Shown piece by piece: positions 1 to 64,000 of a DNA stretch of 64,000 nt. The number at the start of each line of letters is the position of its first letter. The first letter of the stretch is position 1. This DNA comes from Pseudoclavibacter caeni (GTDB lineage Bacteria; Actinomycetota; Actinomycetes; Actinomycetales; Microbacteriaceae): the NCBI RefSeq assembly GCF_008831125.1, contig NZ_WBKA01000001.1, positions 310,001 to 374,000 of the forward strand. The letters run 5' to 3'. The translations under genes were made by a program, and so were the position numbers. A model generated the notes under the pieces. It ran no database searches and was not told where the DNA came from. It worked only from the letters and a program-made list of their open reading frames with translations.

Positions 1-345
1 CGTGAACACGACGTCAGGGTGTTCACGGCGGATCTCGTCTAGGGCGATCTGGTTCTGTGCGGCGCAGACGGCCGTGGTGGTGGTGTTCACGGCGAGTTCC
101 GGCTGATCATCAGACTCCGCGTGCATGTCGCATCCGGGGTCGACGATCGCGCGCATGCGCCAGCCGTTCTGCTGTGCCAGATCGCCGAGCAGAGGCGTCC
201 AGGCGTCGACGTGTGGGCTGCCGGTGACGAAGACGGCCGGTGCGGTGACGTCATCGGCAGCACGAGCATCGAGCTTGCATCCCGAGATCTGCTGTCCGTA
301 CCGCTTGATCGTGTGACAGGTCTGAGACCATTCCGGCCATTCCGC
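1..345 (-). pseudogene. C-terminal SGNH domain of a disrupted acyltransferase (partial, continues past left edge)
   Basis: On the minus strand an open frame from just after the TAA at 352-354 down to position 1 encodes VFVTGSPHVDAWTPLLGDLA, then NGWRMRAIVDPGCDMH, then CAAQNQIALDEIRREHPDVV. These blocks resemble the SGNH hydrolase domain attached to OafA-type acyltransferases (a GDSH block, a later Cys-Asp segment, then a C-A-x-W/Q-N block). No start codon or membrane part precedes it, so it is a 5'-truncated tail. The block-I sequence reads G-S-P-H instead of the usual G-D-S-H, so it is probably inactive or decaying. The matching N-terminal piece of such a gene lies on the same strand at 4202-4429, beyond three IS remnants. 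The family assignment is from motif memory, not a search. Confidence 0.6.
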
Positions 346-351
346 GCGTTG

Positions 352-1111
352 TTAAGCTGTGTGGAGCCACGTGTTCGTGTTCTGTGGCTTTCGTTTGGCA
401 AGGTTGATTCCGACGGCGTGGGCGGGCGTGGGTGTGCTCGGTCGGGTATAGAAGCGTTTTGGGTGTGTCTGGAAGTATCGTTGCAGGGCTGTCTCGCGGG
501 TCTGCCAGGTCTGGTGTCAGGTGCCGTCGTTGAACAGGGCAATGCCGGAGTGCTTGTGCCCGTGGTCGTACTAGGTCACGTATCCGGCGAGCTAGGAGCG
601 AGCGGTGTCCAGGTCTGTGAATGCCTTGGGACAGCCGGGCCGGTACTTCATGGTTCGGAAGCCAGGCTCGGAGAACGGGTTGTCATCGGAGACGTACGGC
701 CTGTTGTGGGAGAGCTCGATGCCGTGCCTGGTGAGGTGGTCGCGCAGCAGGTTCGAGGTCATCGCGGAGCCGTTGTCGGCATGCACGACCTGCGGGGCCC
801 GTGGGTGGCGATCGCGGTGGCGAGCATCTCGACGGCGGACTGGTCGGACTCACGGTGCTCGACTCGTCAGCCGATGCTCCGTCGGGAGAAGATGTCGGTG
901 ATCTTGTAGGCCTTGATCACGACCCCGCGCTATGGCGCGTGCAGGTCGGTGATGTCCCATGACCAGACCTGACCGGGGCCGTTCACTGTCACCGCCGGCT
1001 TGCTCCGCGGGGTTCTGACCGTCTCCCGGGTCGGGACCTTCGGGCGCAGCATCTGGTCTTCGATGTCGACCGCGATCCGTCGCTAGATGCGGCGTGAGCC
1101 GAGCATGATGC
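352..1111 (-). pseudogene. Degenerate IS3-family transposase (OrfB, integrase domain)
   Basis: Conceptual translation of the minus strand gives the DDE integrase landmarks in order: GQVWSWDITDLHAP (first Asp), a KAYKITDIFSRRSIG segment, VHADNGSAM (second Asp, 786 downward), HGIELSHNRPYVSDDNPFSE (catalytic Glu), and a C-terminal block with HPKRFYTRPSTPTP. At least six in-frame stops and one frameshift (near 790) interrupt it, and the frame ends at the TAA at 352-354. It is therefore a dead element. Its upstream end stops abruptly at the inverted repeat of the ISL3 element at 1112, which probably inserted into or deleted part of it. Confidence 0.85.
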
Positions 1112-2545
1112 GGCTCTTCGCATCTATCGGTGTAGTTGGGGTTTGAAGCCTCCGGTTTCGAGGAGTGCTCGGGTGGTGTAGTTCGTGAGGTTTCTGAACC
1201 CGAGGGCTATCCCGCGGAGGTGTTCGAGGCGCCCGTTGATCGCCTCGGCGGGGCCGTTGGAGGTGTGGGGGCGGTCGAAGTAGGCGAGGATGTCAGCGGC
1301 CCGGTGTTTCAGGGTGCGGCCGAGCGTTCGGAGTTCGGTGAGGGCTGCGGGGACCGCGTTCGAGACCGATTCGATGAGCGTTTCCATCGCGGTCCTGCCG
1401 GCGGTTCGGTCGGGGGCCCGGTAGGCGCAGAGCATGCGCTGGTAGATGCCCCAGGTGGCCTCGACCTCGACGTGCTCCGAGCTCGTGAACAGGATCATGA
1501 GCCGTTCCCGTTGCCGGTCGGTGAGCAGACTGGCCCCGGTGTGCAGGGTGCGTCGGGCCGTGTAGAGCGGGTCTCCGGCCCGGCCACGATGCCCGGTCGT
1601 GGTCTGCTGGACGCGCTGCCGGCAGCGGTCGAGGGCGTCGGCGGCGAGGTGGACGACGTGGAACGGGTCCATCACCGTCGTCGCGTCCGGGAGCTCCTCG
1701 GTGGCGGCGGTCTTGAACCCGGTGAATCCGTCCATCGCGACGACCTCGACGTGCTGCTTCCAGCCGTCGGGGCGTTCGGCGAGCCAGGTCTTGAACGCCT
1801 GTTTCGAGCGGCCGGGGACCATGTCGAGCAGCCGTGAGGGCCCGGTCCGGTTCCTGACGGGGGTGAGGTCGATGATCACGGTCACGTACTTGTCTCCGGC
1901 CCGGGTGTGTCGCCAGACGTGCTCGTCGACACCGATCACGGTGACCCCGTCGAAACGGTGGGGGTCGTCGATCAGGACGCGCCTGCCCTCGCCGGTGATG
2001 GCCCGGTTGGCGGTGTGCCAGGACACCCCGAGGTTCGCGGCGACCGCTGCGACGGAGAGGTACTCGCACACGATGGCCTCCAACGCCCAGACCGCGCCTG
2101 CCCGGGAGAGCCTCGCCTTCGGCTCCGCCGCCTTCCCGGTGTCCTGCCGCCAGAGCTTCCCGCACTCGGCACACCGGTAGCGGCGGATCCGGAGCTGAAG
2201 CGTCGTGGGCCGCCGTCCGAACGGGACATGCGCGAGCCGGCGGGCCACCGTGTCCCGGGCAACGCCACGCCCGCCGCAAGCGTGACACCAGTCGTCTGCG
2301 TCAACGACGCGGCAGGCGATCACCGCCCGAGACGAATCCACGCGTTGGCCCACGGCTTCCAGACCGAGCTCGTCGAGACGGGCGAAAGTATTCAGATCGG
2401 GTACGTCGAAGATAGCGTGGTGCAAGTGAAAGCCTTGCTCTCAGAGAGTCAGATCTAGACACTCCGATTCTCTCGCGGGGCCCTCACCCCCCGCACTCAA
2501 CCCCTCACAGCAACACCACCACTACACCGATCATTACGAAGAGCC
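1112..2545 (-). mobile_element. ISL3-family insertion sequence, copy 1
   Basis: The 1434-bp element carries one transposase on the minus strand and is bounded by imperfect inverted repeats. The left end begins GGCTCTTCGCATCTATCGG. The complement of the right end reads GGCTCTTCGTAATGATCGG, followed in both by TGTAGT and a G-rich stretch. The left repeat overlaps the transposase stop codon. The flanking octamers (CATGATGC at left, AGATTGCC at right) do not match, so there is no target duplication. This means a deletion or recombination has occurred next to the element since it inserted. Confidence 0.85.
1124..2425 (-). CDS. ISL3-family transposase
   Basis: A 433-residue protein of normal length for ISL3 transposases, which catalyse cut-and-paste movement with a DDE active site. 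The N-terminal zinc-binding part has a CHACGGRG knuckle (about residue 47) and RYRCAECGKLW (about 87). A helix-turn-helix region follows (SVAAVAANLGVSWHTANRAI). The catalytic triad is visible as GVDEHVW, VAMDGFTGF and NGPAEAINGR, with the typical FRNLTNY segment near the C terminus. The frame is uninterrupted, so the protein may be functional. It is only distantly similar to the neighbouring transposase at 2732-4069. Confidence 0.93.
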   Translation of the reverse strand: MHHAIFDVPDLNTFARLDELGLEAVGQRVDSSRAVIACRVVDADDWCHACGGRGVARDTVARRLAHVPFGRRPTTLQLRIRRYRCAECGKLWRQDTGKAAEPKARLSRAGAVWALEAIVCEYLSVAAVAANLGVSWHTANRAITGEGRRVLIDDPHRFDGVTVIGVDEHVWRHTRAGDKYVTVIIDLTPVRNRTGPSRLLDMVPGRSKQAFKTWLAERPDGWKQHVEVVAMDGFTGFKTAATEELPDATTVMDPFHVVHLAADALDRCRQRVQQTTTGHRGRAGDPLYTARRTLHTGASLLTDRQRERLMILFTSSEHVEVEATWGIYQRMLCAYRAPDRTAGRTAMETLIESVSNAVPAALTELRTLGRTLKHRAADILAYFDRPHTSNGPAEAINGRLEHLRGIALGFRNLTNYTTRALLETGGFKPQLHR

Positions 2546-2718
2546 AGATTGCCCATTACCGTGTTAGGTGCCCCTGATGGTTGGGGGTGGTTGCTGGCCT
2601 TGGTATGACTGTCTTGCCCTGTCGTTGTCATGATCCGGGGGGTGTTGTCGCCGAGTGTCAGAGTGCCGGGTGACTGCTGATAGGGACACGACCCAGCCGA
2701 AACGTGCTGAGGCAAACG
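2546..2718. other. Short spacer between the two ISL3 elements
   Basis: This 173-bp segment separates the two insertion sequences and holds no credible gene. It includes a GT-rich tract (2565-2600) and the 11-mer GATAGGGACAC at 2679-2689, which recurs immediately right of the second element at 4201-4211. It may be the leftover of an older insertion, but nothing in it could be identified with confidence. Confidence 0.4.
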
Positions 2719-4193
2719 GGCTCTTCGTACTTCAGGTGGGGATGACCCTGTCGAGTCCGCCGGCGATGAGGAGCATTCTTAGTCGGTAGTTGTCGAGGTT
2801 GCGGAAGCCGCGGGCGATGCGGCGGTGGAGTTCGATCAGGCCGTTGACGGCCTCTGCTCCGCCGTTGCTTGCGCCGCCGGTGGTGAAGTAGCCCAGGAAC
2901 GCATCGCGCCACTGTTTCAGGGTTCGGCCCAGGCGAGCGACTTCGGGGATCGGGCAGGTCGGGAAGCCGGCCAGGATCTTCTCGGCGAGCTCACGGCCCT
3001 GGGCGGGGGTGTCGGCGTGGTACACGGCTCGGACACGTTGCGCGCATTGCCAGGCGATCCATACCTCGTCGTGGCGGTCGTCGGCGGTGATCGCCGCATT
3101 GAGTCGGGCGAGTTGCCGGCTGGTGAGGTTCTCGGCCCCGGCGCGCAGGATGTTGCGGATCTTGTACAGCGGGTCGTCTTTGCGTCCACGGTGCCCGAGG
3201 GGGTCTTGCTGGACGCGGCGGCGGACATCATCAACCATCTGGGTTCCGAGTTTGACTACGTGGAAGGCGTCCAGGACCGCGGTCGCATCCTGCAGTTGGT
3301 CATCGATGGCGTTCTTGTAGCCACGAAACGGGTCCAGCGTCGCGACCTCGACGCGGGCACGGAACGGCTGACCTCGTTCTTTCAGCCACTGTTTGTACAC
3401 GGTGCCGGAGCGGCCCGGGACCAGGTCCAGTAACCTAGCTCGGATGCGTCCGTGCTTGTCACGGGTCAGATCGACCATCCCGGTCAACTCTTTCGGGCCA
3501 CGCTTGGCGATGCTGACGTGATGCCACAGATGCTCATCGACACCCAGGATGATCACACCGGCGAATCGGGCCTCGTCCGCGGCGGCGGCCTCCAGGATCG
3601 GCTTGATCGATTCCCACACGGTGCGCCAGCTCGCGCCGAGTTGGCGAGCGGCACCGGCGATACTGGCGTGCTCACGACGAACCTGATGCACCACCCACCA
3701 GCACGCCCGGGTGGTGAGCATCGCCCGCGGCGCGGCGACCCGCTCGTCCTGCTCGGTGAACGTGTGGACCGGGCACGCAGGCTCGACACACTCCCAGGTC
3801 CGTTCCCGCCACCGCAGCACGACCGGCCGACCCATGCACGGCACATCGACCAGCCGGACCGTGCGCCGGCCATGACTCGACGCGACCACCCCACACCCCG
3901 GGCAGCCCACCACGCCAGGGGCCGACTCCATCGTGATCGTCAGCGAACCGTCACCGGCCCGCTCGACGCCGATCACGTGTAGCCCGTCCAGGCCGACCAA
4001 CAGATCACAATTGGAGCAGTACTCATCAACATGATGGCAGCGCGCCGCGCAGCCCGTAGGCTCAGACACAGGTCGGGGTCCTTGCTCGTCAGAAGTGTGG
4101 TAACTCCTGATCCTGAGGGCCCCGACCCCCTACACCACCGACCCCAGCCTCACCGGCGTGTCACAACCACCCCCACCTGAAGTACGAAGAGTC
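2719..4193 (-). mobile_element. ISL3-family insertion sequence, copy 2 (different type)
   Basis: The element is 1475 bp with near-perfect terminal inverted repeats. The left end is GGCTCTTCGTACTTCAGGTG, and the complement of the right end is GACTCTTCGTACTTCAGGTG. Both continue GGGG. The left repeat contains the transposase stop codon. The flanking octamers GGCAAACG (2711-2718) and ACTAAACG (4194-4201) share only their last five bases, which could be an eroded 8-bp target duplication. It shares the 9-base tip G(G/A)CTCTTCG with the first ISL3 element, although the transposases differ. Confidence 0.88.
2732..4069 (-). CDS. ISL3-family transposase
   Basis: A 445-residue intact transposase. The N-terminal zinc-finger region has GCPGCGVVASSHGRR and ACPVHTF motifs. 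A helix-turn-helix (GAARQLGASWRTVWESI) follows. The DDE residues lie in ILGVDEHLWHH, ATLDPFRGYK and NGGAEAVNGL, followed by RGFRNLDNYRLR, all diagnostic of the ISL3 family. The ATG at 4069 lies about 125 bp inside the right inverted repeat. The frame is undamaged. The element sits exactly at the break in the acyltransferase gene whose first codons are at 4202-4429, so this insertion probably inactivated that gene. Confidence 0.93.
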   Translation of the reverse strand: MSEPTGCAARCHHVDEYCSNCDLLVGLDGLHVIGVERAGDGSLTITMESAPGVVGCPGCGVVASSHGRRTVRLVDVPCMGRPVVLRWRERTWECVEPACPVHTFTEQDERVAAPRAMLTTRACWWVVHQVRREHASIAGAARQLGASWRTVWESIKPILEAAAADEARFAGVIILGVDEHLWHHVSIAKRGPKELTGMVDLTRDKHGRIRARLLDLVPGRSGTVYKQWLKERGQPFRARVEVATLDPFRGYKNAIDDQLQDATAVLDAFHVVKLGTQMVDDVRRRVQQDPLGHRGRKDDPLYKIRNILRAGAENLTSRQLARLNAAITADDRHDEVWIAWQCAQRVRAVYHADTPAQGRELAEKILAGFPTCPIPEVARLGRTLKQWRDAFLGYFTTGGASNGGAEAVNGLIELHRRIARGFRNLDNYRLRMLLIAGGLDRVIPT

Positions 4194-4201
4194 ACTAAAC
4201 G

Positions 4202-4429
4202 ATAGGGACACCCCCCCCAGAAGCGTCGCACCTGTGCCCAGGCCTCGCGGACGCGTACGCCGGGCAGTCGGCGCAGCAGCGAGCCCGTCATGAAATAGGC
4301 GGAGATGAAGAAGAACAGGTCGACAGCACCGGAGACGCGGTGGAACCAGATGTGGTAAGCGGCCACGAGCAGTGCGGCGATGGCGCGCAGTCCTTGGATG
4401 TCGTAGCGATAGGTGGGCTTTTCAGGCAT
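4202..4429 (-). pseudogene. N-terminal fragment of acyltransferase-3 (OafA/SGNH type)
   Basis: From ATG at 4429 the minus strand encodes MPEKPTYRYDIQGLRAIAAL, then an AAYHIWFHRVSGAVDLFFFISAYFMTGSL stretch (quoted in part), then RVREAWAQVRR. DIQGLRA, the conserved His in AAYHIW and GAVDLFFFISA are hallmarks of the acyltransferase-3 domain that acylates cell-surface sugars. Coding potential stops at a poly-C run (4210-4218) next to the ISL3 element, leaving about 70-76 residues of a protein that is normally over 600. Nearly all of the membrane domain is missing. The SGNH tail at 1-345 is the likely other end of the same gene. Confidence 0.8.
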
Positions 4430-4463
4430 GACCGAGTCATGCCGGGGGCACCTCGATGCGCTG

Positions 4464-5501
4464 TCAGCGTGCCCGTGAGAAAGGAAACAGTTGATGAAGT
4501 GTGCGACGGAGGAAACGGCCGGGTGTATTCGCCTCAGTGACCTGTTGAAGGGCTGAGAGCTGCTGGGCGAGTTTCTGGACGTTCTGATTGAGCTGATCCA
4601 GTCGGATGTCCAGGTTCTTCTCAATCTCGTTCTGGCGTGCGAGCACTGCCATGGTCGCACTGTGCAGGTGCTCGTGCAGACTCTGAGCCTGCTGCTCGAA
4701 CAGCTTCGCTCGGACCAGCCGGTCGCCCCAGCCACGTGCCTGCACGTCAGCCAGAAAGTGTCGCTCTCGGACGAGTCTGTCAATCTGTTGGTGCAGGTCT
4801 GCCCATTCGTTGACGGTGTTTCCAGCTGTGCCAGCGGAACCTTTCGGACGCTGATGGTAGAACGCAAGGGGTTCCCCGTCTATGAAACCGATCGTGGTCA
4901 CGGTCAGTACGCGGAGGTAGAAATCCCAGTCGCCGACGACGGGGAGCGATTCGTCGTACAACCCGACCTCATCATGGAGATCGCGTCGATAGAGGCAGGA
5001 AATGGGCACGCCCTGATTGGAGATCGCCATGCGGCTGGCATCGATTTCTGTGATCTCCGGGGCATAGAGTTCACGGGAATCCTCGATGATCTGGTTCCCA
5101 TCGACATGCTCATGCACGATCTCAGTGCGGGTCATCACTGCTCTGGAATCGGAGGATTCGAGGTATCGAACCGTCTGGTTGAGGAAATCCGGGTGCCATG
5201 TGTCATCGTCGTCGTGGATTGCGAGAAAAGTCGATGACGAGGCTCGGATGCCCGCGTTTGAAGCGGACTCCATCCCTGTGCTCTCTTGTCGGTGCAGAAC
5301 CTGAACTCGGGTTCGTGTGTCAGGAGGAAGATCGTCGACGATCTCATCTACCGGGGCAGGCTCGCCACCATCATTGACGACTATGGCGGACCAGTCAGCG
5401 TAGCTCTGGCGCTGGGCGTCATCGAGGGCTCTGGCCAGGAAATATGGGCGGTTCTTCGTTCGGATGATGATAGCCACCGAGGACTGCCGCTGACCGTGCA
5501 T
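4464..5501 (-). CDS. Family 2 glycosyltransferase with C-terminal coiled coil
   Basis: A 345-residue cytoplasmic glycosyltransferase with a GT-A fold. AIIIRTKNRPYFLARAL starts the nucleotide-binding region, VVNDGGEPAP follows, and AIHDDDDTWHPDFL holds the DxD metal-binding site (about residue 95). VVGDWDFYLRVL is the acceptor-side motif. The last ~100 residues (LFEQQAQSLHEHLHSATMAV to LSALQQVTE) form a heptad-rich region likely to be a coiled coil. I chose the ATG at 5501, preceded by AGAGGA, because the longer upstream frame overlaps the divergent glf promoter and has no homology. It is transcribed away from glf and toward the broken acyltransferase. The sugar donor is unknown. Confidence 0.85.
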   Translation of the reverse strand: MHGQRQSSVAIIIRTKNRPYFLARALDDAQRQSYADWSAIVVNDGGEPAPVDEIVDDLPPDTRTRVQVLHRQESTGMESASNAGIRASSSTFLAIHDDDDTWHPDFLNQTVRYLESSDSRAVMTRTEIVHEHVDGNQIIEDSRELYAPEITEIDASRMAISNQGVPISCLYRRDLHDEVGLYDESLPVVGDWDFYLRVLTVTTIGFIDGEPLAFYHQRPKGSAGTAGNTVNEWADLHQQIDRLVRERHFLADVQARGWGDRLVRAKLFEQQAQSLHEHLHSATMAVLARQNEIEKNLDIRLDQLNQNVQKLAQQLSALQQVTEANTPGRFLRRTLHQLFPFSRAR

Positions 5502-5571
5502 GCCACACGTCCTCTCTGATCGGTTCTCGGGGGCAGGGCAAGCAGCGTTGACGGCGCCCTCGCCCGGGTAG

Positions 5572-8488
<2,917 letters not shown>

Positions 8489-8498
<10 letters not shown>

Positions 8499-9415
8499 AG
8501 GTCGCCGCGGTCGTCGTCACGTACAACCGTCTCGAGAAGCTGAAGAAAGTCCTCGCTGCTCTCGAACGGCAGACTAGACGGCCCGATGCCTTGGTTCTGC
8601 TCGACAACGCCTCTACAGACGGGACTCGGGAATTCCTTGATGCATACCAAGGGCCGTTCGACCGCATCGATGTGACGCATCTGTCTGTGAACACGGGTGG
8701 TGCGGGCGGATTCTCTGCGGGGATGAACAGAGGGTATGCGCTCGGCGCTGACTTTGTCTGGGTCATGGATGATGATGGCTACCCCGAGCCGGAAGCCCTC
8801 GAACGGCTCGAAGCCGGGTATCAGGCCGCTGTTCAGGTGAGTGGCCCCAATGTGCCCTTCGCCTGTTCGATGGTGAAATTCATCGATGGGACCATCTGTG
8901 AGATGAACAATCCAGTGCCCACATGGGACTGGGGGCGAGCACTCGCACTCGGGGTGAACGTTGTGACCGTCGAACGCTGCTCGTTTGTCTCCGTCCTGAT
9001 CCCGCGCTGGGTGCTGGAGATGTACGGGCTGCCGTACAAGGAGTATTTCATCTGGTTCGACGATGCCGAATACACGACGAGAATCTCTCGGACCTGTCCA
9101 GGTGTGCAGGTTCTCGACAGTGTGGTGATCCATGACATGGGGCGCAACAAAGGTGTCAACTTTGGCATGATCGATGAGCACAATGCGTGGAAGTTCCGCC
9201 ACGGCATCCGCAACGAGGCTTCATATCACCTGCATCATGAGGGACGAGCCGAATACCTACTGTTCTGCGCCACTGTCGAGCGTCAGATGCGTCGAGGCGG
9301 GGTGGACCCGCGGCTCCGCGTGCAGATGACGAAGGAACTTCTAGCGGCTGTCCGGTTCAACCCGGTGATCGACTACCCGACTCCTTCCGCTGAAGTCGCG
9401 GAGCTGGGAGCATGA
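8489..9415 (+). CDS. Family 2 glycosyltransferase, galactofuranosyltransferase-like
   Basis: A 308-residue inverting transferase. Motifs in order are AAVVVTYNRLEKLKKVLAAL, VLLDNASTDGT, NTGGAGGFSAGMNRG, VWVMDDDGYPEP (DDD metal site, about residue 90) and EYFIWFDDAEYTTRI. The NTGGAGGF and WFDD motifs are typical of the GlfT1/rhamnosyl-galactofuranosyl group, which uses UDP-galactofuranose, and the glf gene lies two genes upstream. The ATG at 8489 is inside the end of the preceding gene. An in-frame alternative start lies slightly upstream at about 8459. The stop overlaps the next start by ATGA. The donor assignment is inferred from context and motif style. Confidence 0.82.
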
Positions 9416-10533
9416 ACGCTGGGCGTCTGCGTATAGACTCGCTCACCGGGTTGCGGTTCTTTGCTGCCATCTGGGTGGTGCTCTTCCACATTCGGGGTAA
9501 TCTTCAGCAGGAATACCCGGTGGCTTATCGTGTGGTGGAACCCGTGATTGCCTACGGCGAGTATGGTGTCGATCTGTTCTTCGCGCTGAGCGGGTTCGTC
9601 CTAGCTCTCGCATACAGTGAGCGGCTTGGCCAGCGGTGGTCGTGGAAGGCGACTGGGAAGTTCTACTGGGCTCGCTTCGCTAGGATCTGGCCGGCTTACT
9701 TCTTCATGCTGCTGTTCACCGCCTTCTGGCATCTGAGCTTCGTCTGGAGAGACATCGCCGATCCGGTGGCTCCTCGTGACCTGTCATGGGGGAGCTTTCT
9801 CCGGCAAGCGTTGATGATCGTGCTCTGGACTGAGCCGAACAGTGATCGGCTCACGTGGAATGGAGCCGCTTGGACAGTCTCCGCGGAGATGCTGGCTTAT
9901 CTGGTGTTTCCGGCCTTCGCGTTGATCGTGCATCGGCATGTGTGTCAGGCACGAGCTCGCACGTTAGCCGCTTGGACACTGCTGCTCATCCTGCCGTTGG
10001 GGATCGTGGCGATGCGATCAGGGCTGTATGCTCCATGGATGTGGGTGCTGCGCATCGCCTGCTCGTTCGGTGCTGGCTACATGGCCTTCTTCCTCATGCT
10101 TCGCATCCGTGGCCGCACATGGGCCAAGCGCTGGAGTGGGGCATTTGTCGGCATCTCGCTTGTCGGCGCGTTTCTCTGGCTCAGCTTCTGCCTCGGTCTG
10201 GGGGAGCATGACAGGGGCAACATCGTCATCGTGCTCTTCCCCTTCCTCCTGACGGCGCTGTCCATCGACCGTGAGTGGATCGCCAGACTGATGGAGCTGC
10301 CGGCAGCACAACTCGGAGGAAAGATCTCCTACAGCATTTACTTGGTGCACATGCCGATCATCGAGATTCTCTGGTACCTGCAGACATACCACAAGAGCAC
10401 ATGCAGCCCTGATCAGCCCGCGGCGAAGATCGGCTTCCTGCTCATCCCGATCGTGGTCACGCTCGCCGGATACCTGCTCTGGCGTTTCATCGAAGAACCG
10501 GCCCGAAGAATGTTGAAGAAGGTGATCTCGTGA
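9412..10533 (+). CDS. Acyltransferase-3 family membrane protein
   Basis: A 373-residue polytopic membrane protein with about ten hydrophobic segments. The family transfers acyl groups (often acetyl) to extracytoplasmic sugars. IDSLTGLRFFAAIWVVLFHI carries the conserved Arg and catalytic-site His, GEYGVDLFFALSGFVLALAY is the second signature, and KFYWARFARIWPAY the third. It lacks the SGNH tail that belonged to the broken homologue near the left edge. It overlaps its upstream neighbour by ATGA and its downstream neighbour by four bases, so it belongs to the glf operon and probably decorates the same glycan. Confidence 0.9.
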   Translation: MNAGRLRIDSLTGLRFFAAIWVVLFHIRGNLQQEYPVAYRVVEPVIAYGEYGVDLFFALSGFVLALAYSERLGQRWSWKATGKFYWARFARIWPAYFFMLLFTAFWHLSFVWRDIADPVAPRDLSWGSFLRQALMIVLWTEPNSDRLTWNGAAWTVSAEMLAYLVFPAFALIVHRHVCQARARTLAAWTLLLILPLGIVAMRSGLYAPWMWVLRIACSFGAGYMAFFLMLRIRGRTWAKRWSGAFVGISLVGAFLWLSFCLGLGEHDRGNIVIVLFPFLLTALSIDREWIARLMELPAAQLGGKISYSIYLVHMPIIEILWYLQTYHKSTCSPDQPAAKIGFLLIPIVVTLAGYLLWRFIEEPARRMLKKVIS

Positions 10534-12437
10534 TGCCTGACAACTGGTGGGCGTTCAGCATAGCTGTCGTAGTGGGGGTGGTGCTCTTTTGGGTGCCAGG
10601 GCTGGTCGCTCTGCTCATCGCCCACCATCGAGCCCCATTGGGAGCACTCCTTGCCGTGCCTCCAGTGATCAGCGTTGCGGTGGTCGGCGTCGCTGCCGTG
10701 ATGCTGCAATTGATCGGCGGATCGTGGACTCTGGCATCCGCCGGAGCTGTTGTCATCGTCAGTGCTGTGCTTCTCGGCGTCGTGCTGCGTGTGTCTCGAG
10801 CCCCGAAATGGCAGTGGTCAGCATCGGGCATAGGGTTCAGGCGGGCATGGTGTGGAGCAGCCATCGGTGGCGTGACGCTGGCTGTCCTCTTCTTACAGGC
10901 ACTGCCGGCCCCGGAGGCCTTCGAACAGACCTTCGACACTGCCTTCCATCTCAACGCGGTTCAGTACATCGTGCAGCACGGAGACGGGTCGGCATTGACC
11001 GTCTCGTCGATGACGGGGAATGGCGGTTTCTACCCGACTGCCTGGCATGATCTGGTCTCACTGGTTGTGATGGCCACAGGTGTTCCGGTTCCACTCGCGG
11101 CCAACGCGCTGAACACAGTGATCATCGGGGGCGTCTGGCCTTTGGGCATGGCCTTCCTGGCCTGGGCTCTCTGGCCGGCGCAAGGCTGGGCGGGTTTCGC
11201 CGCCGGTGTTCTCTCCGCTGCGATGCCGAGCTATCCGTTCCTTTTCTTCTACTTCGGATCGTTGTATCCGAATCTGCTGGGGCTGGCAGTGCTGCCGGCC
11301 AGCTTGGTCATCGGGCTCCGAGCGGTGCGACTCGTGCCGCAACTCGATGCCGAGTCGACGATCAGCAGCCTGATCATCCTCGCCGTGGCAGTGGCTGGGT
11401 TGGGGCTTGCGCACCCCAACGCGCTGCTTGCTGAGATTGCTGCCATGGTCATCGCAATATCGGTACAGGCAGTGGTTCAGGCAAAAGCCCACTGGAACTG
11501 GTGGTCGGGCGCTGCTCGAATGGGCATGATCGCTTCCGTTGTTCTGTTGTGGTCGGCTTTGCTCTTGGTCTGGCGCACTGTGCGGCCAGACCCGACGCAG
11601 GCTCATCTGGAATCTGGGCTGACAAGCGCCCACGCAATCGGGGAGGTGCTCACCAATGCGCAGGGGAGCGGAGTCGTCGTTGCGGTGGTCTCTGCGTTCA
11701 TGCTGGTTGGGGGATACTTGCTGATCAGACGCCGGGATCTCTTCGTCGTTGTACTTTGGGCATTGACTGCCATGACATTCGTCATCGTCGCGGGCAGTCC
11801 ATCGGCGCGCCTGCGCTTGCTCTTCGGCGGAGTCTTCTACCAGGATGCGAACCGGATCGCTGCTCTGCTTGCTGTGCCTGCGGTGCTGCTGGCTGCATTT
11901 GGCATGAGCACGATGCTTGAACGGCTTGGTGGATGGCGAGGCCCCCACACGGCTCGTGCGCTGACCGTGATGATCGTCATTCCCGGAATCGTCTGGCCGC
12001 AGTCAGCAGGTCTCGACCATCTGCACTGGTCCTTTCAGGTTTTCGACAGCTCGGTCATGATCCGATCTTCGGAGATGGAAGTCGTTCAAGACCTGACCCG
12101 TGACGTGCCGGCTGATGACAGGGTCATGGTGATTCCGATCGGTGGAGGCGTCTTCGCCTATGCCTTGACCGGCAGAGAGGTCACCCCTGAACACTTCTTC
12201 TACACGGAGACCGACGCAGAGCAGTACATCCGTGAGCATATTGATGAATCTTCGACGCCACAGCTCTGCGCCGCACTGCAGGACTCGGATGTCCGATACC
12301 TCCTCGATTTCAACAGGATCACAGTGGGGATTCCCAGCGGTCCGGACCTCGAAGATGGGGGGGCCAACAACACCCGGCTGATCGAGCAGGATGGGGATGC
12401 AAGACTGTTGAAGATCACCGCCTGCGGGCTGGACTGA
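10530..12437 (+). CDS. DUF6541-type multi-spanning membrane protein
   Basis: A 635-residue integral membrane protein with roughly a dozen hydrophobic helices over the first ~470 residues and a hydrophilic extracytoplasmic tail that ends QLCAALQDSDVRYLLDF and RLLKITACGLD. The overall plan and the tail match actinobacterial DUF6541 proteins, which occur in surface-glycan loci and look like GT-C type transferases or polymerases. No biochemical function is established that I can name. A short acidic loop (PEAFEQTFDTAFHLNAVQYI) after the early helices could hold an active site. GTG at 10530 and ATG at 10533 are both possible starts. A remnant of a second copy of this family lies at 22241-22450. 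Confidence 0.75.
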   Translation: MMPDNWWAFSIAVVVGVVLFWVPGLVALLIAHHRAPLGALLAVPPVISVAVVGVAAVMLQLIGGSWTLASAGAVVIVSAVLLGVVLRVSRAPKWQWSASGIGFRRAWCGAAIGGVTLAVLFLQALPAPEAFEQTFDTAFHLNAVQYIVQHGDGSALTVSSMTGNGGFYPTAWHDLVSLVVMATGVPVPLAANALNTVIIGGVWPLGMAFLAWALWPAQGWAGFAAGVLSAAMPSYPFLFFYFGSLYPNLLGLAVLPASLVIGLRAVRLVPQLDAESTISSLIILAVAVAGLGLAHPNALLAEIAAMVIAISVQAVVQAKAHWNWWSGAARMGMIASVVLLWSALLLVWRTVRPDPTQAHLESGLTSAHAIGEVLTNAQGSGVVVAVVSAFMLVGGYLLIRRRDLFVVVLWALTAMTFVIVAGSPSARLRLLFGGVFYQDANRIAALLAVPAVLLAAFGMSTMLERLGGWRGPHTARALTVMIVIPGIVWPQSAGLDHLHWSFQVFDSSVMIRSSEMEVVQDLTRDVPADDRVMVIPIGGGVFAYALTGREVTPEHFFYTETDAEQYIREHIDESSTPQLCAALQDSDVRYLLDFNRITVGIPSGPDLEDGGANNTRLIEQDGDARLLKITACGLD

Positions 12438-12454
12438 CGGAACGGAAGGGAAAG

Positions 12455-13144
12455 ATGACGCGGAAGAGCAGTCGCGAGGAACTCACGTGGCTGATTGTCC
12501 CTCTATACAACGAAGGGCCAGTCGTCGGGGAGGTGATCGCCGAGGCGGTCAAGACATTTCCACACATCGTCTGTGTCGATGATGGCAGTTCCGATGGGTC
12601 CGGTGACGTCGCGTTGGACGCCGGAGCCGTCGTGCTGAGACACCCGATCAATCTGGGACAGGGAGCGGCGCTGCAGACCGGTCTGACCTTTGCGCTCGGG
12701 CATGATCCGCAGGCGTGTTTCTTCGTCACCTTTGACTCTGACGGACAGCATCGCACCGAGGATGTGCAGCACATGATCCGCAGACTCGATGACGATGATC
12801 TGGACGTGGTGCTCGGCAGTCGATTCCTTGATGATGAAACGAATATGACTAGATTGAAGCGCGTGATTCTGAAAGCAGCTGTCGTATTCGAGAACCTCAC
12901 CACCGGCATCCGTCTGACGGACGCGCATAATGGTCTTCGCGCCTTCAGCCGGCACGGGGCCCAGCAGATTCACATCACACAGAATAGGATGGCGCACGCG
13001 TCGGAGATCACCTCCCAGATCGCGCATGCACATCTCCGGTATGCAGAAGAGCCGGTGCACATCCGGTATACGGACTACAGCAGAGCGAAGGGGCAGTCGG
13101 TGTGGAACGCCGTCAACATCCTCGGCGATCTGTGGCTGCGCTGA
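12455..13144 (+). CDS. Family 2 glycosyltransferase (polyprenyl-phosphate sugar type)
   Basis: A 229-residue transferase resembling dolichol/polyprenyl-phosphate mannosyl- or glucosyltransferases. LIVPLYNEGPVVGEVIAEA, VCVDDGSSDGSGD, HPINLGQGAALQTGLTFAL and VTFDSDGQHRTEDV (DxD) are all present, as is GIRLTDAHNGLRAFSR. It has no membrane segments, unlike some relatives, but is followed after 17 bases by a DUF2304 membrane protein. That pairing is seen again at 24980-26103. It likely loads a lipid-linked sugar for export or for GT-C transfer. SD GGAAGGG lies 12 bases before the ATG. Confidence 0.87.
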   Translation: MTRKSSREELTWLIVPLYNEGPVVGEVIAEAVKTFPHIVCVDDGSSDGSGDVALDAGAVVLRHPINLGQGAALQTGLTFALGHDPQACFFVTFDSDGQHRTEDVQHMIRRLDDDDLDVVLGSRFLDDETNMTRLKRVILKAAVVFENLTTGIRLTDAHNGLRAFSRHGAQQIHITQNRMAHASEITSQIAHAHLRYAEEPVHIRYTDYSRAKGQSVWNAVNILGDLWLR

Positions 13145-13161
13145 TCGAAGGAGCACATTCC

Positions 13162-13524
13162 ATGAGTCAGATTCTCATAAAGATCGTTCTCATCGTGGCC
13201 TTCGGGCTGCTCGCGCTGTACCTCATAGCGCCGATATCCGGTCAGCGTGGGCTGGCCATTCGCAAGATCGTCTATCTGCTTCTTTTTGCTGGAGCGGCCC
13301 TGGCCGTGCTGTTCCCATCATGGATCAGCCAACTGGCCAGATCGCTCGGCATCGGGCGCGGCACCGACCTGCTGCTCTATGGACTCATAGTGGTCTTCCT
13401 CGGCGTCTCATTCTCATTGCGCCGGAAGATCAAGATGCAGGAGGTCGCTATCACAGAACTCGCTCGCAGCATCGCTATCGACAATCCTCGTCTTCCCGGG
13501 GCGTCTGACGCTTCGAGCAGGTGA
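13162..13524 (+). CDS. DUF2304 small membrane protein
   Basis: A 120-residue protein with three hydrophobic helices (IVLIVAFGLLALYLI, KIVYLLLFAGAALAVLF, DLLLYGLIVVFLGVSF) and a basic, heptad-containing cytoplasmic tail (RRKIKMQEVAITELARSIA). This is the DUF2304 architecture. Members lie next to polyprenyl-phosphate glycosyltransferases and may anchor or assist them, but no activity has been defined. ATG at 13162 follows a good SD (GAAGGAG). The end overlaps the next start by four bases, so it is coupled to the flippase. Confidence 0.82.
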   Translation: MSQILIKIVLIVAFGLLALYLIAPISGQRGLAIRKIVYLLLFAGAALAVLFPSWISQLARSLGIGRGTDLLLYGLIVVFLGVSFSLRRKIKMQEVAITELARSIAIDNPRLPGASDASSR

Positions 13525-14768
13525 GCACGCGACGATCAGGTCTCGCTGGCACCGGTGTCGCCAGCGTCGCATCGGCGACAGTGTTCGCTGCCGCGAGTGG
13601 CTTTGTCGTGACATTGCTCGCTGCGCGACTGCTTCAGCCCGCTGAGTATTCGCAGTTCGCCACGGCCTGGGCGATTCTGTATATGGCTGTCGCAGCGCTG
13701 AACGGTGTTCAACAGGAGACAGCGCGATCGACGACGGAGCTGCAGCGTACTCGACAGCCGGGGGACCATGCGATGCCGGCCGTGCTGCTGCTGGCTCTCG
13801 TCGTGGGGCTGGACGTTGTTGTCGTCCTCTTCGTTGTCCCGGGTTACGCCATGCTTGCTGACGGGGCGATCTGGTTTGTCTCGTTCATGGTGTTCTTCAT
13901 CGCTGGACAGATGCTTCTGTCGGGAGCGCTGGTCGGCACTGATCGGCTCGCCTCTTATGCGTCAGTGACTATTGTCGAATCCGGGGTTCGGCTGGCCCTG
14001 TTCCTGTTGTCTGCTGTGTCCCTGCTCCGTGGTGATCTGTTCAGTCTGGTAATCTATGCAATGGTTCCATTCCTCGCCTGGTTCGTAGTGGGAATTCCAA
14101 CCGGATGGGTGAGGACAACAGTGGCCGTGCGTGGTGAGGGCAGCTGGCGGCGACAGCTTCGGTCGTACCTGACGGTCGGTGCCGCCGCGTTGGTGACCGG
14201 CCTATTGACCACAGGCATGCCGGCGCTGCTCTCAGGGATGCTCCTGGGAGCGGATGCGGGCACACTGGGTACGATCATTCTCGTCGTGACGCTCACTCGG
14301 GCACCATTGATGATGCCGCTCACTGCTTTTCAGAGCACCATTGTGGCGTATCTCGTGAAACGACGGTTGGACATTCAGATTGTGCTCAAGACCGTGGTGG
14401 CTGTGATCGGGGGAGGCATCTTTCTGGCTGCGTTGGCGGGCATGATTGGGCCGCTGCTGCTGCGTTGGCTGTTCGGAGACGCTTACGCGGCCACCGGGTG
14501 GATCCTGTTCGGGGCGACATTTGCCTCGATCAGTCTGGCGCTGTTGTTTCTCACTGGGGCATGGGTGCTCGCTAGGGGGAGCCAGAGCGGTTACCTGTTT
14601 GTCTGGGCTGCAGGAGCGGTCGGCACAATCGGGTGCCTTCTCATCCCGTTTGACCCCTGGTCGAGGACCATAATTGCTCTGACGCTGGGCCCTTTGACTG
14701 GCGTGTTGATCGGAGTATTTCTGTCTGCACACAACAGTCGAGATGGTTCTTTACCGTTGTCTATGTAG
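13521..14768 (+). CDS. Polysaccharide flippase-like membrane protein (MOP/Wzx superfamily)
   Basis: A 415-residue protein with about twelve predicted membrane helices starting VASVASATVFAAASGFVVTL. LLAARLLQPAEYSQFATAWA is the helix 1-2 signature common to Wzx/MurJ-type lipid-linked oligosaccharide flippases, and an LLRWLFGDAY-type segment occurs later. It is therefore the likely translocase for a lipid-linked glycan made by the operon. The GTG start overlaps the DUF2304 stop. It is the last gene of the rightward operon and faces a convergent glycosyltransferase across a 208-bp AT-richer gap. A truncated relative is at 29814-30292. Confidence 0.83.
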   Translation: MSTRRSGLAGTGVASVASATVFAAASGFVVTLLAARLLQPAEYSQFATAWAILYMAVAALNGVQQETARSTTELQRTRQPGDHAMPAVLLLALVVGLDVVVVLFVVPGYAMLADGAIWFVSFMVFFIAGQMLLSGALVGTDRLASYASVTIVESGVRLALFLLSAVSLLRGDLFSLVIYAMVPFLAWFVVGIPTGWVRTTVAVRGEGSWRRQLRSYLTVGAAALVTGLLTTGMPALLSGMLLGADAGTLGTIILVVTLTRAPLMMPLTAFQSTIVAYLVKRRLDIQIVLKTVVAVIGGGIFLAALAGMIGPLLLRWLFGDAYAATGWILFGATFASISLALLFLTGAWVLARGSQSGYLFVWAAGAVGTIGCLLIPFDPWSRTIIALTLGPLTGVLIGVFLSAHNSRDGSLPLSM

Positions 14769-14976
14769 GCGACTAATTGCTTTGCGGAGAGCCCCTCCAA
14801 TGGGAGTCGGCCTGCTGCTCTGCTGGAAATCTGGGTTTTATTTTGGAGGTTTGTGGGCGAATACTGATACAGTTCTGAGAATTCCAGGTGATGCCGTTCC
14901 CCTGTCAGCCAATAGGGAAGATCGGTCCGGCCGAAGCGTTCCACGCGAAAGCCTGTTGTCGACTCAAGTAAATCGG

Positions 14977-15848
14977 TCAGCGAGTCGATTTGGGAATGAG
15001 ATGAGTGCGCAAGCGGGCCAGCATCGCATGCAGGCGTGAGGTGATGTGCAGTCGAGATGCACGTGCGGACCGTCGCCAGCCAAGGGCCTCGAAGATGGCG
15101 GTTTGAGCCTCGAAGAAGTGCTGTTCCTCAGTGAATCGCGGGCCATTTATTGCCTGTGCAGATGACACAGAACGAGCGTGACGGCGGTATTGGAATGTTG
15201 GTGCACCCCCGTCAATGAACATCGCCCCACCGCGGACGAGCACCTTCACCAAGAGATCGAGATCGATTGTGACGAGGGCTTCCGTGTCGAAGCCTAGCGG
15301 CTGGATGGCATCAGTTCGCCATGCAAGCGACGGGAAATAGCTCCAATTGCCGCTCATGAGACTCGCCGCAAGCCGATCGCCACTATGGATGCCGGGGACT
15401 CCGCGATGTGGGCGGAGCACTGCCTTGACGCGGTCTGCCAGGGGTGTGGTCGCAGTTCCGGACTTGTCGATGACCTGAACAACAGGTTGGTAGACGTCGA
15501 ACTGGTGCGCGGCGTCCGCGGCGCACAGCCTTGTAGCATACCCGGGGAGGAGACGATCGTCATCACCGAGGAAAACGGTGAACTTACCCGTGCTCAGGGT
15601 CAAGCAACGTTGGAAATTAGACCCCAGGCCGAGATTCACATCATTTCTCAGATAGGTGACCCTGTTGTTGTCGAGCTGGTCGAGCCAAGGGCGAATGTCC
15701 CCATATGGGCTCTGGTCGTCGACGATGGTCAGTCGCCAGTCCCCGGGCTGCCTGAGCACGCTCATCACCGTCTGCTGGAGAAAATCTACAGAGCCGTAAT
15801 ATGGGATGAAGAAGTGTACGTATGAGCTCTTTGCAGGCATGACAGGTT

Positions 15849-15852
<4 letters not shown>
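14977..15852 (-). CDS. Family 2 glycosyltransferase (rhamnosyltransferase-like)
   Basis: A GT-A transferase of about 290 residues. [20 protein letters not shown] opens the fold, [11 protein letters not shown] is the nucleotide pocket, NVNLGLG-type and [15 protein letters not shown] (DDD metal site) follow, and [13 protein letters not shown] lies on the acceptor side. A TTG start at 15852 overlaps the rmlA stop (TTGA), giving 291 residues. An ATG at 15840 gives 287 residues and is also possible. Co-transcription with rmlA on the minus strand makes dTDP-rhamnose a plausible donor, although this is inference. Confidence 0.83.
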
Positions 15853-19218
<3,366 letters not shown>

Positions 19219-19225
19219 AGCATTC

Positions 19226-19246
19226 CACGGAGGGGAACTCTCCGTG
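19226..19246. terminator. Hairpin between convergent rmlCD and secreted-protein genes
   Basis: CACGGAG (19226-19232) pairs with CTCCGTG (19240-19246) across a 7-base loop, 8 bases after the rmlCD stop codon. There is no U tract, as is common in GC-rich genomes. It could serve both strands. Confidence 0.45.
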
Positions 19247-19316
19247 CAGCGCGGCGGCGATGCCACAGGCGTCAGTGTGCGGCCGACGGCTGCAGACTAG
19301 GTGTTTCTGGTCCGGC

Positions 19317-21650
19317 TCAGCTCTGCAATGCAGTCAGCACCTCATCGGAAGTCTTGAGAATCTGCGGCGTCGTACTCCCCGCAGCGGCGTTGACTGCGGC
19401 CATCGTCTTCAGCCAGGTGAGGGTCCCGTTCGCGTACAGGTAGACCTCTGGCCCTGACCCTTTGAGGATGGCAGGGGTGCTGGACGGCAGGACCTTGCTG
19501 GAGAACATCGCGCAGGCGGATGCCGACAGGGAGAAGGCGTGGAGGCGCGAGGCTCCGGCGGCCGGCAGCCTGAGCAGGCCTGAGGCTGTGGGTGTGTAGA
19601 CCTCTGTGTCGCATTTGAGCAGGGGGCTGTAGCCGACAAGGTCTTGAACCGGCTGTCGGTTTTCTAAAGGCAGAATCGAGCTGGCGTCCAGCCCGAGCAA
19701 GGACGTCGTGCTGAACGAGGGGATGTGCGCTGCGGATCCTTGATCATCGACGAGGAACACCTCAGGGGCCGAATTATTCTTTGCAAGGTAGACCGCCGGG
19801 TAGATCGGGCTCCCCATACGGAAGATCTTCGTGACGGGAGTGCTCTTGTCCACCCACGCAGTCACGGGAGTGGCTGTTCCTGCTGCGGAGATGGCAGCGT
19901 CCCAAGTGAGGATCCGATGGGCGGTGCCGTCGGCATCGAGAAGATACAGGTCAGGGCTGCCAGCCGTGCCGATGAGGATGCTCTGGCCGCCGAGGGCGGC
20001 ACCGACTTTGAGCCGAGAGCACTGGGACGTGCTCAGCGTTACAGGTGTCGCGTCGAGTTGTCCCTCATCGATCGCGTGGAGCTCATGACCGGTGAGCAGA
20101 TAGGGTGTGGAATCGCAGCTCACCGCGAGCGAGGCCGGTTGGCGGTCAATGGGTAGATCTCCGAAAGATATCGTGGTCAGCACCGTCTGAGATGATGCAC
20201 CAAGGGCGACCCCGGTCTCGAGAGAGCTCAGGTATCGAAGTCGTCCATTGGCGAAGTAGTACACATCACGGCTGTTGGACGTCCGCACCATGTCGCCATC
20301 GGCCAAGATTGGATCGCCTAAGGGGAGATCTGGCAGTGTGGGCAGCATGAGTGCAGCTGCTGCATCGGGGTTGAGACGCTGCCAGGCTCCGTTCGACACG
20401 ACGTGATGCAGTGCCTTGCTTTGGATGCTGTAAACGGCTGGATTATGGAAGGTCCGAACCAGGCCCGAGGCCACCGCGTCCCCCTGTTGGAAGGACTTGA
20501 AAATCGCCTCTGAGACGTTCGGCGCCTGGCATGGCAGGCCGAAGTCTGCCATCTGGGTACAAGTGGTGAAATTGTGGCGCCAGCCGCTGGGTGAGAAGAA
20601 AGCGATCTCGCCGGTGGCAGAATTCCTTATCAAAGTGGTCTGCAGTGTAGTTCCGTCAACGAAACTGGTGAGATATTCCGAGGATACACGGGTGAGCTGG
20701 CCGAAGCGCTGATATCCGTACAGGACGTCCATCGTCGAGATGTAATATTTCGTGCCCGCGCTGAGGAAGAACACGCGATTTGTCCCGGACTCCTGCACGA
20801 GAGGAGAAGGAGGCGTTATCGGATTCCCGAACCAGTCGCTGTAATACAGGAAGAAATTGCGGTTGCCGTAGCTGGAGCATCCGTCGCCAAGACCGTACCC
20901 TGCGGCCTTCGCCGCATTGTTCGGCTGGTACGGTGTGTAGTTGTACAGCGATGCGGTGGCCTGGTTGCGGATGTAGACGGTGGACCCGCCACAGGCGGCA
21001 TCCGGGTTCCACTGGATGTAGTTGTTCTGCCCGGCACGGTACCGGTACCAGCTCGGGTGTGCGGCGTAGACCCTGAACTGGCGGGCCGCGTTGTAGATCT
21101 GGTTGAACAGGCCGAAGTACTGGGCGTCGCAGGCGGCGCCGTCGGGGCATCCGTAGCCCATCGCCGTCGTGTACCGCCAGGAGCTGGGGAAGGCGTGGTC
21201 GACGAGCGCGTTCTCCTTCTGCAGAGTCACCAGCAGCACCTTCTGGCTGATGCCGCAGCTGCGGGCCACACCGTCGATGATCTGCGCCGCCGACTGCCAG
21301 GCGCTGTTGTAGCCCCTGCAGTAGGCGTCCGCGCTCTTCTGCGTCGTCTGCGTCCAGTAGTCCTTGAGACAGGTGATGTCGTTCGGGTTGTTGTCCCACT
21401 CCGGATGACAGGTCGGCACGTGGGCGTTCAGGAACGCCTGCACGCTGTTCGCGTCCATGCTGTTCGAGTCGTAGAAGTTCGAGTCGCTGATGATGTACCC
21501 GGCGTCGAAGTCCCAGCCGCTGGCGGCCTCAGCCTTCGAGACATCACCCGCGGGGATCGCGGCGAGGCCGATGGCGCCCAGCAGTGTCGTGGCGACGATC
21601 GCCAGCGGCCGGGTCAGATGTGCGAGCAGCCGGGGGATGCTGCCGGTCAT
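19317..21650 (-). CDS. Large secreted protein: transglycosylase-like domain plus propeller-like repeats
   Basis: A 777-residue protein with an N-terminal signal sequence (basic start, then LAIVATTLLGAIGLAAIP, cleavage probably near AEA-ASG). Residues ~45-290 form a conserved Cys-containing domain with LLVTLQKENALVDHAFPSSW and TTAMGYGCPDGAACDAQYFG. The Glu in the LQKE segment resembles the catalytic Glu of lysozyme-like enzymes. The rest is built of 40-60-residue repeats of the type VYYFANGRLRYLSS, LYLLDADGTAHRI and YLYANGTLTWLKTM. The ATG at 21650 overlaps the stop of the upstream lipoprotein (ATGA). It probably acts at the cell envelope on the locus product or on peptidoglycan. This is inference only. 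Confidence 0.75.
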   Translation of the reverse strand: MTGSIPRLLAHLTRPLAIVATTLLGAIGLAAIPAGDVSKAEAASGWDFDAGYIISDSNFYDSNSMDANSVQAFLNAHVPTCHPEWDNNPNDITCLKDYWTQTTQKSADAYCRGYNSAWQSAAQIIDGVARSCGISQKVLLVTLQKENALVDHAFPSSWRYTTAMGYGCPDGAACDAQYFGLFNQIYNAARQFRVYAAHPSWYRYRAGQNNYIQWNPDAACGGSTVYIRNQATASLYNYTPYQPNNAAKAAGYGLGDGCSSYGNRNFFLYYSDWFGNPITPPSPLVQESGTNRVFFLSAGTKYYISTMDVLYGYQRFGQLTRVSSEYLTSFVDGTTLQTTLIRNSATGEIAFFSPSGWRHNFTTCTQMADFGLPCQAPNVSEAIFKSFQQGDAVASGLVRTFHNPAVYSIQSKALHHVVSNGAWQRLNPDAAAALMLPTLPDLPLGDPILADGDMVRTSNSRDVYYFANGRLRYLSSLETGVALGASSQTVLTTISFGDLPIDRQPASLAVSCDSTPYLLTGHELHAIDEGQLDATPVTLSTSQCSRLKVGAALGGQSILIGTAGSPDLYLLDADGTAHRILTWDAAISAAGTATPVTAWVDKSTPVTKIFRMGSPIYPAVYLAKNNSAPEVFLVDDQGSAAHIPSFSTTSLLGLDASSILPLENRQPVQDLVGYSPLLKCDTEVYTPTASGLLRLPAAGASRLHAFSLSASACAMFSSKVLPSSTPAILKGSGPEVYLYANGTLTWLKTMAAVNAAAGSTTPQILKTSDEVLTALQS

Positions 21651-22213
21651 GAGATCGAGACCTCCTGCGGAGTGGAACTGCCGGAATACCCCTGTGAGGA
21701 GTACGAGAGCACGAGCCGCCACCCGTCACCGGTGAGCCGGCTGTCGCTGATGGCGAGGCCGTCGCCGCAGTCGGTGCCGCTGGGGCCAGCCTGCCCGGCG
21801 CCGGTCGCCTGGAGCTGGATGTCACCGCGAGTGAGCGTGAGCGTGCAGGTGCCGCCCTCCTCGACGACGCCTTGCACGAACCCCCCGGCCTCGAACGGGT
21901 CGGTGCCGCCCCATCGGGTGATGATCACCGTCGCCTGCAGTCGGCCGTCGTCGGCCGGCACGGAGGGCGTGGGATCCGGAGTGTCGCGGGCGACGCCATC
22001 GCCGGGGTCGTTTGCAGCGGCATCGGCGGGGGGCGGAGCGCTCTCGCTCTCCGGTGTGGAGGTCGTGGCCGAAGGTGAGGCGGATGGTGCGGCCGTCGTG
22101 GCCGAATCGTCCGGAGCAGCGGGATCCCCGGAGGCACAGCCGGCCAGCGCGACAGCAATGCCGAGCAGCGTCGCGGTGGAGCTCAGGGAGTGACGAGGGC
22201 GTCGGATGGGCAT
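21647..22213 (-). CDS. Lipoprotein, function unknown
   Basis: A 188-residue secreted lipoprotein. The signal peptide ends in the lipobox VALAGC (Cys at about residue 26), followed by a Ser/Thr/Pro/Ala-rich linker of about 55 residues and a compact C-terminal domain (LQATVIITRWGGTDPFEAGG, CTLTLTRGD, DCGDGLAISDS) with two Cys that could bridge. It has an Ig-like look, but I do not recognise the family. Its stop overlaps the start of the large secreted protein, so the two are co-expressed and may be partners outside the membrane. Confidence 0.7.
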   Translation of the reverse strand: MPIRRPRHSLSSTATLLGIAVALAGCASGDPAAPDDSATTAAPSASPSATTSTPESESAPPPADAAANDPGDGVARDTPDPTPSVPADDGRLQATVIITRWGGTDPFEAGGFVQGVVEEGGTCTLTLTRGDIQLQATGAGQAGPSGTDCGDGLAISDSRLTGDGWRLVLSYSSQGYSGSSTPQEVSIS

Positions 22214-22240
22214 ACCGTCAGTCTAGAAGCCGCAGTATGG

Positions 22241-22450
22241 TCAGTCGAACCCGCCGCCGCACTGGTCGATGCGGTAGAGCGTCGACGTGCCGTCAGAGAG
22301 AACGGGGGGTGAAGCGTCCTGCATCAGCCGCTGCGTGCACGCCTGCGAATCTGTTCCCAGACGGGTCGCCCCCGTCGAACTGGCCGGCGGATATCACCAC
22401 GTAGCGCACGCGCAGGCGGTCGAGGGCTGCGCAGAGCTGCTCGCCGGATG
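22241..22450 (-). pseudogene. Remnant of a DUF6541 membrane protein C terminus
   Basis: The minus strand encodes SGEQLCAALDRLRVRYVVIS, then AGQFDGGDPSGNRFAGVHAA, and after a frameshift DGTSTLYRIDQCGGGFD followed by a stop at 22241. This mirrors the end of the intact protein at 10530-12437, which has QLCAALQDSDVRYLLDF and RLLKITACGLD. Only about 65 residues remain, the frame is broken near 22300, and the 5' side is fused to an unrelated short lipoprotein frame. It marks a deleted second DUF6541 gene. Confidence 0.65.
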
Positions 22451-22618
22451 CTCCTCAGACGAACTCGAGTGCATCTGAGACGAAGAGCTGGACGCTGCAG
22501 CGGAATCACTCTCCGGTACCGGCGTACCGGAGCAGCCCGCGAGCAGCGCCACGCTGACCAAGGGCGAGGCGATCAAGGCGAGTGGCCGGTGGACACGTAT
22601 GACGGGGGGCATGACCAT
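22394..22618 (-). CDS. Short lipoprotein-like frame, probably a deletion fusion
   Basis: A 74-residue frame starting at ATG 22618. It has a signal peptide and lipobox (VSVALLAGCSG, Cys near residue 29) followed by a Ser/Glu-rich stretch. The last ~20 codons overlap, in another frame, the DUF6541 remnant at 22241-22450. The mature protein would therefore have no folded domain. The best reading is a lipoprotein start joined to leftover DNA by deletion, so it may be non-functional. Confidence 0.45.
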   Translation of the reverse strand: MVMPPVIRVHRPLALIASPLVSVALLAGCSGTPVPESDSAAASSSSSQMHSSSSEEHPASSSAQPSTACACATW

Positions 22619-22666
22619 CAGTGTAAAGGGCTGCCTCTGGTCCTGTGCCTGGCTGTTGTTCGGCGG

Positions 22667-23908
22667 TCAGATAGAGCGGATGGGCGGCGAGCCTGCGTAA
22701 CGGTAGAAGGCCTCAGCCATCTCGGCGCGGGTGACATGCGGTTCATCGTCATGGAAGAGCGCACGGGCGACGGCGTCGCCCCGCTGCCCGCCGAAGGCGT
22801 GGAGAATGGCGCGGAATTCCTGCCTGGTCAACGGAGCCTGAGGTCGGAACCGGCTGGACACGTTCAAGGCGCTCGGCAGGCGGGCAGCCGCCCATCGGAT
22901 CGCGGACTCGAACGGAGCCTCAGCGGGGACGTCTGAGAAAGAGATCGCAGATTCGTCAGCCTGAATCGGGATGCGCCCGTAGCCCTTCTGCGCCAGACGC
23001 TGAAGGAATGCGGCGATCGCTTCACGCGAGAGCTGGTTGTCTGGGCGGAATTCTCGAGTCCCACCCGGCATCGCCCATCCGGTGGTTATCCCCTTGCGGC
23101 TGAGCCAGACGATCGCATCGTGCTGAGGGTGGTCTTCTGGTACATCGGCGAAGGTGACCTGTCTGAGCACCTCGACCGCTCCCTCGATCGGGCCGTCGAA
23201 CACCACCTGCCCATGCGACATGACGATGCCGCGCTGGCAGATGCGCTGCACTGTCTCGAGATCGTGGCTCACCACCATGAGTGTCTTGCCCTGCTGCTGG
23301 AGCTCTTGGATCTTCGCGAAACACTTCTTCTGGAACGGCTCGTCGCCGACGGAGAGCACCTCGTCGACGAGCAGGGTGTCCATCTGCGTGTGGATCGCCA
23401 CGGCGAAGGCGAGGCGCACGAACATGCCCGAGGAGTAGTGCTTCACCTCGGTGTCGATGAACTGGCCGATCTCCGAGAACGCGACGATGTCGTCGAACCG
23501 GGCCTCGGTCTCCTCCCGGCTCATGCCGAGGATCGCGGCGTTGAGGAAGACGTTCTCGCGGCCGCTGAGATCGGGATGGAAGCCGGCGCCGACCTCGATG
23601 AGGCCGGCCACGCGCCCACGGGTGAGCACCTGCCCCTTCGTGGGCAGCAGCACACCGCTGACGAGCTTGAGCGAGGTGGACTTGCCCGAGCCGTTGAGAC
23701 CGAGCAGTGCCACCGACTCGCCCTCGTCGATCGTGAACGACACGTCGTCGAGCGCAAGGAAATCAGCGCTGATCGGCTTGTGCTTGATCCGCGCCATCGC
23801 CGTCTCCTTCATGGAGTGCGTGTGGCGCAGGTGGAACTCCTTGGTCACGTGATCGAGGACGATCGCGGGGCGGGAGGCGGGGTGCTGAGTGAGAGAGGTC
23901 GTCGACAT
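22667..23908 (-). CDS. wzt: ABC exporter ATPase (Wzt/TagH type) with C-terminal SLH repeats
   Basis: A 413-residue ATPase that energises export of a lipid-linked polysaccharide with the adjacent permease. Walker A GLNGSGKST is at 70-78, the signature HYSSGM at 157-162, Walker B TLLVDE at about 178-183 and the switch His in VVSHD near 215. The N-terminal VTKEFHLRHT and HSMKET insert is typical of teichoic-acid/O-antigen exporters. Residues ~263-413 are two to three S-layer-homology-like units (AIVWLSRKGITTGW with FRPDNQLSREAIAAFLQRLA; FSDVP with FRPQAPLTRQEFRAIL; HVTRAEMAEAFYRYAG). SLH units normally bind cell-wall polymer outside the cell, so this C-terminal module is unexpected. The ATG shares one base with the permease stop. 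Confidence 0.92.
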   Translation of the reverse strand: MSTTSLTQHPASRPAIVLDHVTKEFHLRHTHSMKETAMARIKHKPISADFLALDDVSFTIDEGESVALLGLNGSGKSTSLKLVSGVLLPTKGQVLTRGRVAGLIEVGAGFHPDLSGRENVFLNAAILGMSREETEARFDDIVAFSEIGQFIDTEVKHYSSGMFVRLAFAVAIHTQMDTLLVDEVLSVGDEPFQKKCFAKIQELQQQGKTLMVVSHDLETVQRICQRGIVMSHGQVVFDGPIEGAVEVLRQVTFADVPEDHPQHDAIVWLSRKGITTGWAMPGGTREFRPDNQLSREAIAAFLQRLAQKGYGRIPIQADESAISFSDVPAEAPFESAIRWAAARLPSALNVSSRFRPQAPLTRQEFRAILHAFGGQRGDAVARALFHDDEPHVTRAEMAEAFYRYAGSPPIRSI

Positions 23909-24762
23909 CACAGGTCCTGGGCGAAGTTCTTCTCGAGACGGCGGAAGACGAGCTGGCCGATCAGCAGGAACACGAACGAGATCGCGAGCCCGTAGACGGC
24001 GTACTGCATGACATGTGGGCCGACGAAGGAGGCGATGTGCTCCGGCGAGGCATCGGACTGCGTCGGAGCCCAGAACCCGAAGTGGAAGAGGTTCACCGCC
24101 GCGGTGATGGGGTTCAGCTGGTAGGTGAAGAAGACGGTCGGCGAGGTCGTCGTCTGCACGAGCGGCAGGTTGTACAGCACCGGCGACAGCCACGTGGTGA
24201 ACATCAGGATCATCTCGACGACGCTCTCGGCGTCGCGCAAGCTCACGTCGATCGAGCCGAACAGCAGGGCGAGCCCGAGGGCGAGCACGAAGACGATCAT
24301 GATCGCCAGCAGGATCGCCAGCAGCTGGCTGGCGTTCGGGTGCCACCCGAAGAACAGACACACGATGAGCAGCACGACGACCTGCGGCAGGAAGTTCACC
24401 AGGGCGATGAAGCCGGAGGAGACCGGGAAGAGCTCCCGCGGCAGGTAGATCTTCTTGATCAGCGCCGCGTTGTCCACGAGCGACCGGGTGCCGTTGCCGA
24501 AGAACTCGTTGAAGAAGTTGATCAGCACGAGGCCCGAGAACAGGTAGATCGCAAAGTTCTCCATGCCGCGGTTGAGGCCCAGGAACTGGCCCATTGCCAC
24601 GTAGTAGACGATGAACTGCGCGGTGGGCTTGATGAACGACCAGAACCAGCCGAGCACGGAGCCGCGGTAGCGGATCTGCACGTCTTTGCGCACGAGCAGC
24701 CGCAGCAGATAGCGGCGGTGGAACACATCGAGCAGGCCATGGCCCCGTCCGGGTCGGGTCAT
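23908..24762 (-). CDS. wzm: ABC-2 type polysaccharide exporter permease
   Basis: A permease of 284 residues with six predicted membrane helices and the ABC-2 layout. It has LLVRKDVQIRYRGSVLGWFW before the first helix, YVAMGQFLGLNRGMENFAIY, SLVDNAALIKKIYLPRELFP (amphipathic coupling segment) and a LNPITAAVNLFHFGFW block near the end. It is paired with the Wzt-like ATPase immediately downstream (TGATG overlap), forming a teichoic-acid/O-antigen type exporter. The start at ATG 24762 is chosen from family length. An upstream ATG at 24795 is possible. It is divergent from the glycosyltransferase at 24980. Confidence 0.92.
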   Translation of the reverse strand: MTRPGRGHGLLDVFHRRYLLRLLVRKDVQIRYRGSVLGWFWSFIKPTAQFIVYYVAMGQFLGLNRGMENFAIYLFSGLVLINFFNEFFGNGTRSLVDNAALIKKIYLPRELFPVSSGFIALVNFLPQVVVLLIVCLFFGWHPNASQLLAILLAIMIVFVLALGLALLFGSIDVSLRDAESVVEMILMFTTWLSPVLYNLPLVQTTTSPTVFFTYQLNPITAAVNLFHFGFWAPTQSDASPEHIASFVGPHVMQYAVYGLAISFVFLLIGQLVFRRLEKNFAQDL

Positions 24763-24979
24763 GCCCGCGGTGAGATCTGCGGACAAAACGCACATCCTTC
24801 GGTCTTGTGAAGCGGGCATGAAAGCCCGGCTGCTGCAGCAGCTCAGTCTAGCCGACATCTAGAATCATGCGTGCGAGCAATCGCGGGCATGGCTGTCGTG
24901 GCCGCACCTGACATGGGGGAGTACGTAGCCTTGCAAAATCTGCAGCGTCGGTTGCTGCCGAGAGGTCGAGAGGACGGCA

Positions 24980-25732
24980 TTGGGATCAAACCCGCTGGTG
25001 ATCATGCCCGCCTGGAACGAGTCGGCGGTGATCGGAGCGTTCTTGGCTGAGCTGCGCGAGCACGGCCCGGTCTGCGACGTGCTCGTTGTCGACGATGGGT
25101 CGAGTGATGACACCGCGGCGATCGCGGAGCAGGCCGGCGTGCAGGTGCTGCGCATGCCGTTCAACATGGGTGTCGGCGCGGCGATGCGTGCGGGGTTCAC
25201 ATACGCGCAGCGGATGGGGTACCAGCGGGCGGTGCAGGTCGACGCCGATGGGCAGCACGATCCGGCGCAGATTCCGCTGCTGCTCGACCGGCTCGACGCC
25301 GGCGACGTCGACATCGTGATCGGCGCGCGATTCGCTGACGCCGGCGACTACGAGGTCCGGGGGCCTCGTCGCTGGGCCATGTGGGTGCTCGCTCGCGTGC
25401 TCAGTCGAGTCACTGGTGTGCGGCTCACCGATGCCACATCGGGGTTCCGTGCTGCGAACCGCCGGGCCATTGAGCAGTACGTGCGACAGTACCCGGCAGA
25501 GTACTTGGGTGACACCGTCGACTCGCTCGTCGCTGCGGCTCGTTCCGGCTGCCGGGTGGCGCAGGTGCCTGTGGCGATGCGTGAACGTAAGGGTGGTAAG
25601 CCGAGCCATTCTCCCTTCGCGGCGGCCTGGTCGCTGGGGCGCTCGGCGATCGCCCTCAGCTTCGCACTCATCCGCACGCGTGACGGCTCCCCGGTGACCG
25701 GGGTCCCCATCAAGACGGCGAGGCCACGATGA
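24980..25732 (+). CDS. Family 2 glycosyltransferase (polyprenyl-phosphate sugar type)
   Basis: A 250-residue DPM1-like transferase. LVIMPAWNESAVIGAFLAEL, VLVVDDGSSDDTAAIAEQAG, PFNMGVGAAMRAGFTYA and VQVDADGQHDPAQIPLLL (DxD) are followed by GVRLTDATSGFRAANRRAI. A TTG start at 24980 has GAGAGGA six bases upstream, and the signature begins within a few residues. No better start is visible. It is coupled by ATGA to a DUF2304 protein, exactly like the pair at 12455-13524. It probably forms a polyprenyl-phosphate sugar for transfer outside the membrane. Confidence 0.88.
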   Translation: MGSNPLVIMPAWNESAVIGAFLAELREHGPVCDVLVVDDGSSDDTAAIAEQAGVQVLRMPFNMGVGAAMRAGFTYAQRMGYQRAVQVDADGQHDPAQIPLLLDRLDAGDVDIVIGARFADAGDYEVRGPRRWAMWVLARVLSRVTGVRLTDATSGFRAANRRAIEQYVRQYPAEYLGDTVDSLVAAARSGCRVAQVPVAMRERKGGKPSHSPFAAAWSLGRSAIALSFALIRTRDGSPVTGVPIKTARPR

Positions 25733-26103
25733 GATATCTTGCCCTGATCTTCTTCATCGTCGCCTTTGTCGGCATCGTGCAGCTTGTGCGCCATCGACAG
25801 CTCAGGGAGAAGTACGCGATCCTCTGGATCGTGCTCTCCCTCGCCACGATCGTGCTGCTGCTGTTCCCCGGCATCCTCTGGTGGGCATCCGAGGTCGTCG
25901 GTGTGCAGGTGCCGGCCAACCTGCTCTTCGCGATCACCCTCGCGCTGCTCGCCGGGATCTCAGTGCACCTCTCGTGGGAGGCGTCGCGCAGCGAGGAACG
26001 TGTTCGTCGCCTCGCCGAGGAGGCGGCGCTGTTGCGGCTGGAGGTCGAGAGGCTTGAGCGGGTGCAGGCGGGGGAGAAAGAGCACGGCGCGGAAGGGCAC
26101 TGA
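25729..26103 (+). CDS. DUF2304 small membrane protein
   Basis: A 124-residue protein with three hydrophobic helices (YLALIFFIVAFVGIVQLV, AILWIVLSLATIVLLLFPG, ANLLFAITLALLAGISVHL) and a charged C-terminal coiled-coil tail (EERVRRLAEEAALLRLEVER). It is the second DUF2304 member of this window and is again the partner of a polyprenyl-phosphate type GT2. No enzymatic motif is visible. It probably stabilises or localises the transferase at the membrane. Confidence 0.82.
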   Translation: MRYLALIFFIVAFVGIVQLVRHRQLREKYAILWIVLSLATIVLLLFPGILWWASEVVGVQVPANLLFAITLALLAGISVHLSWEASRSEERVRRLAEEAALLRLEVERLERVQAGEKEHGAEGH

Positions 26104-26236
26104 CTGATTCATCTCTGCAAGCCCATGGTCATGCCCGCGAGGACGTTCTTACCGCCACTGTCCAAGGCGACTGCGCATCTGTTGCAAGGAGAACCAGACG
26201 AGTGCGAAGTGCTCTGCCAAGTCCCATCTATGCCAG

Positions 26237-29200
26237 TCAGCGGTCGAGACGAAGGCCACTGAGGTCCTCGATCCACGTGGTGCGGGCGTCGATCTCGGCG
26301 GTGAGGTCGGGGAGCGCGGTCTCCGGGCGGTTGAGGAATTCGTCAATCGATGGCAGCTGGAACAGCTTGGCCTTCTGCGCGAAATAATCGGAGGCGTTGA
26401 CCAGATAGGCCGGTACACCGAGGAAGGTGAGCATCAGCGCGGTGTGGTAGCTGGCGCTGAAACCGGCGGTGAGCCCACGCAGGGCGGTGAGCTCCTCGGG
26501 CAGGCCGTCGCCGGGGGTCGATCGGAGTGCGGCCTTGGCGATGCTGATCACTCGGAAGGTGATGAACGGAAAGCGCTCCCCGAGCGCGGCGGCCGTGTCC
26601 AAGGTGTCCTGGACCTCAACGCGTGCGTCCTCGTACGCGTGCAGCAGGATCACCTCGTCGGGCTGCTGCGCGGCGATGTGGTCGAGCACGTCCCCCCAGC
26701 GCGACAGTGCTGCCGGGCCGCCGGCGTAACCCGAGGAGTTCATGTGCACCGCGTAGCGCACGCCGTGCGCGGCGGGAAGCGCCCGGGGAACGCGGGCACC
26801 AGACCAGTCCTGGAGCATCTCGGTGAGGTCGTCGAAGGTATACCGGGCCAGTGACCCCAGCCCGTGCTCGCGGGCCACGTCCAGAGAAGCGCGGTCGCGG
26901 AACCCGATCATGGTCGCGGGCAGCCCGTCATCGATCAAGCGGCGGAGGCCGGCAGCCCCGTGTCTGTCGATCTGCAGTCCGGACATCACCACTCGGGTAG
27001 TGCGCCAGGCTCGGGAGGCCTCCTCGATGATGGAGAGATGCGAATCGCCCCACATGCGATTGAGATACCCGCCGCCGACGACATGCAGCAGTGGCGTGTC
27101 GGCCCGCGCCAGATCAGACTCGTCGAGCTGCACGGTGCTGTCGTCCGCCAGCGCGCGCAGAGCCGCCGGCGCAGCAGACCGTTCCGCGAAAAAGACGATG
27201 TTCGGCGTGTACCAGGCGCGCAGCCGGGCGGCACGCCCTGCGCGGCCGCTGAACGCGGGGAGCAGCAGCACCGGCTGGGCGTCATCTCGGGAGTCCCAGT
27301 AACCGAGGACGTTCTTGTTCTGGAGGATGTCGCCGAAGTTCGAGTGTCCGTTCGACCCGGTGTACAGCAGGGTGATCGGGCGGCCTGAACGCAGCAGCGC
27401 ACGCGTTGCCCTGTCCGTGAAGAAGGTGAGTGGGTGCTCGTCGGCCTCGATATGTGCGGGTAGGTGCGCCGGAAGATACCCGGGCAGCTCCTTCAGAGCG
27501 GCCTCGAACGCCTGCGGAGAGAACTGGTCGGCGACGAACTCGGCGGCCGTGCGGATGCGGCGGCGCGCATCGGCGGGATCAGCGATGACCTGTGCGAGGG
27601 CCTCGGCCAGCGCGTCCACGGTCGCCCGCTCGTTGACCACGTTCTCGACCTGCACGATGGGCACGGGATAGCCGGTCGATTCGTCGAGCACCTCGATCAC
27701 CCCGCCGACCGCGGTGGCGACGATGACCAGCCCGTTCGCCATGCCCTCGAGCATTGTGTTGGGCACACCTTCCCAGTCGGAGGTCATGAGCAGCAGATCG
27801 AATCGATCTGGCGACACAGCTCGAAGGTCTCCTCGGTAGGCCGGGTGCAGCACGGCTCCCAGCCGGGTCAGTCGGGCGCAGGTCTGCTCCAGGTCGTCGG
27901 CGTCGCCGATCACCGGCTCCCCATAGACGTCGAGGGTCACTGGAAGCGAGCGTGCTCGCAGCGTCTCGAGCAGTGCGGCGAGCCGGTCCAGGCGCTTCTG
28001 ATGATCGAGCCGGCCGCACCAGAGCATCCGCAGGGGACGACTGGCATCGAAACGGTCGGGTAGTGGCTGGTGCGGGGCGCCGGCCACCGCCTGATGATGC
28101 ACGTTGAATGCATCACGAGGGGCGCCTGTCTCCTCAACCATGCGGTGCACGAACGAGAGATTGTCGGTCAGCACGCGGGTGACGTGCGTGTAGAAGTCCC
28201 GTGACCGGTTGTACAGGAACGACCACGTCGCTCCGTTCGCCAAGCGGTCGATGACGTAGGTCGACAGGAAGATCCTCGTGTGAGCGGCGATCTGCCGCCC
28301 GAAACGGTCGACGGCGTCATATCCCACAGTCGAGTTGATCACGTGCAGGGTGCCGGGGCGCAGCTGTGCGAGCAGCATCCCGATGACCTTTGTGGCAAAC
28401 TGGGGGAGCAGAAGATCCCGGCCGAGCTCATGGACGACCACGTCGTCCGGGAGCGCATCGAGCCGTGTGGACGGCGTCGGCTCCGTGGTGATGACCGCGA
28501 TGGAGGCGTCTGGGCGCAGTCGGCGGGCCGCGGTGATGTAATGCACGGCCAGCCGATCGGCGCCGCCGGTGCCGATCCAAGGCACGATGTACAGCAGATC
28601 GATCCGCTGGGGCAGTGTTGCGATGGCTCGCCAGTAGGCTCTGCGGTCGGGGAGCATGAACGCGTCCCAGTCGGTGCCCCAGACGTGGTACGACCGCAGA
28701 TTCTCCATCGACGGATAGGGAACGAGCGGCTGCAGTTCATGCGCTTCGGCCCATTGGTCGCGCGGCACCGCGGCGACGGCGTCGGGAAGCGGATCAGGGC
28801 CGGCCGGCTGGGACGTTCCACGTCGACGCAGCCGGTCACGGACCGGACGAGCGAGATAGCGTGCGCTTCGCCAGCTCAGGTCGACGAGGCGCGACCGTTC
28901 GCGGGCTCGCTGCAGCGCCTGGCGTGCGGGGGTGAGCGGCACGTTCTGAGCCGGATCGGCCGGGGCGAGCAGTGCATCAAGCCGCTCGATCTCGCTGGTA
29001 GCGACATCGGTCGAGGTCATCAGTGCGTTCCGGGGGAGCAAGCTGTCGCCATGTGCGCTCGCCAGCGACCCGCCCCGAGCCCAGTAAAACAAGGTCGTGC
29101 CCTCGGCGACGAGATGGGGAACGTCAGCGGCGACCGTCGTGCAGTTCCAAGCCCAGTCCTCAGGGCCGAACCCCTGTTGCGGCCGGCATTCCGGGTAGGG

Positions 29201-29737
29201 GAAGCGCTCGAAGACTTCGCGTGACGCGAGGCAGAAGGCATCCCATGGGTTCACCCAGTTCAGAGCGCCCGGATGGAAGTCCTCCGAGCCGGAAGCCATC
29301 AGAGGCCAGCACTCGCGGCGGCCGTCGAAGGTGATGATCGTCTCGGGATGGATGATCGCCGGCCCGTGGCGGGAACGGAGCAGCTGCCATGCTGATGTCA
29401 GCCAGTTGCGTGAGGGGAGGTTGTCCGCATCGAGCACGCCGATGAATGCGGCGTCGGTGGCTGCGATGCCCGCGTTTCGGGCGAGGCCGAGATCGCCGTG
29501 TCGGACGGGGAGCACCCGCACACGGTCCGCCTTGTGCAGCACACCACGTTCCAGCAGCGCTGACACCGTCTCCTCAGTCGCCTGATCGGCGCAGTCCTCG
29601 ACGATCACGACCTCGGCGTGCACACCGTCAGCACTGGCCGTGGCCAGGGCCCGGGCGAGCGCGCGGAAGGTCGGGGTCATGAGGCGACCTTCGGCATGCA
29701 CGGTGATGATGACGGCGAGGTCTTGGGGCTTAGACAT
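26237..29737 (-). CDS. Tripartite protein: GT2 + GT4 + polysaccharide pyruvyltransferase-like
   Basis: A single 1166-residue frame combining three domains. Residues ~6-250 are a GT-A glycosyltransferase (LAVIITVHAEGRL, GLARNAGIAATDAAFIGVLD, DADN metal motif at ~103). Residues ~380-770 are a GT-B family 4 transferase (LLYIVPWIGTGGADRLAVHY, MLWCGRLDHQKRLDRLAALL, SDWEGVPNTMLEGMANGLVI with E-x7-E). Residues ~800-1140 resemble pyruvyltransferases (TLLYTGSNGHSNFGDILQNK, VVGGGYLNRMWGD, AGFSASYHTALMLTFLGVPA). ATG at 29737 is chosen because it precedes the first strand. It stands alone on the minus strand. The combination suggests sequential addition of two sugars and a ketal-pyruvate, or a related modification. 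That is inference. Confidence 0.88.
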   Translation of the reverse strand: MSKPQDLAVIITVHAEGRLMTPTFRALARALATASADGVHAEVVIVEDCADQATEETVSALLERGVLHKADRVRVLPVRHGDLGLARNAGIAATDAAFIGVLDADNLPSRNWLTSAWQLLRSRHGPAIIHPETIITFDGRRECWPLMASGSEDFHPGALNWVNPWDAFCLASREVFERFPYPECRPQQGFGPEDWAWNCTTVAADVPHLVAEGTTLFYWARGGSLASAHGDSLLPRNALMTSTDVATSEIERLDALLAPADPAQNVPLTPARQALQRARERSRLVDLSWRSARYLARPVRDRLRRRGTSQPAGPDPLPDAVAAVPRDQWAEAHELQPLVPYPSMENLRSYHVWGTDWDAFMLPDRRAYWRAIATLPQRIDLLYIVPWIGTGGADRLAVHYITAARRLRPDASIAVITTEPTPSTRLDALPDDVVVHELGRDLLLPQFATKVIGMLLAQLRPGTLHVINSTVGYDAVDRFGRQIAAHTRIFLSTYVIDRLANGATWSFLYNRSRDFYTHVTRVLTDNLSFVHRMVEETGAPRDAFNVHHQAVAGAPHQPLPDRFDASRPLRMLWCGRLDHQKRLDRLAALLETLRARSLPVTLDVYGEPVIGDADDLEQTCARLTRLGAVLHPAYRGDLRAVSPDRFDLLLMTSDWEGVPNTMLEGMANGLVIVATAVGGVIEVLDESTGYPVPIVQVENVVNERATVDALAEALAQVIADPADARRRIRTAAEFVADQFSPQAFEAALKELPGYLPAHLPAHIEADEHPLTFFTDRATRALLRSGRPITLLYTGSNGHSNFGDILQNKNVLGYWDSRDDAQPVLLLPAFSGRAGRAARLRAWYTPNIVFFAERSAAPAALRALADDSTVQLDESDLARADTPLLHVVGGGYLNRMWGDSHLSIIEEASRAWRTTRVVMSGLQIDRHGAAGLRRLIDDGLPATMIGFRDRASLDVAREHGLGSLARYTFDDLTEMLQDWSGARVPRALPAAHGVRYAVHMNSSGYAGGPAALSRWGDVLDHIAAQQPDEVILLHAYEDARVEVQDTLDTAAALGERFPFITFRVISIAKAALRSTPGDGLPEELTALRGLTAGFSASYHTALMLTFLGVPAYLVNASDYFAQKAKLFQLPSIDEFLNRPETALPDLTAEIDARTTWIEDLSGLRLDR

Positions 29738-29813
29738 GATGTCATGGTACTCGCGTGGTGTCGTCACTGTTATAGAATTACAGCCAGTCATGTTCTTAAG
29801 TGTTCATTAGGAG

Positions 29814-30292
29814 ATGCCCTGCGGGCTTGTATGCGAATTGCCTTTGGGCGGCGCCTTCCTGTCCGGGCTCGTCTGTCTCGCCCTGCAGGTCGTCGATCTG
29901 CTGCGCCTCTTCCCGATGAGCATGCTGGGGGACGTCGCGCAACACGCTCCGCGGCGGCCTTCGTCTTCGCGAACACCGTCGTCTACTTCCTCTACCTCGT
30001 CGCTTGTGGCCAGTTCTCCACTCGTCTGCTGCTCGTCGGGCGGATCGCCCAGACCCTGCTGCAGTTCGCCGTGCTGATCATCGGCGTGCTGTTGGCCGGG
30101 CTCGACGGCGCGATCAACGGGTTCGCCGTCGGCATGCTCATCGCGGCGGCGGTGTGGCTCGCACTGCATGCGGTCGTGGTTCGAGGCGCATCCGCTGCGA
30201 GAGCGGTGTCAACGGTCGCCTCGTCGGCCGTGCCCACGTGTAACCCTCAACGCTCAGCTGTGCGAGACCGTGGCATGCCACCTGCCGTGTGA
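29814..30292 (+). pseudogene. Frameshifted remnant of a flippase C terminus
   Basis: One frame from ATG 29814 encodes GGAFLSGLVCLALQVVDLLR and FPMSMLGDVA. A second frame then continues SAAAFVFANTVVYFLYLVAC, RIAQTLLQFAVLIIGVLLAG and GFAVGMLIAAAVWLALHAVV to the TGA at 30290. The two halves read as one membrane protein with a frameshift near 29940-29955. The hydrophobic spacing resembles the last helices of MOP-type flippases, but the first ~250 residues are absent. It appears to be a decaying piece of a second flippase gene. The flanking DNA (29750-29812) is unusually AT-rich. Confidence 0.55.
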
Positions 30293-30336
30293 GGTCTGGT
30301 GGCGCGGCTGGTCAGCAGGACTGGGCGAACGCCCCC

Positions 30337-31266
30337 TCAGCGCCGCCCTGATGTCTCGTGCGCGCCCTCGGTGACGACCTCGCGGGCGATGGCGGCAAAT
30401 GCCCGGGCCTTCGCGGTCATCGGCTCGTCGGCGCGGTAGGCGAGCACCACGTGCAGGGCGCGCACGGGCTCCATGATCGGCACAGCGGCGATCGGCAGCC
30501 CTGTGTAGGTCAGCTCGTTGGAGGGCACCTGGTTGAGGATGGTGTAGCCGTGCCCGCCGGCGACCATTCCACGCACGGTCTCGAAGCTCTCGAACTCGAA
30601 GGCGATGCGCGGGGTCACCCCGTTGGAGGCGAACGCGTTGAGGAAGTACTCCCGGCTGGCGGGCAGGTTGAGCAGGATGAACGGCTCGTCGGCGAGCTCG
30701 TGCAGCGAGATCATCGGCCGCGACGCCAGCGGGTGGTCGGGCGAGACGCCGATGTACGCCGGCCGTTGCTGCAGCGCCTCATAATGCACGGCCGGGTCGC
30801 TCGTGATGTCGTAGGTGAGCGCGACGTCGATCCGCCGTTCCTTGAGCGCCGTCAGCGTCTCCGGGCAGTCGAGCTCGGTCACCTGCGCGTGCAGCTGCGG
30901 GTGCCGGCCGGCCAGCCGCGCCCAGATGGGCGGCAGGTGGAACGGGGCTAGGGTCTTGAAACAGGCGGTCTTCAGCACCCCGCTCAGGGCATCCGGGCTC
31001 ACCGAGTCCACGGCGTCGCGGATCGAGGTGAGGATGTGCCGGGCGCGCACTAGCAGCTCCTGACCGTCCGCGGTCAGCTCGAGCCCCTTCGCCCGTCGTC
31101 GGATGAACAGCTGCGTGCCGAGTCGGGCCTCGAGCTGGCCGATGGCCGTCGAGACGGCGGACTGCGCGACGAACAGCTCGTCGGCGGCCGCGGTCATACT
31201 GCCCTGTTCCGCGGCGTGCACGAAGTAGATCAGCTGCGCGATCGAGATGCCGGGTGTGACGACCAT
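30337..31266 (-). CDS. LysR-family transcriptional regulator
   Basis: A 309-residue LTTR. The N-terminal winged helix-turn-helix (QLIYFVHAAEQGSMTAAADE, QSAVSTAIGQLEARLGTQLF, RRRAKGLELTADGQELL) is followed by a periplasmic-binding-like effector domain (about residues 90-300). ATG at 31266 has an excellent AGGAGG eight bases upstream. It is transcribed divergently from the flavin monooxygenase operon at 31629, and LTTRs commonly control the divergent operon and themselves. A near-perfect inverted repeat in the shared upstream region (31340-31380) is a candidate binding site. The effector is probably an intermediate of the adjacent pathway. Confidence 0.93.
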   Translation of the reverse strand: MVVTPGISIAQLIYFVHAAEQGSMTAAADELFVAQSAVSTAIGQLEARLGTQLFIRRRAKGLELTADGQELLVRARHILTSIRDAVDSVSPDALSGVLKTACFKTLAPFHLPPIWARLAGRHPQLHAQVTELDCPETLTALKERRIDVALTYDITSDPAVHYEALQQRPAYIGVSPDHPLASRPMISLHELADEPFILLNLPASREYFLNAFASNGVTPRIAFEFESFETVRGMVAGGHGYTILNQVPSNELTYTGLPIAAVPIMEPVRALHVVLAYRADEPMTAKARAFAAIAREVVTEGAHETSGRR

Positions 31267-31339
31267 GGAGCCTCCTGCCTGCCAGGGATCGTATGCGGGC
31301 GGTGTTGCCATCATGTTTCGCCGTGGTCGCGCCTGAAGC

Positions 31340-31380
31340 GCATCTGCATCCATGATGCACAGCTTGCGTGATGCTGATGC
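31340..31380. promoter_or_regulatory. Inverted repeat, candidate LysR operator
   Basis: GCATCTGCATC (31340-31350) and GATGCTGATGC (31370-31380) are inverted copies matching at 10 of 11 positions. A further GCATCCATGATGC palindrome (31346-31358) overlaps the left arm. The site lies in the 362-bp divergent region between the LysR gene and the monooxygenase, which otherwise holds no gene. Arm spacing of two to three helical turns fits LTTR tetramer binding. Confidence 0.5.
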
Positions 31381-31628
31381 CCACGGGTTCAGAACGCGCG
31401 GTTTTCCGGGGTTGTGTGACCGCATGGTGCCGATCACGTTACAGATGTGTTTCCCCGATGCCGATCGTCGACAACATCTGGATAACTGATGCGCTGCAGC
31501 AGCTGTCGTCAATTGCTTGTGCGACGAGCCCGCCCATACATTTGGCCCCAGCCGACGCCGGACGCGTCGCATCGTCACCGTTCCGAGGCCTGCCCCGGAA
31601 CGGCGCTTACCTCGGGAACGGAGTTGGA

Positions 31629-32954
31629 ATGTCGATTCAGCAGGAGACGGAAGTGCTCGTCGTCGGAGGCGGCCAAGCCGGTGTCGCGATGAGCGAACAC
31701 CTCACCAGGGCTGGCGTGCCCCACCTCGTGCTCGAGCGGGGCCGCATCGCCGAGCGGTGGCGCACCGGGCGGTGGGACTCCCTGGTCATGAACGGACCGG
31801 CCTGGCATGATCGCTTCCCCGGCATGGAACACCTCGACGCCGACCCCGACTCGTTCGTCCCCCATGAGCGAGTCGCCGAGTACTTCGAGGCCTACGCCCG
31901 CAAGTTCGACGAGCCGATCGTGTGCGGCGTCGAGGTGACCTCCGTCGAGCGCGACGAGGGCCGCCCGGGCTTCCACGTCGAGACCACGCAGGGCCCCGTC
32001 GACGCCAGATACGTCGTCGCGGCGACCGGCCCTTTCCAGGTGCCCTCAGTGCCCCCGATCGTGCCGACGAACGCCCCCGTGCACCAGATGCACTCGAGCG
32101 ATTACCGCAACCCCGACGAGCTCCCCGCCGGCGGCGTGCTCGTCGTCGGCTCCGGTTCCTCGGGCGTGCAGATCGCCGACGAACTGCACCGTTCCGGGCG
32201 CGACGTCTGGCTCGCCGTCAGCGATCACGAGCGGATGCCCCGAACCTACCGCGGCCTCGACTACTGCTGGTGGCTCGGCGTGCTCGGCATCTGGGAGGAC
32301 CCGACAGCACCGAAGGGCCGCGACGTGCAGCATCCCGCGCTCGCGGTCAGCGGCGCGTACGGCGGGCACACCATCGACTTCCGCGAGCTCGCCGACAGCG
32401 GCATCCACCTCGTCGGCCGGGTCGGCGGGTATGAGGACGGCGCGGTGCGCTTCGAGCCCGGTCTGCTGGAGACGATCGAACGCGGTGACGCGGGATACCT
32501 GCGTCTGCTCGACCAGGCGGACGCCTTCATCGAGCGCAACGGCATGGACCTGCCGGAGGAGCCCGAGGCACGCGCGTTCGGGTCGATGCCCGCCGAGGTC
32601 CTCGACCCCGTCGACCAGCTCGACCTGGCCGCCGCGGGCGTCACGACGATCATCTGGGCCACCGGCTTCCACGTCGACTACAGCTGGATTCACCTCGACA
32701 TCTTCGACGAGCAGGGGCGCCCCGTCCACGACCATGGCGTCTCCGCCGAGCCCGGCGTGTACTTCCTCGGCCTGCCCTGGTTGTCTGGCAAGGGCTCCAG
32801 CTTCATCTGGGGTGTGTGGCACGACGCCAAGTACATCGCCGACCAGATCATGATCCAGCGCAACTACGTCCACTACAGCGACCCCGCAGCCCACCGCGCC
32901 ACACCCGGCGCGGACGCATCGAACACCAGCACAGAGAGGGTGGCTTCACGATGA
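31629..32954 (+). CDS. Flavin-containing monooxygenase (CzcO-like)
   Basis: A 441-residue NAD(P)H- and FAD-dependent oxygenase. VLVVGGGQAGVAMSEHL is the FAD Rossmann motif at residue ~10. ERWRTGRWDSLVMNGPAWHD and ATGPFQVPSVPP are typical of the group. GVLVVGSGSSGVQIADELHR is the NADPH motif at ~175, and TTIIWATGFHVDYSWI is the final signature. It could N- or C-hydroxylate an amine or carry out a Baeyer-Villiger step. ATG at 31629 is used. The frame upstream has no homology. It is first in a five-gene operon in which each stop overlaps or touches the next start. Confidence 0.9.
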   Translation: MSIQQETEVLVVGGGQAGVAMSEHLTRAGVPHLVLERGRIAERWRTGRWDSLVMNGPAWHDRFPGMEHLDADPDSFVPHERVAEYFEAYARKFDEPIVCGVEVTSVERDEGRPGFHVETTQGPVDARYVVAATGPFQVPSVPPIVPTNAPVHQMHSSDYRNPDELPAGGVLVVGSGSSGVQIADELHRSGRDVWLAVSDHERMPRTYRGLDYCWWLGVLGIWEDPTAPKGRDVQHPALAVSGAYGGHTIDFRELADSGIHLVGRVGGYEDGAVRFEPGLLETIERGDAGYLRLLDQADAFIERNGMDLPEEPEARAFGSMPAEVLDPVDQLDLAAAGVTTIIWATGFHVDYSWIHLDIFDEQGRPVHDHGVSAEPGVYFLGLPWLSGKGSSFIWGVWHDAKYIADQIMIQRNYVHYSDPAAHRATPGADASNTSTERVASR

Positions 32955-33397
32955 CCGCACACACACGCATCCGTCCCTTCAACACGAAGGACACCTACCC
33001 GGAGCAGCACCTCGACAACGACCTCTGCCAGGCCGTCGTCGCCGGCGGGGTCGTCTGGCTGCGCGGCCAGATCGGCCAGGACCTGGAGACCCGCGAAAAC
33101 GTGGCCGTCGGCGACGCCCGCGGACAGGCCGAGAAGGCGATGTCGAACATCGCGATGCTGCTCGAAGAGGCTGGCAGCCGGCTCGAGGACATCGTCAAGA
33201 TCACGATCTATCTGGTTGACATCCGCTACCGCGAGGAGGTCTACCGGGTCGTGGGCCGCTGGCTGAAGGGGGTCTTCCCCGTCTCGACCGGCCTCGTCGT
33301 CTCCGCCCTGGCCCGCCCCGAGTGGCTTGTGGAGATCGATGCGACCGCGGTGATCAGCGACCCCGCGGACGACCACGAGGTCACGGCGGAGTCCTGA
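32951..33397 (+). CDS. Rid-family (YjgF/YER057c/UK114) protein lacking the catalytic arginine
   Basis: A 148-residue trimer-forming protein of the Rid superfamily. It has LCQAVVAGGVVWLRGQIGQD, MSNIAMLLEEAGSRLEDIVK, ITIYLVDIRYREEVYRVVGR and FPVSTGLVVSALARPEWLVE. Aligned with E. coli RidA, the deaminase Arg of the FPARS segment is replaced by Ser (FPVST), so classical 2-aminoacrylate deamination is unlikely. This is expected of the Rid4-Rid7 subgroups found in catabolic operons. It overlaps its upstream neighbour (ATGA) and touches its downstream neighbour (TGATG). Confidence 0.88.
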   Translation: MTAHTRIRPFNTKDTYPEQHLDNDLCQAVVAGGVVWLRGQIGQDLETRENVAVGDARGQAEKAMSNIAMLLEEAGSRLEDIVKITIYLVDIRYREEVYRVVGRWLKGVFPVSTGLVVSALARPEWLVEIDATAVISDPADDHEVTAES

Positions 33398-34071
33398 TGA
33401 CCTTCTCACTCGCCTTGACCGATCCGGCCACCGGGCGACTGGGGATGGCCGTCAGCTCCTCCAGCCCGGCCGTCGCCGCCCGCTGCGTCAACCTGCGAGC
33501 CGGGGTCGGCGCCGCCTCCTCGCAGAACGTGACCAATCCCGGGCTCGGGCCGCTCGCTCTCGGCCTGCTCGAGGCGGGCCTCACCCCCGACGAGGTCGCA
33601 GCCCGGCTGCCCGAGCATGACGAGCACATCGCCTACCGTCAGGTCACGGTGCTCGACGCGCAGGGCCGCTCGGCCGTGTTCGAGGGGACGGGGACGCTGG
33701 GCACGCACGCCTTCGCCCAGGGTCCCGGCGCGGTGGCCGCGGGCAACATGCTCGCCGACCCGACGGTGCCGCAGGCGATGGTGGACGCCGCCCTCGCCAG
33801 CACCGCGCCGCAGTTGGAGCAGCGCCTGCTCGCCGGCCTGGCCGCGGGCCTCGCCCGGGGCGGTGAGGCCGGCCCCGTGCGCTCCGCCGGCCTCGCGGTC
33901 GTCGCCGACCGCCCCTGGCTGCTGACCGACCTGCGGGTCGACGACGCCGACGAGCCGATCGCCGAGCTTAGCCGGCTGCTCGAGCTCTGGCTGCCACAGC
34001 GTGACGACTACGCCGTGCGTGCGGTGCACCCGGAGGCCGCACCGAGCTACGGGGTGCCCGGCGATGAGTGA
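33397..34071 (+). CDS. DUF1028 family (Ntn-hydrolase-like) protein
   Basis: A 224-residue protein with the DUF1028 hallmarks. MTFSLALTDPATGRLGMAVS starts it, then SSSPAVAARCVNLRAGVGAA, SQNVTNPGLGPLALGLLEAG, YRQVTVLDAQGRSAVFEGTG, AAGNMLADPTVPQAMVDA and RSAGLAVVADRPWLLTDLRV. The fold is related to Ntn hydrolases, and the family is repeatedly found with Rid proteins and M20 peptidases, but its reaction is not known to me. It is translationally coupled to both neighbours, so it probably hydrolyses or processes an amide intermediate of the same pathway. Confidence 0.88.
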   Translation: MTFSLALTDPATGRLGMAVSSSSPAVAARCVNLRAGVGAASSQNVTNPGLGPLALGLLEAGLTPDEVAARLPEHDEHIAYRQVTVLDAQGRSAVFEGTGTLGTHAFAQGPGAVAAGNMLADPTVPQAMVDAALASTAPQLEQRLLAGLAAGLARGGEAGPVRSAGLAVVADRPWLLTDLRVDDADEPIAELSRLLELWLPQRDDYAVRAVHPEAAPSYGVPGDE

Positions 34072-35230
34072 CCACACGGCGCCGTGCTCCCACGAGAGCC
34101 TGCGCGACCGGGTGCGCGACGCCGTGCGCGTCCTCTCCCCACGGCTTGTCGCCGTGCGGGACGCCCTGTACGCCCACCCCGAGACGAAATGGGAGGAACA
34201 CGACTCCGCGGCCCTGCTGGTCCGGGAACTCGAGCGCGGCGGCTTCGCCGTCACCACCGGGGTCGCCGGCCTGCCCACCGCGTTCGTCGGCACGGCGGGC
34301 CACGGCCCGATGCGGGTCGGGATCGTCCTCGAATACGACGCCCTGCCCGGCCTCGGCCACGCCTGCGGGCACGACATCATCGCCGCAGCCGGCCTCGGCG
34401 CGGCACTCGCTCTCGCCACGGTCGCCGACGACCTCGGCATCACCGTCGAGGCCATCGGCGCGCCAGCCGAGGAGGGCGGCGGCGGCAAGATCCTGATGCT
34501 CGACGCCGGCGTGTTCGACGGGCTCGAGCTGGCCATGATGATCCACCCCGGCCCCGTCGACGCGGGCTGGGCCAGGCCTCTCGCGGTCGCCCATCTCGAC
34601 GTGCGGTTCACCGGGCACGAGTCGCATGCGGCGGCCTACCCGGAGGAGGGCGTCAACGCGAGCGACGCGATGATCATCGCCCAGGTCGCCATCGGGATGC
34701 TCCGCCAGCAGTTGCCCGACGGCGTGCGGGTGCATGGCGTCGTGACGGAGGCCGGCACGGCCCCGAACGCCATCCCCGCGACGGCCGTGGGCCACTGGTA
34801 CGTCCGCGCCCGCACGTTGGAGGAGCTCGACGCGCTGTTCCCCCGGGTCATCCACTGCTTCGAGGCGGGCGCGCTCGCCACCGGATGCCGGTTCACATTC
34901 GAGGAGACGAGCCCCAGATACAGCGAGTTCCGCAACGACGAGCGGCTGCTGCGCCACTTCGCCGCCGAGGCGCGGGCGGCCGGCCGCGACCTCGATCTCG
35001 AGGAGCGTCGTCCCGGCGGCATGAACACCGCCTCCACCGACATGGGCAACGTCTCCCGCCGCATCCGGGCGATCCACCCGTATCTCGGCATCGATTCGCT
35101 GCCGGCGGTCAACCACCAGGCGGCCTTCGCCGACGCGACCATCACCCCCGCCGGCACACGGGCCGTGATCGACGGGGCGCTGCTCATGGCGCTGACCGTC
35201 ATCGACGACAGAGAGGACACCCGCGCATGA
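34064..35230 (+). CDS. M20D-family amidohydrolase
   Basis: A 388-residue dinuclear-metal hydrolase of the AbgB/IAA-amide-hydrolase class. ALYAHPETKWEEHDSAALLV, LEYDALPGLGHACGHDIIAA (metal ligands in GHACGHD), GAPAEEGGGGKILMLDAGVF (catalytic Glu pair) and MNTASTDMGNVSRRIRAIHP are the M20D signatures, with a small dimerisation domain between ~185 and 290. It would cleave an N-acyl or p-aminobenzoyl-type amide. ATG at 34064 overlaps the DUF1028 end by eight bases, and its stop overlaps the GMC gene by ATGA. Confidence 0.92.
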   Translation: MSDHTAPCSHESLRDRVRDAVRVLSPRLVAVRDALYAHPETKWEEHDSAALLVRELERGGFAVTTGVAGLPTAFVGTAGHGPMRVGIVLEYDALPGLGHACGHDIIAAAGLGAALALATVADDLGITVEAIGAPAEEGGGGKILMLDAGVFDGLELAMMIHPGPVDAGWARPLAVAHLDVRFTGHESHAAAYPEEGVNASDAMIIAQVAIGMLRQQLPDGVRVHGVVTEAGTAPNAIPATAVGHWYVRARTLEELDALFPRVIHCFEAGALATGCRFTFEETSPRYSEFRNDERLLRHFAAEARAAGRDLDLEERRPGGMNTASTDMGNVSRRIRAIHPYLGIDSLPAVNHQAAFADATITPAGTRAVIDGALLMALTVIDDREDTRA

Positions 35231-36798
35231 CCACCATCACGACCGCTGCGGACACGGAGGTGTTCGACCACCTCGTGATCGGCGGCGGGACGGCCGGCTG
35301 CATCGTCGCTGCCCGCCTGGCCGACCGCCCCGGGCATCCCCGCGTCGCGCTCGTCGAATGGGGCCCGGACGACGCCGCCGAGCCCCGGGCCCAGACGATC
35401 CGCCGCTGGGACGAGATGGTCGACAGCGAGTACGCCGTCCAGCACCACAGCGTGCCCCAGACACGTGGCAACAGCCATATCGACCACACCCGTCTGCACA
35501 TCCTCGGCGGCTGCTCGACGGCCAACACGATGATCTCGTGGCTGCCGTTCCGCGGCGACCTGCTGGAGTGGGAGCGCCGCGGCGCGGACGGCTGGGGGCC
35601 GGACGACCTGCTGCCGTACGCGAGCCGGCTGCGCACGCGGATCTCCGTCATCCCGCCCACAGACCAGAACCCGAGGCTCGCGCGGGTGATCGACGCCGCA
35701 ACCGCCGCCCTCGACCTCGAGCGGGTCATCGAGTGGAACGACCACGACTACCGGCCCGGTGCCGGGTTCTTCGAGATCGGGTACATCCCCGAGACGAACC
35801 AGCGCTCGAGCGGCTCGAACGCCTACCGAGACCTGCTCACCCGGGCGAGCCTGCGCGGCGACCTCACCCTGCTCACCGGCCACCGCGCGCTGCGACTGAC
35901 CATGACCGACGCGACGGTCACCGGCGCGGTGATCGCCGACGCGGACGGGGCCGAGTGGTGCATCCGCGCCCGCACCACGGTGCTCGCCGCCGGCGCCTTC
36001 GAGACCCCGCGCCTGCTGATGCTCTCCGGCATCGGCGACCCGGACGTGCTGCGCGCCGCCGGTGTGCCCGTGCGCGTGCCGCTGCACGGCGTGGGCCGGG
36101 GGCTGCAGGATCACGCCGAGGGCATCGTCGTGTGGGAGACGCGCGGCCCGGTCGAGGCGCCCAGCGCGACCGGATGGGACGCGGGCTACCTGTGGGGCGA
36201 CGACCACGCCGACGACCCCGCGCTGGCGGACCTGCCGCCGGTGCCGCAGGTCGCCACGCACATCCCCCGCGAACCCTGGGTCGAGCAGCTCCTCCGCGCC
36301 GGCGTCGCCCTGCCGGAGCACATCGCCGGCGTCGCCCCGAACGTGGCGCGCCCGCGCAGCCGCGGGCGCGTGTGGATCGACTCGGCCGACCCCGACGCCG
36401 AGCTGCGGATCGACTTCCGGTACTTTACCGACCCAGACGGCCATGACGAGCAGGTGCTCGTCCAGGGCGTGCGCAACGCCCGTCAGGTGGCCCGAGCCGA
36501 CCCGTTCGCCGCCGAGATCGTGCGCGAGGTGTTCCCCGGGCCCGATGTCGTCTCGGACGCCGACCTCTCGGCCGCCGAGCGTGCGGTGCACCAGACCGTC
36601 TACCATCCCTGCGGCACCTGCCGGATCGGCGCCGACGACGATGCCGACAGCGTGCTCGACTCATCGCTGCGGGTGCGCGGCACCACCGGTCTGTGGGTCG
36701 CTGACGCCTCTGCGTTCCCGACGATCACGTCGATCAACCCTGTGATCACGATCATGCTGCTCGCGGAGCGCGCCGCCGATCTCATCCCGCGTGTCTGA
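35227..36798 (+). CDS. GMC-family FAD oxidoreductase (choline-dehydrogenase-like)
   Basis: A 523-residue GMC enzyme. The ADP-binding motif HLVIGGGTAGCIVAARLADR is at residue ~14. LHILGGCSTANTMISW is GMC signature 1, GAFETPRLLMLSGIG is signature 2, and the C-terminal YHPCGTCRIGADDDADSVLD and ASAFPTITSINPVITIMLLA carry the active-site His-Asn pair. Members oxidise alcohols with FAD. As last gene of the monooxygenase-Rid-DUF1028-M20D operon it probably oxidises an alcohol released by the hydrolase or present on the substrate. Confidence 0.92.
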   Translation: MTTITTAADTEVFDHLVIGGGTAGCIVAARLADRPGHPRVALVEWGPDDAAEPRAQTIRRWDEMVDSEYAVQHHSVPQTRGNSHIDHTRLHILGGCSTANTMISWLPFRGDLLEWERRGADGWGPDDLLPYASRLRTRISVIPPTDQNPRLARVIDAATAALDLERVIEWNDHDYRPGAGFFEIGYIPETNQRSSGSNAYRDLLTRASLRGDLTLLTGHRALRLTMTDATVTGAVIADADGAEWCIRARTTVLAAGAFETPRLLMLSGIGDPDVLRAAGVPVRVPLHGVGRGLQDHAEGIVVWETRGPVEAPSATGWDAGYLWGDDHADDPALADLPPVPQVATHIPREPWVEQLLRAGVALPEHIAGVAPNVARPRSRGRVWIDSADPDAELRIDFRYFTDPDGHDEQVLVQGVRNARQVARADPFAAEIVREVFPGPDVVSDADLSAAERAVHQTVYHPCGTCRIGADDDADSVLDSSLRVRGTTGLWVADASAFPTITSINPVITIMLLAERAADLIPRV

Positions 36799-36812
36799 AC
36801 GCCTTCGCAGCG

Positions 36813-36853
36813 CCTTCGTGGGGGCGGCCGGGACCCGGCCCCCGCGAAGAAGG
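36813..36853. terminator. Bidirectional terminator-like hairpin
   Basis: CCTTCGTGGGGGC and the following GGCCGGG pair with CCGG and CCCCCGCGAAG further right, giving a long GC-rich stem between the convergent GMC gene and the OCD-family gene. There are a few mismatches near the loop and a short T-containing run (GGTCTTCTC) after it. Confidence 0.45.
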
Positions 36854-36937
36854 TCTTCTCGCACTCAACCGGAGGAGACCGAGCCCGCCGGACGGCCGTC
36901 CGCAGCCTTCCACAGGCCATCCGTGAAACCGGTGCGG

Positions 36938-38110
36938 TCAGCGCAGGGCCGCGTGCTCCCAGACCGGAAGAGTGACCCCGAGCCCGAGCTCGCAGGCCCG
37001 ACGGTAGAGCTCCGTCGCCCAGGCCACGTCCTCGACGGGCAGGCCGCCGGTGCCGAAGAACACCACCGCGTCGTCCGCTCGGCGCACCCCGCCGGTGAGC
37101 ACGTCGCCCAAGGAGACCGGATGCACCGCCTCCCCGCGGTCGCGTCGCTCGACGAGCTGCACGCCGAAGAGATCGCGGATGGACTCGCGCGGCGCGGGGA
37201 TCTCGAGCATCCACTGCTCGTACAGGCGCACACTGTCGACGATCGTCACCTGCCCCCAGGCCTCCTCGTCAAGCGCGATGTCGGCGGGCAGGCACACCAG
37301 CGCGCCGGGACGCAGCGCCCGGGTGGGCAGCAGGGGCGGCTCGTCGCCGGAGATGGCCACGCTGACGATGTCGGCGTCGGTCACGGCCTCCTCGATCGAG
37401 TCGACGGGGACGATCCGGGGCGTCCGCGACGCACCCAGTCGCTCGGCGACGGCGCGGGAGAAACGCTCGACGCCCGCCTGCGAGCGGCCGCGCACCATGA
37501 TCCGCTCGATGCCGGGCCGGGCGACGAGGTAGGCCTCCGCCGCCGCGATGTTGATGGCGCCGGGGCCGATGATCGCGAGCACCCGGGCCTCCTCGGGGGC
37601 GAGCACTCGTGCAGCGACGCCCAGTACCCCGGCGGTGCGGAAGGCGCTCACCAGGTTGCCGGACATGATGCAGCGGGGCACGCCCGTGTCTTTGTCGTGC
37701 AGTGCGATCATGTGGATCGAGCGGGGCAGCCCCTTCGCCCGGTTGGCCACGTTCGAGGCGTACCACTTCAGCCCGAGCATGTCGAAGCGGCCGCCCACGT
37801 ACGCGGGCATCGCCGCGAACCGTCGGTCCGGGCCGTCGAGAGGCATGCCAGGGAATGGGCTGGAGGCGGGGAATCCCATCTCCAGCCCGTGCGAGGAGCC
37901 CAGTTCCCCGGCCATCACGCAGTCGCCTGCGGCGAGCAGCCGGAACGTCTCCTCGAGCACATCCATGCAGGCGGCCATGTCCAGCGCGCCGGCGGCGACG
38001 AGCGACGGCTCGTCGAGATAGCGGAAGGCCATCGCGGCGCCGTCCCCCGCGCCGGTGCCCTCGGCCGTGCCGGTCGCGCGGCCCGTCGTGGGTTCCTCCC
38101 CGCCGGTCAC
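36938..38110 (-). CDS. Ornithine cyclodeaminase / mu-crystallin family protein (copy A)
   Basis: A 390-residue NAD(P)-binding protein. FRYLDEPSLVAAGALDMAAC starts the fold. DRRFAAMPAYVGGRFDMLGL with the catalytic-site Lys of GLKWYASN, SGNLVSAFRTAGVLGVAARV, LAIIGPGAINIAAAEAYLVA (dinucleotide motif), GRSQAGVERFSRAVAERL and FFGTGGLPVEDVAWATELYR follow. Family members reduce ketimines or cyclodeaminate amino acids. GTG at 38110 overlaps the stop of the ABC ATPase (GTGA), so it is the last gene of the importer operon and may act on the imported compound. It is clearly paralogous to 57507-58709. Confidence 0.9.
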   Translation of the reverse strand: MTGGEEPTTGRATGTAEGTGAGDGAAMAFRYLDEPSLVAAGALDMAACMDVLEETFRLLAAGDCVMAGELGSSHGLEMGFPASSPFPGMPLDGPDRRFAAMPAYVGGRFDMLGLKWYASNVANRAKGLPRSIHMIALHDKDTGVPRCIMSGNLVSAFRTAGVLGVAARVLAPEEARVLAIIGPGAINIAAAEAYLVARPGIERIMVRGRSQAGVERFSRAVAERLGASRTPRIVPVDSIEEAVTDADIVSVAISGDEPPLLPTRALRPGALVCLPADIALDEEAWGQVTIVDSVRLYEQWMLEIPAPRESIRDLFGVQLVERRDRGEAVHPVSLGDVLTGGVRRADDAVVFFGTGGLPVEDVAWATELYRRACELGLGVTLPVWEHAALR

Positions 38111-38889
38111 TGGAACTCGCTCAGGATGTCGGCGTACAGCTCGCGGAAGTGATCGCTCATGATGATCTCCTTGCCGCGCGGCCGCGGCAGGTCGATGCGC
38201 ACCTCGCGCTTGACGGTGCCCGGATGCGACGACATGATCACGACCCGGTCCGAGGTGAACACGGCCTCCTCGATGTCGTGGGTGATGAGCATGACCGTGA
38301 GCTTGTGCTGCTCCCAGATACGGGTCAGCAGCTCCTGCATGCTGCGCCGGGTCAGCGCGTCAAGCGCGCCGAACGGCTCGTCCATCAGCAGCACCTTCGG
38401 GCGGTACGACAGGGAGCGGGCGAGGGCGACACGCTGCTGCATCCCGCCGGAGAGCTGGCTGGGGAACTTGTCCTCGAAGCCCTCGAGACCCACCAGGTGG
38501 AGGTGCTCGTCGGCGATCTCGCGGGCCCGACCGCGGTCGAGCCCGGGCTCGCCGCGCAGCGCGAACAGGACGTTGTCGCGCACGGTCAGCCAGGGCAGCA
38601 GCGTGGCCGACTGGAAGACGACCCCTCGGTCGCGGCCTGGCCCGGTGATGGGTGATCCGTTGATCTCGATGACGCCGTCCGAGGCCTCCTCCAGCCCGGC
38701 GATCATCGACAGCAGCGTGGACTTGCCACAGCCCGACCGGCCGACGACCGAGACGAACTCCTCACGGTGCAGATCGATCGTGACATCGTGCACGGCGGTG
38801 ACCTCGCCGAAGTGTTTGGTGACGTTCTCCACGTGCACCACGGACGGGGTGGTCCCGGTGCGCGGCGAGGCGGCGGCGGCGGAGTTCAT
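38107..38889 (-). CDS. ABC importer ATPase, nitrate/sulfonate/taurine family (SsuB-like)
   Basis: A 260-residue ATPase. Walker A SVVGRSGCGKSTLLSMI is at ~49, Q-loop VVFQSATLLPWLTVRDNVLF at ~93, signature QLSGGMQQRVALARSL at ~145, Walker B VLLMDEPFGALDALTR at ~168 and LITHDIEEAVFTSDRVVIM at ~200. The sequence around the Q-loop and D-loop is typical of SsuB/TauB/NrtD. The start at 38889 overlaps the permease stop (ATGA). It powers the importer made with the permease and the binding protein upstream. Confidence 0.94.
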   Translation of the reverse strand: MNSAAAASPRTGTTPSVVHVENVTKHFGEVTAVHDVTIDLHREEFVSVVGRSGCGKSTLLSMIAGLEEASDGVIEINGSPITGPGRDRGVVFQSATLLPWLTVRDNVLFALRGEPGLDRGRAREIADEHLHLVGLEGFEDKFPSQLSGGMQQRVALARSLSYRPKVLLMDEPFGALDALTRRSMQELLTRIWEQHKLTVMLITHDIEEAVFTSDRVVIMSSHPGTVKREVRIDLPRPRGKEIIMSDHFRELYADILSEFQ

Positions 38890-39707
38890 GAGCGTCCTTT
38901 CAGGTAGCGGAACATGCGCCGGCCGATCGCGCGCATGATCTGGTCGAAGACGAGGCCGATGACGCCCAGAACGATCACGTAGCCGATGATCACGTCCGTG
39001 GCGAGGAAGCGCTGCGCCTGAGTGATGCGGTAACCCATGCCGCTGGTGGCCGCCACGAGCTCCGCGACGACGAGCCAGGTCCAGGCCCAGCCGAGGCAGA
39101 CGCGCAGGGCGTCCCACACCCGGGGCATCGCCGCCGGGAGGACGATCCGCAGCAGGATCTGCCCCCGGCTCATGCCCAGGGTGGCCCCGAGGTTCTGGTA
39201 GCTCTTGGGCACCTGACGTACCGCGTCGGAGATCATGAGCACCTCCTGGAAGAAGGTGCCGAGCCAGATGATGAGGAACTTCTGCAGGTCGTTCGTGCCG
39301 ACCCAGAGGATCGTCAGAGGCACGAACGCCACGACCGGCATGTAGCGCACGAAGTCGAGGAACGGCTCGATGAACGCCTCGATGCGGGGGTCGGAGGCGG
39401 TGAGGATGCCCAGTGGGATGGCCATGACCGTCGCGACGATGTAGCCGACCATCACCCGGTACGCGCTCACCGCGACATCCGACCACAGCTGACCGTCAGC
39501 CGCGCTCTCGACGAGGGCGCCGAGCACCTTGGTGGGTGACGGCAGGAACATCGGTTTGACCAGCCCCGTCGCCGTGATGCCCGCCCACAGCAGCAGCACC
39601 ACGATGAACGAGAGCACCGCGATCTCGATGTATCCCCGCCGGCTCAGCGGTCTCGGGAAGACGGAGCGCCAGCGCCGTCCTCCTCTGGTCGTCACTGTTC
39701 CGGTCAT
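38886..39707 (-). CDS. ABC importer permease (SsuC-like)
   Basis: A 273-residue permease with six predicted helices. The BPD_transp_1 coupling motif appears as YQNLGATLGMSRGQILLRIV followed by LPAAMPRVWDALRVCLGWAW. WLVVAELVAATSGMGYRI is typical of the SsuC/TauC class. ATG at 39707 is preferred because AGAAAGGA lies ten bases upstream. A longer frame starting at ATG 39794 adds 29 hydrophilic residues with a weak SD. It lies between the binding protein and the ATPase in the operon. Confidence 0.92.
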   Translation of the reverse strand: MTGTVTTRGGRRWRSVFPRPLSRRGYIEIAVLSFIVVLLLWAGITATGLVKPMFLPSPTKVLGALVESAADGQLWSDVAVSAYRVMVGYIVATVMAIPLGILTASDPRIEAFIEPFLDFVRYMPVVAFVPLTILWVGTNDLQKFLIIWLGTFFQEVLMISDAVRQVPKSYQNLGATLGMSRGQILLRIVLPAAMPRVWDALRVCLGWAWTWLVVAELVAATSGMGYRITQAQRFLATDVIIGYVIVLGVIGLVFDQIMRAIGRRMFRYLKGRS

Positions 39708-39804
39708 GCGTCCGGTCCTTTCTGTGCCATCGTGGTCATGTCGTTCGTGTTGGGCTCGGTCCGATGCGGGCGTGCGCACGGCGGGGCTGGTCATGCCGGT
39801 CGGT

Positions 39805-40818
39805 TCACTTCACGAAGCGGGTGTCGACCAGGGAGGTGAGATCCTGTTCCTTGTCGATGATGCCGGCGTCGAGCGCGCCCTTCTGCACGTTCGGCAGCAC
39901 GTTCTCCAGGTAGTCGCCGCCGAGCTGCGTCTTGTTGTCCTCTGCGGTGAAGTACTTCACACCGTCGAACGCCGAGGTCAGGCTCGAGGGGTCGGAGCCG
40001 ATGTTCTCGGCGATGATCTGCTGGGCCTCCTCGGTGTCGGACTCGTAGAAGTCCACAGCGGGGCCCCAGGCGTTGACGACCTTCTGCACTGCGTCGGGCT
40101 TCTCCTCCATGGCCTTCTTCGTCACGAACAGCACGTCGGAGATCAGGCCGGGCTCGTGGTCGGCCGTGTACAGCTTCTTGATGTCGCTGTTCTGGCTGAT
40201 GGAGTCGGAGATGTACGGCTCGTAGGTGACCGCGGCGTCTACCCGGCCGGCCGACAGCGCGACGGCGGCGTCGGAGGGGGACATCGGCACCGGGGTGACG
40301 TCGCTCATGGACATGCCCGCCTCGGTGAGGGCGTGGTCGAGGAGCAGGTTGCTGACCGATCCCTCCTCGAACGCGACCTGTTTGCCCTTCAGATCGGCGA
40401 TCGAGTCGATGCCCGGGCCGGCGAGCACCGCGTCGGCGGTCATGGAGGTGTCGAGCAGTGTGACGATGTAGCCCTCCTGCCCCTGCTGCAGCCACTGGAG
40501 CACGGTGTGCGACGCGGCGTTGGCCACGTCGATGTCGCCGGAGCCGAGCCCCGCGGTGGTGTCGGTCGCGTCGTCGAAGCTCGTCATGTTGACGGTGACG
40601 CCCTGGTCGGCGAAGTAGCCCTTCTCCTGGGCGATGTACCAGGGTCCGTAGCCGAGCCAGGGCTCGGTGGACATGTTGATCGTGTCGGTCGCGGAGGTCT
40701 GGGCGTCATCGCCGGAGGTGGAGCAGCCGGCGAGAGCGGCCGCGGCTGTGGCGATGCCGATGGCGCCCGCGGCGAGGCGGGTCCAGGTGCGGTGCGGTGA
40801 ACGAACTCGGGTGAGCAT
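39805..40818 (-). CDS. ABC importer substrate-binding lipoprotein (NMT1/SsuA-like)
   Basis: A 337-residue lipoprotein. The signal peptide ends in the lipobox AALAGCST (Cys near residue 32). The mature domain begins INMSTEPWLGYGPWYIAQEK and GYFADQGVTVNMTSF, typical of the NMT1/THI5 and SsuA/TauA binding proteins. It continues SGDIDVANAASHTVLQWLQQ, ALSAGRVDAAVTYEPYISDS and LISDVLFVTKKAMEEKPDAV. ATG at 40818 follows GAGGGAGAA. It is first in the importer operon. The ligand is not predictable, although the operon tail (OCD family) and the neighbouring oxidative operon suggest a nitrogenous organic compound. Confidence 0.92.
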   Translation of the reverse strand: MLTRVRSPHRTWTRLAAGAIGIATAAAALAGCSTSGDDAQTSATDTINMSTEPWLGYGPWYIAQEKGYFADQGVTVNMTSFDDATDTTAGLGSGDIDVANAASHTVLQWLQQGQEGYIVTLLDTSMTADAVLAGPGIDSIADLKGKQVAFEEGSVSNLLLDHALTEAGMSMSDVTPVPMSPSDAAVALSAGRVDAAVTYEPYISDSISQNSDIKKLYTADHEPGLISDVLFVTKKAMEEKPDAVQKVVNAWGPAVDFYESDTEEAQQIIAENIGSDPSSLTSAFDGVKYFTAEDNKTQLGGDYLENVLPNVQKGALDAGIIDKEQDLTSLVDTRFVK

Positions 40819-41295
40819 GCGATTCTCCCTCTCTGCGGGGTGGGGCGGCCGGTTCTGTCGGCGCCAGCGGATGCCTCTCAGAATTCAGCCGTCGGCGGGG
40901 GCGTGCAAATAGGAAGTCTGCGCCCCCATCATCTGGAATTCAGATGTCAGGGCGGATTTCATGCAGAAGAAATGAATCTGTAACAGGCGCGCAACGCGAG
41001 GTCCTCCCCGACCTCCTCGGGAGCGGGATCCGTTCACATGATCGATACACAGAGGGCTTCGCGATGCGGTGCATCTGCGATTTCGATCCACTTCGCGCAC
41101 CGTGTGCCGCATAGTCTTCGAGACAGCAGACCGGGCGGGCCGGCAGGTGCGCGGCCATGGCCGGCCGGATGCGAGCGTCGCCCGCCTCGGCCCGGGTGAC
41201 TGAAGAGACCGGCCGGATGGCGCTTCCAGCCGTTCATGGGCCTCAGACCGGGAGCCCAGCGCCTCAGAACGGGGCCCGGGGAAGGAGACGACGGG
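40819..41295. promoter_or_regulatory. Divergent intergenic region with small palindromes
   Basis: This 477-bp region separates the importer operon from the amidohydrolase, and no gene was found in it. It contains the palindrome ATCTGGAATTCAGAT (40931-40945), a related CAGAATTCAG at about 40877, and TTCAT/ATGAA inverted arms (40958-40976). These sit within 60-160 bp upstream of the importer and are candidates for regulator binding. Local AT content is higher than in the surrounding genes. Confidence 0.4.
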
Positions 41296-42933
41296 ATGAC
41301 GGATACGCGAGAGCTGACGATCGGGAACGCCGATCTGTACCTTGGGCATGGGGTGTGGCGGCGGGGAAGCCTTCGCTGCGTCGACGGGGTGATCGTCGAG
41401 GTCAGCCCGGAGCGGTTCCCCCGCGGCGGCGGGCGACACGTCGACGCCCGAGGGGCGAGCGTGCTGCCGGGCTTCCAGGACGCCCACGTGCATCCGGAGC
41501 ACGGCGGCTCCGGCCTGCTCGGCATCGACCTGACCGCGGTGCACGACGCCGACCGCTACCTCGACCTCGTGCGGGCGTATGCACGCAGCCACCCCGCCGA
41601 AGCCGTCTTGATCGGCAACGGCTGGTACGGAGACCTCTTCCCGGGTGGCATGCCCACCGCGGCGTTCCTGGACCGCGCGGAGGCGGAGCGCCCCGTGCTG
41701 CTCAACGGCCACGACGGACACAGTCTGTGGGCGAACTCGGCGGCGCTGGCCGCCGCGAGCATCACGGCCGACACACCCGACCCGGCTGACGGGAGGGTGC
41801 TGCGCGACGCCGACGGGATCCCGACCGGGGTGCTGCTCGACGGGGCCATGCAGCTGGTGGCGGGCCTGCGCCCCGAGAAGACCCGGCGCACCCTCACAGA
41901 CGGCCTGCTCGCCGCGCAGGCGTTCCTGCACTCGCTCGGCGTCACCGCCTGGGCGGACGCGATGGTGGGCGACTCCGAGCTCTCCGCAGACCCGTTCGAG
42001 GCCTACCTCGAGCTCGAGCGCGCGGGGCTGCTCACCGGTCGCGTCGTGCTCGGGCAGTGGTGGGAACGCCGAGCGGGCCTCGAGCAGATCGAGCGCTTCG
42101 AGCAGCGTCGCGAGGCGGTGCGAGACCTGCCGCATCTGAGCGCCGGCATGGTGAAGATCATGCAGGACGGCATGGTCGAGAACCACACCGCGGCGATGAT
42201 CGACCCCTACGCCGACATCGACGACACAGGCGCGTCCTTCATCGATCCACAGCAGCTCGTGCGGATCGCTGCGGAGCTCGACGCGCGCGGCTTCGACCTG
42301 CACTTCCACGCCTGCGGCGACCGCGCCGTCCGCGAGTGTCTGGATGCGGTCGAGGCACTGCGCGCCCGCGGCGGCGGGGCCGGCCGGCGCCACCAGATCG
42401 CGCACGTCGACGTGGTGCACCCTGACGACCTGCCCCGGTTCGCGAAACTCGACGTCACCGCGAACATCGAGATGCTCTGGGCCCGCCGGGACAAGGAGAT
42501 GCTCGAGCGCAAGCTCCCCCAGCTCGGCGCCGACCGTGAACCCTGGCAGTTCCCGTTCGGGTCGCTCGCCCGTGCCGGGGCGCGGCTTGCCGCCGGCAGC
42601 GACTGGCCGGTGTCGGATCCGAACCCGCTGTGGGCCATCCACACGGGGATGCGGCGGACGGCCCCCAGCACGGACGTGCACGCGATCGGCGACGAGGCGC
42701 GCACCCATCCGCTCGAGCGACAGGAGGGCCTCGACTTCACGACCGCCCTCGATGCCTTCCTGACCGGCGCCGCCTGGGTGAACCGGCTCGACGACGTCGC
42801 CGGACGCCTCGCTCCCGGGTTGCAGGGCGACCTCGTGGTGCTCGACGCGAACCTGCGCACCGCGCCCGACCTGGCCCGGGTCGGCGTGGCCGAGACGTTC
42901 GTCGCCGGCCACAGCGTCCATCACGGGGAGTGA
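41296..42933 (+). CDS. Amidohydrolase-3 family protein (YtcJ-like)
   Basis: A 545-residue metal-dependent hydrolase of the amidohydrolase superfamily. GASVLPGFQDAHVHPEHGGS carries the H-x-H metal ligands (near residue 72). NGHDGHSLWANSAALAAASI, GMVKIMQDGMVENHTAAMID (bridging region), FHACGDRAVRECLDAVEAL, HQIAHVDVVHPDDLPRFAKL and LAAGSDWPVSDPNPLWAI (final Asp) complete the TIM-barrel site. It is cytoplasmic, with no signal peptide. ATG at 41296 follows GAAGGAG. It is divergent from the importer operon, so it may hydrolyse an imported amide or a degradation product. The substrate cannot be named. Confidence 0.9.
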   Translation: MTDTRELTIGNADLYLGHGVWRRGSLRCVDGVIVEVSPERFPRGGGRHVDARGASVLPGFQDAHVHPEHGGSGLLGIDLTAVHDADRYLDLVRAYARSHPAEAVLIGNGWYGDLFPGGMPTAAFLDRAEAERPVLLNGHDGHSLWANSAALAAASITADTPDPADGRVLRDADGIPTGVLLDGAMQLVAGLRPEKTRRTLTDGLLAAQAFLHSLGVTAWADAMVGDSELSADPFEAYLELERAGLLTGRVVLGQWWERRAGLEQIERFEQRREAVRDLPHLSAGMVKIMQDGMVENHTAAMIDPYADIDDTGASFIDPQQLVRIAAELDARGFDLHFHACGDRAVRECLDAVEALRARGGGAGRRHQIAHVDVVHPDDLPRFAKLDVTANIEMLWARRDKEMLERKLPQLGADREPWQFPFGSLARAGARLAAGSDWPVSDPNPLWAIHTGMRRTAPSTDVHAIGDEARTHPLERQEGLDFTTALDAFLTGAAWVNRLDDVAGRLAPGLQGDLVVLDANLRTAPDLARVGVAETFVAGHSVHHGE

Positions 42934-43003
42934 TCCGGGGCGCGGCGTCAGCGGCCGGCGTGCCCGGGCCCGATCTCCCCGGGTACGAGAGAACCTGCCG
43001 GAT

Positions 43004-43071
43004 GCGTGTGGACCTGCCAGAGGGTGGCAGGCCGGTGCCTGAGCGAGTGCCTGCGGCAGGTTGGTGCACGG
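43004..43071. repeat. Intergenic palindromic repeat, copy 1
   Basis: GTGTGGACCTGCCAGAGGG followed by TGGCAGGCCGGTGC forms a hairpin (arms CCTGCCA/TGGCAGG), and TGCGGCAGGTTGGTGCAC follows. It lies in the 361-bp gap between the amidohydrolase and the old-yellow enzyme. The rest of that gap holds no recognisable gene. Three other copies are at 49543, 56791 and 61497. Confidence 0.6.
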
Positions 43072-43294
43072 CGGGGGAGTCCGGCCTGTCTTGCCGAGAC
43101 CCGCTGCCGGTCCTGTCGCCGGGCACGGGAGTGTGCCATCCTCTGACGTGTACGGGCCACCGCACGCGAGTCCGCTCGGGCGTCCGTCGGCGCCGAGCAG
43201 CCGAGGTGGGGCCGGCCCGCCGGCCCGAGCGGCCCGGCCGCACCCGCATGAGTGCCGTGCCCGCCGGTCGCACCCGAGCATCTGAGGAGGCAGC

Positions 43295-44383
43295 ATGTCA
43301 CACGCCCTGTTCGAACCGATCACCCTGCGGTCACTGACCGTGCGCAACCGACTGTGGGTGTCGCCCATGTGCCAGTACGCCGCGGTCGGCGGCGACGGCA
43401 TGCCCACCGACTGGCACCTGGTGCACTACGGCGGGCTCGCCGCCGGAGGCGCTGGTGCAGTCGTGCTCGAGGCGACCGGCGTGAGCCCCGAGGGGCGCAT
43501 CACCCCACGCTGCCTCGGCCTGTGGAACGACGCCCAGCAGCACGCGTTCGAGCGGATCACCGCGTTCGCCCACGCGCAGGGCGCGGCGGTCGGCGTGCAG
43601 CTCATCCACGCCGGCCGCAAGGCGAGCACCTGGCCGGAGTGGGGGTTCGATCGCGACGGGCATCCGCTCGAGGGAACCGTGCCCGAGGCGGAGGGCGGCT
43701 GGCCGACGGTCGCACCCTCGGCCATCCCCTTCGGCGACTGCGCAACGCCGCGGGCACTCGACGAGGCGGGCATCGACGCGGTCGTCGACGCGTTCGCCCA
43801 GGCCGCGCGGCGTGCCGTCGCCGCCGGATTCGACCTGGTCGAGCTGCACGGCGCGCACGGGTACCTCGTGCACCAGTTCCTCTCGCCGCTGAGCAACCGG
43901 CGCGACGACGCCTACGGCGGCAGCCTCGCCGGCCGCGCCCGCCTGCTGCTGCGCATCGCCGACGCAGTGCGCGAGGCGGTGGGGCCGGACGTGCCCGTGA
44001 TCGCCCGCCTCTCGGCCACCGACTGGGTGGACGGCGGCCTCACCGCCGCCGAGACCATCCAGGTGGCGCGGTGGCTCAGCGAGCACGGGGTGGACCTCGT
44101 CGACGTGTCGACCGGAGGGAACACCCCCTCGGCGCCGATCCCGGCCGGCCCCGGCTACCAGGTGCGGTTCGCCGCGCAGGTGCGGCGCGAGACGGGAATG
44201 CCGGTCTCGACGGTCGGGATGATCCTCAACGCCGCACAGGCCGAGCAGGTCCTGGTCAGCGGGCAGGCCGACGTGGTCACGATGGGACGCGCCCTGCTGC
44301 GCGACCCGAACCTGCCCCTGCGAGCCTCGCGTGAGCTGCGGCACCCGGTGCCGGCGCCGGGCCCGTGCCGGCGGGCGTGGTAG
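43295..44383 (+). CDS. Old yellow enzyme family NADH:flavin oxidoreductase (YqjM/NamA-like)
   Basis: A 362-residue FMN-dependent ene-reductase. LFEPITLRSLTVRNRLWVSP MCQY (start of the barrel, with Cys of the YqjM subgroup in SPMCQYAA), HLVHYGGLAAGGAGAVVLEA, GVQLIHAGRKAST (His for substrate binding), AAGFDLVELHGAHGYLVHQF, LSPLSNRRDDAYGGSLAGRA and VSTVGMILNAAQAEQ are all present. Such enzymes reduce activated C=C bonds with NAD(P)H. It carries its own upstream region containing a palindromic repeat. It is convergent to a tyrosine phosphatase 36 bp away. Confidence 0.94.
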   Translation: MSHALFEPITLRSLTVRNRLWVSPMCQYAAVGGDGMPTDWHLVHYGGLAAGGAGAVVLEATGVSPEGRITPRCLGLWNDAQQHAFERITAFAHAQGAAVGVQLIHAGRKASTWPEWGFDRDGHPLEGTVPEAEGGWPTVAPSAIPFGDCATPRALDEAGIDAVVDAFAQAARRAVAAGFDLVELHGAHGYLVHQFLSPLSNRRDDAYGGSLAGRARLLLRIADAVREAVGPDVPVIARLSATDWVDGGLTAAETIQVARWLSEHGVDLVDVSTGGNTPSAPIPAGPGYQVRFAAQVRRETGMPVSTVGMILNAAQAEQVLVSGQADVVTMGRALLRDPNLPLRASRELRHPVPAPGPCRRAW

Positions 44384-44419
44384 GAGTCCAGGGCGGCGGT
44401 CAAGGGATGCTGGGGAGCC

Positions 44420-45343
44420 TCAGCCGTCCACGAGCCGGTCGTGCAGGAGCTCGAGCTCGGCGTCGGTCAGCCCTGCCCGGGCGAGGTAGTCCGCGGCGCC
44501 GCCGAAGCGGGTGTCCAGATGATCGAGCGCGGCCTCGAGCGCCTCGGGTGGGGCCTCCGCGATCAGCACGAGCAGCTCGTCGGTGATCGTGCCGCCGGCC
44601 GAGCGCACCCTCTGCAGCGTCTCGTCGAGCCACGGGCCGGCCAGCTCGCGGGTGGTGAGGGCGTAGTCGGCGACCACCGCATCCGCCGGCACGCCCACCG
44701 CGAGCAGCAGCAGGGCGATCGTGACGCCGGTGCGATCCTTGCCCGCGGTGCAGTGGACGAGCACGGCGCCGGGGCTCTCGCGTGCGTCGGTCGGGTGCCC
44801 GGCGCGGTCGAGCGTGTCGCTCGCGGCGGGCTCTCGGGCGGCCGCATCCGCATGTGTGGTGATCGCCTTGCCGGCCGCGCGCGCCACGCCCCGGGCCACG
44901 CGGGCGAACGCGGCGTGGTCGTGGTCGAGCATGGTGCGGTAGAGGTCGGGCAGCCGGGGGAGGCCGGCGAGGTTCGCCTGCAGCGACCCTTCCAGCAGAG
45001 GCACGCTCACCTCGTGCACGCCGGGGCGGGCGAACGCGCTGGGCAGGCGGTCGCGCTCCTGGCCGGTGCGCAGGTCGAACACGGTGTCGATCGGGCTACT
45101 GGCGATCCACGCGGCGGCCTCGGGGGAGAGGGCGCGCGGGGCGCCGCCGCGGTAGAGGCGGCCGCGGCGGATGCGTCTGCCGGCCGCGGGCAGGCCACCC
45201 ACGTCGCGCAGGTTCACGAGACCGGGCAGGCGGATGGCGCGGGGTGAGGCGGTCGCCGGGGCGCTTGCAACGGCTGGGGCGGTCGTGGGTGCCGAGGGGT
45301 CGAGGGGTGCGGGGGCTGAAGTCGATGCGGGGTTCTCGGGCAC
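44420..45343 (-). CDS. Tyrosine-protein phosphatase (Y_phosphatase3 type)
   Basis: A 307-residue phosphatase of the MptpB/LipA-like family. LPGLVNLRDVGGLPAAGRRI and GRLYRGGAPRALSPEAAAWI are family signatures near residues 40-75. DTVFDLRTGQERD follows, and VLVHCTAGKDRTGVTIALLL holds the C-x5-R P-loop with the extra Lys and Asp typical of this group. Low-complexity Ala/Pro/Ser residues precede the domain. GTG at 45343 with a TGGAGAC SD is preferred to earlier codons, which have no homology. It may act on phosphotyrosine or phosphoinositides. Confidence 0.9.
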   Translation of the reverse strand: MPENPASTSAPAPLDPSAPTTAPAVASAPATASPRAIRLPGLVNLRDVGGLPAAGRRIRRGRLYRGGAPRALSPEAAAWIASSPIDTVFDLRTGQERDRLPSAFARPGVHEVSVPLLEGSLQANLAGLPRLPDLYRTMLDHDHAAFARVARGVARAAGKAITTHADAAAREPAASDTLDRAGHPTDARESPGAVLVHCTAGKDRTGVTIALLLLAVGVPADAVVADYALTTRELAGPWLDETLQRVRSAGGTITDELLVLIAEAPPEALEAALDHLDTRFGGAADYLARAGLTDAELELLHDRLVDG

Positions 45344-45510
45344 GTCTCCACGATACGTGCCGGTGGGGCAGGGTTGCCTGGGCAGATCGAGCGAGGGCTG
45401 TGCCTCGCCGGCGGGTCGGGGCGAACTCGGCGTGTAACCGCGTACGCCGTCGGCGGAGCGGCGAGGCGAGCACCCGTGAGACCCGCCGCTGGCCCACCAC
45501 CTCGGCCGCC

Positions 45511-45523
45511 TACACTGTGCGCA
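45511..45523 (+). promoter_or_regulatory. Putative -10 element for leaderless oxidoreductase mRNA
   Basis: TACACT at 45511-45516 is followed by six bases and then the ATG at 45523, with no Shine-Dalgarno sequence upstream. This geometry predicts transcription starting at or beside the start codon. Confidence 0.5.
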
Positions 45524-46782
45524 TGACCGCATCTCCCGCCTCTCGTCCCGAGCCCGCCGAGTCGCCTGCCACCCCTGCTGCCCCTGCCGCCCCCGCTGCT
45601 GCCCCTGCTGCCCCGCAGCCCACCCTGCAGCCCGCCCTCGACTTCGACCACATCGTCATTGGCGGAGGAGCGATGGGCTCCGCCGCAGCCTGGCGCCTCG
45701 CGCGGGCCGGTCGCTCCGTGCTGCTGCTCGAGCGCTTCACGCAGGTGCATCTGAACGGCTCGTCGCATGGCCCCAGCCGCAACTTCAACATGGCCTCGTA
45801 CACCGAGGGCGACTACCTCGACCTGGTCGCCGAGGCCGGCCGTATCTGGCACGAGCTCGAGGACGAGACCGGCGAGCGCCTCCTCGACGTCGTCGGGCTC
45901 GTCGACCACGGCGCCGGCGAGTTCGACGGGCACGACGAGCTGCTGCGCGCCCACGGCTTCCAGGCCGAGACGCTGCGTCCCGAGGAGGCCCACGAGCGCT
46001 GGCCCGGCATCCGCTTCGACACCCGCGTGCTCCACGCCCCCGAGGGCGGGCGCCTGAACCCCGACCGCGCGATCCCCGCGATGCAGGCCGCCGCGGCCCG
46101 ACACGACGCGGTGCTCCGCCACGAGACCCCGGCGCGCGCGATCGAGCCGTTCGACGACGGCTCCGGCGTGCGCGTCGTCACCGACGCGGGATCCGCCACC
46201 GCACACACCGTGATCGTGACCGCCGGGGCCTGGGCGCGCGTCCTGCTCGACGGACTCGTCGACCTGCCGCCCCTGCGCGTCACCCAGGAACAGCCGGCGC
46301 ACTTCGCGCTCGCGGACGGCGGCGACGGCCTCGACCCGGCGACACAGGAGCGCTGGCCCGGCTTCAATCACATCCCCGCGCCGGGTGACGCGCGCACTGC
46401 CTGGTGGCGCGGCGAGGTGTACGGGATGCTCACCCCGGGCGAGGGCGTGAAGGTCGGCTGGCACGGCGCGGGGCCTGTCGTCGATCCCGATCATCGGGAC
46501 TTCGCGCCCGAGCCCGCGCAGATGGACGACCTGCGGCGCTACGTGCGCGAGTGGCTGCCCGGCGTCGACCCCGACCGGTTCGAGCCGATCAGCTGCCTGT
46601 ACACCACGACGCCGGACGAGGACTTCGTCGTCGACCGGCGCGGCCCGATCGTGGTCGGCGCCGGGTTCAGCGGGCACGGGTTCAAGTTCACCCCGGCGAT
46701 CGGGCGGATGCTGGCCGAGCTGGCGACGGATCCCGACGCCCGTGCCCTGCCGCGGTTCGCGCTGGGGCGCTTCGGCCTGTAG
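45523..46782 (+). CDS. FAD-dependent amine oxidoreductase (sarcosine oxidase / SolA-like)
   Basis: A 419-residue enzyme. After an Ala/Pro-rich tail of about 35 residues comes the FAD motif FDHIVIGGGAMGSAAAWRLA, then RSVLLLERFTQVHLNGSSHG (covalent-flavin class, His in SSHG region), AARHDAVLRHETPARAIEPF and HTVIVTAGAWARVLL. The C-terminal GPIVVGAGFSGHGFKFTPAI is typical of monomeric sarcosine and N-methyltryptophan oxidases. It oxidises a secondary amine to an imine. It is divergent from the phosphatase, and its start is predicted to be leaderless. Confidence 0.9.
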   Translation: MTASPASRPEPAESPATPAAPAAPAAAPAAPQPTLQPALDFDHIVIGGGAMGSAAAWRLARAGRSVLLLERFTQVHLNGSSHGPSRNFNMASYTEGDYLDLVAEAGRIWHELEDETGERLLDVVGLVDHGAGEFDGHDELLRAHGFQAETLRPEEAHERWPGIRFDTRVLHAPEGGRLNPDRAIPAMQAAAARHDAVLRHETPARAIEPFDDGSGVRVVTDAGSATAHTVIVTAGAWARVLLDGLVDLPPLRVTQEQPAHFALADGGDGLDPATQERWPGFNHIPAPGDARTAWWRGEVYGMLTPGEGVKVGWHGAGPVVDPDHRDFAPEPAQMDDLRRYVREWLPGVDPDRFEPISCLYTTTPDEDFVVDRRGPIVVGAGFSGHGFKFTPAIGRMLAELATDPDARALPRFALGRFGL

Positions 46783-47012
46783 GAGCGCATCGGCCTCTGC
46801 GCGGTGCGGCGGATCGCTGCCCCGCCGCTGTACGCGACTGCACACAGCGTTCGTCGGCCAGCACCCGATCTCGATGGCGCCCCCGGCGTCGCCCCTGTGA
46901 TCTCAAGGGATGTCGCGGTGCTCGGGAGGCGAGCGCGAGGACTCGGCGTGCAATCGCGCACGGCGACCGATGACTACGCTGGCCCTGAACCGGCGATACG
47001 TGAGGAGCGACC

Positions 47013-48443
47013 ATGACGGACAGGCAGCAGAGCGAGGGGACACCAGCCGCGGGCGAGGCCACGGAGGCCGCTGACCGGATCGGGGCGGCGACTCCAGAGA
47101 CGGCCACCACGGGCGAGCTCACCGAGGCGCGGCTGGGCGAGCTGCGCGAGGGGTTCCTCGCCGACCCGAGCCGAATCCGCGCGCTCGACGCGGTGGCGAC
47201 GACCTCGATCGACCGGGTCGCGCTCAACCGCGCCCGCCTGCTCGCCACCCCGCGCAGCATGTCGAACCGGCTGGATCACTGGGACGCCACCGATCAGAAG
47301 CGCAGCGGCCGCTGCTGGCTGTTCGCCGCCCTCAACCTGCTGCGCGGCGACGCCCGCCGCAAGCTCAACGTCAAGAACTTCGAGTTCAGCCAGAACCACG
47401 CGATGTACTGGGACAAGATCGAGCGGGCCAACTACTTCCTCGAGGACATGATCGCCCTCGCCGACCGCGATCTCGACGACCGGCTCGTGTCGTTCCTGCT
47501 CTCCAGCGAGACGCTGCTGAGCGATGGCGGCCAGTGGGACATGGAGGTCGGCGTCTTCCTGAAGCACGGCGTGGTGCCGAAGGAGCTCATGCCCGAGACG
47601 GAGTCGTCGAGCAGCACGCAGCGCATGGACGCGTCCCTGCGCTCGCAGCTGCGGCGTGCGGCGTTGCGCCTGCGCGCCGTGGTACGCGGGGGAGCGAGCC
47701 TCGCCGCGGCCCGTGCGCTCAAGCAGGAGCTGCTGGCCGAGACCCATGCGATCCTCACGATCCACCTGGGCGTGCCGCCGACGTCGTTCGAGTGGCAGTG
47801 GAACGACGACGACCGCGAGTTCCACCGCGCCGGCACGTTCACCCCGCAGGAGTTCCTCGACGAGTACACCGACATCGACCTGCGCGACTACATCTGCTTG
47901 GTGGACGACCCGCGCCCGGAGCATCCGAAGGGCGCCACCATGACCGTCGCCCACCTCGGCAACGTGGTCGGCGCCGAGCCGGTGCGGTACCTGAACGCGG
48001 ACATCGCGACGATCAAGCGGATCGCCGCCGAGACGATCGTCGAGGGCGAGCCGGTGTGGTTCGGCTGCGACGTCGTCCCGCAGTTCGACCGCGAGGACGG
48101 CGTGTGGGCCGCCGACATCTTCGATCATGCCGGCGTGTACGGCGTCGACCTGGGGATGACGAAGGAGGAGCGCGTGCGCACTGGCGAGTCACGGATGACG
48201 CACGCGATGCTGCTCACCGGCGTGGATCTCGCCGACGGCGTGCCCCGGCGCTGGCGCGTCGAGAACAGCTGGGGCACCGAGAAGTTCGACAACGGCTTCT
48301 GCACGATGGACGACTCGTGGTTCGACGAGTACGTCTTCGAGGTGGTGGTGCGGAAGGATCGTCTGCCCGCCGAGCTGCAGCGGGCCGCGACGGCCGAGCC
48401 GATCGTGCTCGACGCGTGGGATCCGATGGGCGCACTGGCCTGA
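47013..48443 (+). CDS. pepC: C1B cysteine aminopeptidase (bleomycin hydrolase/PepC family)
   Basis: A 476-residue cytoplasmic, papain-like aminopeptidase. The catalytic Cys lies in RSGRCWLFAALN (Cys101), the His in RMTHAMLLTGV (about 397) and the Asn in VENSWGTEKFDNG (about 418). DQKRSGR, NVKNFEFSQNHAMYWDKIER and YLNADIATIKRIAAETIVEG are conserved family blocks. The C-terminal tail ends WDPMGALA, matching the C-terminal arm that occupies the active site in this family. The first ~35 residues are variable. ATG at 47013 follows GAGGAG. It forms a hexameric barrel in relatives and degrades peptides. Confidence 0.95.
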   Translation: MTDRQQSEGTPAAGEATEAADRIGAATPETATTGELTEARLGELREGFLADPSRIRALDAVATTSIDRVALNRARLLATPRSMSNRLDHWDATDQKRSGRCWLFAALNLLRGDARRKLNVKNFEFSQNHAMYWDKIERANYFLEDMIALADRDLDDRLVSFLLSSETLLSDGGQWDMEVGVFLKHGVVPKELMPETESSSSTQRMDASLRSQLRRAALRLRAVVRGGASLAAARALKQELLAETHAILTIHLGVPPTSFEWQWNDDDREFHRAGTFTPQEFLDEYTDIDLRDYICLVDDPRPEHPKGATMTVAHLGNVVGAEPVRYLNADIATIKRIAAETIVEGEPVWFGCDVVPQFDREDGVWAADIFDHAGVYGVDLGMTKEERVRTGESRMTHAMLLTGVDLADGVPRRWRVENSWGTEKFDNGFCTMDDSWFDEYVFEVVVRKDRLPAELQRAATAEPIVLDAWDPMGALA

Positions 48444-48525
48444 CGACCCCGCCCGGCTGACCGGCCGTGCGGCAGACCCACCGCCCGTGCACGAGGCCGG
48501 CGCTCCGTGGCTGAACGCCCCGCCC

Positions 48526-49509
48526 TCACACCCCGGGCAGCAGGCGGGCGTTGAGCGCGTCGGTCAGCGGGCGGTCGACGGCGACCGCCCGTCCGTCCAC
48601 CGCCCGCACCGGGGCGGCGCCGCGCGACGACGAGACGAGCCACACGCCGTCGGCGGCGAGCAGCTCGTCCGGCCGCACCCGCCGGTAGTGCGCGGCGAGG
48701 CCCAGCTCGGCGGCGATGTCGAACACCCGCCGCTGCGTGGTGCCGGCGAGGATGCCCTCGTCGGTGCTCGGCGTCACGATCGCGTCGCCCTCGCGCAGCA
48801 CGACCGACGCGGTCGGCCCCTCGAGCACCCAGCCGTCGGCGGAGACCATGATCGCGTCGTCCGCGCCGCGATGCCGCGCCTCGCGCAGCATGGCGAGGTT
48901 GATCGCATACGAGAGCGTCTTCGCGCCCTGCAGCAGCCAGGGCGACGTGGTCGCGACATCGTGGCGGTATCCGCGGTCGAGGGTGACCACCGTGATCCCG
49001 TCGCGGTGCTCGTCGGCGTGATCGCGGGCGGCGGCGACGCGCACCCAGCCGATCGGCCGGCGCATCCCCTCGCGGCCGCGGGTGAGCACGAGCTTCGCGG
49101 AGAGCACGGGCGCTGGAACGTGCGCGGCGACGGCGGCGAGCACGGCCGCGCGCCACACGTCGAGGCGCGGGCGGGGCAGGCCGAGCAGCGCGGCAGAGTG
49201 CGCGAACCGCTGCAGGTGCTCGTCGAGCGCGAGCGGACGCCCGTTGACGAACGCGGCCGTGTCGAACACGCCATCGCCGCGGGTGAGGCCCAGATCGTCG
49301 GCCGGCACGAGGGGTGCGTCGGGATCGGCGCGGTGGTACGGCGGGGTGCCCGGGGGGTGCACTGCGGACGTCGTGGCGGCCGGATACGCGCCGGGCTTCC
49401 CCGCTGGGCCCGACCGCTCGCGAGGGCTTGGAACCTGCGATGAGCGCGAAGGGGCGGGTGCCTCGACCGGGTCGTCGATGACCAACAGGACGGGTGCGGG
49501 TGCTGCCAT
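48526..49509 (-). CDS. Class IV PLP-dependent enzyme (copy A)
   Basis: A protein of about 327 residues in the branched-chain/D-amino-acid aminotransferase and aminodeoxychorismate lyase fold. LTRGDGVFDTAAFVNGRPLA, ALDEHLQRFAHSAALLGLPR, LDRGYRHDVATTSPWLLQGA with AKTLSY (Lys for the PLP Schiff base), VLEGPTASVVLREGD and GILAGTTQRRVFDIAAELGL are the class IV hallmarks. A Pro/Ala-rich insert follows the first strand. It is a tandem paralogue of 49658-50539, closely similar from LDRGYRHDV through KTLSYA. The product could be a D-amino-acid transaminase or a 4-amino-4-deoxychorismate lyase. The neighbourhood favours the former. Confidence 0.88.
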   Translation of the reverse strand: MAAPAPVLLVIDDPVEAPAPSRSSQVPSPRERSGPAGKPGAYPAATTSAVHPPGTPPYHRADPDAPLVPADDLGLTRGDGVFDTAAFVNGRPLALDEHLQRFAHSAALLGLPRPRLDVWRAAVLAAVAAHVPAPVLSAKLVLTRGREGMRRPIGWVRVAAARDHADEHRDGITVVTLDRGYRHDVATTSPWLLQGAKTLSYAINLAMLREARHRGADDAIMVSADGWVLEGPTASVVLREGDAIVTPSTDEGILAGTTQRRVFDIAAELGLAAHYRRVRPDELLAADGVWLVSSSRGAAPVRAVDGRAVAVDRPLTDALNARLLPGV

Positions 49510-49542
49510 GCCCCCATCATCCTCCTGCGCGGCCCGTGTCGG

Positions 49543-49606
49543 TGTGCATAGACCTGCCGATTGTGCATGGATCTGCCAGTGGGTGGCATGTTCGTGCACG
49601 GGCCGG
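49543..49606. repeat. Intergenic palindromic repeat, copy 2 (degenerate)
   Basis: TGTGCATAGACCTGCCGAT is followed by GTGCATGGATCTGCCAGTGG and GTGGCATGTTCGTGCACGGG. The same nested arrangement as at 56791 is recognisable but with more mismatches. It lies in the 148-bp gap between the two class IV PLP genes. Confidence 0.5.
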
Positions 49607-49657
49607 GTGCCTGGGGAAGTCCGGCCGAGGTCGGGCCAGCCCCGCCCCCGCTGCCGA

Positions 49658-50539
49658 TCAGGCGGTTCGTGTGAGCAGCGCCGCGTTCATCGCGTCGGTG
49701 GTCTCGCGGTCGATCGGCATCTGCCGGCCGTCGAGCTCGCGCACCGGGGCGGCGCAGCGGGTTGAGGAGAGCAGCCACAGGCCGTCCGCGTCGACGAGCT
49801 CCTCCGGGCGCACCTCGCGGTATTCGGTCGTGTGTCCCTGCTGCTCGAGCCAGGCGAAGGCGCTCGCCTGGGTGGTGCCGGCGAGGATGCCCTGATCGGT
49901 CGCCGGGGTCGCGAACGTGTCGCCGTGGCGCACGATCACCGACGAGGTCGGCCCCTCAAGCACGAATCCGTCGCTGGAGATGAAGATGACGTCGTCGGCA
50001 CCGCGTCGGGCCGCCTCGCGCAGCACCGACTTGTTCACCGCGTACGAGAGCGTCTTCGCGCCCTGCAGCAGCCAAGGGGAGGTCTTCGCGACGTCATGGC
50101 GGTACCCGCGGTCGAGGGTGACCACGGCGATGCCGTCGCGTCGCTCGACGGCGTGCTCGTCGCCGCCGAAGACATACACCCAGCCGATCGGCAGGCCGGT
50201 CCCCTCCACGCCTCTGGTCATGATGAACTTCGCCGACAGCATCGGCTCTGGCTCGTGCGCGGCGACCGCGGCGAGGATCGCGTCGCGCCACACCTCGAGG
50301 CGGGGGGCGGGGAGGTCCAGGATGCGCGCGGAGTTCGCGAATCGCCGCAGATGTGCCTCGAGTGCCATCGGGTGGCCGTGCTGGAAGCCGGCGGTCTCGA
50401 AGATGCCGTCGCCGCGGGTGACGCTCAGATCCATGACGTTGATCTGGCCGGCCGCCGGATCCGCCTGGTGGAACCGGGTCGGCGTGGCTGGCACGCCCTC
50501 GGCGAGATCGTCGACGAAGAACAGAGTCGGGGTGGACAT
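49658..50539 (-). CDS. Class IV PLP-dependent enzyme (copy B)
   Basis: A 293-residue member of the same class IV family without the N-terminal insert of copy A. LSVTRGDGIFETAGFQHGHP, EAHLRRFANSARILDLPAP, LDRGYRHDVAKTSPWLLQGA with AKTLSYAVNK (Schiff-base Lys), VLEGPTSSVIVRHGD and GILAGTTQASAFAWL are present. ATG at 50539 is chosen because the fold begins promptly. It lies downstream of the racemase operon on the same strand, across a 175-bp gap, and so may be co-expressed with it. A role in D-amino-acid transamination is inferred from context. Confidence 0.9.
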   Translation of the reverse strand: MSTPTLFFVDDLAEGVPATPTRFHQADPAAGQINVMDLSVTRGDGIFETAGFQHGHPMALEAHLRRFANSARILDLPAPRLEVWRDAILAAVAAHEPEPMLSAKFIMTRGVEGTGLPIGWVYVFGGDEHAVERRDGIAVVTLDRGYRHDVAKTSPWLLQGAKTLSYAVNKSVLREAARRGADDVIFISSDGFVLEGPTSSVIVRHGDTFATPATDQGILAGTTQASAFAWLEQQGHTTEYREVRPEELVDADGLWLLSSTRCAAPVRELDGRQMPIDRETTDAMNAALLTRTA

Positions 50540-50714
50540 GGGTGCTTCTTTCTCTCAGCTGTGTTGGGTGATGCGATCAGGATGGTGACGGGTGCGGGTG
50601 GCTGCAGGGGCATCGGCCCGGGGCGTCCCGGTGCCGCGCCCGTGCGGGGCAGGGTCCGATGCCGTGCTCGGGATGCCGTGAGAAGCCGGGCATGCCGGCC
50701 CTGCTCCGGCTTGG

Positions 50715-51854
50715 TCAGGCGGGCGCTCCCGCGACGTCCGCCTCGGCGGTGTCGAGGAACCGCAGCCGGTTCTCGGCGATCCAGGCGGTGTCGACCTCGT
50801 AGCCGATGCCGGGCGTCGAGGGCACGGTGACCGTGCCGTCGTGGGCGACCACCGGTGGCACGATCACGTCGCGGGCGTAGTACTTGTCCGATCCGGAGAC
50901 ATCCGACGGCAGCGAGAACCCGGGCAGCGACGAGATGGCCACGTTGGTGGCACGGCCGATCCCGAACTCGTGCATGCCTCCGCACCACACGAGGATGCCG
51001 TGCGCGGTCGCCAGATCGTGCGCGGCGCGCGCGACGGTCAGCCCGCCCATCCGCGAGACCTTGATGTTGAGCACCCGACCGGCGTCGAGGGCGAGCATCG
51101 TGCGCAGATCGTCGAGCGTGACGACCGACTCGTCGAGGCACACCGGCGTCGACATCCGCTGTTGCAGCCGGGCGTGCCCGGTCAGGTCGCGGGGGGCGAA
51201 GGGCTGCTCGATCATCGTCAGCCGCAGCTCGTCGAGTCGGGCCAGGTACGCGATCGTCTCGTCATCGCTCGGATACGCGCCGTTCGCATCCACGTGCAGG
51301 TCGATGTCCGGGTGGGCCGCGCGCACCGCGCGCACCGGCTCGAGATCCCATCCCGGGGCGATCTTCAGCTTCACACGGTGGTAGCCGGCGGCGAGCTGGT
51401 GCTCGACCTGTGCGAGCAGGGCGTCGATCGTCGGCTCGATGCCGAGTGAGACGCCGGCGCGCACCTGCGTGCGCTCGCCGCCCAGTGCGCGCGCCAGCGG
51501 CATCCCCGCTCGTCTGGCCCACAGGTCCCAGGCCGCGCCGACGAAGCCGGCCTTCGCGAACTCGTGACCGCGGATGCGCGCCCAGGCCGTCTCAAGCTCC
51601 TCGGGGCGCTCCCACTCGGCCTCGAGCGCGCGGGGCACCAGGTAGCGGGTCGCGACGAGCCAGGCGGTGTCGGTCGTCTCCGAGCAGTAGTACGGGTCGG
51701 CCGGTGAGGCGATCTCGCCCCAGCCGGTCACCCCGTCGGCGTCGACCATCTCGACCAGGATGTGGTCGAGGCTCGACTTGCGGTGCGAGCTCGTCTGGAA
51801 GCTGTGCACGAGCGGCACGCGCACCTCGTGCAGCCGGATGCGGGCGATCCTCAT
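50715..51854 (-). CDS. Enolase-superfamily N-acylamino acid racemase / o-succinylbenzoate synthase
   Basis: A 379-residue MLE-subgroup enzyme. The capping domain has HEVRVPLVHSFQTSSHRKSS and GWGEIASPADPYYCSETTD. The barrel shows the catalytic K-x-K in YHRVKLKIAPGWDLE, then metal ligands in DIDLHVDANGAYPSDD, TMIEQPFAPRDL and PVCLDESVVTLDDL, and the second catalytic Lys in VLNIKVSRMGGLTVARA. This is the OSBS/NSAR pattern. No menaquinone genes are nearby, but a GNAT transferase (52564) and M20 deacylase (53650) are, which favours N-acyl (succinyl) amino acid racemisation. The start overlaps the SIS gene stop (ATGA). Confidence 0.9.
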   Translation of the reverse strand: MRIARIRLHEVRVPLVHSFQTSSHRKSSLDHILVEMVDADGVTGWGEIASPADPYYCSETTDTAWLVATRYLVPRALEAEWERPEELETAWARIRGHEFAKAGFVGAAWDLWARRAGMPLARALGGERTQVRAGVSLGIEPTIDALLAQVEHQLAAGYHRVKLKIAPGWDLEPVRAVRAAHPDIDLHVDANGAYPSDDETIAYLARLDELRLTMIEQPFAPRDLTGHARLQQRMSTPVCLDESVVTLDDLRTMLALDAGRVLNIKVSRMGGLTVARAAHDLATAHGILVWCGGMHEFGIGRATNVAISSLPGFSLPSDVSGSDKYYARDVIVPPVVAHDGTVTVPSTPGIGYEVDTAWIAENRLRFLDTAEADVAGAPA

Positions 51855-52567
51855 CGCTCCTCCTTCGGGCCGTCCTCGGCCGGGTCGTAGTGGTGGTACA
51901 GGTCGAGGGTGGCGCTGATCTCGTCGCGGCGGGCGAGCCGGCGCCGGGCGCCCTTCGCGCTTGCTGCGGTGAGCGTGCTGAGCACGTGACAGGTCGCGGC
52001 GACCGAGGTGGGGGAGTCCGCGTACGACGCCGACCCGGTGTCGACGAGCACGAGTGCGTCGGCGAACCCGGCGAGCGGCGAGCCGGCGGAATCGGTCACG
52101 ACGACGAGTCGCCCGCCGGCCTCGTGGAAGAGGCGCCCGAAGCGCACCGTCTCGCGGCGGTAGCGGCGCAGCGAGAACACCACGAGCACATCGCTGGCGC
52201 GCACGTCGCTGAGCACCGCCAGTTCCGACAGCCCGTGGCCGCCCACGAGGAACACGTTCGACAGCGTCGCGGAGAGGTCGGCGTTCAGCAGCGCGGCGTA
52301 GGCGCCGGACTTGCCGGCCCCGGCGACGTACCGCCGGCGGGCGGCGAGCAGCGCGGCGGACGCGGCGGGCAGCGCGTTCGTGGTGCGCATGTGCTCGAAC
52401 GTGTGCCGCAGCGACGCCAGCTCGGTGTCCATGAGCTTGGCCTGCAGCATCTCCGCGGAGGCGTTCGCGCGCAGCCGGGCGCCGAAGCGCTGCTGCGGCG
52501 AGGCGAGCTCCCGGTCGCGGCGCCGCTCGCGCCGTTCCTGGGCGATCTCGTCGGCGTCGTCGGTCAT
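51851..52567 (-). CDS. SIS-domain protein (RpiR-like effector domain without HTH)
   Basis: A 238-residue protein. Residues ~70-200 form a phosphosugar-isomerase (SIS) fold of the type seen in RpiR/MurR regulators. AARRRYVAGAGKSGAYAALL, VLSDVRASDVLVVFSLRRYR, RETVRFGRLFHEAGG and VVVTDSAGSPLAGFADALVL are the relevant blocks. The N-terminal ~60 residues are charged and helical and do not show the HTH of RpiR proteins. It may have lost DNA binding or may be an enzyme or sensor. It is coupled by ATGA overlaps to both the GNAT gene upstream and the racemase downstream. Confidence 0.75.
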   Translation of the reverse strand: MTDDADEIAQERRERRRDRELASPQQRFGARLRANASAEMLQAKLMDTELASLRHTFEHMRTTNALPAASAALLAARRRYVAGAGKSGAYAALLNADLSATLSNVFLVGGHGLSELAVLSDVRASDVLVVFSLRRYRRETVRFGRLFHEAGGRLVVVTDSAGSPLAGFADALVLVDTGSASYADSPTSVAATCHVLSTLTAASAKGARRRLARRDEISATLDLYHHYDPAEDGPKEER

Positions 52568-53508
52568 GCGTCCTCCTCTGTGCCCGCCTGCCCGGCAGAC
52601 GTGTGTGCCTCGGCGGCGGACGTCGCGTCGGCCTCGTCGTGATCGGCATGTGGTCCCGTCTCTGTGCCGCCTGTGTCGCCGGCCTCGGCGAGTTCCCCGG
52701 GGACGGTGAGGTACACCGAGGTGTCGTGCGTCAGTCGCAGGCAGCTGATGATCACTCGTCCATCGTCGTACAGGTCGCGCAGCGTCGAGCGCAGCGCGGC
52801 CCGTCCCCAGTCGATCTCCGCGGTCTCCGTGTCGCCGGCGACGACGCCGGCGTCGATGGGCACCCACACGAGACGGTCTTCGGCGGCGTCCGGCCGGGGC
52901 TGCCCCCAGTCGTCATGCCCCCAGTCCGCTGCCGGGGCCAGATCTCGCAGACTGGCGAGCGGGTCGGGGCGGTCGTCCAGCGTCCACTCGACGAGCACGC
53001 GGTCGGTGCGCTCGCGGCCGTAGTAGTCCTCGAAGAAGCGCACGCCGACGCCACGCAGGGTGTTGAAGTTGAAGTGGCCGTTGCGGGAGAACATCGGGTC
53101 GAACGTCCACCTCATCGTGTGTGCGCCCCAGCCGAGGGCGACCTGGCGCTGCACTTCTTTGAGCATCCGGCCGATGCCGTGCCCCTGCCAGGCGGGATCG
53201 ACGACCGCTACCTGGGAGTAGTGGTAGCCGGTCTGGCCGTCAGTGCCGGGGAATCCGTAGGCGAAGCCGATGAGGCGTCCGTCAGGGGCGCGCACGCCCA
53301 CAGCCGAGCCGCCGTTGTGCACGAGGGCGCTCAGCAGGTTGCTGTTGAGGGCGAGCCCTTTGGATCCGTATCGGAACACGCGGTTGTACAGCTCGCTCGC
53401 CTCGAGGAACTCGCTGTGCTCGGAGAGTGTGCCGCTCCACAGATGTGGGGCCTCCGCGGTGACTCGGGGTGTGCCAGCCGCTGATGCTGATCGGTTCACA
53501 GTGGGCAT
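52564..53508 (-). CDS. GNAT-family N-acyltransferase (candidate amino acid succinyl/acetyltransferase)
   Basis: A protein of about 314 residues. Residues ~30-180 are a GNAT fold. DGRLIGFAYGFPGTDGQTGY (strand pair), YSQVAVVDPAWQGHGIGRML (acetyl-CoA Q/R-x-x-G-x-G/A loop) and KEVQRQVALGWGAHTMRWTF then NFNTLRGVGVRFFEDYYGRE follow. The last ~130 residues form a second region ending in a low-complexity acidic tail. A TATAAT box reads directly before this ATG, so the true start may be the in-frame GTG at 53499. It heads the operon with the SIS protein and racemase, and is divergent from the M20 deacylase. This fits a transferase that acylates D-amino acids before racemisation. Confidence 0.82.
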   Translation of the reverse strand: MPTVNRSASAAGTPRVTAEAPHLWSGTLSEHSEFLEASELYNRVFRYGSKGLALNSNLLSALVHNGGSAVGVRAPDGRLIGFAYGFPGTDGQTGYHYSQVAVVDPAWQGHGIGRMLKEVQRQVALGWGAHTMRWTFDPMFSRNGHFNFNTLRGVGVRFFEDYYGRERTDRVLVEWTLDDRPDPLASLRDLAPAADWGHDDWGQPRPDAAEDRLVWVPIDAGVVAGDTETAEIDWGRAALRSTLRDLYDDGRVIISCLRLTHDTSVYLTVPGELAEAGDTGGTETGPHADHDEADATSAAEAHTSAGQAGTEEDA

Positions 53509-53512
53509 TATA
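53499..53512 (-). promoter_or_regulatory. TATAAT box for the GNAT operon, probably leaderless GTG start
   Basis: On the minus strand a perfect TATAAT (53512-53507) overlaps the annotated ATG. Seven bases later is an in-frame GTG (53499-53497). Since -10 boxes lie about seven bases before the transcript start, the mRNA would begin at that GTG and exclude the ATG. The region 53513-53649 is the shared divergent promoter zone for the M20 gene. Confidence 0.5.
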
Positions 53513-53649
53513 TGTAACCTATGTTTCAGTCGCGTAAGCAAATCTCTCGCAGTCGTCGCGGTAGGATCAGGCCACATGTCCCAAGATGCAGCGCGGGTAC
53601 GGAGGAGCGGCGCGATGCTGCCCACTCGAGGAGCAGAGGAGACGGAGCG

Positions 53650-54777
53650 ATGACCCTGATGGACGAGACCACGCGTGGGCGGGCCCTTGAACGGCTGCGA
53701 ACCCTGGTGGGCATGGAGTCGCCTTCGCGGGACGTCACCGCCTCGCGGGCGATCACCGACGTGCTCGCCGGCTGGTTCGAGACGGCCGGCGCGACGGTGG
53801 AGCGCGTTCCAGCCGAGGCGGGCGTGCACCTGGTGATGGAGGTCGCCGGTGCCGGAGCGCGGGCGCAGGAGGCACCGCTGCTGCTGATCGGTCACTCGGA
53901 CACGGTCTGGCCGCGGGGGACGCTCGACGGGGACGTGCCCTGGGTCGAGGTCGGCGACACGGTGCGTGGCCCCGGCGTGTACGACATGAAGAGCGGGCTG
54001 GTGATCATGCTCGCCGCGATCGAGCTGCTGCAGGGGCGTTCGCACCGGCCGGTGCGCATCGTCGTCACCTGCGACGAGGAGGTCGGCTCTCCCACCTCGA
54101 AGAACCTGCTGCGGCAGGTGGTCGAGGGAGTGGACGGCGCGATCGGCTTCGAGTCGCCGCATCCCGACGGCGCGCTGAAGGTCGGCCGACGGGGCAGCAC
54201 GCGCGTGCGCATCGACGTCACCGGCCGCGCCGCGCATGCCGCGCTCGACCCGGGGCGGGGGGTCAGCGCGATCGACGAGCTCGTCGACCAGCTCCTCGCC
54301 ATTCGCGGCATCATCGCCCGGGCCAGCGAGGACGTCGAGGTGCTGTGCAACAGCGGGACGATCTCCGGCGGCACCAGGGCGAACGTCGTCGCGGCCCATG
54401 CGGAGGCGGAGCTCGGGCTGCGCTTCATCGACGCCGACTCGGAGCATCGGGTGCTCACCGTGCTCGACGGGCTCACCCCGGTGCGCGAGGGGGCCGTCGT
54501 GACGGTCGAGACGCTCAGCCACCGGCCGGCATGGCTCGCATCCGCGGCCGACCGGGCGCTGCTGGAACGCGTCGCAGCCGCCGGGGCGCCGCTGGGGCTC
54601 CACGTGACCGGGCGGCCGGCGGCCGGTGCGGGAGACACGAACCTCGTCGGCTCCCTCGGCGTGCCCACCGTTGACGGCTTCGGGCCGCTCGGCGGCGGCG
54701 CGCACGCGGCGAGCGAGCACATCCTGCTGCACACGCTGTACGAGCGCGTCGAGCTGCTCGCGGCGGTGCTGGGATAG
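53650..54777 (+). CDS. M20-family deacylase/carboxypeptidase (ArgE/CPG2-like)
   Basis: A 375-residue zinc peptidase. LLLIGHSDTVWPRGTLDGDV carries the first metal His-x-Asp, GPGVYDMKSGLVIMLAAIEL the bridging Asp, RIVVTCDEEVGSPTSKNLLR the Glu-Glu pair, and SEHILLHTLYERVELL the final His. A lid domain lies between ~180 and 285. It resembles glutamate carboxypeptidase and desuccinylases. ATG at 53650 follows GGAGACGGAG. It is divergent from the GNAT-SIS-racemase operon. In that setting it would remove the N-acyl group from the L-isomer, completing D-to-L conversion. This is inference from context. Confidence 0.9.
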   Translation: MTLMDETTRGRALERLRTLVGMESPSRDVTASRAITDVLAGWFETAGATVERVPAEAGVHLVMEVAGAGARAQEAPLLLIGHSDTVWPRGTLDGDVPWVEVGDTVRGPGVYDMKSGLVIMLAAIELLQGRSHRPVRIVVTCDEEVGSPTSKNLLRQVVEGVDGAIGFESPHPDGALKVGRRGSTRVRIDVTGRAAHAALDPGRGVSAIDELVDQLLAIRGIIARASEDVEVLCNSGTISGGTRANVVAAHAEAELGLRFIDADSEHRVLTVLDGLTPVREGAVVTVETLSHRPAWLASAADRALLERVAAAGAPLGLHVTGRPAAGAGDTNLVGSLGVPTVDGFGPLGGGAHAASEHILLHTLYERVELLAAVLG

Positions 54778-54875
54778 TCGGATCACCGGGGGCGGGCGGC
54801 CGGCCTGCCGAGCGGGCGGGCCGGCCCCGCGCCGCACGTGCCTGCCGGGCTGGCGCCAAGGGGCGGGAAGCTGGT

Positions 54876-54982
54876 AGCATCGTCCAGTCTGTGCCTCGCG
54901 CGCACCTGCGCCGCGGGGCCGGGCTGAGATTACCCTCCTGCTGCAGAAGAGCTCTGCAGCCGTTCGAGTCCGAAGGAGGTGG
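54876..54982 (+). promoter_or_regulatory. rpsF operon leader: -10-like TAGCAT, stem-loop and strong SD
   Basis: TAGCAT (54876-54881) is a possible -10. The leader then contains a hairpin GCTGCAGA/TCTGCAGC (about 54940-54960) followed by CCG, and the strong SD AAGGAGGTGG seven bases before rpsF. Autoregulation by the S6:S18 complex through a leader RNA with a CCG-containing loop is known in many bacteria. Whether this hairpin is that motif was not verified. Confidence 0.35.
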
Positions 54983-54989
54983 GTGATTC

Positions 54990-55325
54990 ATGTCTCAGAA
55001 CACCAAGCAGTACGAGCTGGCCGTGATCCTCGACCCGTCTGTCGATGATCGCAAGGTCGCCCCGACCCTCGAGAAGTTCCTGGCCGTCGTCCCCAAGGAG
55101 GGCGGCACCGTCGACAACGTCGACATCTGGGGCCGTCGTCAGCTGGCGTACCCGATCAAGAAGCAGAAGGAAGGCGTCTACGCCTTCATCCGCATCAGCT
55201 CGACCCCCGACACCATCAACGAGGTCGACCGTCTGCTACGTCTGTCCGACTCCGTGCTTCGCACCAAGGTGCTGCGCGCCGAGGAGGCTCACGTCGTCCT
55301 GCGTCAGCCGCGGAAGGCCAGCTGA
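54990..55325 (+). CDS. rpsF: 30S ribosomal protein S6
   Basis: A 111-residue protein binding 16S rRNA together with S18. [40 protein letters not shown] (the highly conserved WGRR-LAYPI motif), [12 protein letters not shown] and [19 protein letters not shown] are typical. It is the first gene of the conserved S6-SSB-S18-L9 block. A very strong SD (AAGGAGGTGG) precedes the ATG. Confidence 0.98.
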
Positions 55326-55327
55326 CC

Positions 55328-55891
55328 ATGGCCGGCGACACCGTCATCACCATCGTCGGCAACCTCACCGCCGACCCCGAGCTGCGCTACACGCAGAGCG
55401 GCACGGCCGTGGCGTCCTTCACGATCGCCTCGACGCCGCGCACGTTCGACCGCGCCAGCGGGGAATGGAAGGACGGCGAGGCGCTCTTCCTGCGCGCCTC
55501 GGTCTGGCGTGACTTCGCCGAGCACGTCGCCAAGAGCATGACGAAGGGCATGCGCGTGATCGCCCAGGGGCGGCTGCGCCAGCGGTCATATCAGGATCGC
55601 GAGGGCAACAACCGCACCAGCTACGAGATCGACATCGACGAGATCGGCCCGTCGCTGCGGTATGCGACGGCACAGGTCGAGCGCGTCCCGCGCGGCGACG
55701 GCCAGCGGGGCGGCTTCGGCGGCCAGCAGGCCGGCGGATACGGCGCCCAGCAGGGCGGCGGCCAGCAGGGCGGCTTCGGCCAGCCCGCCGCTCCGCAGCA
55801 GCCTGCATCCTCGGGCGACGCCTGGGGCGAGCCGGCGGCGGGCGACGGCTGGAACACGCCGGGGGTCAACCTCGACGACACCCCGTTCTGA
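55328..55891 (+). CDS. ssb: Single-stranded DNA-binding protein
   Basis: A 187-residue SSB. The OB fold (residues 1-~110) begins [20 protein letters not shown] and includes [20 protein letters not shown] and [21 protein letters not shown] Gly/Gln-rich linker follows. The acidic C-terminal tip NLDDTPF is the docking peptide for repair and replication partners. It lies two bases after rpsF, in the usual ribosomal-protein context, and is the housekeeping SSB rather than a phage or plasmid copy. Confidence 0.98.
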
Positions 55892-55937
55892 TCCGTCACC
55901 ACCAGACATACACAGACCTACAGAAAGAAGAACCATC

Positions 55938-56201
55938 ATGGCCGGAAAGGGAGCCGCGCGGGCACGTGCCGCGCGCAACGCCAAGCTCAACCAGAAGGTT
56001 GTGCCCTCCAAGGTGATCCGCGTCGACGTCGTCGACTACAAGGACGTCAACACCCTGCGCAAGTTCGTCTCGGAGCGGGGCAAGATCCGCTCGCGCCGCA
56101 TCACCGGCGTGAGCGTCCAGGAGCAGCGTCTCATCGCGCGCGCGGTGAAGAACGCCCGTGAGCTCGCCCTGCTGCCGTACTCCGGCGCGGGCCGTCACTG
56201 A
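55938..56201 (+). CDS. rpsR: 30S ribosomal protein S18
   Basis: An 87-residue protein that pairs with S6 in the 30S platform. The basic N terminus, [39 protein letters not shown] and [18 protein letters not shown] are standard S18 sequence. ATG at 55938 follows AGAAAGAAG. No CXXC pair is present, so this is the zinc-independent form. Confidence 0.97.
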
Positions 56202-56231
56202 GCCGCGAGAAGCGAAGGGAACTGAAGCACT

Positions 56232-56684
56232 ATGTCGAAACTCATCCTCACCCAGGAGGTCGACGGACTCGGCACGGCCGGTGACATCGTCGACGTCAAG
56301 GCCGGCTACGCCCGTAACTACCTGCTGCCCCACGGCTACGCCGTGGCGTGGACGGCCGGCGGCGCCCGCCAGGTCGAGCAGCTGCGCCAGGCCCGGGCCG
56401 CGCGCGAGCTCGCGACGATCGAGGAGGCCAGGGATCTCAAGCTGCGCATCGAGAACGTGCGCGTGCGTCTCGAGGCCAAGGCCGGCCGCGAGGGTCGCCT
56501 GTTCGGCGCGGTGAAGGCCGCTGACATCGCCGAGGCCATCGAGGCCGCAGGCATCGGCAACGTCGATCGCAAGCGCATCGTCATCGCCGACCCGATCAAG
56601 ACCACCGGTGACCACAGGGCGCAGCTGAAGCTGCACCCCGAGGTCGTCGCCGAGATCTCGATGCAGGTCGTCGCCAAGAAGTAG
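56232..56684 (+). CDS. rplI: 50S ribosomal protein L9
   Basis: A 150-residue protein. LILTQEVDGLGTAGDIVDVK and AGYARNYLLPHGYAVAW form the N-terminal domain (normal L9 signature GYARNYL). The connecting helix ARAARELATIEEARDLKLRI leads to the C-terminal domain with GREGRLFGAVKAADIAEAI. It ends the ribosomal block and is followed by a strong terminator hairpin. Confidence 0.97.
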   Translation: MSKLILTQEVDGLGTAGDIVDVKAGYARNYLLPHGYAVAWTAGGARQVEQLRQARAARELATIEEARDLKLRIENVRVRLEAKAGREGRLFGAVKAADIAEAIEAAGIGNVDRKRIVIADPIKTTGDHRAQLKLHPEVVAEISMQVVAKK

Positions 56685-56701
56685 GCGTCGCCGAATCTGT
56701 C

Positions 56702-56737
56702 GAAGGCCCCCGAGTCCGCATGGACTCGGGGGCCTTC
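56702..56737 (+). terminator. Strong rho-independent-like hairpin after rplI
   Basis: GAAGGCCCCCGAGTCC (56702-56717) is the exact complement of GGACTCGGGGGCCTTC (56722-56737), giving a 16-bp perfect stem with a 4-base loop 17 bases after the rplI stop. A short GTCGTGTTC follows instead of a long U tract. Confidence 0.85.
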
Positions 56738-56790
56738 GTCGTGTTCGGGGCGTGGGCGGCGGGGATGCGCGCTCGTGCGCAGATGGGGCC

Positions 56791-56873
56791 TGTGCACGGA
56801 CCTGCCGCGAGCGGGCCTTGGCACACCGACCAGCCATTGGGTGGCAGGTCGGTGCTCGTGCGGCAGGTCGACA
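56791..56873. repeat. Intergenic palindromic repeat, copy 3
   Basis: TGTGCACGGACCTGCCGC, a spacer GAGCGGGCCTTG, GCACACCGACCAGCCA, loop TTGGG, TGGCAGGTCGGTGC and then GTGCGGCAGGTCGACAC form nested arms (outer ACCTGCCGC/GCGGCAGGT; inner CACCGACC/GGTCGGTG). It is about 80% identical over ~80 bases to the copy at 61497. It lies between the rplI terminator and the Rid operon. Confidence 0.7.
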
Positions 56874-56959
56874 CACGGGGCCGGTTGCCGTGGCGGCGAG
56901 CGTGTCACAGAGCCGTTCCGCTGGTGAAACATCATCGAAACGGCGGCTTCGTAGGTTGT

Positions 56960-56975
56960 GGTGAAACGTTCCACC
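56960..56975. promoter_or_regulatory. LacI-type operator upstream of the Rid/OCD/APC operon
   Basis: GGTGAAACGTTCCACC is a 16-base palindrome with one mismatched pair and the central CG that LacI/GalR-family operators share. A half-like GGTGAAAC is repeated at 56923-56930. It sits 33 bases before the ATG of the Rid gene, and the LacI-family gene at 60387-61427 is the obvious candidate repressor. Confidence 0.6.
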
Positions 56976-57008
56976 AGATGTGAGACGTCACGATGACGAG
57001 GAGCCGAC

Positions 57009-57422
57009 ATGGAGATCCGCAGGCTGAAGACCGACAACCACTTCGAGGAGATCAACAGCTATTCGCGTGTCGTGACGGTCGGCCCCTGGCTGCTGCTCGC
57101 GAACACCGCGGGGCGTGATCACACGACCGGCGAGCTCTCCACAGACCCAGAGCAGCAGATGCGGCAGGCGGTGACGAACGTCTCCCGAGCGCTCGCCGCT
57201 GCCGGCAGCGAGCTCGCGGAGGTCGTCCGCCTCACCGTGCGCATTCCGGAGCGGGCGAACGTTCGTCGGCTGATGCCGGTCGTCGGCGAGGCCTTTCGTG
57301 GCATTGATCCGGCCATGACGATCATCTGCACACCGCTCGCCGGCGACTATGCCGTCGAGCTCGAGGCCACCGCCTACCACGGTGCCGAATCGGACACGCA
57401 CGAGCACATCTCGCTCGGCTGA
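57009..57422 (+). CDS. Rid-family protein lacking the catalytic arginine (copy B)
   Basis: A 137-residue Rid-superfamily protein. SYSRVVTVGPWLLLANTAGR, QQMRQAVTNVSRALAAAGSE, LAEVVRLTVRIPERANVRRL and DPAMTIICTPLAGDYAVELE are present. The position of the deaminase Arg (FPARS in E. coli RidA) is Met here (PAMT), so it is not a canonical imine deaminase. It is only weakly similar to copy A at 32951. It is first in an operon with an OCD-family enzyme and an APC permease behind a LacI-type operator. Confidence 0.87.
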   Translation: MEIRRLKTDNHFEEINSYSRVVTVGPWLLLANTAGRDHTTGELSTDPEQQMRQAVTNVSRALAAAGSELAEVVRLTVRIPERANVRRLMPVVGEAFRGIDPAMTIICTPLAGDYAVELEATAYHGAESDTHEHISLG

Positions 57423-57506
57423 CCCCAGACCGCATCCGCCGCTGCCCGGCCAGACAGGACGGCCCGGATCGCAGCACAGAACCAGGACCACAGAGAAGGG
57501 ACCGCG

Positions 57507-58709
57507 ATGACCATCATCACCCACACCACTCCCACAGCCCGACTGTCGCTCTCCGCTCTCGGCGTCGCGCCGCAGTCGCCCGGCCCCCGACTGCAGATGC
57601 TCTACCTCGACGAGCCGGCCATGGTCGATCTCGGCGTGACCGACATCGCCGACTGCATGGACGTGCTGACGGAGATGTTCTCGCTGCTCGACCGCGGCGA
57701 CTATCGCATGACCGGCCCGAATGTGAACTCGCACGGCGCGATGCTCACCTTCCCCGAGACGTCCGACATCCCGGGGATGCCGCTGAGCGGGGACGACCGC
57801 CGGTTCATGGCGATGCCCGCCTATGTGGGCGGCCGGTTCCACATGACCGGGGTGAAGTGGTACGGCTCCAACATCGACAACCGTCGTCGCGGCCTGCCCC
57901 GTTCTATCCACCTGCTCGTGCTCAACGACACCGAGTCGGGAGCGCCCCTGGCCGTGATGTCGGCGAACCTCATCAGCGCCATCCGAACCGGTGCGGTCGG
58001 CGGCGTCGGCGCCCGCGCCCTCGCTCGTGAGGACGCCACCACGGTGACCATCGTTGGCCCCGGGGTGATGGGGCGAACCGCACTAGAGGCGTTCATCGCC
58101 GCCCGGCCCGGCATCGACACGGTCCGGGTCAAGGGCCGCAGCCGGGGAAGCGTGGACGCGTTCGTCGAGTACGTCCGCACCCGCCACCCGCAGATCTCTG
58201 ACGTGATCGTGTGCGACGACTACGAGTCAGCCGTGGCCGGCGCCGACATCGTCTCCTACTGCACGACGGGCGGCGTCGGCGCCGACACCTTCCCGCCGCT
58301 GCGGCGGGAGTGGCTCAAACCGGGTGCGTTCCTGAGCATGCCCTCCTACCTCGCCATCGACGAGGGGCTCGAACGGCAGGACGTGCGCAAGGTGCTCGAC
58401 AACCGGGGCCTGTACGAGGCCTGGGCGGAGGAGATCCCGGCCCCGCACCACGACAATCTCGGCATCATTGGCTGCCGGTTCATGGATCTGATTGAGCAGG
58501 GGCGGATGGATCCGGCCGAGCTGGTCGACCTGGGCGCCATCGTCAACGACCCGTCGCTGGGCCGGCGCTCGGACGACGAGATCGTGCTCTTCTCCATCGG
58601 CGGCATGCCGGTCGAGGACGTGGCCTGGGGCACCGAGCTGTACCGCCGGGCCATCGAGCAGGGCGTCGGCGAGACCCTGCGGCTGTGGGACACACCCGTG
58701 CTCGTGTGA
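57507..58709 (+). CDS. Ornithine cyclodeaminase / mu-crystallin family protein (copy B)
   Basis: A 400-residue NAD(P)-binding protein paralogous to 36938-38110. MLYLDEPAMVDLGVTDIADC, DDRRFMAMPAYVGGRFHMTG with Lys in GVKWYGSN, SANLISAIRTGAVGGVGARA, TIVGPGVMGRTALEAFIAAR (Rossmann) and SIGGMPVEDVAWGTELYRRA are conserved between the two. Proteins of this exact type are, as I recall, sometimes annotated tyramine oxidase subunit B. I regard that label as unproven. Ketimine reduction or cyclodeamination of an amino compound taken up by the adjacent permease is the simplest reading. Confidence 0.88.
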   Translation: MTIITHTTPTARLSLSALGVAPQSPGPRLQMLYLDEPAMVDLGVTDIADCMDVLTEMFSLLDRGDYRMTGPNVNSHGAMLTFPETSDIPGMPLSGDDRRFMAMPAYVGGRFHMTGVKWYGSNIDNRRRGLPRSIHLLVLNDTESGAPLAVMSANLISAIRTGAVGGVGARALAREDATTVTIVGPGVMGRTALEAFIAARPGIDTVRVKGRSRGSVDAFVEYVRTRHPQISDVIVCDDYESAVAGADIVSYCTTGGVGADTFPPLRREWLKPGAFLSMPSYLAIDEGLERQDVRKVLDNRGLYEAWAEEIPAPHHDNLGIIGCRFMDLIEQGRMDPAELVDLGAIVNDPSLGRRSDDEIVLFSIGGMPVEDVAWGTELYRRAIEQGVGETLRLWDTPVLV

Positions 58710-58759
58710 GCCAGGTGAGAAGAGATGCGGCAAGAGCGAAGCAGAGAGAGGTGAGTGAC

Positions 58760-60235
58760 ATGAGCACAGCACAGCCGGTGGACTCCGGCCTGCACGGACT
58801 GATGGACTACGCGGAGGTGGACCGCACGCTCAACCGCGGGCTGGGCGTCGGATCCATCCTCTTCATGGTGGTCGCAGCGGCCGCCCCGATGAGCGTCGTC
58901 GCTGGCAGCATGCCGGTGCTGATCGGGGTCTCCGACTCCACGGGGATGCCGGTGTACTACTTGATGTCGACCTTGGTGCTGATCTTGTTCTCGGTCGGCT
59001 ACGTGAGCATGTCGAAGTACGTGCGCAACGCCGGGGCGTTCTACTCGTACGTCCAGGCCGGGCTCGGCCGGATGGTCGGCGTCGGAGCGTCGGCGCTCGC
59101 GGTGCTCGCCTACCTGGCGCTGAACATCGGGGTGTACGCGTACTTCGGCATCGCCGGGGCGAACCTTGTCGAGAGTCTCACCGGTGGAGCGGTCGACCTA
59201 CCCTGGTGGCTGTTCTCGCTGGTGTGCGTCGCCGTGGTCGCGGTGCTCGGCTACCGCGACATCACGCTCAGCTCGAAGGTGCTCGGCCTCGTGCTCGTCG
59301 CCGAGACGCTCATCGTGCTCGTGATGGACTTCGCTGTTATCGGGGCGGGCGGCGCGGACGGCCTCTCGCTCGAGTCGCTCAGCCCCATGCACCTGACCGA
59401 TGCTGGGGCGCCCCTCGGCATCATGTTCGCCATCCTCGGGTTCATCGGCTTCGAGGCGACCGCGGTCTTCCGCCACGAGGCCCGTGATCCCGACCGCACG
59501 ATCCCACGGGCGACGTACCTCTCCGCCGCGGTGATCGGGCTGTTCTACACGTTCTCCGCCTGGGCGATCATCAACGGCGTGGGCGGCGCGAACGCCGTGG
59601 CCATGGCAGTCGATGATCCGGAGGGGTTCGTTCTCAACATCGGGGCGACGTATCTGGGTGACGGATTCTCCCTCCTGATGCAGATCTTCCTGGTGTCGAG
59701 CACGTTCGCCTGCGCGCTGGCCTTCCACAACGTTATGACTCGCTACGGATTCTCGCTCGCTCGCAACGGGATCCTGCCCCAGCGGCTCAGCCAGGTGCAT
59801 GCCGTGCACAAGTCGCCCTCCGCCGCGTCGGTCGCCGTCTCGGTGGCCAGCCTGATCGCGATGGTGGCCGTGGCCCTGAGCGGCCTCGACCCGCTCGCGG
59901 ACGTGTACACGCCCGCGGTCGGCCTCGCCACCCTCGCATACATCGTGCTCATGGCGCTCACGAGCATCTCCGTCGTGGCGTTCTTCGCCCGGGACGCCAG
60001 CCGGCGGGAGACGTTCGGGGTGGGGCGGTCGATCATCGCCCCGCTGCTCTCGGCGGTTGCCTTCGTCGTGCTGACCGTGCTGGTCACGGCCAACATCGAG
60101 CTGCTCGTCGGCGATCTGACGGTCGGCCTCGCCGTGATCGCGGCCACGGCGTTCGCCTTCCTGATCGGGATGACGGTCGCGGTGCTGCTGCGCACCCGCC
60201 GAGCTGCCGTGTACGAGGGTCTGCTCGACATCTGA
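58760..60235 (+). CDS. APC-family amino acid/amine permease
   Basis: A 491-residue transporter with about twelve membrane helices. GVGSILFMVVAAAAPMSVVA is helix 1 with its unwound Gly-rich segment, YVRNAGAFYSYVQAGLGRMV is the APC consensus loop, and FAILGFIGFEATAVFRHEAR with DPDRTIPRATYLSAAVIGLF is the helix 6-7 signature. It imports amino acids or amines by cation coupling. ATG at 58760 follows AGAGAGAGGTGAG. It is third in the LacI-controlled operon and likely brings in the substrate of the Rid and OCD-family proteins. A hairpin follows its stop. Confidence 0.93.
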   Translation: MSTAQPVDSGLHGLMDYAEVDRTLNRGLGVGSILFMVVAAAAPMSVVAGSMPVLIGVSDSTGMPVYYLMSTLVLILFSVGYVSMSKYVRNAGAFYSYVQAGLGRMVGVGASALAVLAYLALNIGVYAYFGIAGANLVESLTGGAVDLPWWLFSLVCVAVVAVLGYRDITLSSKVLGLVLVAETLIVLVMDFAVIGAGGADGLSLESLSPMHLTDAGAPLGIMFAILGFIGFEATAVFRHEARDPDRTIPRATYLSAAVIGLFYTFSAWAIINGVGGANAVAMAVDDPEGFVLNIGATYLGDGFSLLMQIFLVSSTFACALAFHNVMTRYGFSLARNGILPQRLSQVHAVHKSPSAASVAVSVASLIAMVAVALSGLDPLADVYTPAVGLATLAYIVLMALTSISVVAFFARDASRRETFGVGRSIIAPLLSAVAFVVLTVLVTANIELLVGDLTVGLAVIAATAFAFLIGMTVAVLLRTRRAAVYEGLLDI

Positions 60236-60242
60236 TCGACCC

Positions 60243-60272
60243 GGCGGGGGGCGTGAACGGGCGCTCCCCGCC
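60243..60272. terminator. GC-rich hairpin after the APC permease
   Basis: GGCGGGGGGCG (60243-60253) pairs with CGCTCCCCGCC (60262-60272) across an 8-base loop with one mismatch, just after the permease stop. It is convergent with the LacI gene, so it could serve both. No U tract. Confidence 0.4.
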
Positions 60273-60386
60273 CGCGTATGCCGGCAGATGACGTCCTCGA
60301 CGCCGCCCCGCGAGTCGCCTGCCGCGGCAGCGGGTCGTGTCGGAGGCACGGCACGGACGGCGCCGTGACACTGACGGTGTGCGCGC

Positions 60387-61427
60387 TCAGCGTTTCGGGC
60401 TCTTCCCCGGAGTTGACTCACGCCAGCGGATCACCGGGGGCAGATCGAGGACGCGCGGTGTCGGTGCGTCGTCCACCGCCCCCCGCCGGTCGGCGTCAAT
60501 GGCCTCCAGCAGCAGGTCGAAGGCCATGGTCACCGCGCGCTCTGGGAAGAGGTCGATGCCGGTGATCTGCGGAGCACAGTACTGCAGCACCGCGTCGTCG
60601 ACGCAGGAGGCCACGGCGATGTCCTCGCCGACTTGCCGACCCGCCTCGGCGATCGCCCCGGCCACGCCGATGGCGATGCCCTCATGCCCGCCGATGACCG
60701 CGTCCACGGCCGGGTGCTGCCGCAGCAGGTCATGCACCGCGCGGCGGACGGAGCGATGCGTCGCGTCGAAAGGGATGGGGCGGACGAGCGGCGTCCGCCG
60801 GTGCTCCGCGCACCAGCTCGTGTACGCCTCGCCGACCAGGCCGCTCCAGTCGGTGGGGAAGTCCGTGCCCGCCGTGACCAGCGCCGGCTGGCGCATCCCC
60901 CGGGAGCGTAACCCGTCGAGCAGCCGGCGCATCACGATGTCGTGTGCGGAGCGGACGACACCTGCGGGGGCCGGCATCGCCGGATCCGGCCGCTCGACCG
61001 TCACCACCGGCAGCCCGCTCGACAGCAGCGCGCGCGTGCGGGGATGTCCGAAGAATGGGTCCGAGAGGATGACTCCGTCGACATGGGTGACGAGCCAGTC
61101 GGCGTCGAGCTCGGTCGGACCGATCAGCTGGATCTGCAGTCCATGCTGCATCGCGAGGTGGAAGACGGTCATCACCATCGAGCGGTAATAGCCCATGCCA
61201 GTCGTGCGGGGGTGCAGGAAGAAGGCGATCGTGCCGGTGGACGCGCGCCGCAGGCTGCGTGCGGCGGCGTTCGGCCGGTAGCCGTGCTGGTCGGCCAGAC
61301 GGCGGATGAGCTGTCGGGTCTCCTCGGCCATGCGGCCGGTGTCGTTGAGCGCGTTCGACGCGGTGGAGACCGAAACCCCGGCGAGTGCGGCAAGCTCGCG
61401 GAGGGTCATCCGTCGTGACGGACTCAC
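60387..61427 (-). CDS. LacI-family transcriptional regulator
   Basis: A 346-residue repressor. The N-terminal HTH and hinge are MTLRELAALAGVSVSTASNA, LNDTGRMAEETRQLIRRLAD and HGYRPNAAARSLR. A periplasmic-binding-like sugar/effector domain follows (GTIAFFLHPRTTGMGYYRSM, DGVILSDPFFGHPRTRALL, AVDAVIGGHEGIAIGVAGAI). GTG at 61427 has GGAGGAG at ideal spacing. ATG at 61409 is the alternative start. It is convergent with the APC permease and probably controls the Rid-OCD-permease operon through the palindrome at 56960. Confidence 0.93.
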   Translation of the reverse strand: MSPSRRMTLRELAALAGVSVSTASNALNDTGRMAEETRQLIRRLADQHGYRPNAAARSLRRASTGTIAFFLHPRTTGMGYYRSMVMTVFHLAMQHGLQIQLIGPTELDADWLVTHVDGVILSDPFFGHPRTRALLSSGLPVVTVERPDPAMPAPAGVVRSAHDIVMRRLLDGLRSRGMRQPALVTAGTDFPTDWSGLVGEAYTSWCAEHRRTPLVRPIPFDATHRSVRRAVHDLLRQHPAVDAVIGGHEGIAIGVAGAIAEAGRQVGEDIAVASCVDDAVLQYCAPQITGIDLFPERAVTMAFDLLLEAIDADRRGAVDDAPTPRVLDLPPVIRWRESTPGKSPKR

Positions 61428-61496
61428 CTGGCTCCTCCCCTCGGCGTGCGATAGGCGTCCTGCAAGTGTAGTCATGTGGCCCTGGGGCGCTTTGGG

Positions 61497-61576
61497 TGCA
61501 CGGACTTGCCGTGAGCGGGCCCTGGTGCACCGACCTGCCATTGGGTGGCTGGTCGGTGCACGTCTGGCAGGTCGGT
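61497..61576. repeat. Intergenic palindromic repeat, copy 4
   Basis: TGCACGGACTTGCCGTGAGC, GGGCCCTGGTGCACCGACC, TGCCATTGGGTGGCTGGTC, then GGTGCACGTCTGGCAGGTCG reproduce the nested hairpin of the copy at 56791. It lies at the start of the 716-bp gap between the LacI gene and dnaB. Confidence 0.7.
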
Positions 61577-61592
61577 ACGCCGGACGCCGGAT

Positions 61593-61685
61593 GAGGTGCG
61601 TCCGCACGCTGGCGGGCCTGGCAGGGGCACCCGTAAGCCTCCTTTGTGTCTCTCAGGTGCGTCCGCACGCTGGCGGGTCTGGCCC
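61593..61685. repeat. Direct repeat of about 28 bases
   Basis: GAGGTGCGTCCGCACGCTGG (61593 onward, continuing CGGGCCTGGC) recurs at 61654 as CAGGTGCGTCCGCACGCTGG followed by CGGGTCTGGC. The two copies are 61 bases apart and near-identical. GTGCGTCCGCAC within it is itself an inverted repeat. Confidence 0.6.
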
Positions 61686-61746
61686 CGGCCCGCCCCTTGG
61701 TGGGTTCTCATTTCCCCCCGGCAGGCCCGCCCCCGGCGACCAGCCC

Positions 61747-62013
61747 TGTGGATAACAGTGTGGACAACCGGGGGTTAGCGCGGTGCTGAGGGCGCTGTCA
61801 AGTCGTCGGCGCGTCGGAAGGAACCTTCGATCAGAACTTCAGGTGAACTGGACGTGATGCGTTCTCCACAGGAGGATCCGCATGATTCCGGGGATCTTCA
61901 GGAAGCATGTGAATAACTGGGGTCTTCTCCACCGGTTCTCCACAGGGCCCTCCCCAGGGTGGGGAGAGTTATCCCCGACTTCTCCACAGTCGTGAGCCGA
62001 CGCCTGTGGAGAA
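61747..62013. promoter_or_regulatory. Cluster of DnaA-box-like 9-mers upstream of dnaB
   Basis: Two perfect boxes on the minus strand, TGTGGATAA (61747-61755) and TGTGGACAA (61759-61767), lie 12 bases apart. One-mismatch copies follow: TTCTCCACA at 61862, 61936 and 61980, TGTGAATAA at 61908 and TGTGGAGAA at 62005. The rest of this stretch has no gene. No dnaA or dnaN is in the window, so it is not shown to be oriC. It could titrate DnaA or regulate dnaB. Confidence 0.65.
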
Positions 62014-62143
62014 CACGCCCGGACCGCGATCTCGGCCGGCTGCGACGGGGCTATGGTTGAGCGGGCGCCAGCGTGTCTCGGGCTGACCGAGGCTGGGCGG
62101 AGACCAGGGAGAGGTCGGACACGAGACCGGGGAAGGAGCGCGC

Positions 62144-63562
62144 ATGATGAGCATCGCGAGCATCATGGGGGATTCCGGCCCGCGCGGCCGCGATGTCGAC
62201 GGATCCGTCGGCACGATCGGCGTCGACCGCACCCCGCCGCACGACGACCTCAGCGAGCAGTCGGTGCTCGGCGGCATGCTGCTCAGCAAGGACGCCGTGG
62301 CCACCGCGCTGGAGGAGGTCAAGAACACCGACTTCTACCAGCCCCGCCACGAGATCATCTTCGACGCGATCTTCGATCTGTACTCGAAGGGCGAGCCGAC
62401 GGATGTCATCGCCGTCACTGACGAGCTGACCAAGAGCGGCCAGCTCACTCGCGCCGGTGGCGTCGAGTATCTGCACACGCTCACCGCGATCGTGCCCACC
62501 GCTGCGAACGTCGGCTACTACGCCCGCATCGTGCAGGAGAAGGCGCTGCTGCGCCGGCTCGTCGAGGTCGGCACCCACGTCGCCCAGCTCGGTTACAACG
62601 CCGAGGGCGAGGTCGAGGATCTCGTCAACGAGGCGCAGGCCGAGATCTACGCGGTCGGCGGCAAGGACCAAGCCGAGGATGTCAAGCCGCTTTCGGAGGC
62701 GGTGGAGGCCGCGATCGCCGAGATCGAGTCGGCCAAGGGACGCGACGGCTCGATGACGGGCGTGCCCACCGGCTTCGTCGACCTGGACAAGCTCACCAAC
62801 GGGCTGCATCCCGGGCAGCTGATCATCATCGCCGCCCGACCTGGTCTCGGCAAGTCGACGCTCGCGCTCGACTTCGCCCGCTCGGCGGCGATCGCCCACG
62901 GGCTGCCCACCGCGTTCTTCTCGCTCGAGATGGGGCAGACCGAGATCGCCATGCGCCTGCTCTCGGCCGAGTCCGGCATCGAGTTGCAGAAGCTGCGCAA
63001 GGGCACCCTCGACAGCCAGGACTGGACGACGATCGCCGCGACGCACGGGCGCATCAACGACGCGCCCCTGTATCTTGATGACTCGCCGAACCTGACGCTC
63101 GTGGAGATCCGCGCCAAGTGCCGCCGGCTCAAGCAGCAGATCGGGCTGAAGATGGTCGTGATCGACTACCTGCAGCTGATGACGAGCGGCAAGAAGGTCG
63201 AGTCGCGCCAGCAGGAGGTCAGCGAGTTCTCCCGCGCGCTGAAGCTGCTCTCCAAGGAGCTCGACGTGCCCGTCGTCGCGCTGTCGCAGCTCAACCGCGG
63301 TCCCGAGCAGCGCCAGGACAAGCGCCCCGCGCTGAGCGACCTGCGCGAGTCCGGCTCGATCGAGCAGGACGCCGACATGGTGATCCTGCTGCACCGCGAG
63401 TCGAGCTACGAGCCCGGCTCCGTCGCCGGGATGGGCGAGGCCGAGATGATCGTGGCCAAGCACCGCAATGGACCCACCGCGAACCTGCGCGTGGCGTTCC
63501 AGGGGCACCTGTCGCGCTTCGCGAACATGGCCTACAGCGACCTCGAGGAGCCCGTCCAGTGA
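62144..63562 (+). CDS. dnaB: Replicative DNA helicase
   Basis: A 472-residue hexameric helicase that unwinds DNA at the replication fork. The N-terminal collar (DLSEQSVLGGMLLSKDAVAT, ~36-55; FYQPRHEIIFDAIFDLY) is followed by a linker and a RecA-like motor. Walker A IIAARPGLGKSTLALDFARS is at ~228-247, FFSLEMGQTEIAMRLL follows, Walker B MVVIDYLQLM is near 343, and VVALSQLNRGPEQRQDKRP with SDLRESGSIEQDADMVILLH (arginine finger region) completes it. No intein interrupts it. ATG at 62144 follows GGAAGGAG. ATG at 62147 is equally possible. Its stop overlaps the GTG of the next gene. Confidence 0.98.
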   Translation: MMSIASIMGDSGPRGRDVDGSVGTIGVDRTPPHDDLSEQSVLGGMLLSKDAVATALEEVKNTDFYQPRHEIIFDAIFDLYSKGEPTDVIAVTDELTKSGQLTRAGGVEYLHTLTAIVPTAANVGYYARIVQEKALLRRLVEVGTHVAQLGYNAEGEVEDLVNEAQAEIYAVGGKDQAEDVKPLSEAVEAAIAEIESAKGRDGSMTGVPTGFVDLDKLTNGLHPGQLIIIAARPGLGKSTLALDFARSAAIAHGLPTAFFSLEMGQTEIAMRLLSAESGIELQKLRKGTLDSQDWTTIAATHGRINDAPLYLDDSPNLTLVEIRAKCRRLKQQIGLKMVVIDYLQLMTSGKKVESRQQEVSEFSRALKLLSKELDVPVVALSQLNRGPEQRQDKRPALSDLRESGSIEQDADMVILLHRESSYEPGSVAGMGEAEMIVAKHRNGPTANLRVAFQGHLSRFANMAYSDLEEPVQ

Positions 63563-64000
63563 ACTCCGACCAGATCTTCCACCTCGCGGCGATCGTCGTC
63601 TACTTCGTCGCGATGCTCGCCATCGGCTGGTACGCGTACCGGCACACGACCAGCCACAAGGACTACCTGCTCGGCGGGCGCGACCTGTCGCCCTGGGCGG
63701 CGGCGCTCAGCGCCGGCGCGGCCGACATGTCTGGCTGGCTCATGATGGGCTTGCCGGGCGCGATCTACGTCAGCGGACTCGTCGAGGGGTGGATCGCCGT
63801 CGGCCTGACGGTCGGCGCGTGGCTCAACTGGAAGGTCGTCGCGCCCCGGCTGCGCGCGTACACCGAGATCTCGGGCGACTCGATCACGATCCCGACGTTC
63901 CTGGAGAACCGGCTGCGTGACCGCACCCACCTGCTGCGCATCGTCACGGGCCTCGTCATCCTCGTCTTCTTCACCTTCTACATCTCCTCAGGCATGGTCG
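63559..64000 (+). CDS. putP: Sodium/proline symporter, N-terminal part (runs off window)
   Basis: The first 147 codons of an SSS-family transporter. IFHLAAIVVYFVAMLAIGWY is helix 1, SHKDYLLGGRDLSPWAAALS and AGAADMSGWLMMGLPGAIYV are the PutP signature around helix 2 (Na+ and proline site), and TEISGDSITIPTFLENRLRD precedes the next helices. GTG at 63559 overlaps the dnaB stop (GTGA). The C-terminal ~350 residues lie beyond the right edge. Confidence 0.88.
   Translation, partial: MNSDQIFHLAAIVVYFVAMLAIGWYAYRHTTSHKDYLLGGRDLSPWAAALSAGAADMSGWLMMGLPGAIYVSGLVEGWIAVGLTVGAWLNWKVVAPRLRAYTEISGDSITIPTFLENRLRDRTHLLRIVTGLVILVFFTFYISSGMV

Follow-up and report, generated by a model that had tools for sequence, protein, structure and literature searches.

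We found that a LysR regulator and four enzyme genes in a 64,000-nucleotide stretch of Pseudoclavibacter caeni DNA (the whole stretch analysed, hereafter the window) correspond by order and families to hinK and hinFLHG. The enzyme genes encode an FAD monooxygenase (FMO), a Rid protein, a DUF1028 protein and an M20 amidohydrolase. According to portions of two published accounts, hinFLHG and hinK serve the conversion of imidazole-4-acetate to aspartate in the histamine catabolism of Pseudomonas putida U and Pseudomonas aeruginosa (PMC8231116, PMC6467879). Judged by sequence, the core of this island has thus already been described. We give about an even chance to the reading that the whole island is an actinobacterial imidazole-degradation regulon, in which an importer, a YtcJ-type amidohydrolase and a GMC oxidoreductase are switched together with the hin core, the GMC enzyme offering an extra entry whose most likely starting compound would be an imidazole alcohol, for example histaminol.

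The original prediction, made for an interval (31629-42933) that leaves the LysR gene just outside, was a catabolic island for an N-containing heteroaromatic compound. This was right. It had also held that no known named pathway fits, which is contradicted by the core, whose gene order and protein families are those of hinF-hinL-hinH-hinG with hinK. A characterised operon of the same order does exist for LysR-FMO-Rid-DUF1028-M20, whereas the GMC, SsuABC, OCD and YtcJ genes lie outside the set given in those portions of the published accounts. As a whole, the interpretation is partly supported.

Gene organization of the island

Gene starts were refined with coding-bias gene calls and by reading of the DNA. 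The HinK-like LysR gene (30337-31266, minus strand; Pfam LysR) is adjacent to and divergent from the first of five plus-strand genes. These encode a hinF-like FMO (31629-32954), a hinL-like Rid protein (32951-33397; PF01042, 78.5 bits), a hinH-like DUF1028 protein (33397-34071; PF06267, 205 bits; start taken from the DNA reading), an M20D amidohydrolase at the hinG position (34064-35230; TIGR01891, 189 bits, above the cut-off of 153.75) and a choline-oxidase-like GMC oxidoreductase (35227-36798; PF00732/PF05199). Successive overlaps of 4, 1, 8 and 4 bases join the five genes into a chain, as had been claimed. Facing them on the minus strand is an operon of an ssuA-like binding lipoprotein (39805-40818; TIGR01728), an ssuC-like ABC permease (38886-39794; PF00528; start uncertain, 39617 by gene call), an ssuB-like ABC ATPase (38107-38889; PF00005; from the gene call) and an OCD/mu-crystallin family enzyme (36938-38110; PF02423, 165.6 bits; PRK06199, 358.4 bits against a cut-off of 362), whose real start may be near 38029. 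A YtcJ-type amidohydrolase (41236-42933, plus strand, starting at 41236 or 41299; PF07969, Amidohydro_3, 254.9 bits) closes the island. All the genes named earlier (LysR, FAD oxidoreductase, Rid, DUF1028, M20, GMC, OCD, the ABC genes with an SsuA-type protein, and Amidohydro_3) are thereby confirmed in family and position.

The hin-like core and its relatives

The P. aeruginosa gene numbers run in the order hinF-hinL-hinH-hinG, and HinK responds to imidazoleacetate (PMC8231116). HinF is likewise given as an FAD monooxygenase, HinL as an enamine deaminase, HinH and HinG as amidases and HinI as an aspartate ammonia-lyase, and a Brevibacterium with Hin homologues is said there to grow on histamine (PMC6467879). 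The window has the same order of FAD monooxygenase, Rid, DUF1028 and amidohydrolase, where gene order and naming lead us to equate HinH with DUF1028. The FMO falls under the curated cut-off of the MSMEG_0569 flavoprotein family (TIGR04046, 362.6 versus 498.35 bits), is 53-66% identical among linked loci, and is predicted to be an imidazoleacetate 4-monooxygenase (EC 1.14.13.5). The Rid protein, which lacks the usual Arg, shows 61-92% identity among linked loci, and the DUF1028 gene is the sole PF06267 match in the genome. The M20D enzyme, a predicted N-formylaspartate deformylase, is 51-60% identical to three other actinobacterial linked M20 proteins and matches the ArgE-type M20 of a proteobacterial (Pantoea) hin cluster at a BLAST E value of only 0.42; the hinG position thus appears to be kept with a different M20 subfamily.

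The adjacent, divergent LysR is of the HinK type. Its best PDB sequence matches are 6m5f (164.6 bits), with the title 'HinK ... Pseudomonas aeruginosa', and 3fzv (164.5 bits), the next scoring 96.9. In the VIA comparison, 6m5f (Z 27.1, 33% identity, 279 aligned, rmsd 14.3) ties with 3fzv (Z 26.9) and with 2ql3 (Z 27.0), which covers just the C-terminal domain.

The aspartate ammonia-lyase (AspA) of the pathway has a relative at C1:376.3-377.7 kb, 60% identical to a hin-linked AspA. On the entry side, no match to copper amine oxidase (CuAO) turned up in the genome, and a histamine dehydrogenase (HADH) query retrieved nothing better than an OYE-type gene at 33%, besides weaker fragments. The 362-residue OYE-type gene, taken up as the window's 'HADH' candidate, was removed by the identity filter. 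The histamine aminotransferase query (AT3) has a best own-genome match of 38%, which could be a candidate.

We compared 112 loci: the window, 80 collected by DUF1028 and 31 by FMO, so both genes are partly selected for in the counts below. Of 39 regions retrieved, eight duplicated DNA already in the set, and rows were left out for 8 of 81 loci in the first analysis and 6 of 112 in the later one. Relatives of FMO, Rid and DUF1028 occur together in 106/112 loci, which speaks for a coherent island instead of a chance grouping, as the original prediction had it. M20 is present in 102 and LysR in 104 of these 106 core loci. The F-L-H-G genes lie on one strand in 52 of them; in another 50, F is separate from L-H-G or divergent. 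The core lies near HADH, CuAO, aminotransferase, aldehyde dehydrogenase (ALDH) and AspA genes; an amine-oxidising enzyme (HADH, CuAO or AT3) is found in 64/106 core loci, ALDH in 73 and AspA in 33. Three Pseudoclavibacter carry an ALDH between M20 and GMC. The window has none there, and its genome has five ALDHs elsewhere, 31-40% alike. An apparent avoidance between GMC and amine oxidases in the first set (both in 3 loci, GMC alone in 11, an amine oxidase alone in 41 and neither in 21; p 0.005, by Fisher tests that ignore the relatedness of loci) was dropped when 30 new loci gave 9/4/11/6 (p 1.0).

A common 16-base pattern, the importer and the GMC oxidoreductase

Two putative operators match the pattern GTTACNNATNNNTTTC: GTTACAGATGTGTTTC (31438-31453, plus strand), 175 bases upstream of hinF, and GTTACAGATTCATTTC (40969-40984, minus strand), between ssuA and ytcJ. 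They are the only matches in the 2.06-Mb genome, and the two in the window compare with 0.02 expected, the copies having been first spotted by eye in promoter sequences and tested afterwards. Since the pattern occurs only at both operons, these look co-regulated, in line with the earlier claim that they belong together, and the LysR may bind it. The pattern is also found at the place before hinF in loci L032, L033 and L034, the last from the collection strain Pseudoclavibacter soli DSM 23366, which carries the same cluster, and at the ssuA-ytcJ place in L034, L180, L185, L203 and L206. A looser form (A to W, introduced after L180 and L185) gave 13 matches over 2.18 Mb of loci, 12 of them at the two places, and its reversed control gave 0. 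An unbiased best-16-mer comparison chose the pattern in L180 (15/16) and L185 (16/16) and other matches in the window, L034, L202, L203 and L206; when the promoters were searched for palindromes, none was common to them. The pattern is missing upstream of hinF in L202, L203 and L206, from L202 entirely, and from the remaining hin loci, most of which have LysRs 39-46% like that of the window. The AspA gene has no copy nearby.

The importer and the GMC gene also travel together. GMC is present in 10/10 SsuC loci versus 17/96 loci without SsuC, and YtcJ adjoins SsuABC in L034 and in five loci from outside the genus. The combination of SsuABC, GMC and hin core is found again in four other Microbacteriaceae genera, and in Proteobacteria with another GMC subfamily, 32-39% alike to the first. 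This second subfamily stands with hin-type genes in 9/9 proteobacterial regions examined, among 22 records listed; its carriers include Klebsiella and Acetobacter plasmids. We put at somewhat below even the fuller proposal that the LysR regulon is a new hin entry route in which an imidazole alcohol (histaminol or a YtcJ-opened conjugate) is imported and oxidised, and which would have arisen at least two times, with two GMC subfamilies, in Actinobacteria and Proteobacteria. 

One alternative is an ordinary hin pathway, in which the core degrades imidazoleacetate (and histamine where an amine oxidase exists), while GMC, SsuABC, YtcJ and OCD merely lie nearby and serve other functions. The core identity is strong, and in 79/106 core loci the stretch covered contains no GMC of these types. 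We still find this unlikely, given the 4-base overlap of M20 and GMC, the pattern common to both operons, and the hin neighbourhoods of Ideonella and Rhizobium lusitanum, where SsuABC-type genes also run directly into GMC. 

Alternatively, SsuABC might import imidazoleacetate or histamine, with OCD and a DAO-type flavoenzyme supplying the missing amine-oxidising step. HADH, CuAO or AT3 is found in 1/8 OCD-bearing core loci versus 63/98 without OCD (p 0.006, ignoring relatedness, with 4/8 OCD-bearing loci from one genus), and OCD occurs with Rid and an FAD oxidase in 3/3 plasmid regions examined. However, no DAO lies beside OCD in the window operon (the nearest is at 45673-46782), OCD is missing from 5/6 SsuC loci that belong to other genera (L063, among the six, is truncated by a contig end), and 'tyramine oxidase subunit B' is no more than an annotation name. 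This possibility is thus doubtful, and the 'ketimine reduction' formerly ascribed to OCD stays unsupported.

A further reading, a little less probable again, is that the GMC acts as a choline oxidase, yields glycine betaine and sits in the operon by chance. In the PDB it matches choline oxidase best (2jbv, 308 bits), and the equivalents of W61, E312, W331, H351, Y465, H466 and N510 are kept, in what we take to be the choline oxidase numbering, with His99 presumably binding FAD. These catalytic and cage residues being kept, choline could be a substrate. On the other hand, the window GMC has Ala at the covalent-FAD His99 position, which is A, G or T in 13/13 actinobacterial hin-linked GMCs with the region aligned (a 14th, from L032, is a partial call outside this count). 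H99 is kept in one relative, from S. chartreusis (L117), where no hin genes were found within 9 kb. The second, distinct GMC subfamily likewise joins hin genes. We predict that the GMC is an imidazole-alcohol oxidase. The published hin pathway leaves YtcJ and OCD unexplained, which would favour the breakdown of a different N-heteroaromatic or N-acyl compound with no relation to histamine, but this is very improbable given the core's linkage to HADH and CuAO genes in relatives and a LysR whose best match is HinK.

Proposed pathway and comparison with known systems

Our preferred reading, the imidazole regulon, builds on gene families, order and linkage, the common pattern, the AspA relative and the lack of a CuAO or HADH match. 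HinF would oxygenate imidazole-4-acetate; HinH and HinL may then open and hydrolyse the ring product to N-formylaspartate, in whichever division of steps; the M20D enzyme would deformylate this to aspartate, and aspartate ammonia-lyase would give fumarate. The HinK-like LysR would turn the genes on, probably upon sensing imidazoleacetate. By extension, we infer that SsuABC, YtcJ and GMC are made under the same switch. SsuABC may take up an imidazole compound, YtcJ could free or open a conjugate of it, and GMC would oxidise an imidazole alcohol to imidazoleacetate by way of the aldehyde, our best guess for the alcohol being imidazole-4-ethanol (histaminol). SsuA passes its family cut-off (166.6 versus 163.5 bits), which is uninformative on the ligand, and PDB sequence searches with SsuA and YtcJ gave matches too weak to indicate ligand or substrate.

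Yeasts convert histamine to histaminol. If the GMC takes histaminol, plasmids of vinegar and fly-gut Acetobacter and of human-sputum Klebsiella would encode a route for a product of fermentation by yeasts. Our PMC searches found no paper on a hin core with a choline-oxidase-like GMC, SsuABC importer and YtcJ, none in PMC for 'DUF1028', and, in titles and abstract starts among the matches listed, no bacterial use of imidazole-ethanol. A gene set annotated as DUF1028, Rid and 'GMC oxidoreductase' gains a pathway, and the island suggests that one histamine-type pathway has multiple entry points as well as an importer of the binding-protein type. The roles of DUF1028 and the unusual Rid in opening imidazolone acetate become testable.

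The island resembles Pseudomonas hinFLHG and hinK in the F-L-H-G order, the named families, the HinK-type LysR and the AspA relative. It differs in its M20D enzyme (a proteobacterial cluster has an ArgE-type M20), in the GMC within the operon, in SsuABC and YtcJ (and OCD) seemingly under the same switch, and in a genome without a CuAO or HADH match or a clear histamine aminotransferase. The putative histamine pathway of a cheese Brevibacterium, also an actinobacterium, shares homologues of HinL, HinH and HinF, whose locus tags there are neighbours; as far as portions of that account go, it differs in a HinC-like aminotransferase, a HinD-like aldehyde dehydrogenase and histamine-oxidase homologues, and its HinG homologue has a distant locus tag (PMC6467879). 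Brevibacterium celere (L106) has a linked M20 of the window's type (53%). Pimelobacter simplex (L093) encodes, about 5.6 kb from hinF, a protein nearly identical to histamine dehydrogenase 3k30 (1503 bits, 690/690 residues), whereas the best match in the window's genome is the OYE-type gene. With choline oxidase (2jbv), finally, the GMC shares family and catalytic and cage residues, and differs in lacking the FAD-anchoring His and in its linkage to hin genes.

The hin-type core

Pfam and NCBIfam scans found all of the genes named in the original prediction. The island contains a LysR gene (30337-31266, minus strand); genes for a Pyr_redox/FMO-like flavoprotein, Rid, DUF1028, M20 and GMC proteins (31629-36798, plus strand), which are joined, as predicted, by overlaps of 4, 1, 8 and 4 bases in both the gene calls and the DNA itself; genes for an OCD family enzyme and an SsuABC-type importer, that is, an ABC ATPase (SsuB), a permease (SsuC) and an SsuA-type binding protein (36938-40818, minus strand); and a YtcJ-like Amidohydro_3 gene ending at 42933 (plus strand). 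The genome carrying the window comprises 2.06 Mb in 11 contigs. The genus is Pseudoclavibacter (family Microbacteriaceae), because the DNA of three comparison loci (L032, L033 and L034) is that of three genomes placed in the genus of the window.

We collected 80 loci from named genomes by a DUF1028 protein search (actinobacterial by title except L075 and L095), and relatives of LysR, FMO, Rid, DUF1028 and M20 are clustered in most of them. The FMO matches in 398 genomes of the family form two groups: an upper one with 55-100% identity (41 matches, from 40 genomes) and the rest at 38-43%. Around the upper-group matches, 39 regions were fetched (the window's own left out), 8 of which are DNA already among the loci. 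The final set thus has 112 loci (80 DUF1028-collected, the window and 31 FMO-collected). FMO, Rid and DUF1028 are found together in 106 of these (the core loci), with M20 in 102 and LysR in 104 of the 106. FMO, Rid, DUF1028 and M20 (the hinF, hinL, hinH and hinG positions) lie in this order on one strand in 52 core loci, and in 50 further ones the last three do so with FMO apart or divergent. The core also exists on plasmids of Pantoea, Klebsiella, Acetobacter, Ideonella, Rhizobium and others, and the proteobacterial M20 is ArgE-type in the annotated plasmid cores that show one.

The neighbours of the core point to histamine. They include aldehyde dehydrogenase (ALDH), class III aminotransferase and aspartate ammonia-lyase genes and NCS1, MFS and APC permeases. 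A copper amine oxidase is near the core in L113 and, in an earlier tally, in 12 of 73 core loci; the same tally gave 11 of 73 for a 690-residue protein. In Pimelobacter simplex (L093), this protein matches histamine dehydrogenase (HADH; PDB 3k30) along its full length (690 of 690 residues, 1503 bits), and its gene is about 5.6 kb from hinF. The window LysR matches two PDB chains with 164.6 and 164.5 bits (next, 96.9). One of them, titled 'Crystal structure of HinK', ranks first in the structural comparison, almost level with two others, with an rmsd of 14.3 in whole-chain superposition. Passages in PMC8231116 describe the conversion of imidazole-4-acetate to aspartate via hinFLHG in P. putida U and P. 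aeruginosa (PA5393, PA5392, PA5391 and PA5390, respectively, in PAO1), imidazoleacetate being the signal answered by the LysR protein HinK. According to parts of PMC6467879, HinF is an FAD monooxygenase (EC 1.14.13.5), HinL is an enamine deaminase, HinH is an amidase, as is HinG (EC 3.5.1.8), and HinI is an aspartate ammonia-lyase; three Brevibacterium strains with homologues can use histamine as their sole carbon source, although the authors caution that a link to the genes needs proof. We equate HinH with the DUF1028 protein on the basis of gene order and naming rather than a Pseudomonas sequence. The original prediction that no named pathway matches the set does not hold for the core, which by families and gene order is an actinobacterial form of the known imidazoleacetate pathway, a hinFLHG-type set with a HinK-like LysR; gene families, their order and their linkage give this lower pathway good support.

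At residue 112 of the window Rid (32951-33397), which we take to be equivalent to the catalytic Arg105 of RidA, 81 of 84 hin-linked Rid proteins carry Ser, two carry Cys and one carries Phe; an Arg and a Trp located 10-13 residues downstream are conserved. Because the catalytic-Arg position is replaced, this 'enamine deaminase', judged from sequence, may differ from RidA in mechanism. The M20 enzymes at the HinG position in actinobacteria (34064-35230; Brevibacterium celere, L106) and in Pantoea (L112) are unrelated by BLAST. The Brevibacterium HinG homologue listed in PMC6467879 has a distant locus tag, and a linked M20D enzyme such as that of L106 may be a stronger candidate.

A DUF1028 match exists in 263 plasmid records, 105 of them from Klebsiella; two Klebsiella records that were read have a complete hin core with an NCS1 permease, GMC and ALDH.

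A shared 16-base pattern

The island is real and conserved, and it is probably co-regulated. GTTAC-N7-TTTC occurs twice in the window, in the LysR/hinF and ssuA/ytcJ gaps, versus 0.02 expected. In the genome, GTTACNNATNNNTTTC occurs exactly twice, at these gaps (control, 0), and relaxing the pattern to GTTWC brings in a single unrelated place. Across 2.18 Mb of loci, the relaxed form matches 13 times, 12 of them at the LysR/hinF or ssuA/ytcJ place, versus 0 for the reversed pattern. The pattern was first spotted by eye in promoters, and the window and Pseudoclavibacter are not blind tests. Both places have it in the window, in L034 and in L180 and L185, which came from an unbiased comparison that chose other matches in the window and four others; the two L185 copies are identical across 16 bases. 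L032 and L033 have it before hinF, their stretches ending short of the ssuA/ytcJ place. L203 and L206, which came from the widened pattern, have it between ssuA and ytcJ only, L202 at neither place, and the remaining hin loci scanned lack it. We infer that a HinK-like LysR binds this putative operator.

The putative alcohol oxidase and the importer

The three Pseudoclavibacter loci have, in this order, LysR, FMO, Rid, DUF1028, M20, ALDH and GMC, with SsuABC-OCD facing; the ALDH between M20 and GMC is absent from the window. An extra FMO-like gene lies between GMC and OCD in L032 (16189-17625) and L033 (15226-16653), and not in L034 or the window. Among PDB entries, the window GMC is closest to choline oxidase (308 bits), an enzyme that takes its alcohol through two oxidations to the acid. 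The presumed equivalents of the choline oxidase catalytic and cage residues are kept in the window GMC. At the presumed position of the FAD-binding His, all 13 hin-linked actinobacterial GMCs that could be aligned carry Ala, Gly or Thr; His is retained in one relative without hin genes nearby.

Of the 106 core loci, 27 have a GMC of these types nearby. The proteobacterial hin-linked GMC forms a second subfamily, 32-39% identical to the actinobacterial one, and is found at 53.8% identity or more in 22 plasmid records among those listed (next listed, at most 45.3%). Hin-type genes are present in all nine regions read from these records (two from Klebsiella, two of 15 from Acetobacter, and those of Ideonella, Salipiger, Rhizobium lusitanum, Paracoccus seriniphilus and Haematobacter), with only HADH, ArgE and LysR within 10 kb in P. 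seriniphilus and the core about 18 kb from GMC in Ideonella. Around a 44% GMC on a P. aeruginosa plasmid, hin genes were not found in the 13.6 kb read.

Ten of the 106 core loci have an SsuC of the window type (at least 55%), and GMC is present in all ten versus 17 of the 96 others. Four of the ten are from this genus, one is from Corynebacterium (L063, truncated at a contig end) and the remaining five (L180, L185, L202, L203 and L206) represent four further genera of the family. In these five, SsuA, SsuC and YtcJ are 53-59%, 71-74% and 50-55% identical to those of the window, YtcJ is again divergent from ssuA, and three have the order ssuA-ssuC-ssuB-GMC. Ideonella and R. lusitanum also have this order, with SsuA about 30% identical. 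GMC is present in 13 of 25 YtcJ loci versus 14 of the 81 others (p 0.001, uncorrected for relatedness); the second set shows the trend (9 of 11), and the first falls short of significance (4 of 14, p 0.28). Paracoccus and Haematobacter have distant YtcJ-like genes (28-29%) that overlap GMC or lie directly against it, and YtcJ relatives are also found away from hin genes, next to an NCS1 or ABC importer. OCD could be an amine-side enzyme: an amine-oxidising enzyme is found in one of eight OCD loci, half of which are one genus, versus 63 of 98 others, and Rid and an FAD oxidase accompany OCD elsewhere in 3 of 3 regions read. These three regions are plasmid loci (L134, L135 and L136) with a recurring trio of OCD, Rid and FAD oxidase ('tyramine oxidase subunit B'), and two of them have an APC permease.

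Proposed upper pathway and predicted substrate

An aspartate ammonia-lyase relative, 60% identical to a hin-linked one, is encoded at 376.3-377.7 kb of the contig, about 30 kb from the GMC gene. Neither a copper amine oxidase nor an HADH was found in the genome, the HADH search yielding nothing closer than a 33% OYE-type match. A hin-linked aminotransferase query has a best match of 38%, so the genome may yet encode a histamine aminotransferase, and five ALDHs are 31-40% like that of the Pseudoclavibacter hin loci. These searches indicate that the lower pathway is present, without a clear enzyme for histamine itself.

Other features were observed nearby. Pieces of class III aminotransferase sequence lie about 40 kb from the island (contig positions 384835-385610), and one of them contains an internal TGA. 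In the window, two adjacent class IV aminotransferase genes (48526-50539, minus strand) look like a duplication, and an ABC ATPase (22667-23908, minus strand) has an S-layer-homology match in its C-terminal part, unexpected for such a transporter. One gene (17743-19218, plus strand) fuses dTDP-4-dehydrorhamnose epimerase and RmlD domains; the tRNA-Val called by ARAGORN within it on the opposite strand (18496-18585) is probably spurious.

In our reading, an importer and a predicted alcohol oxidase have been joined at least twice to the imidazoleacetate pathway, which suggests an imidazole alcohol as the substrate of the upper part; so joined, they would bring in and oxidise such an alcohol. Against this stands choline as the GMC substrate, for which the kept cage residues speak. 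An anti-association of GMC with amine oxidases, considered as an argument for the extension, did not repeat in the second locus set. Histaminol would be the best candidate, as the imidazole alcohol that leads to imidazoleacetate; it is made by yeasts in wine, according to a passage in PMC10534683. The prediction is testable, and the extension would represent a new form of the known imidazoleacetate pathway.
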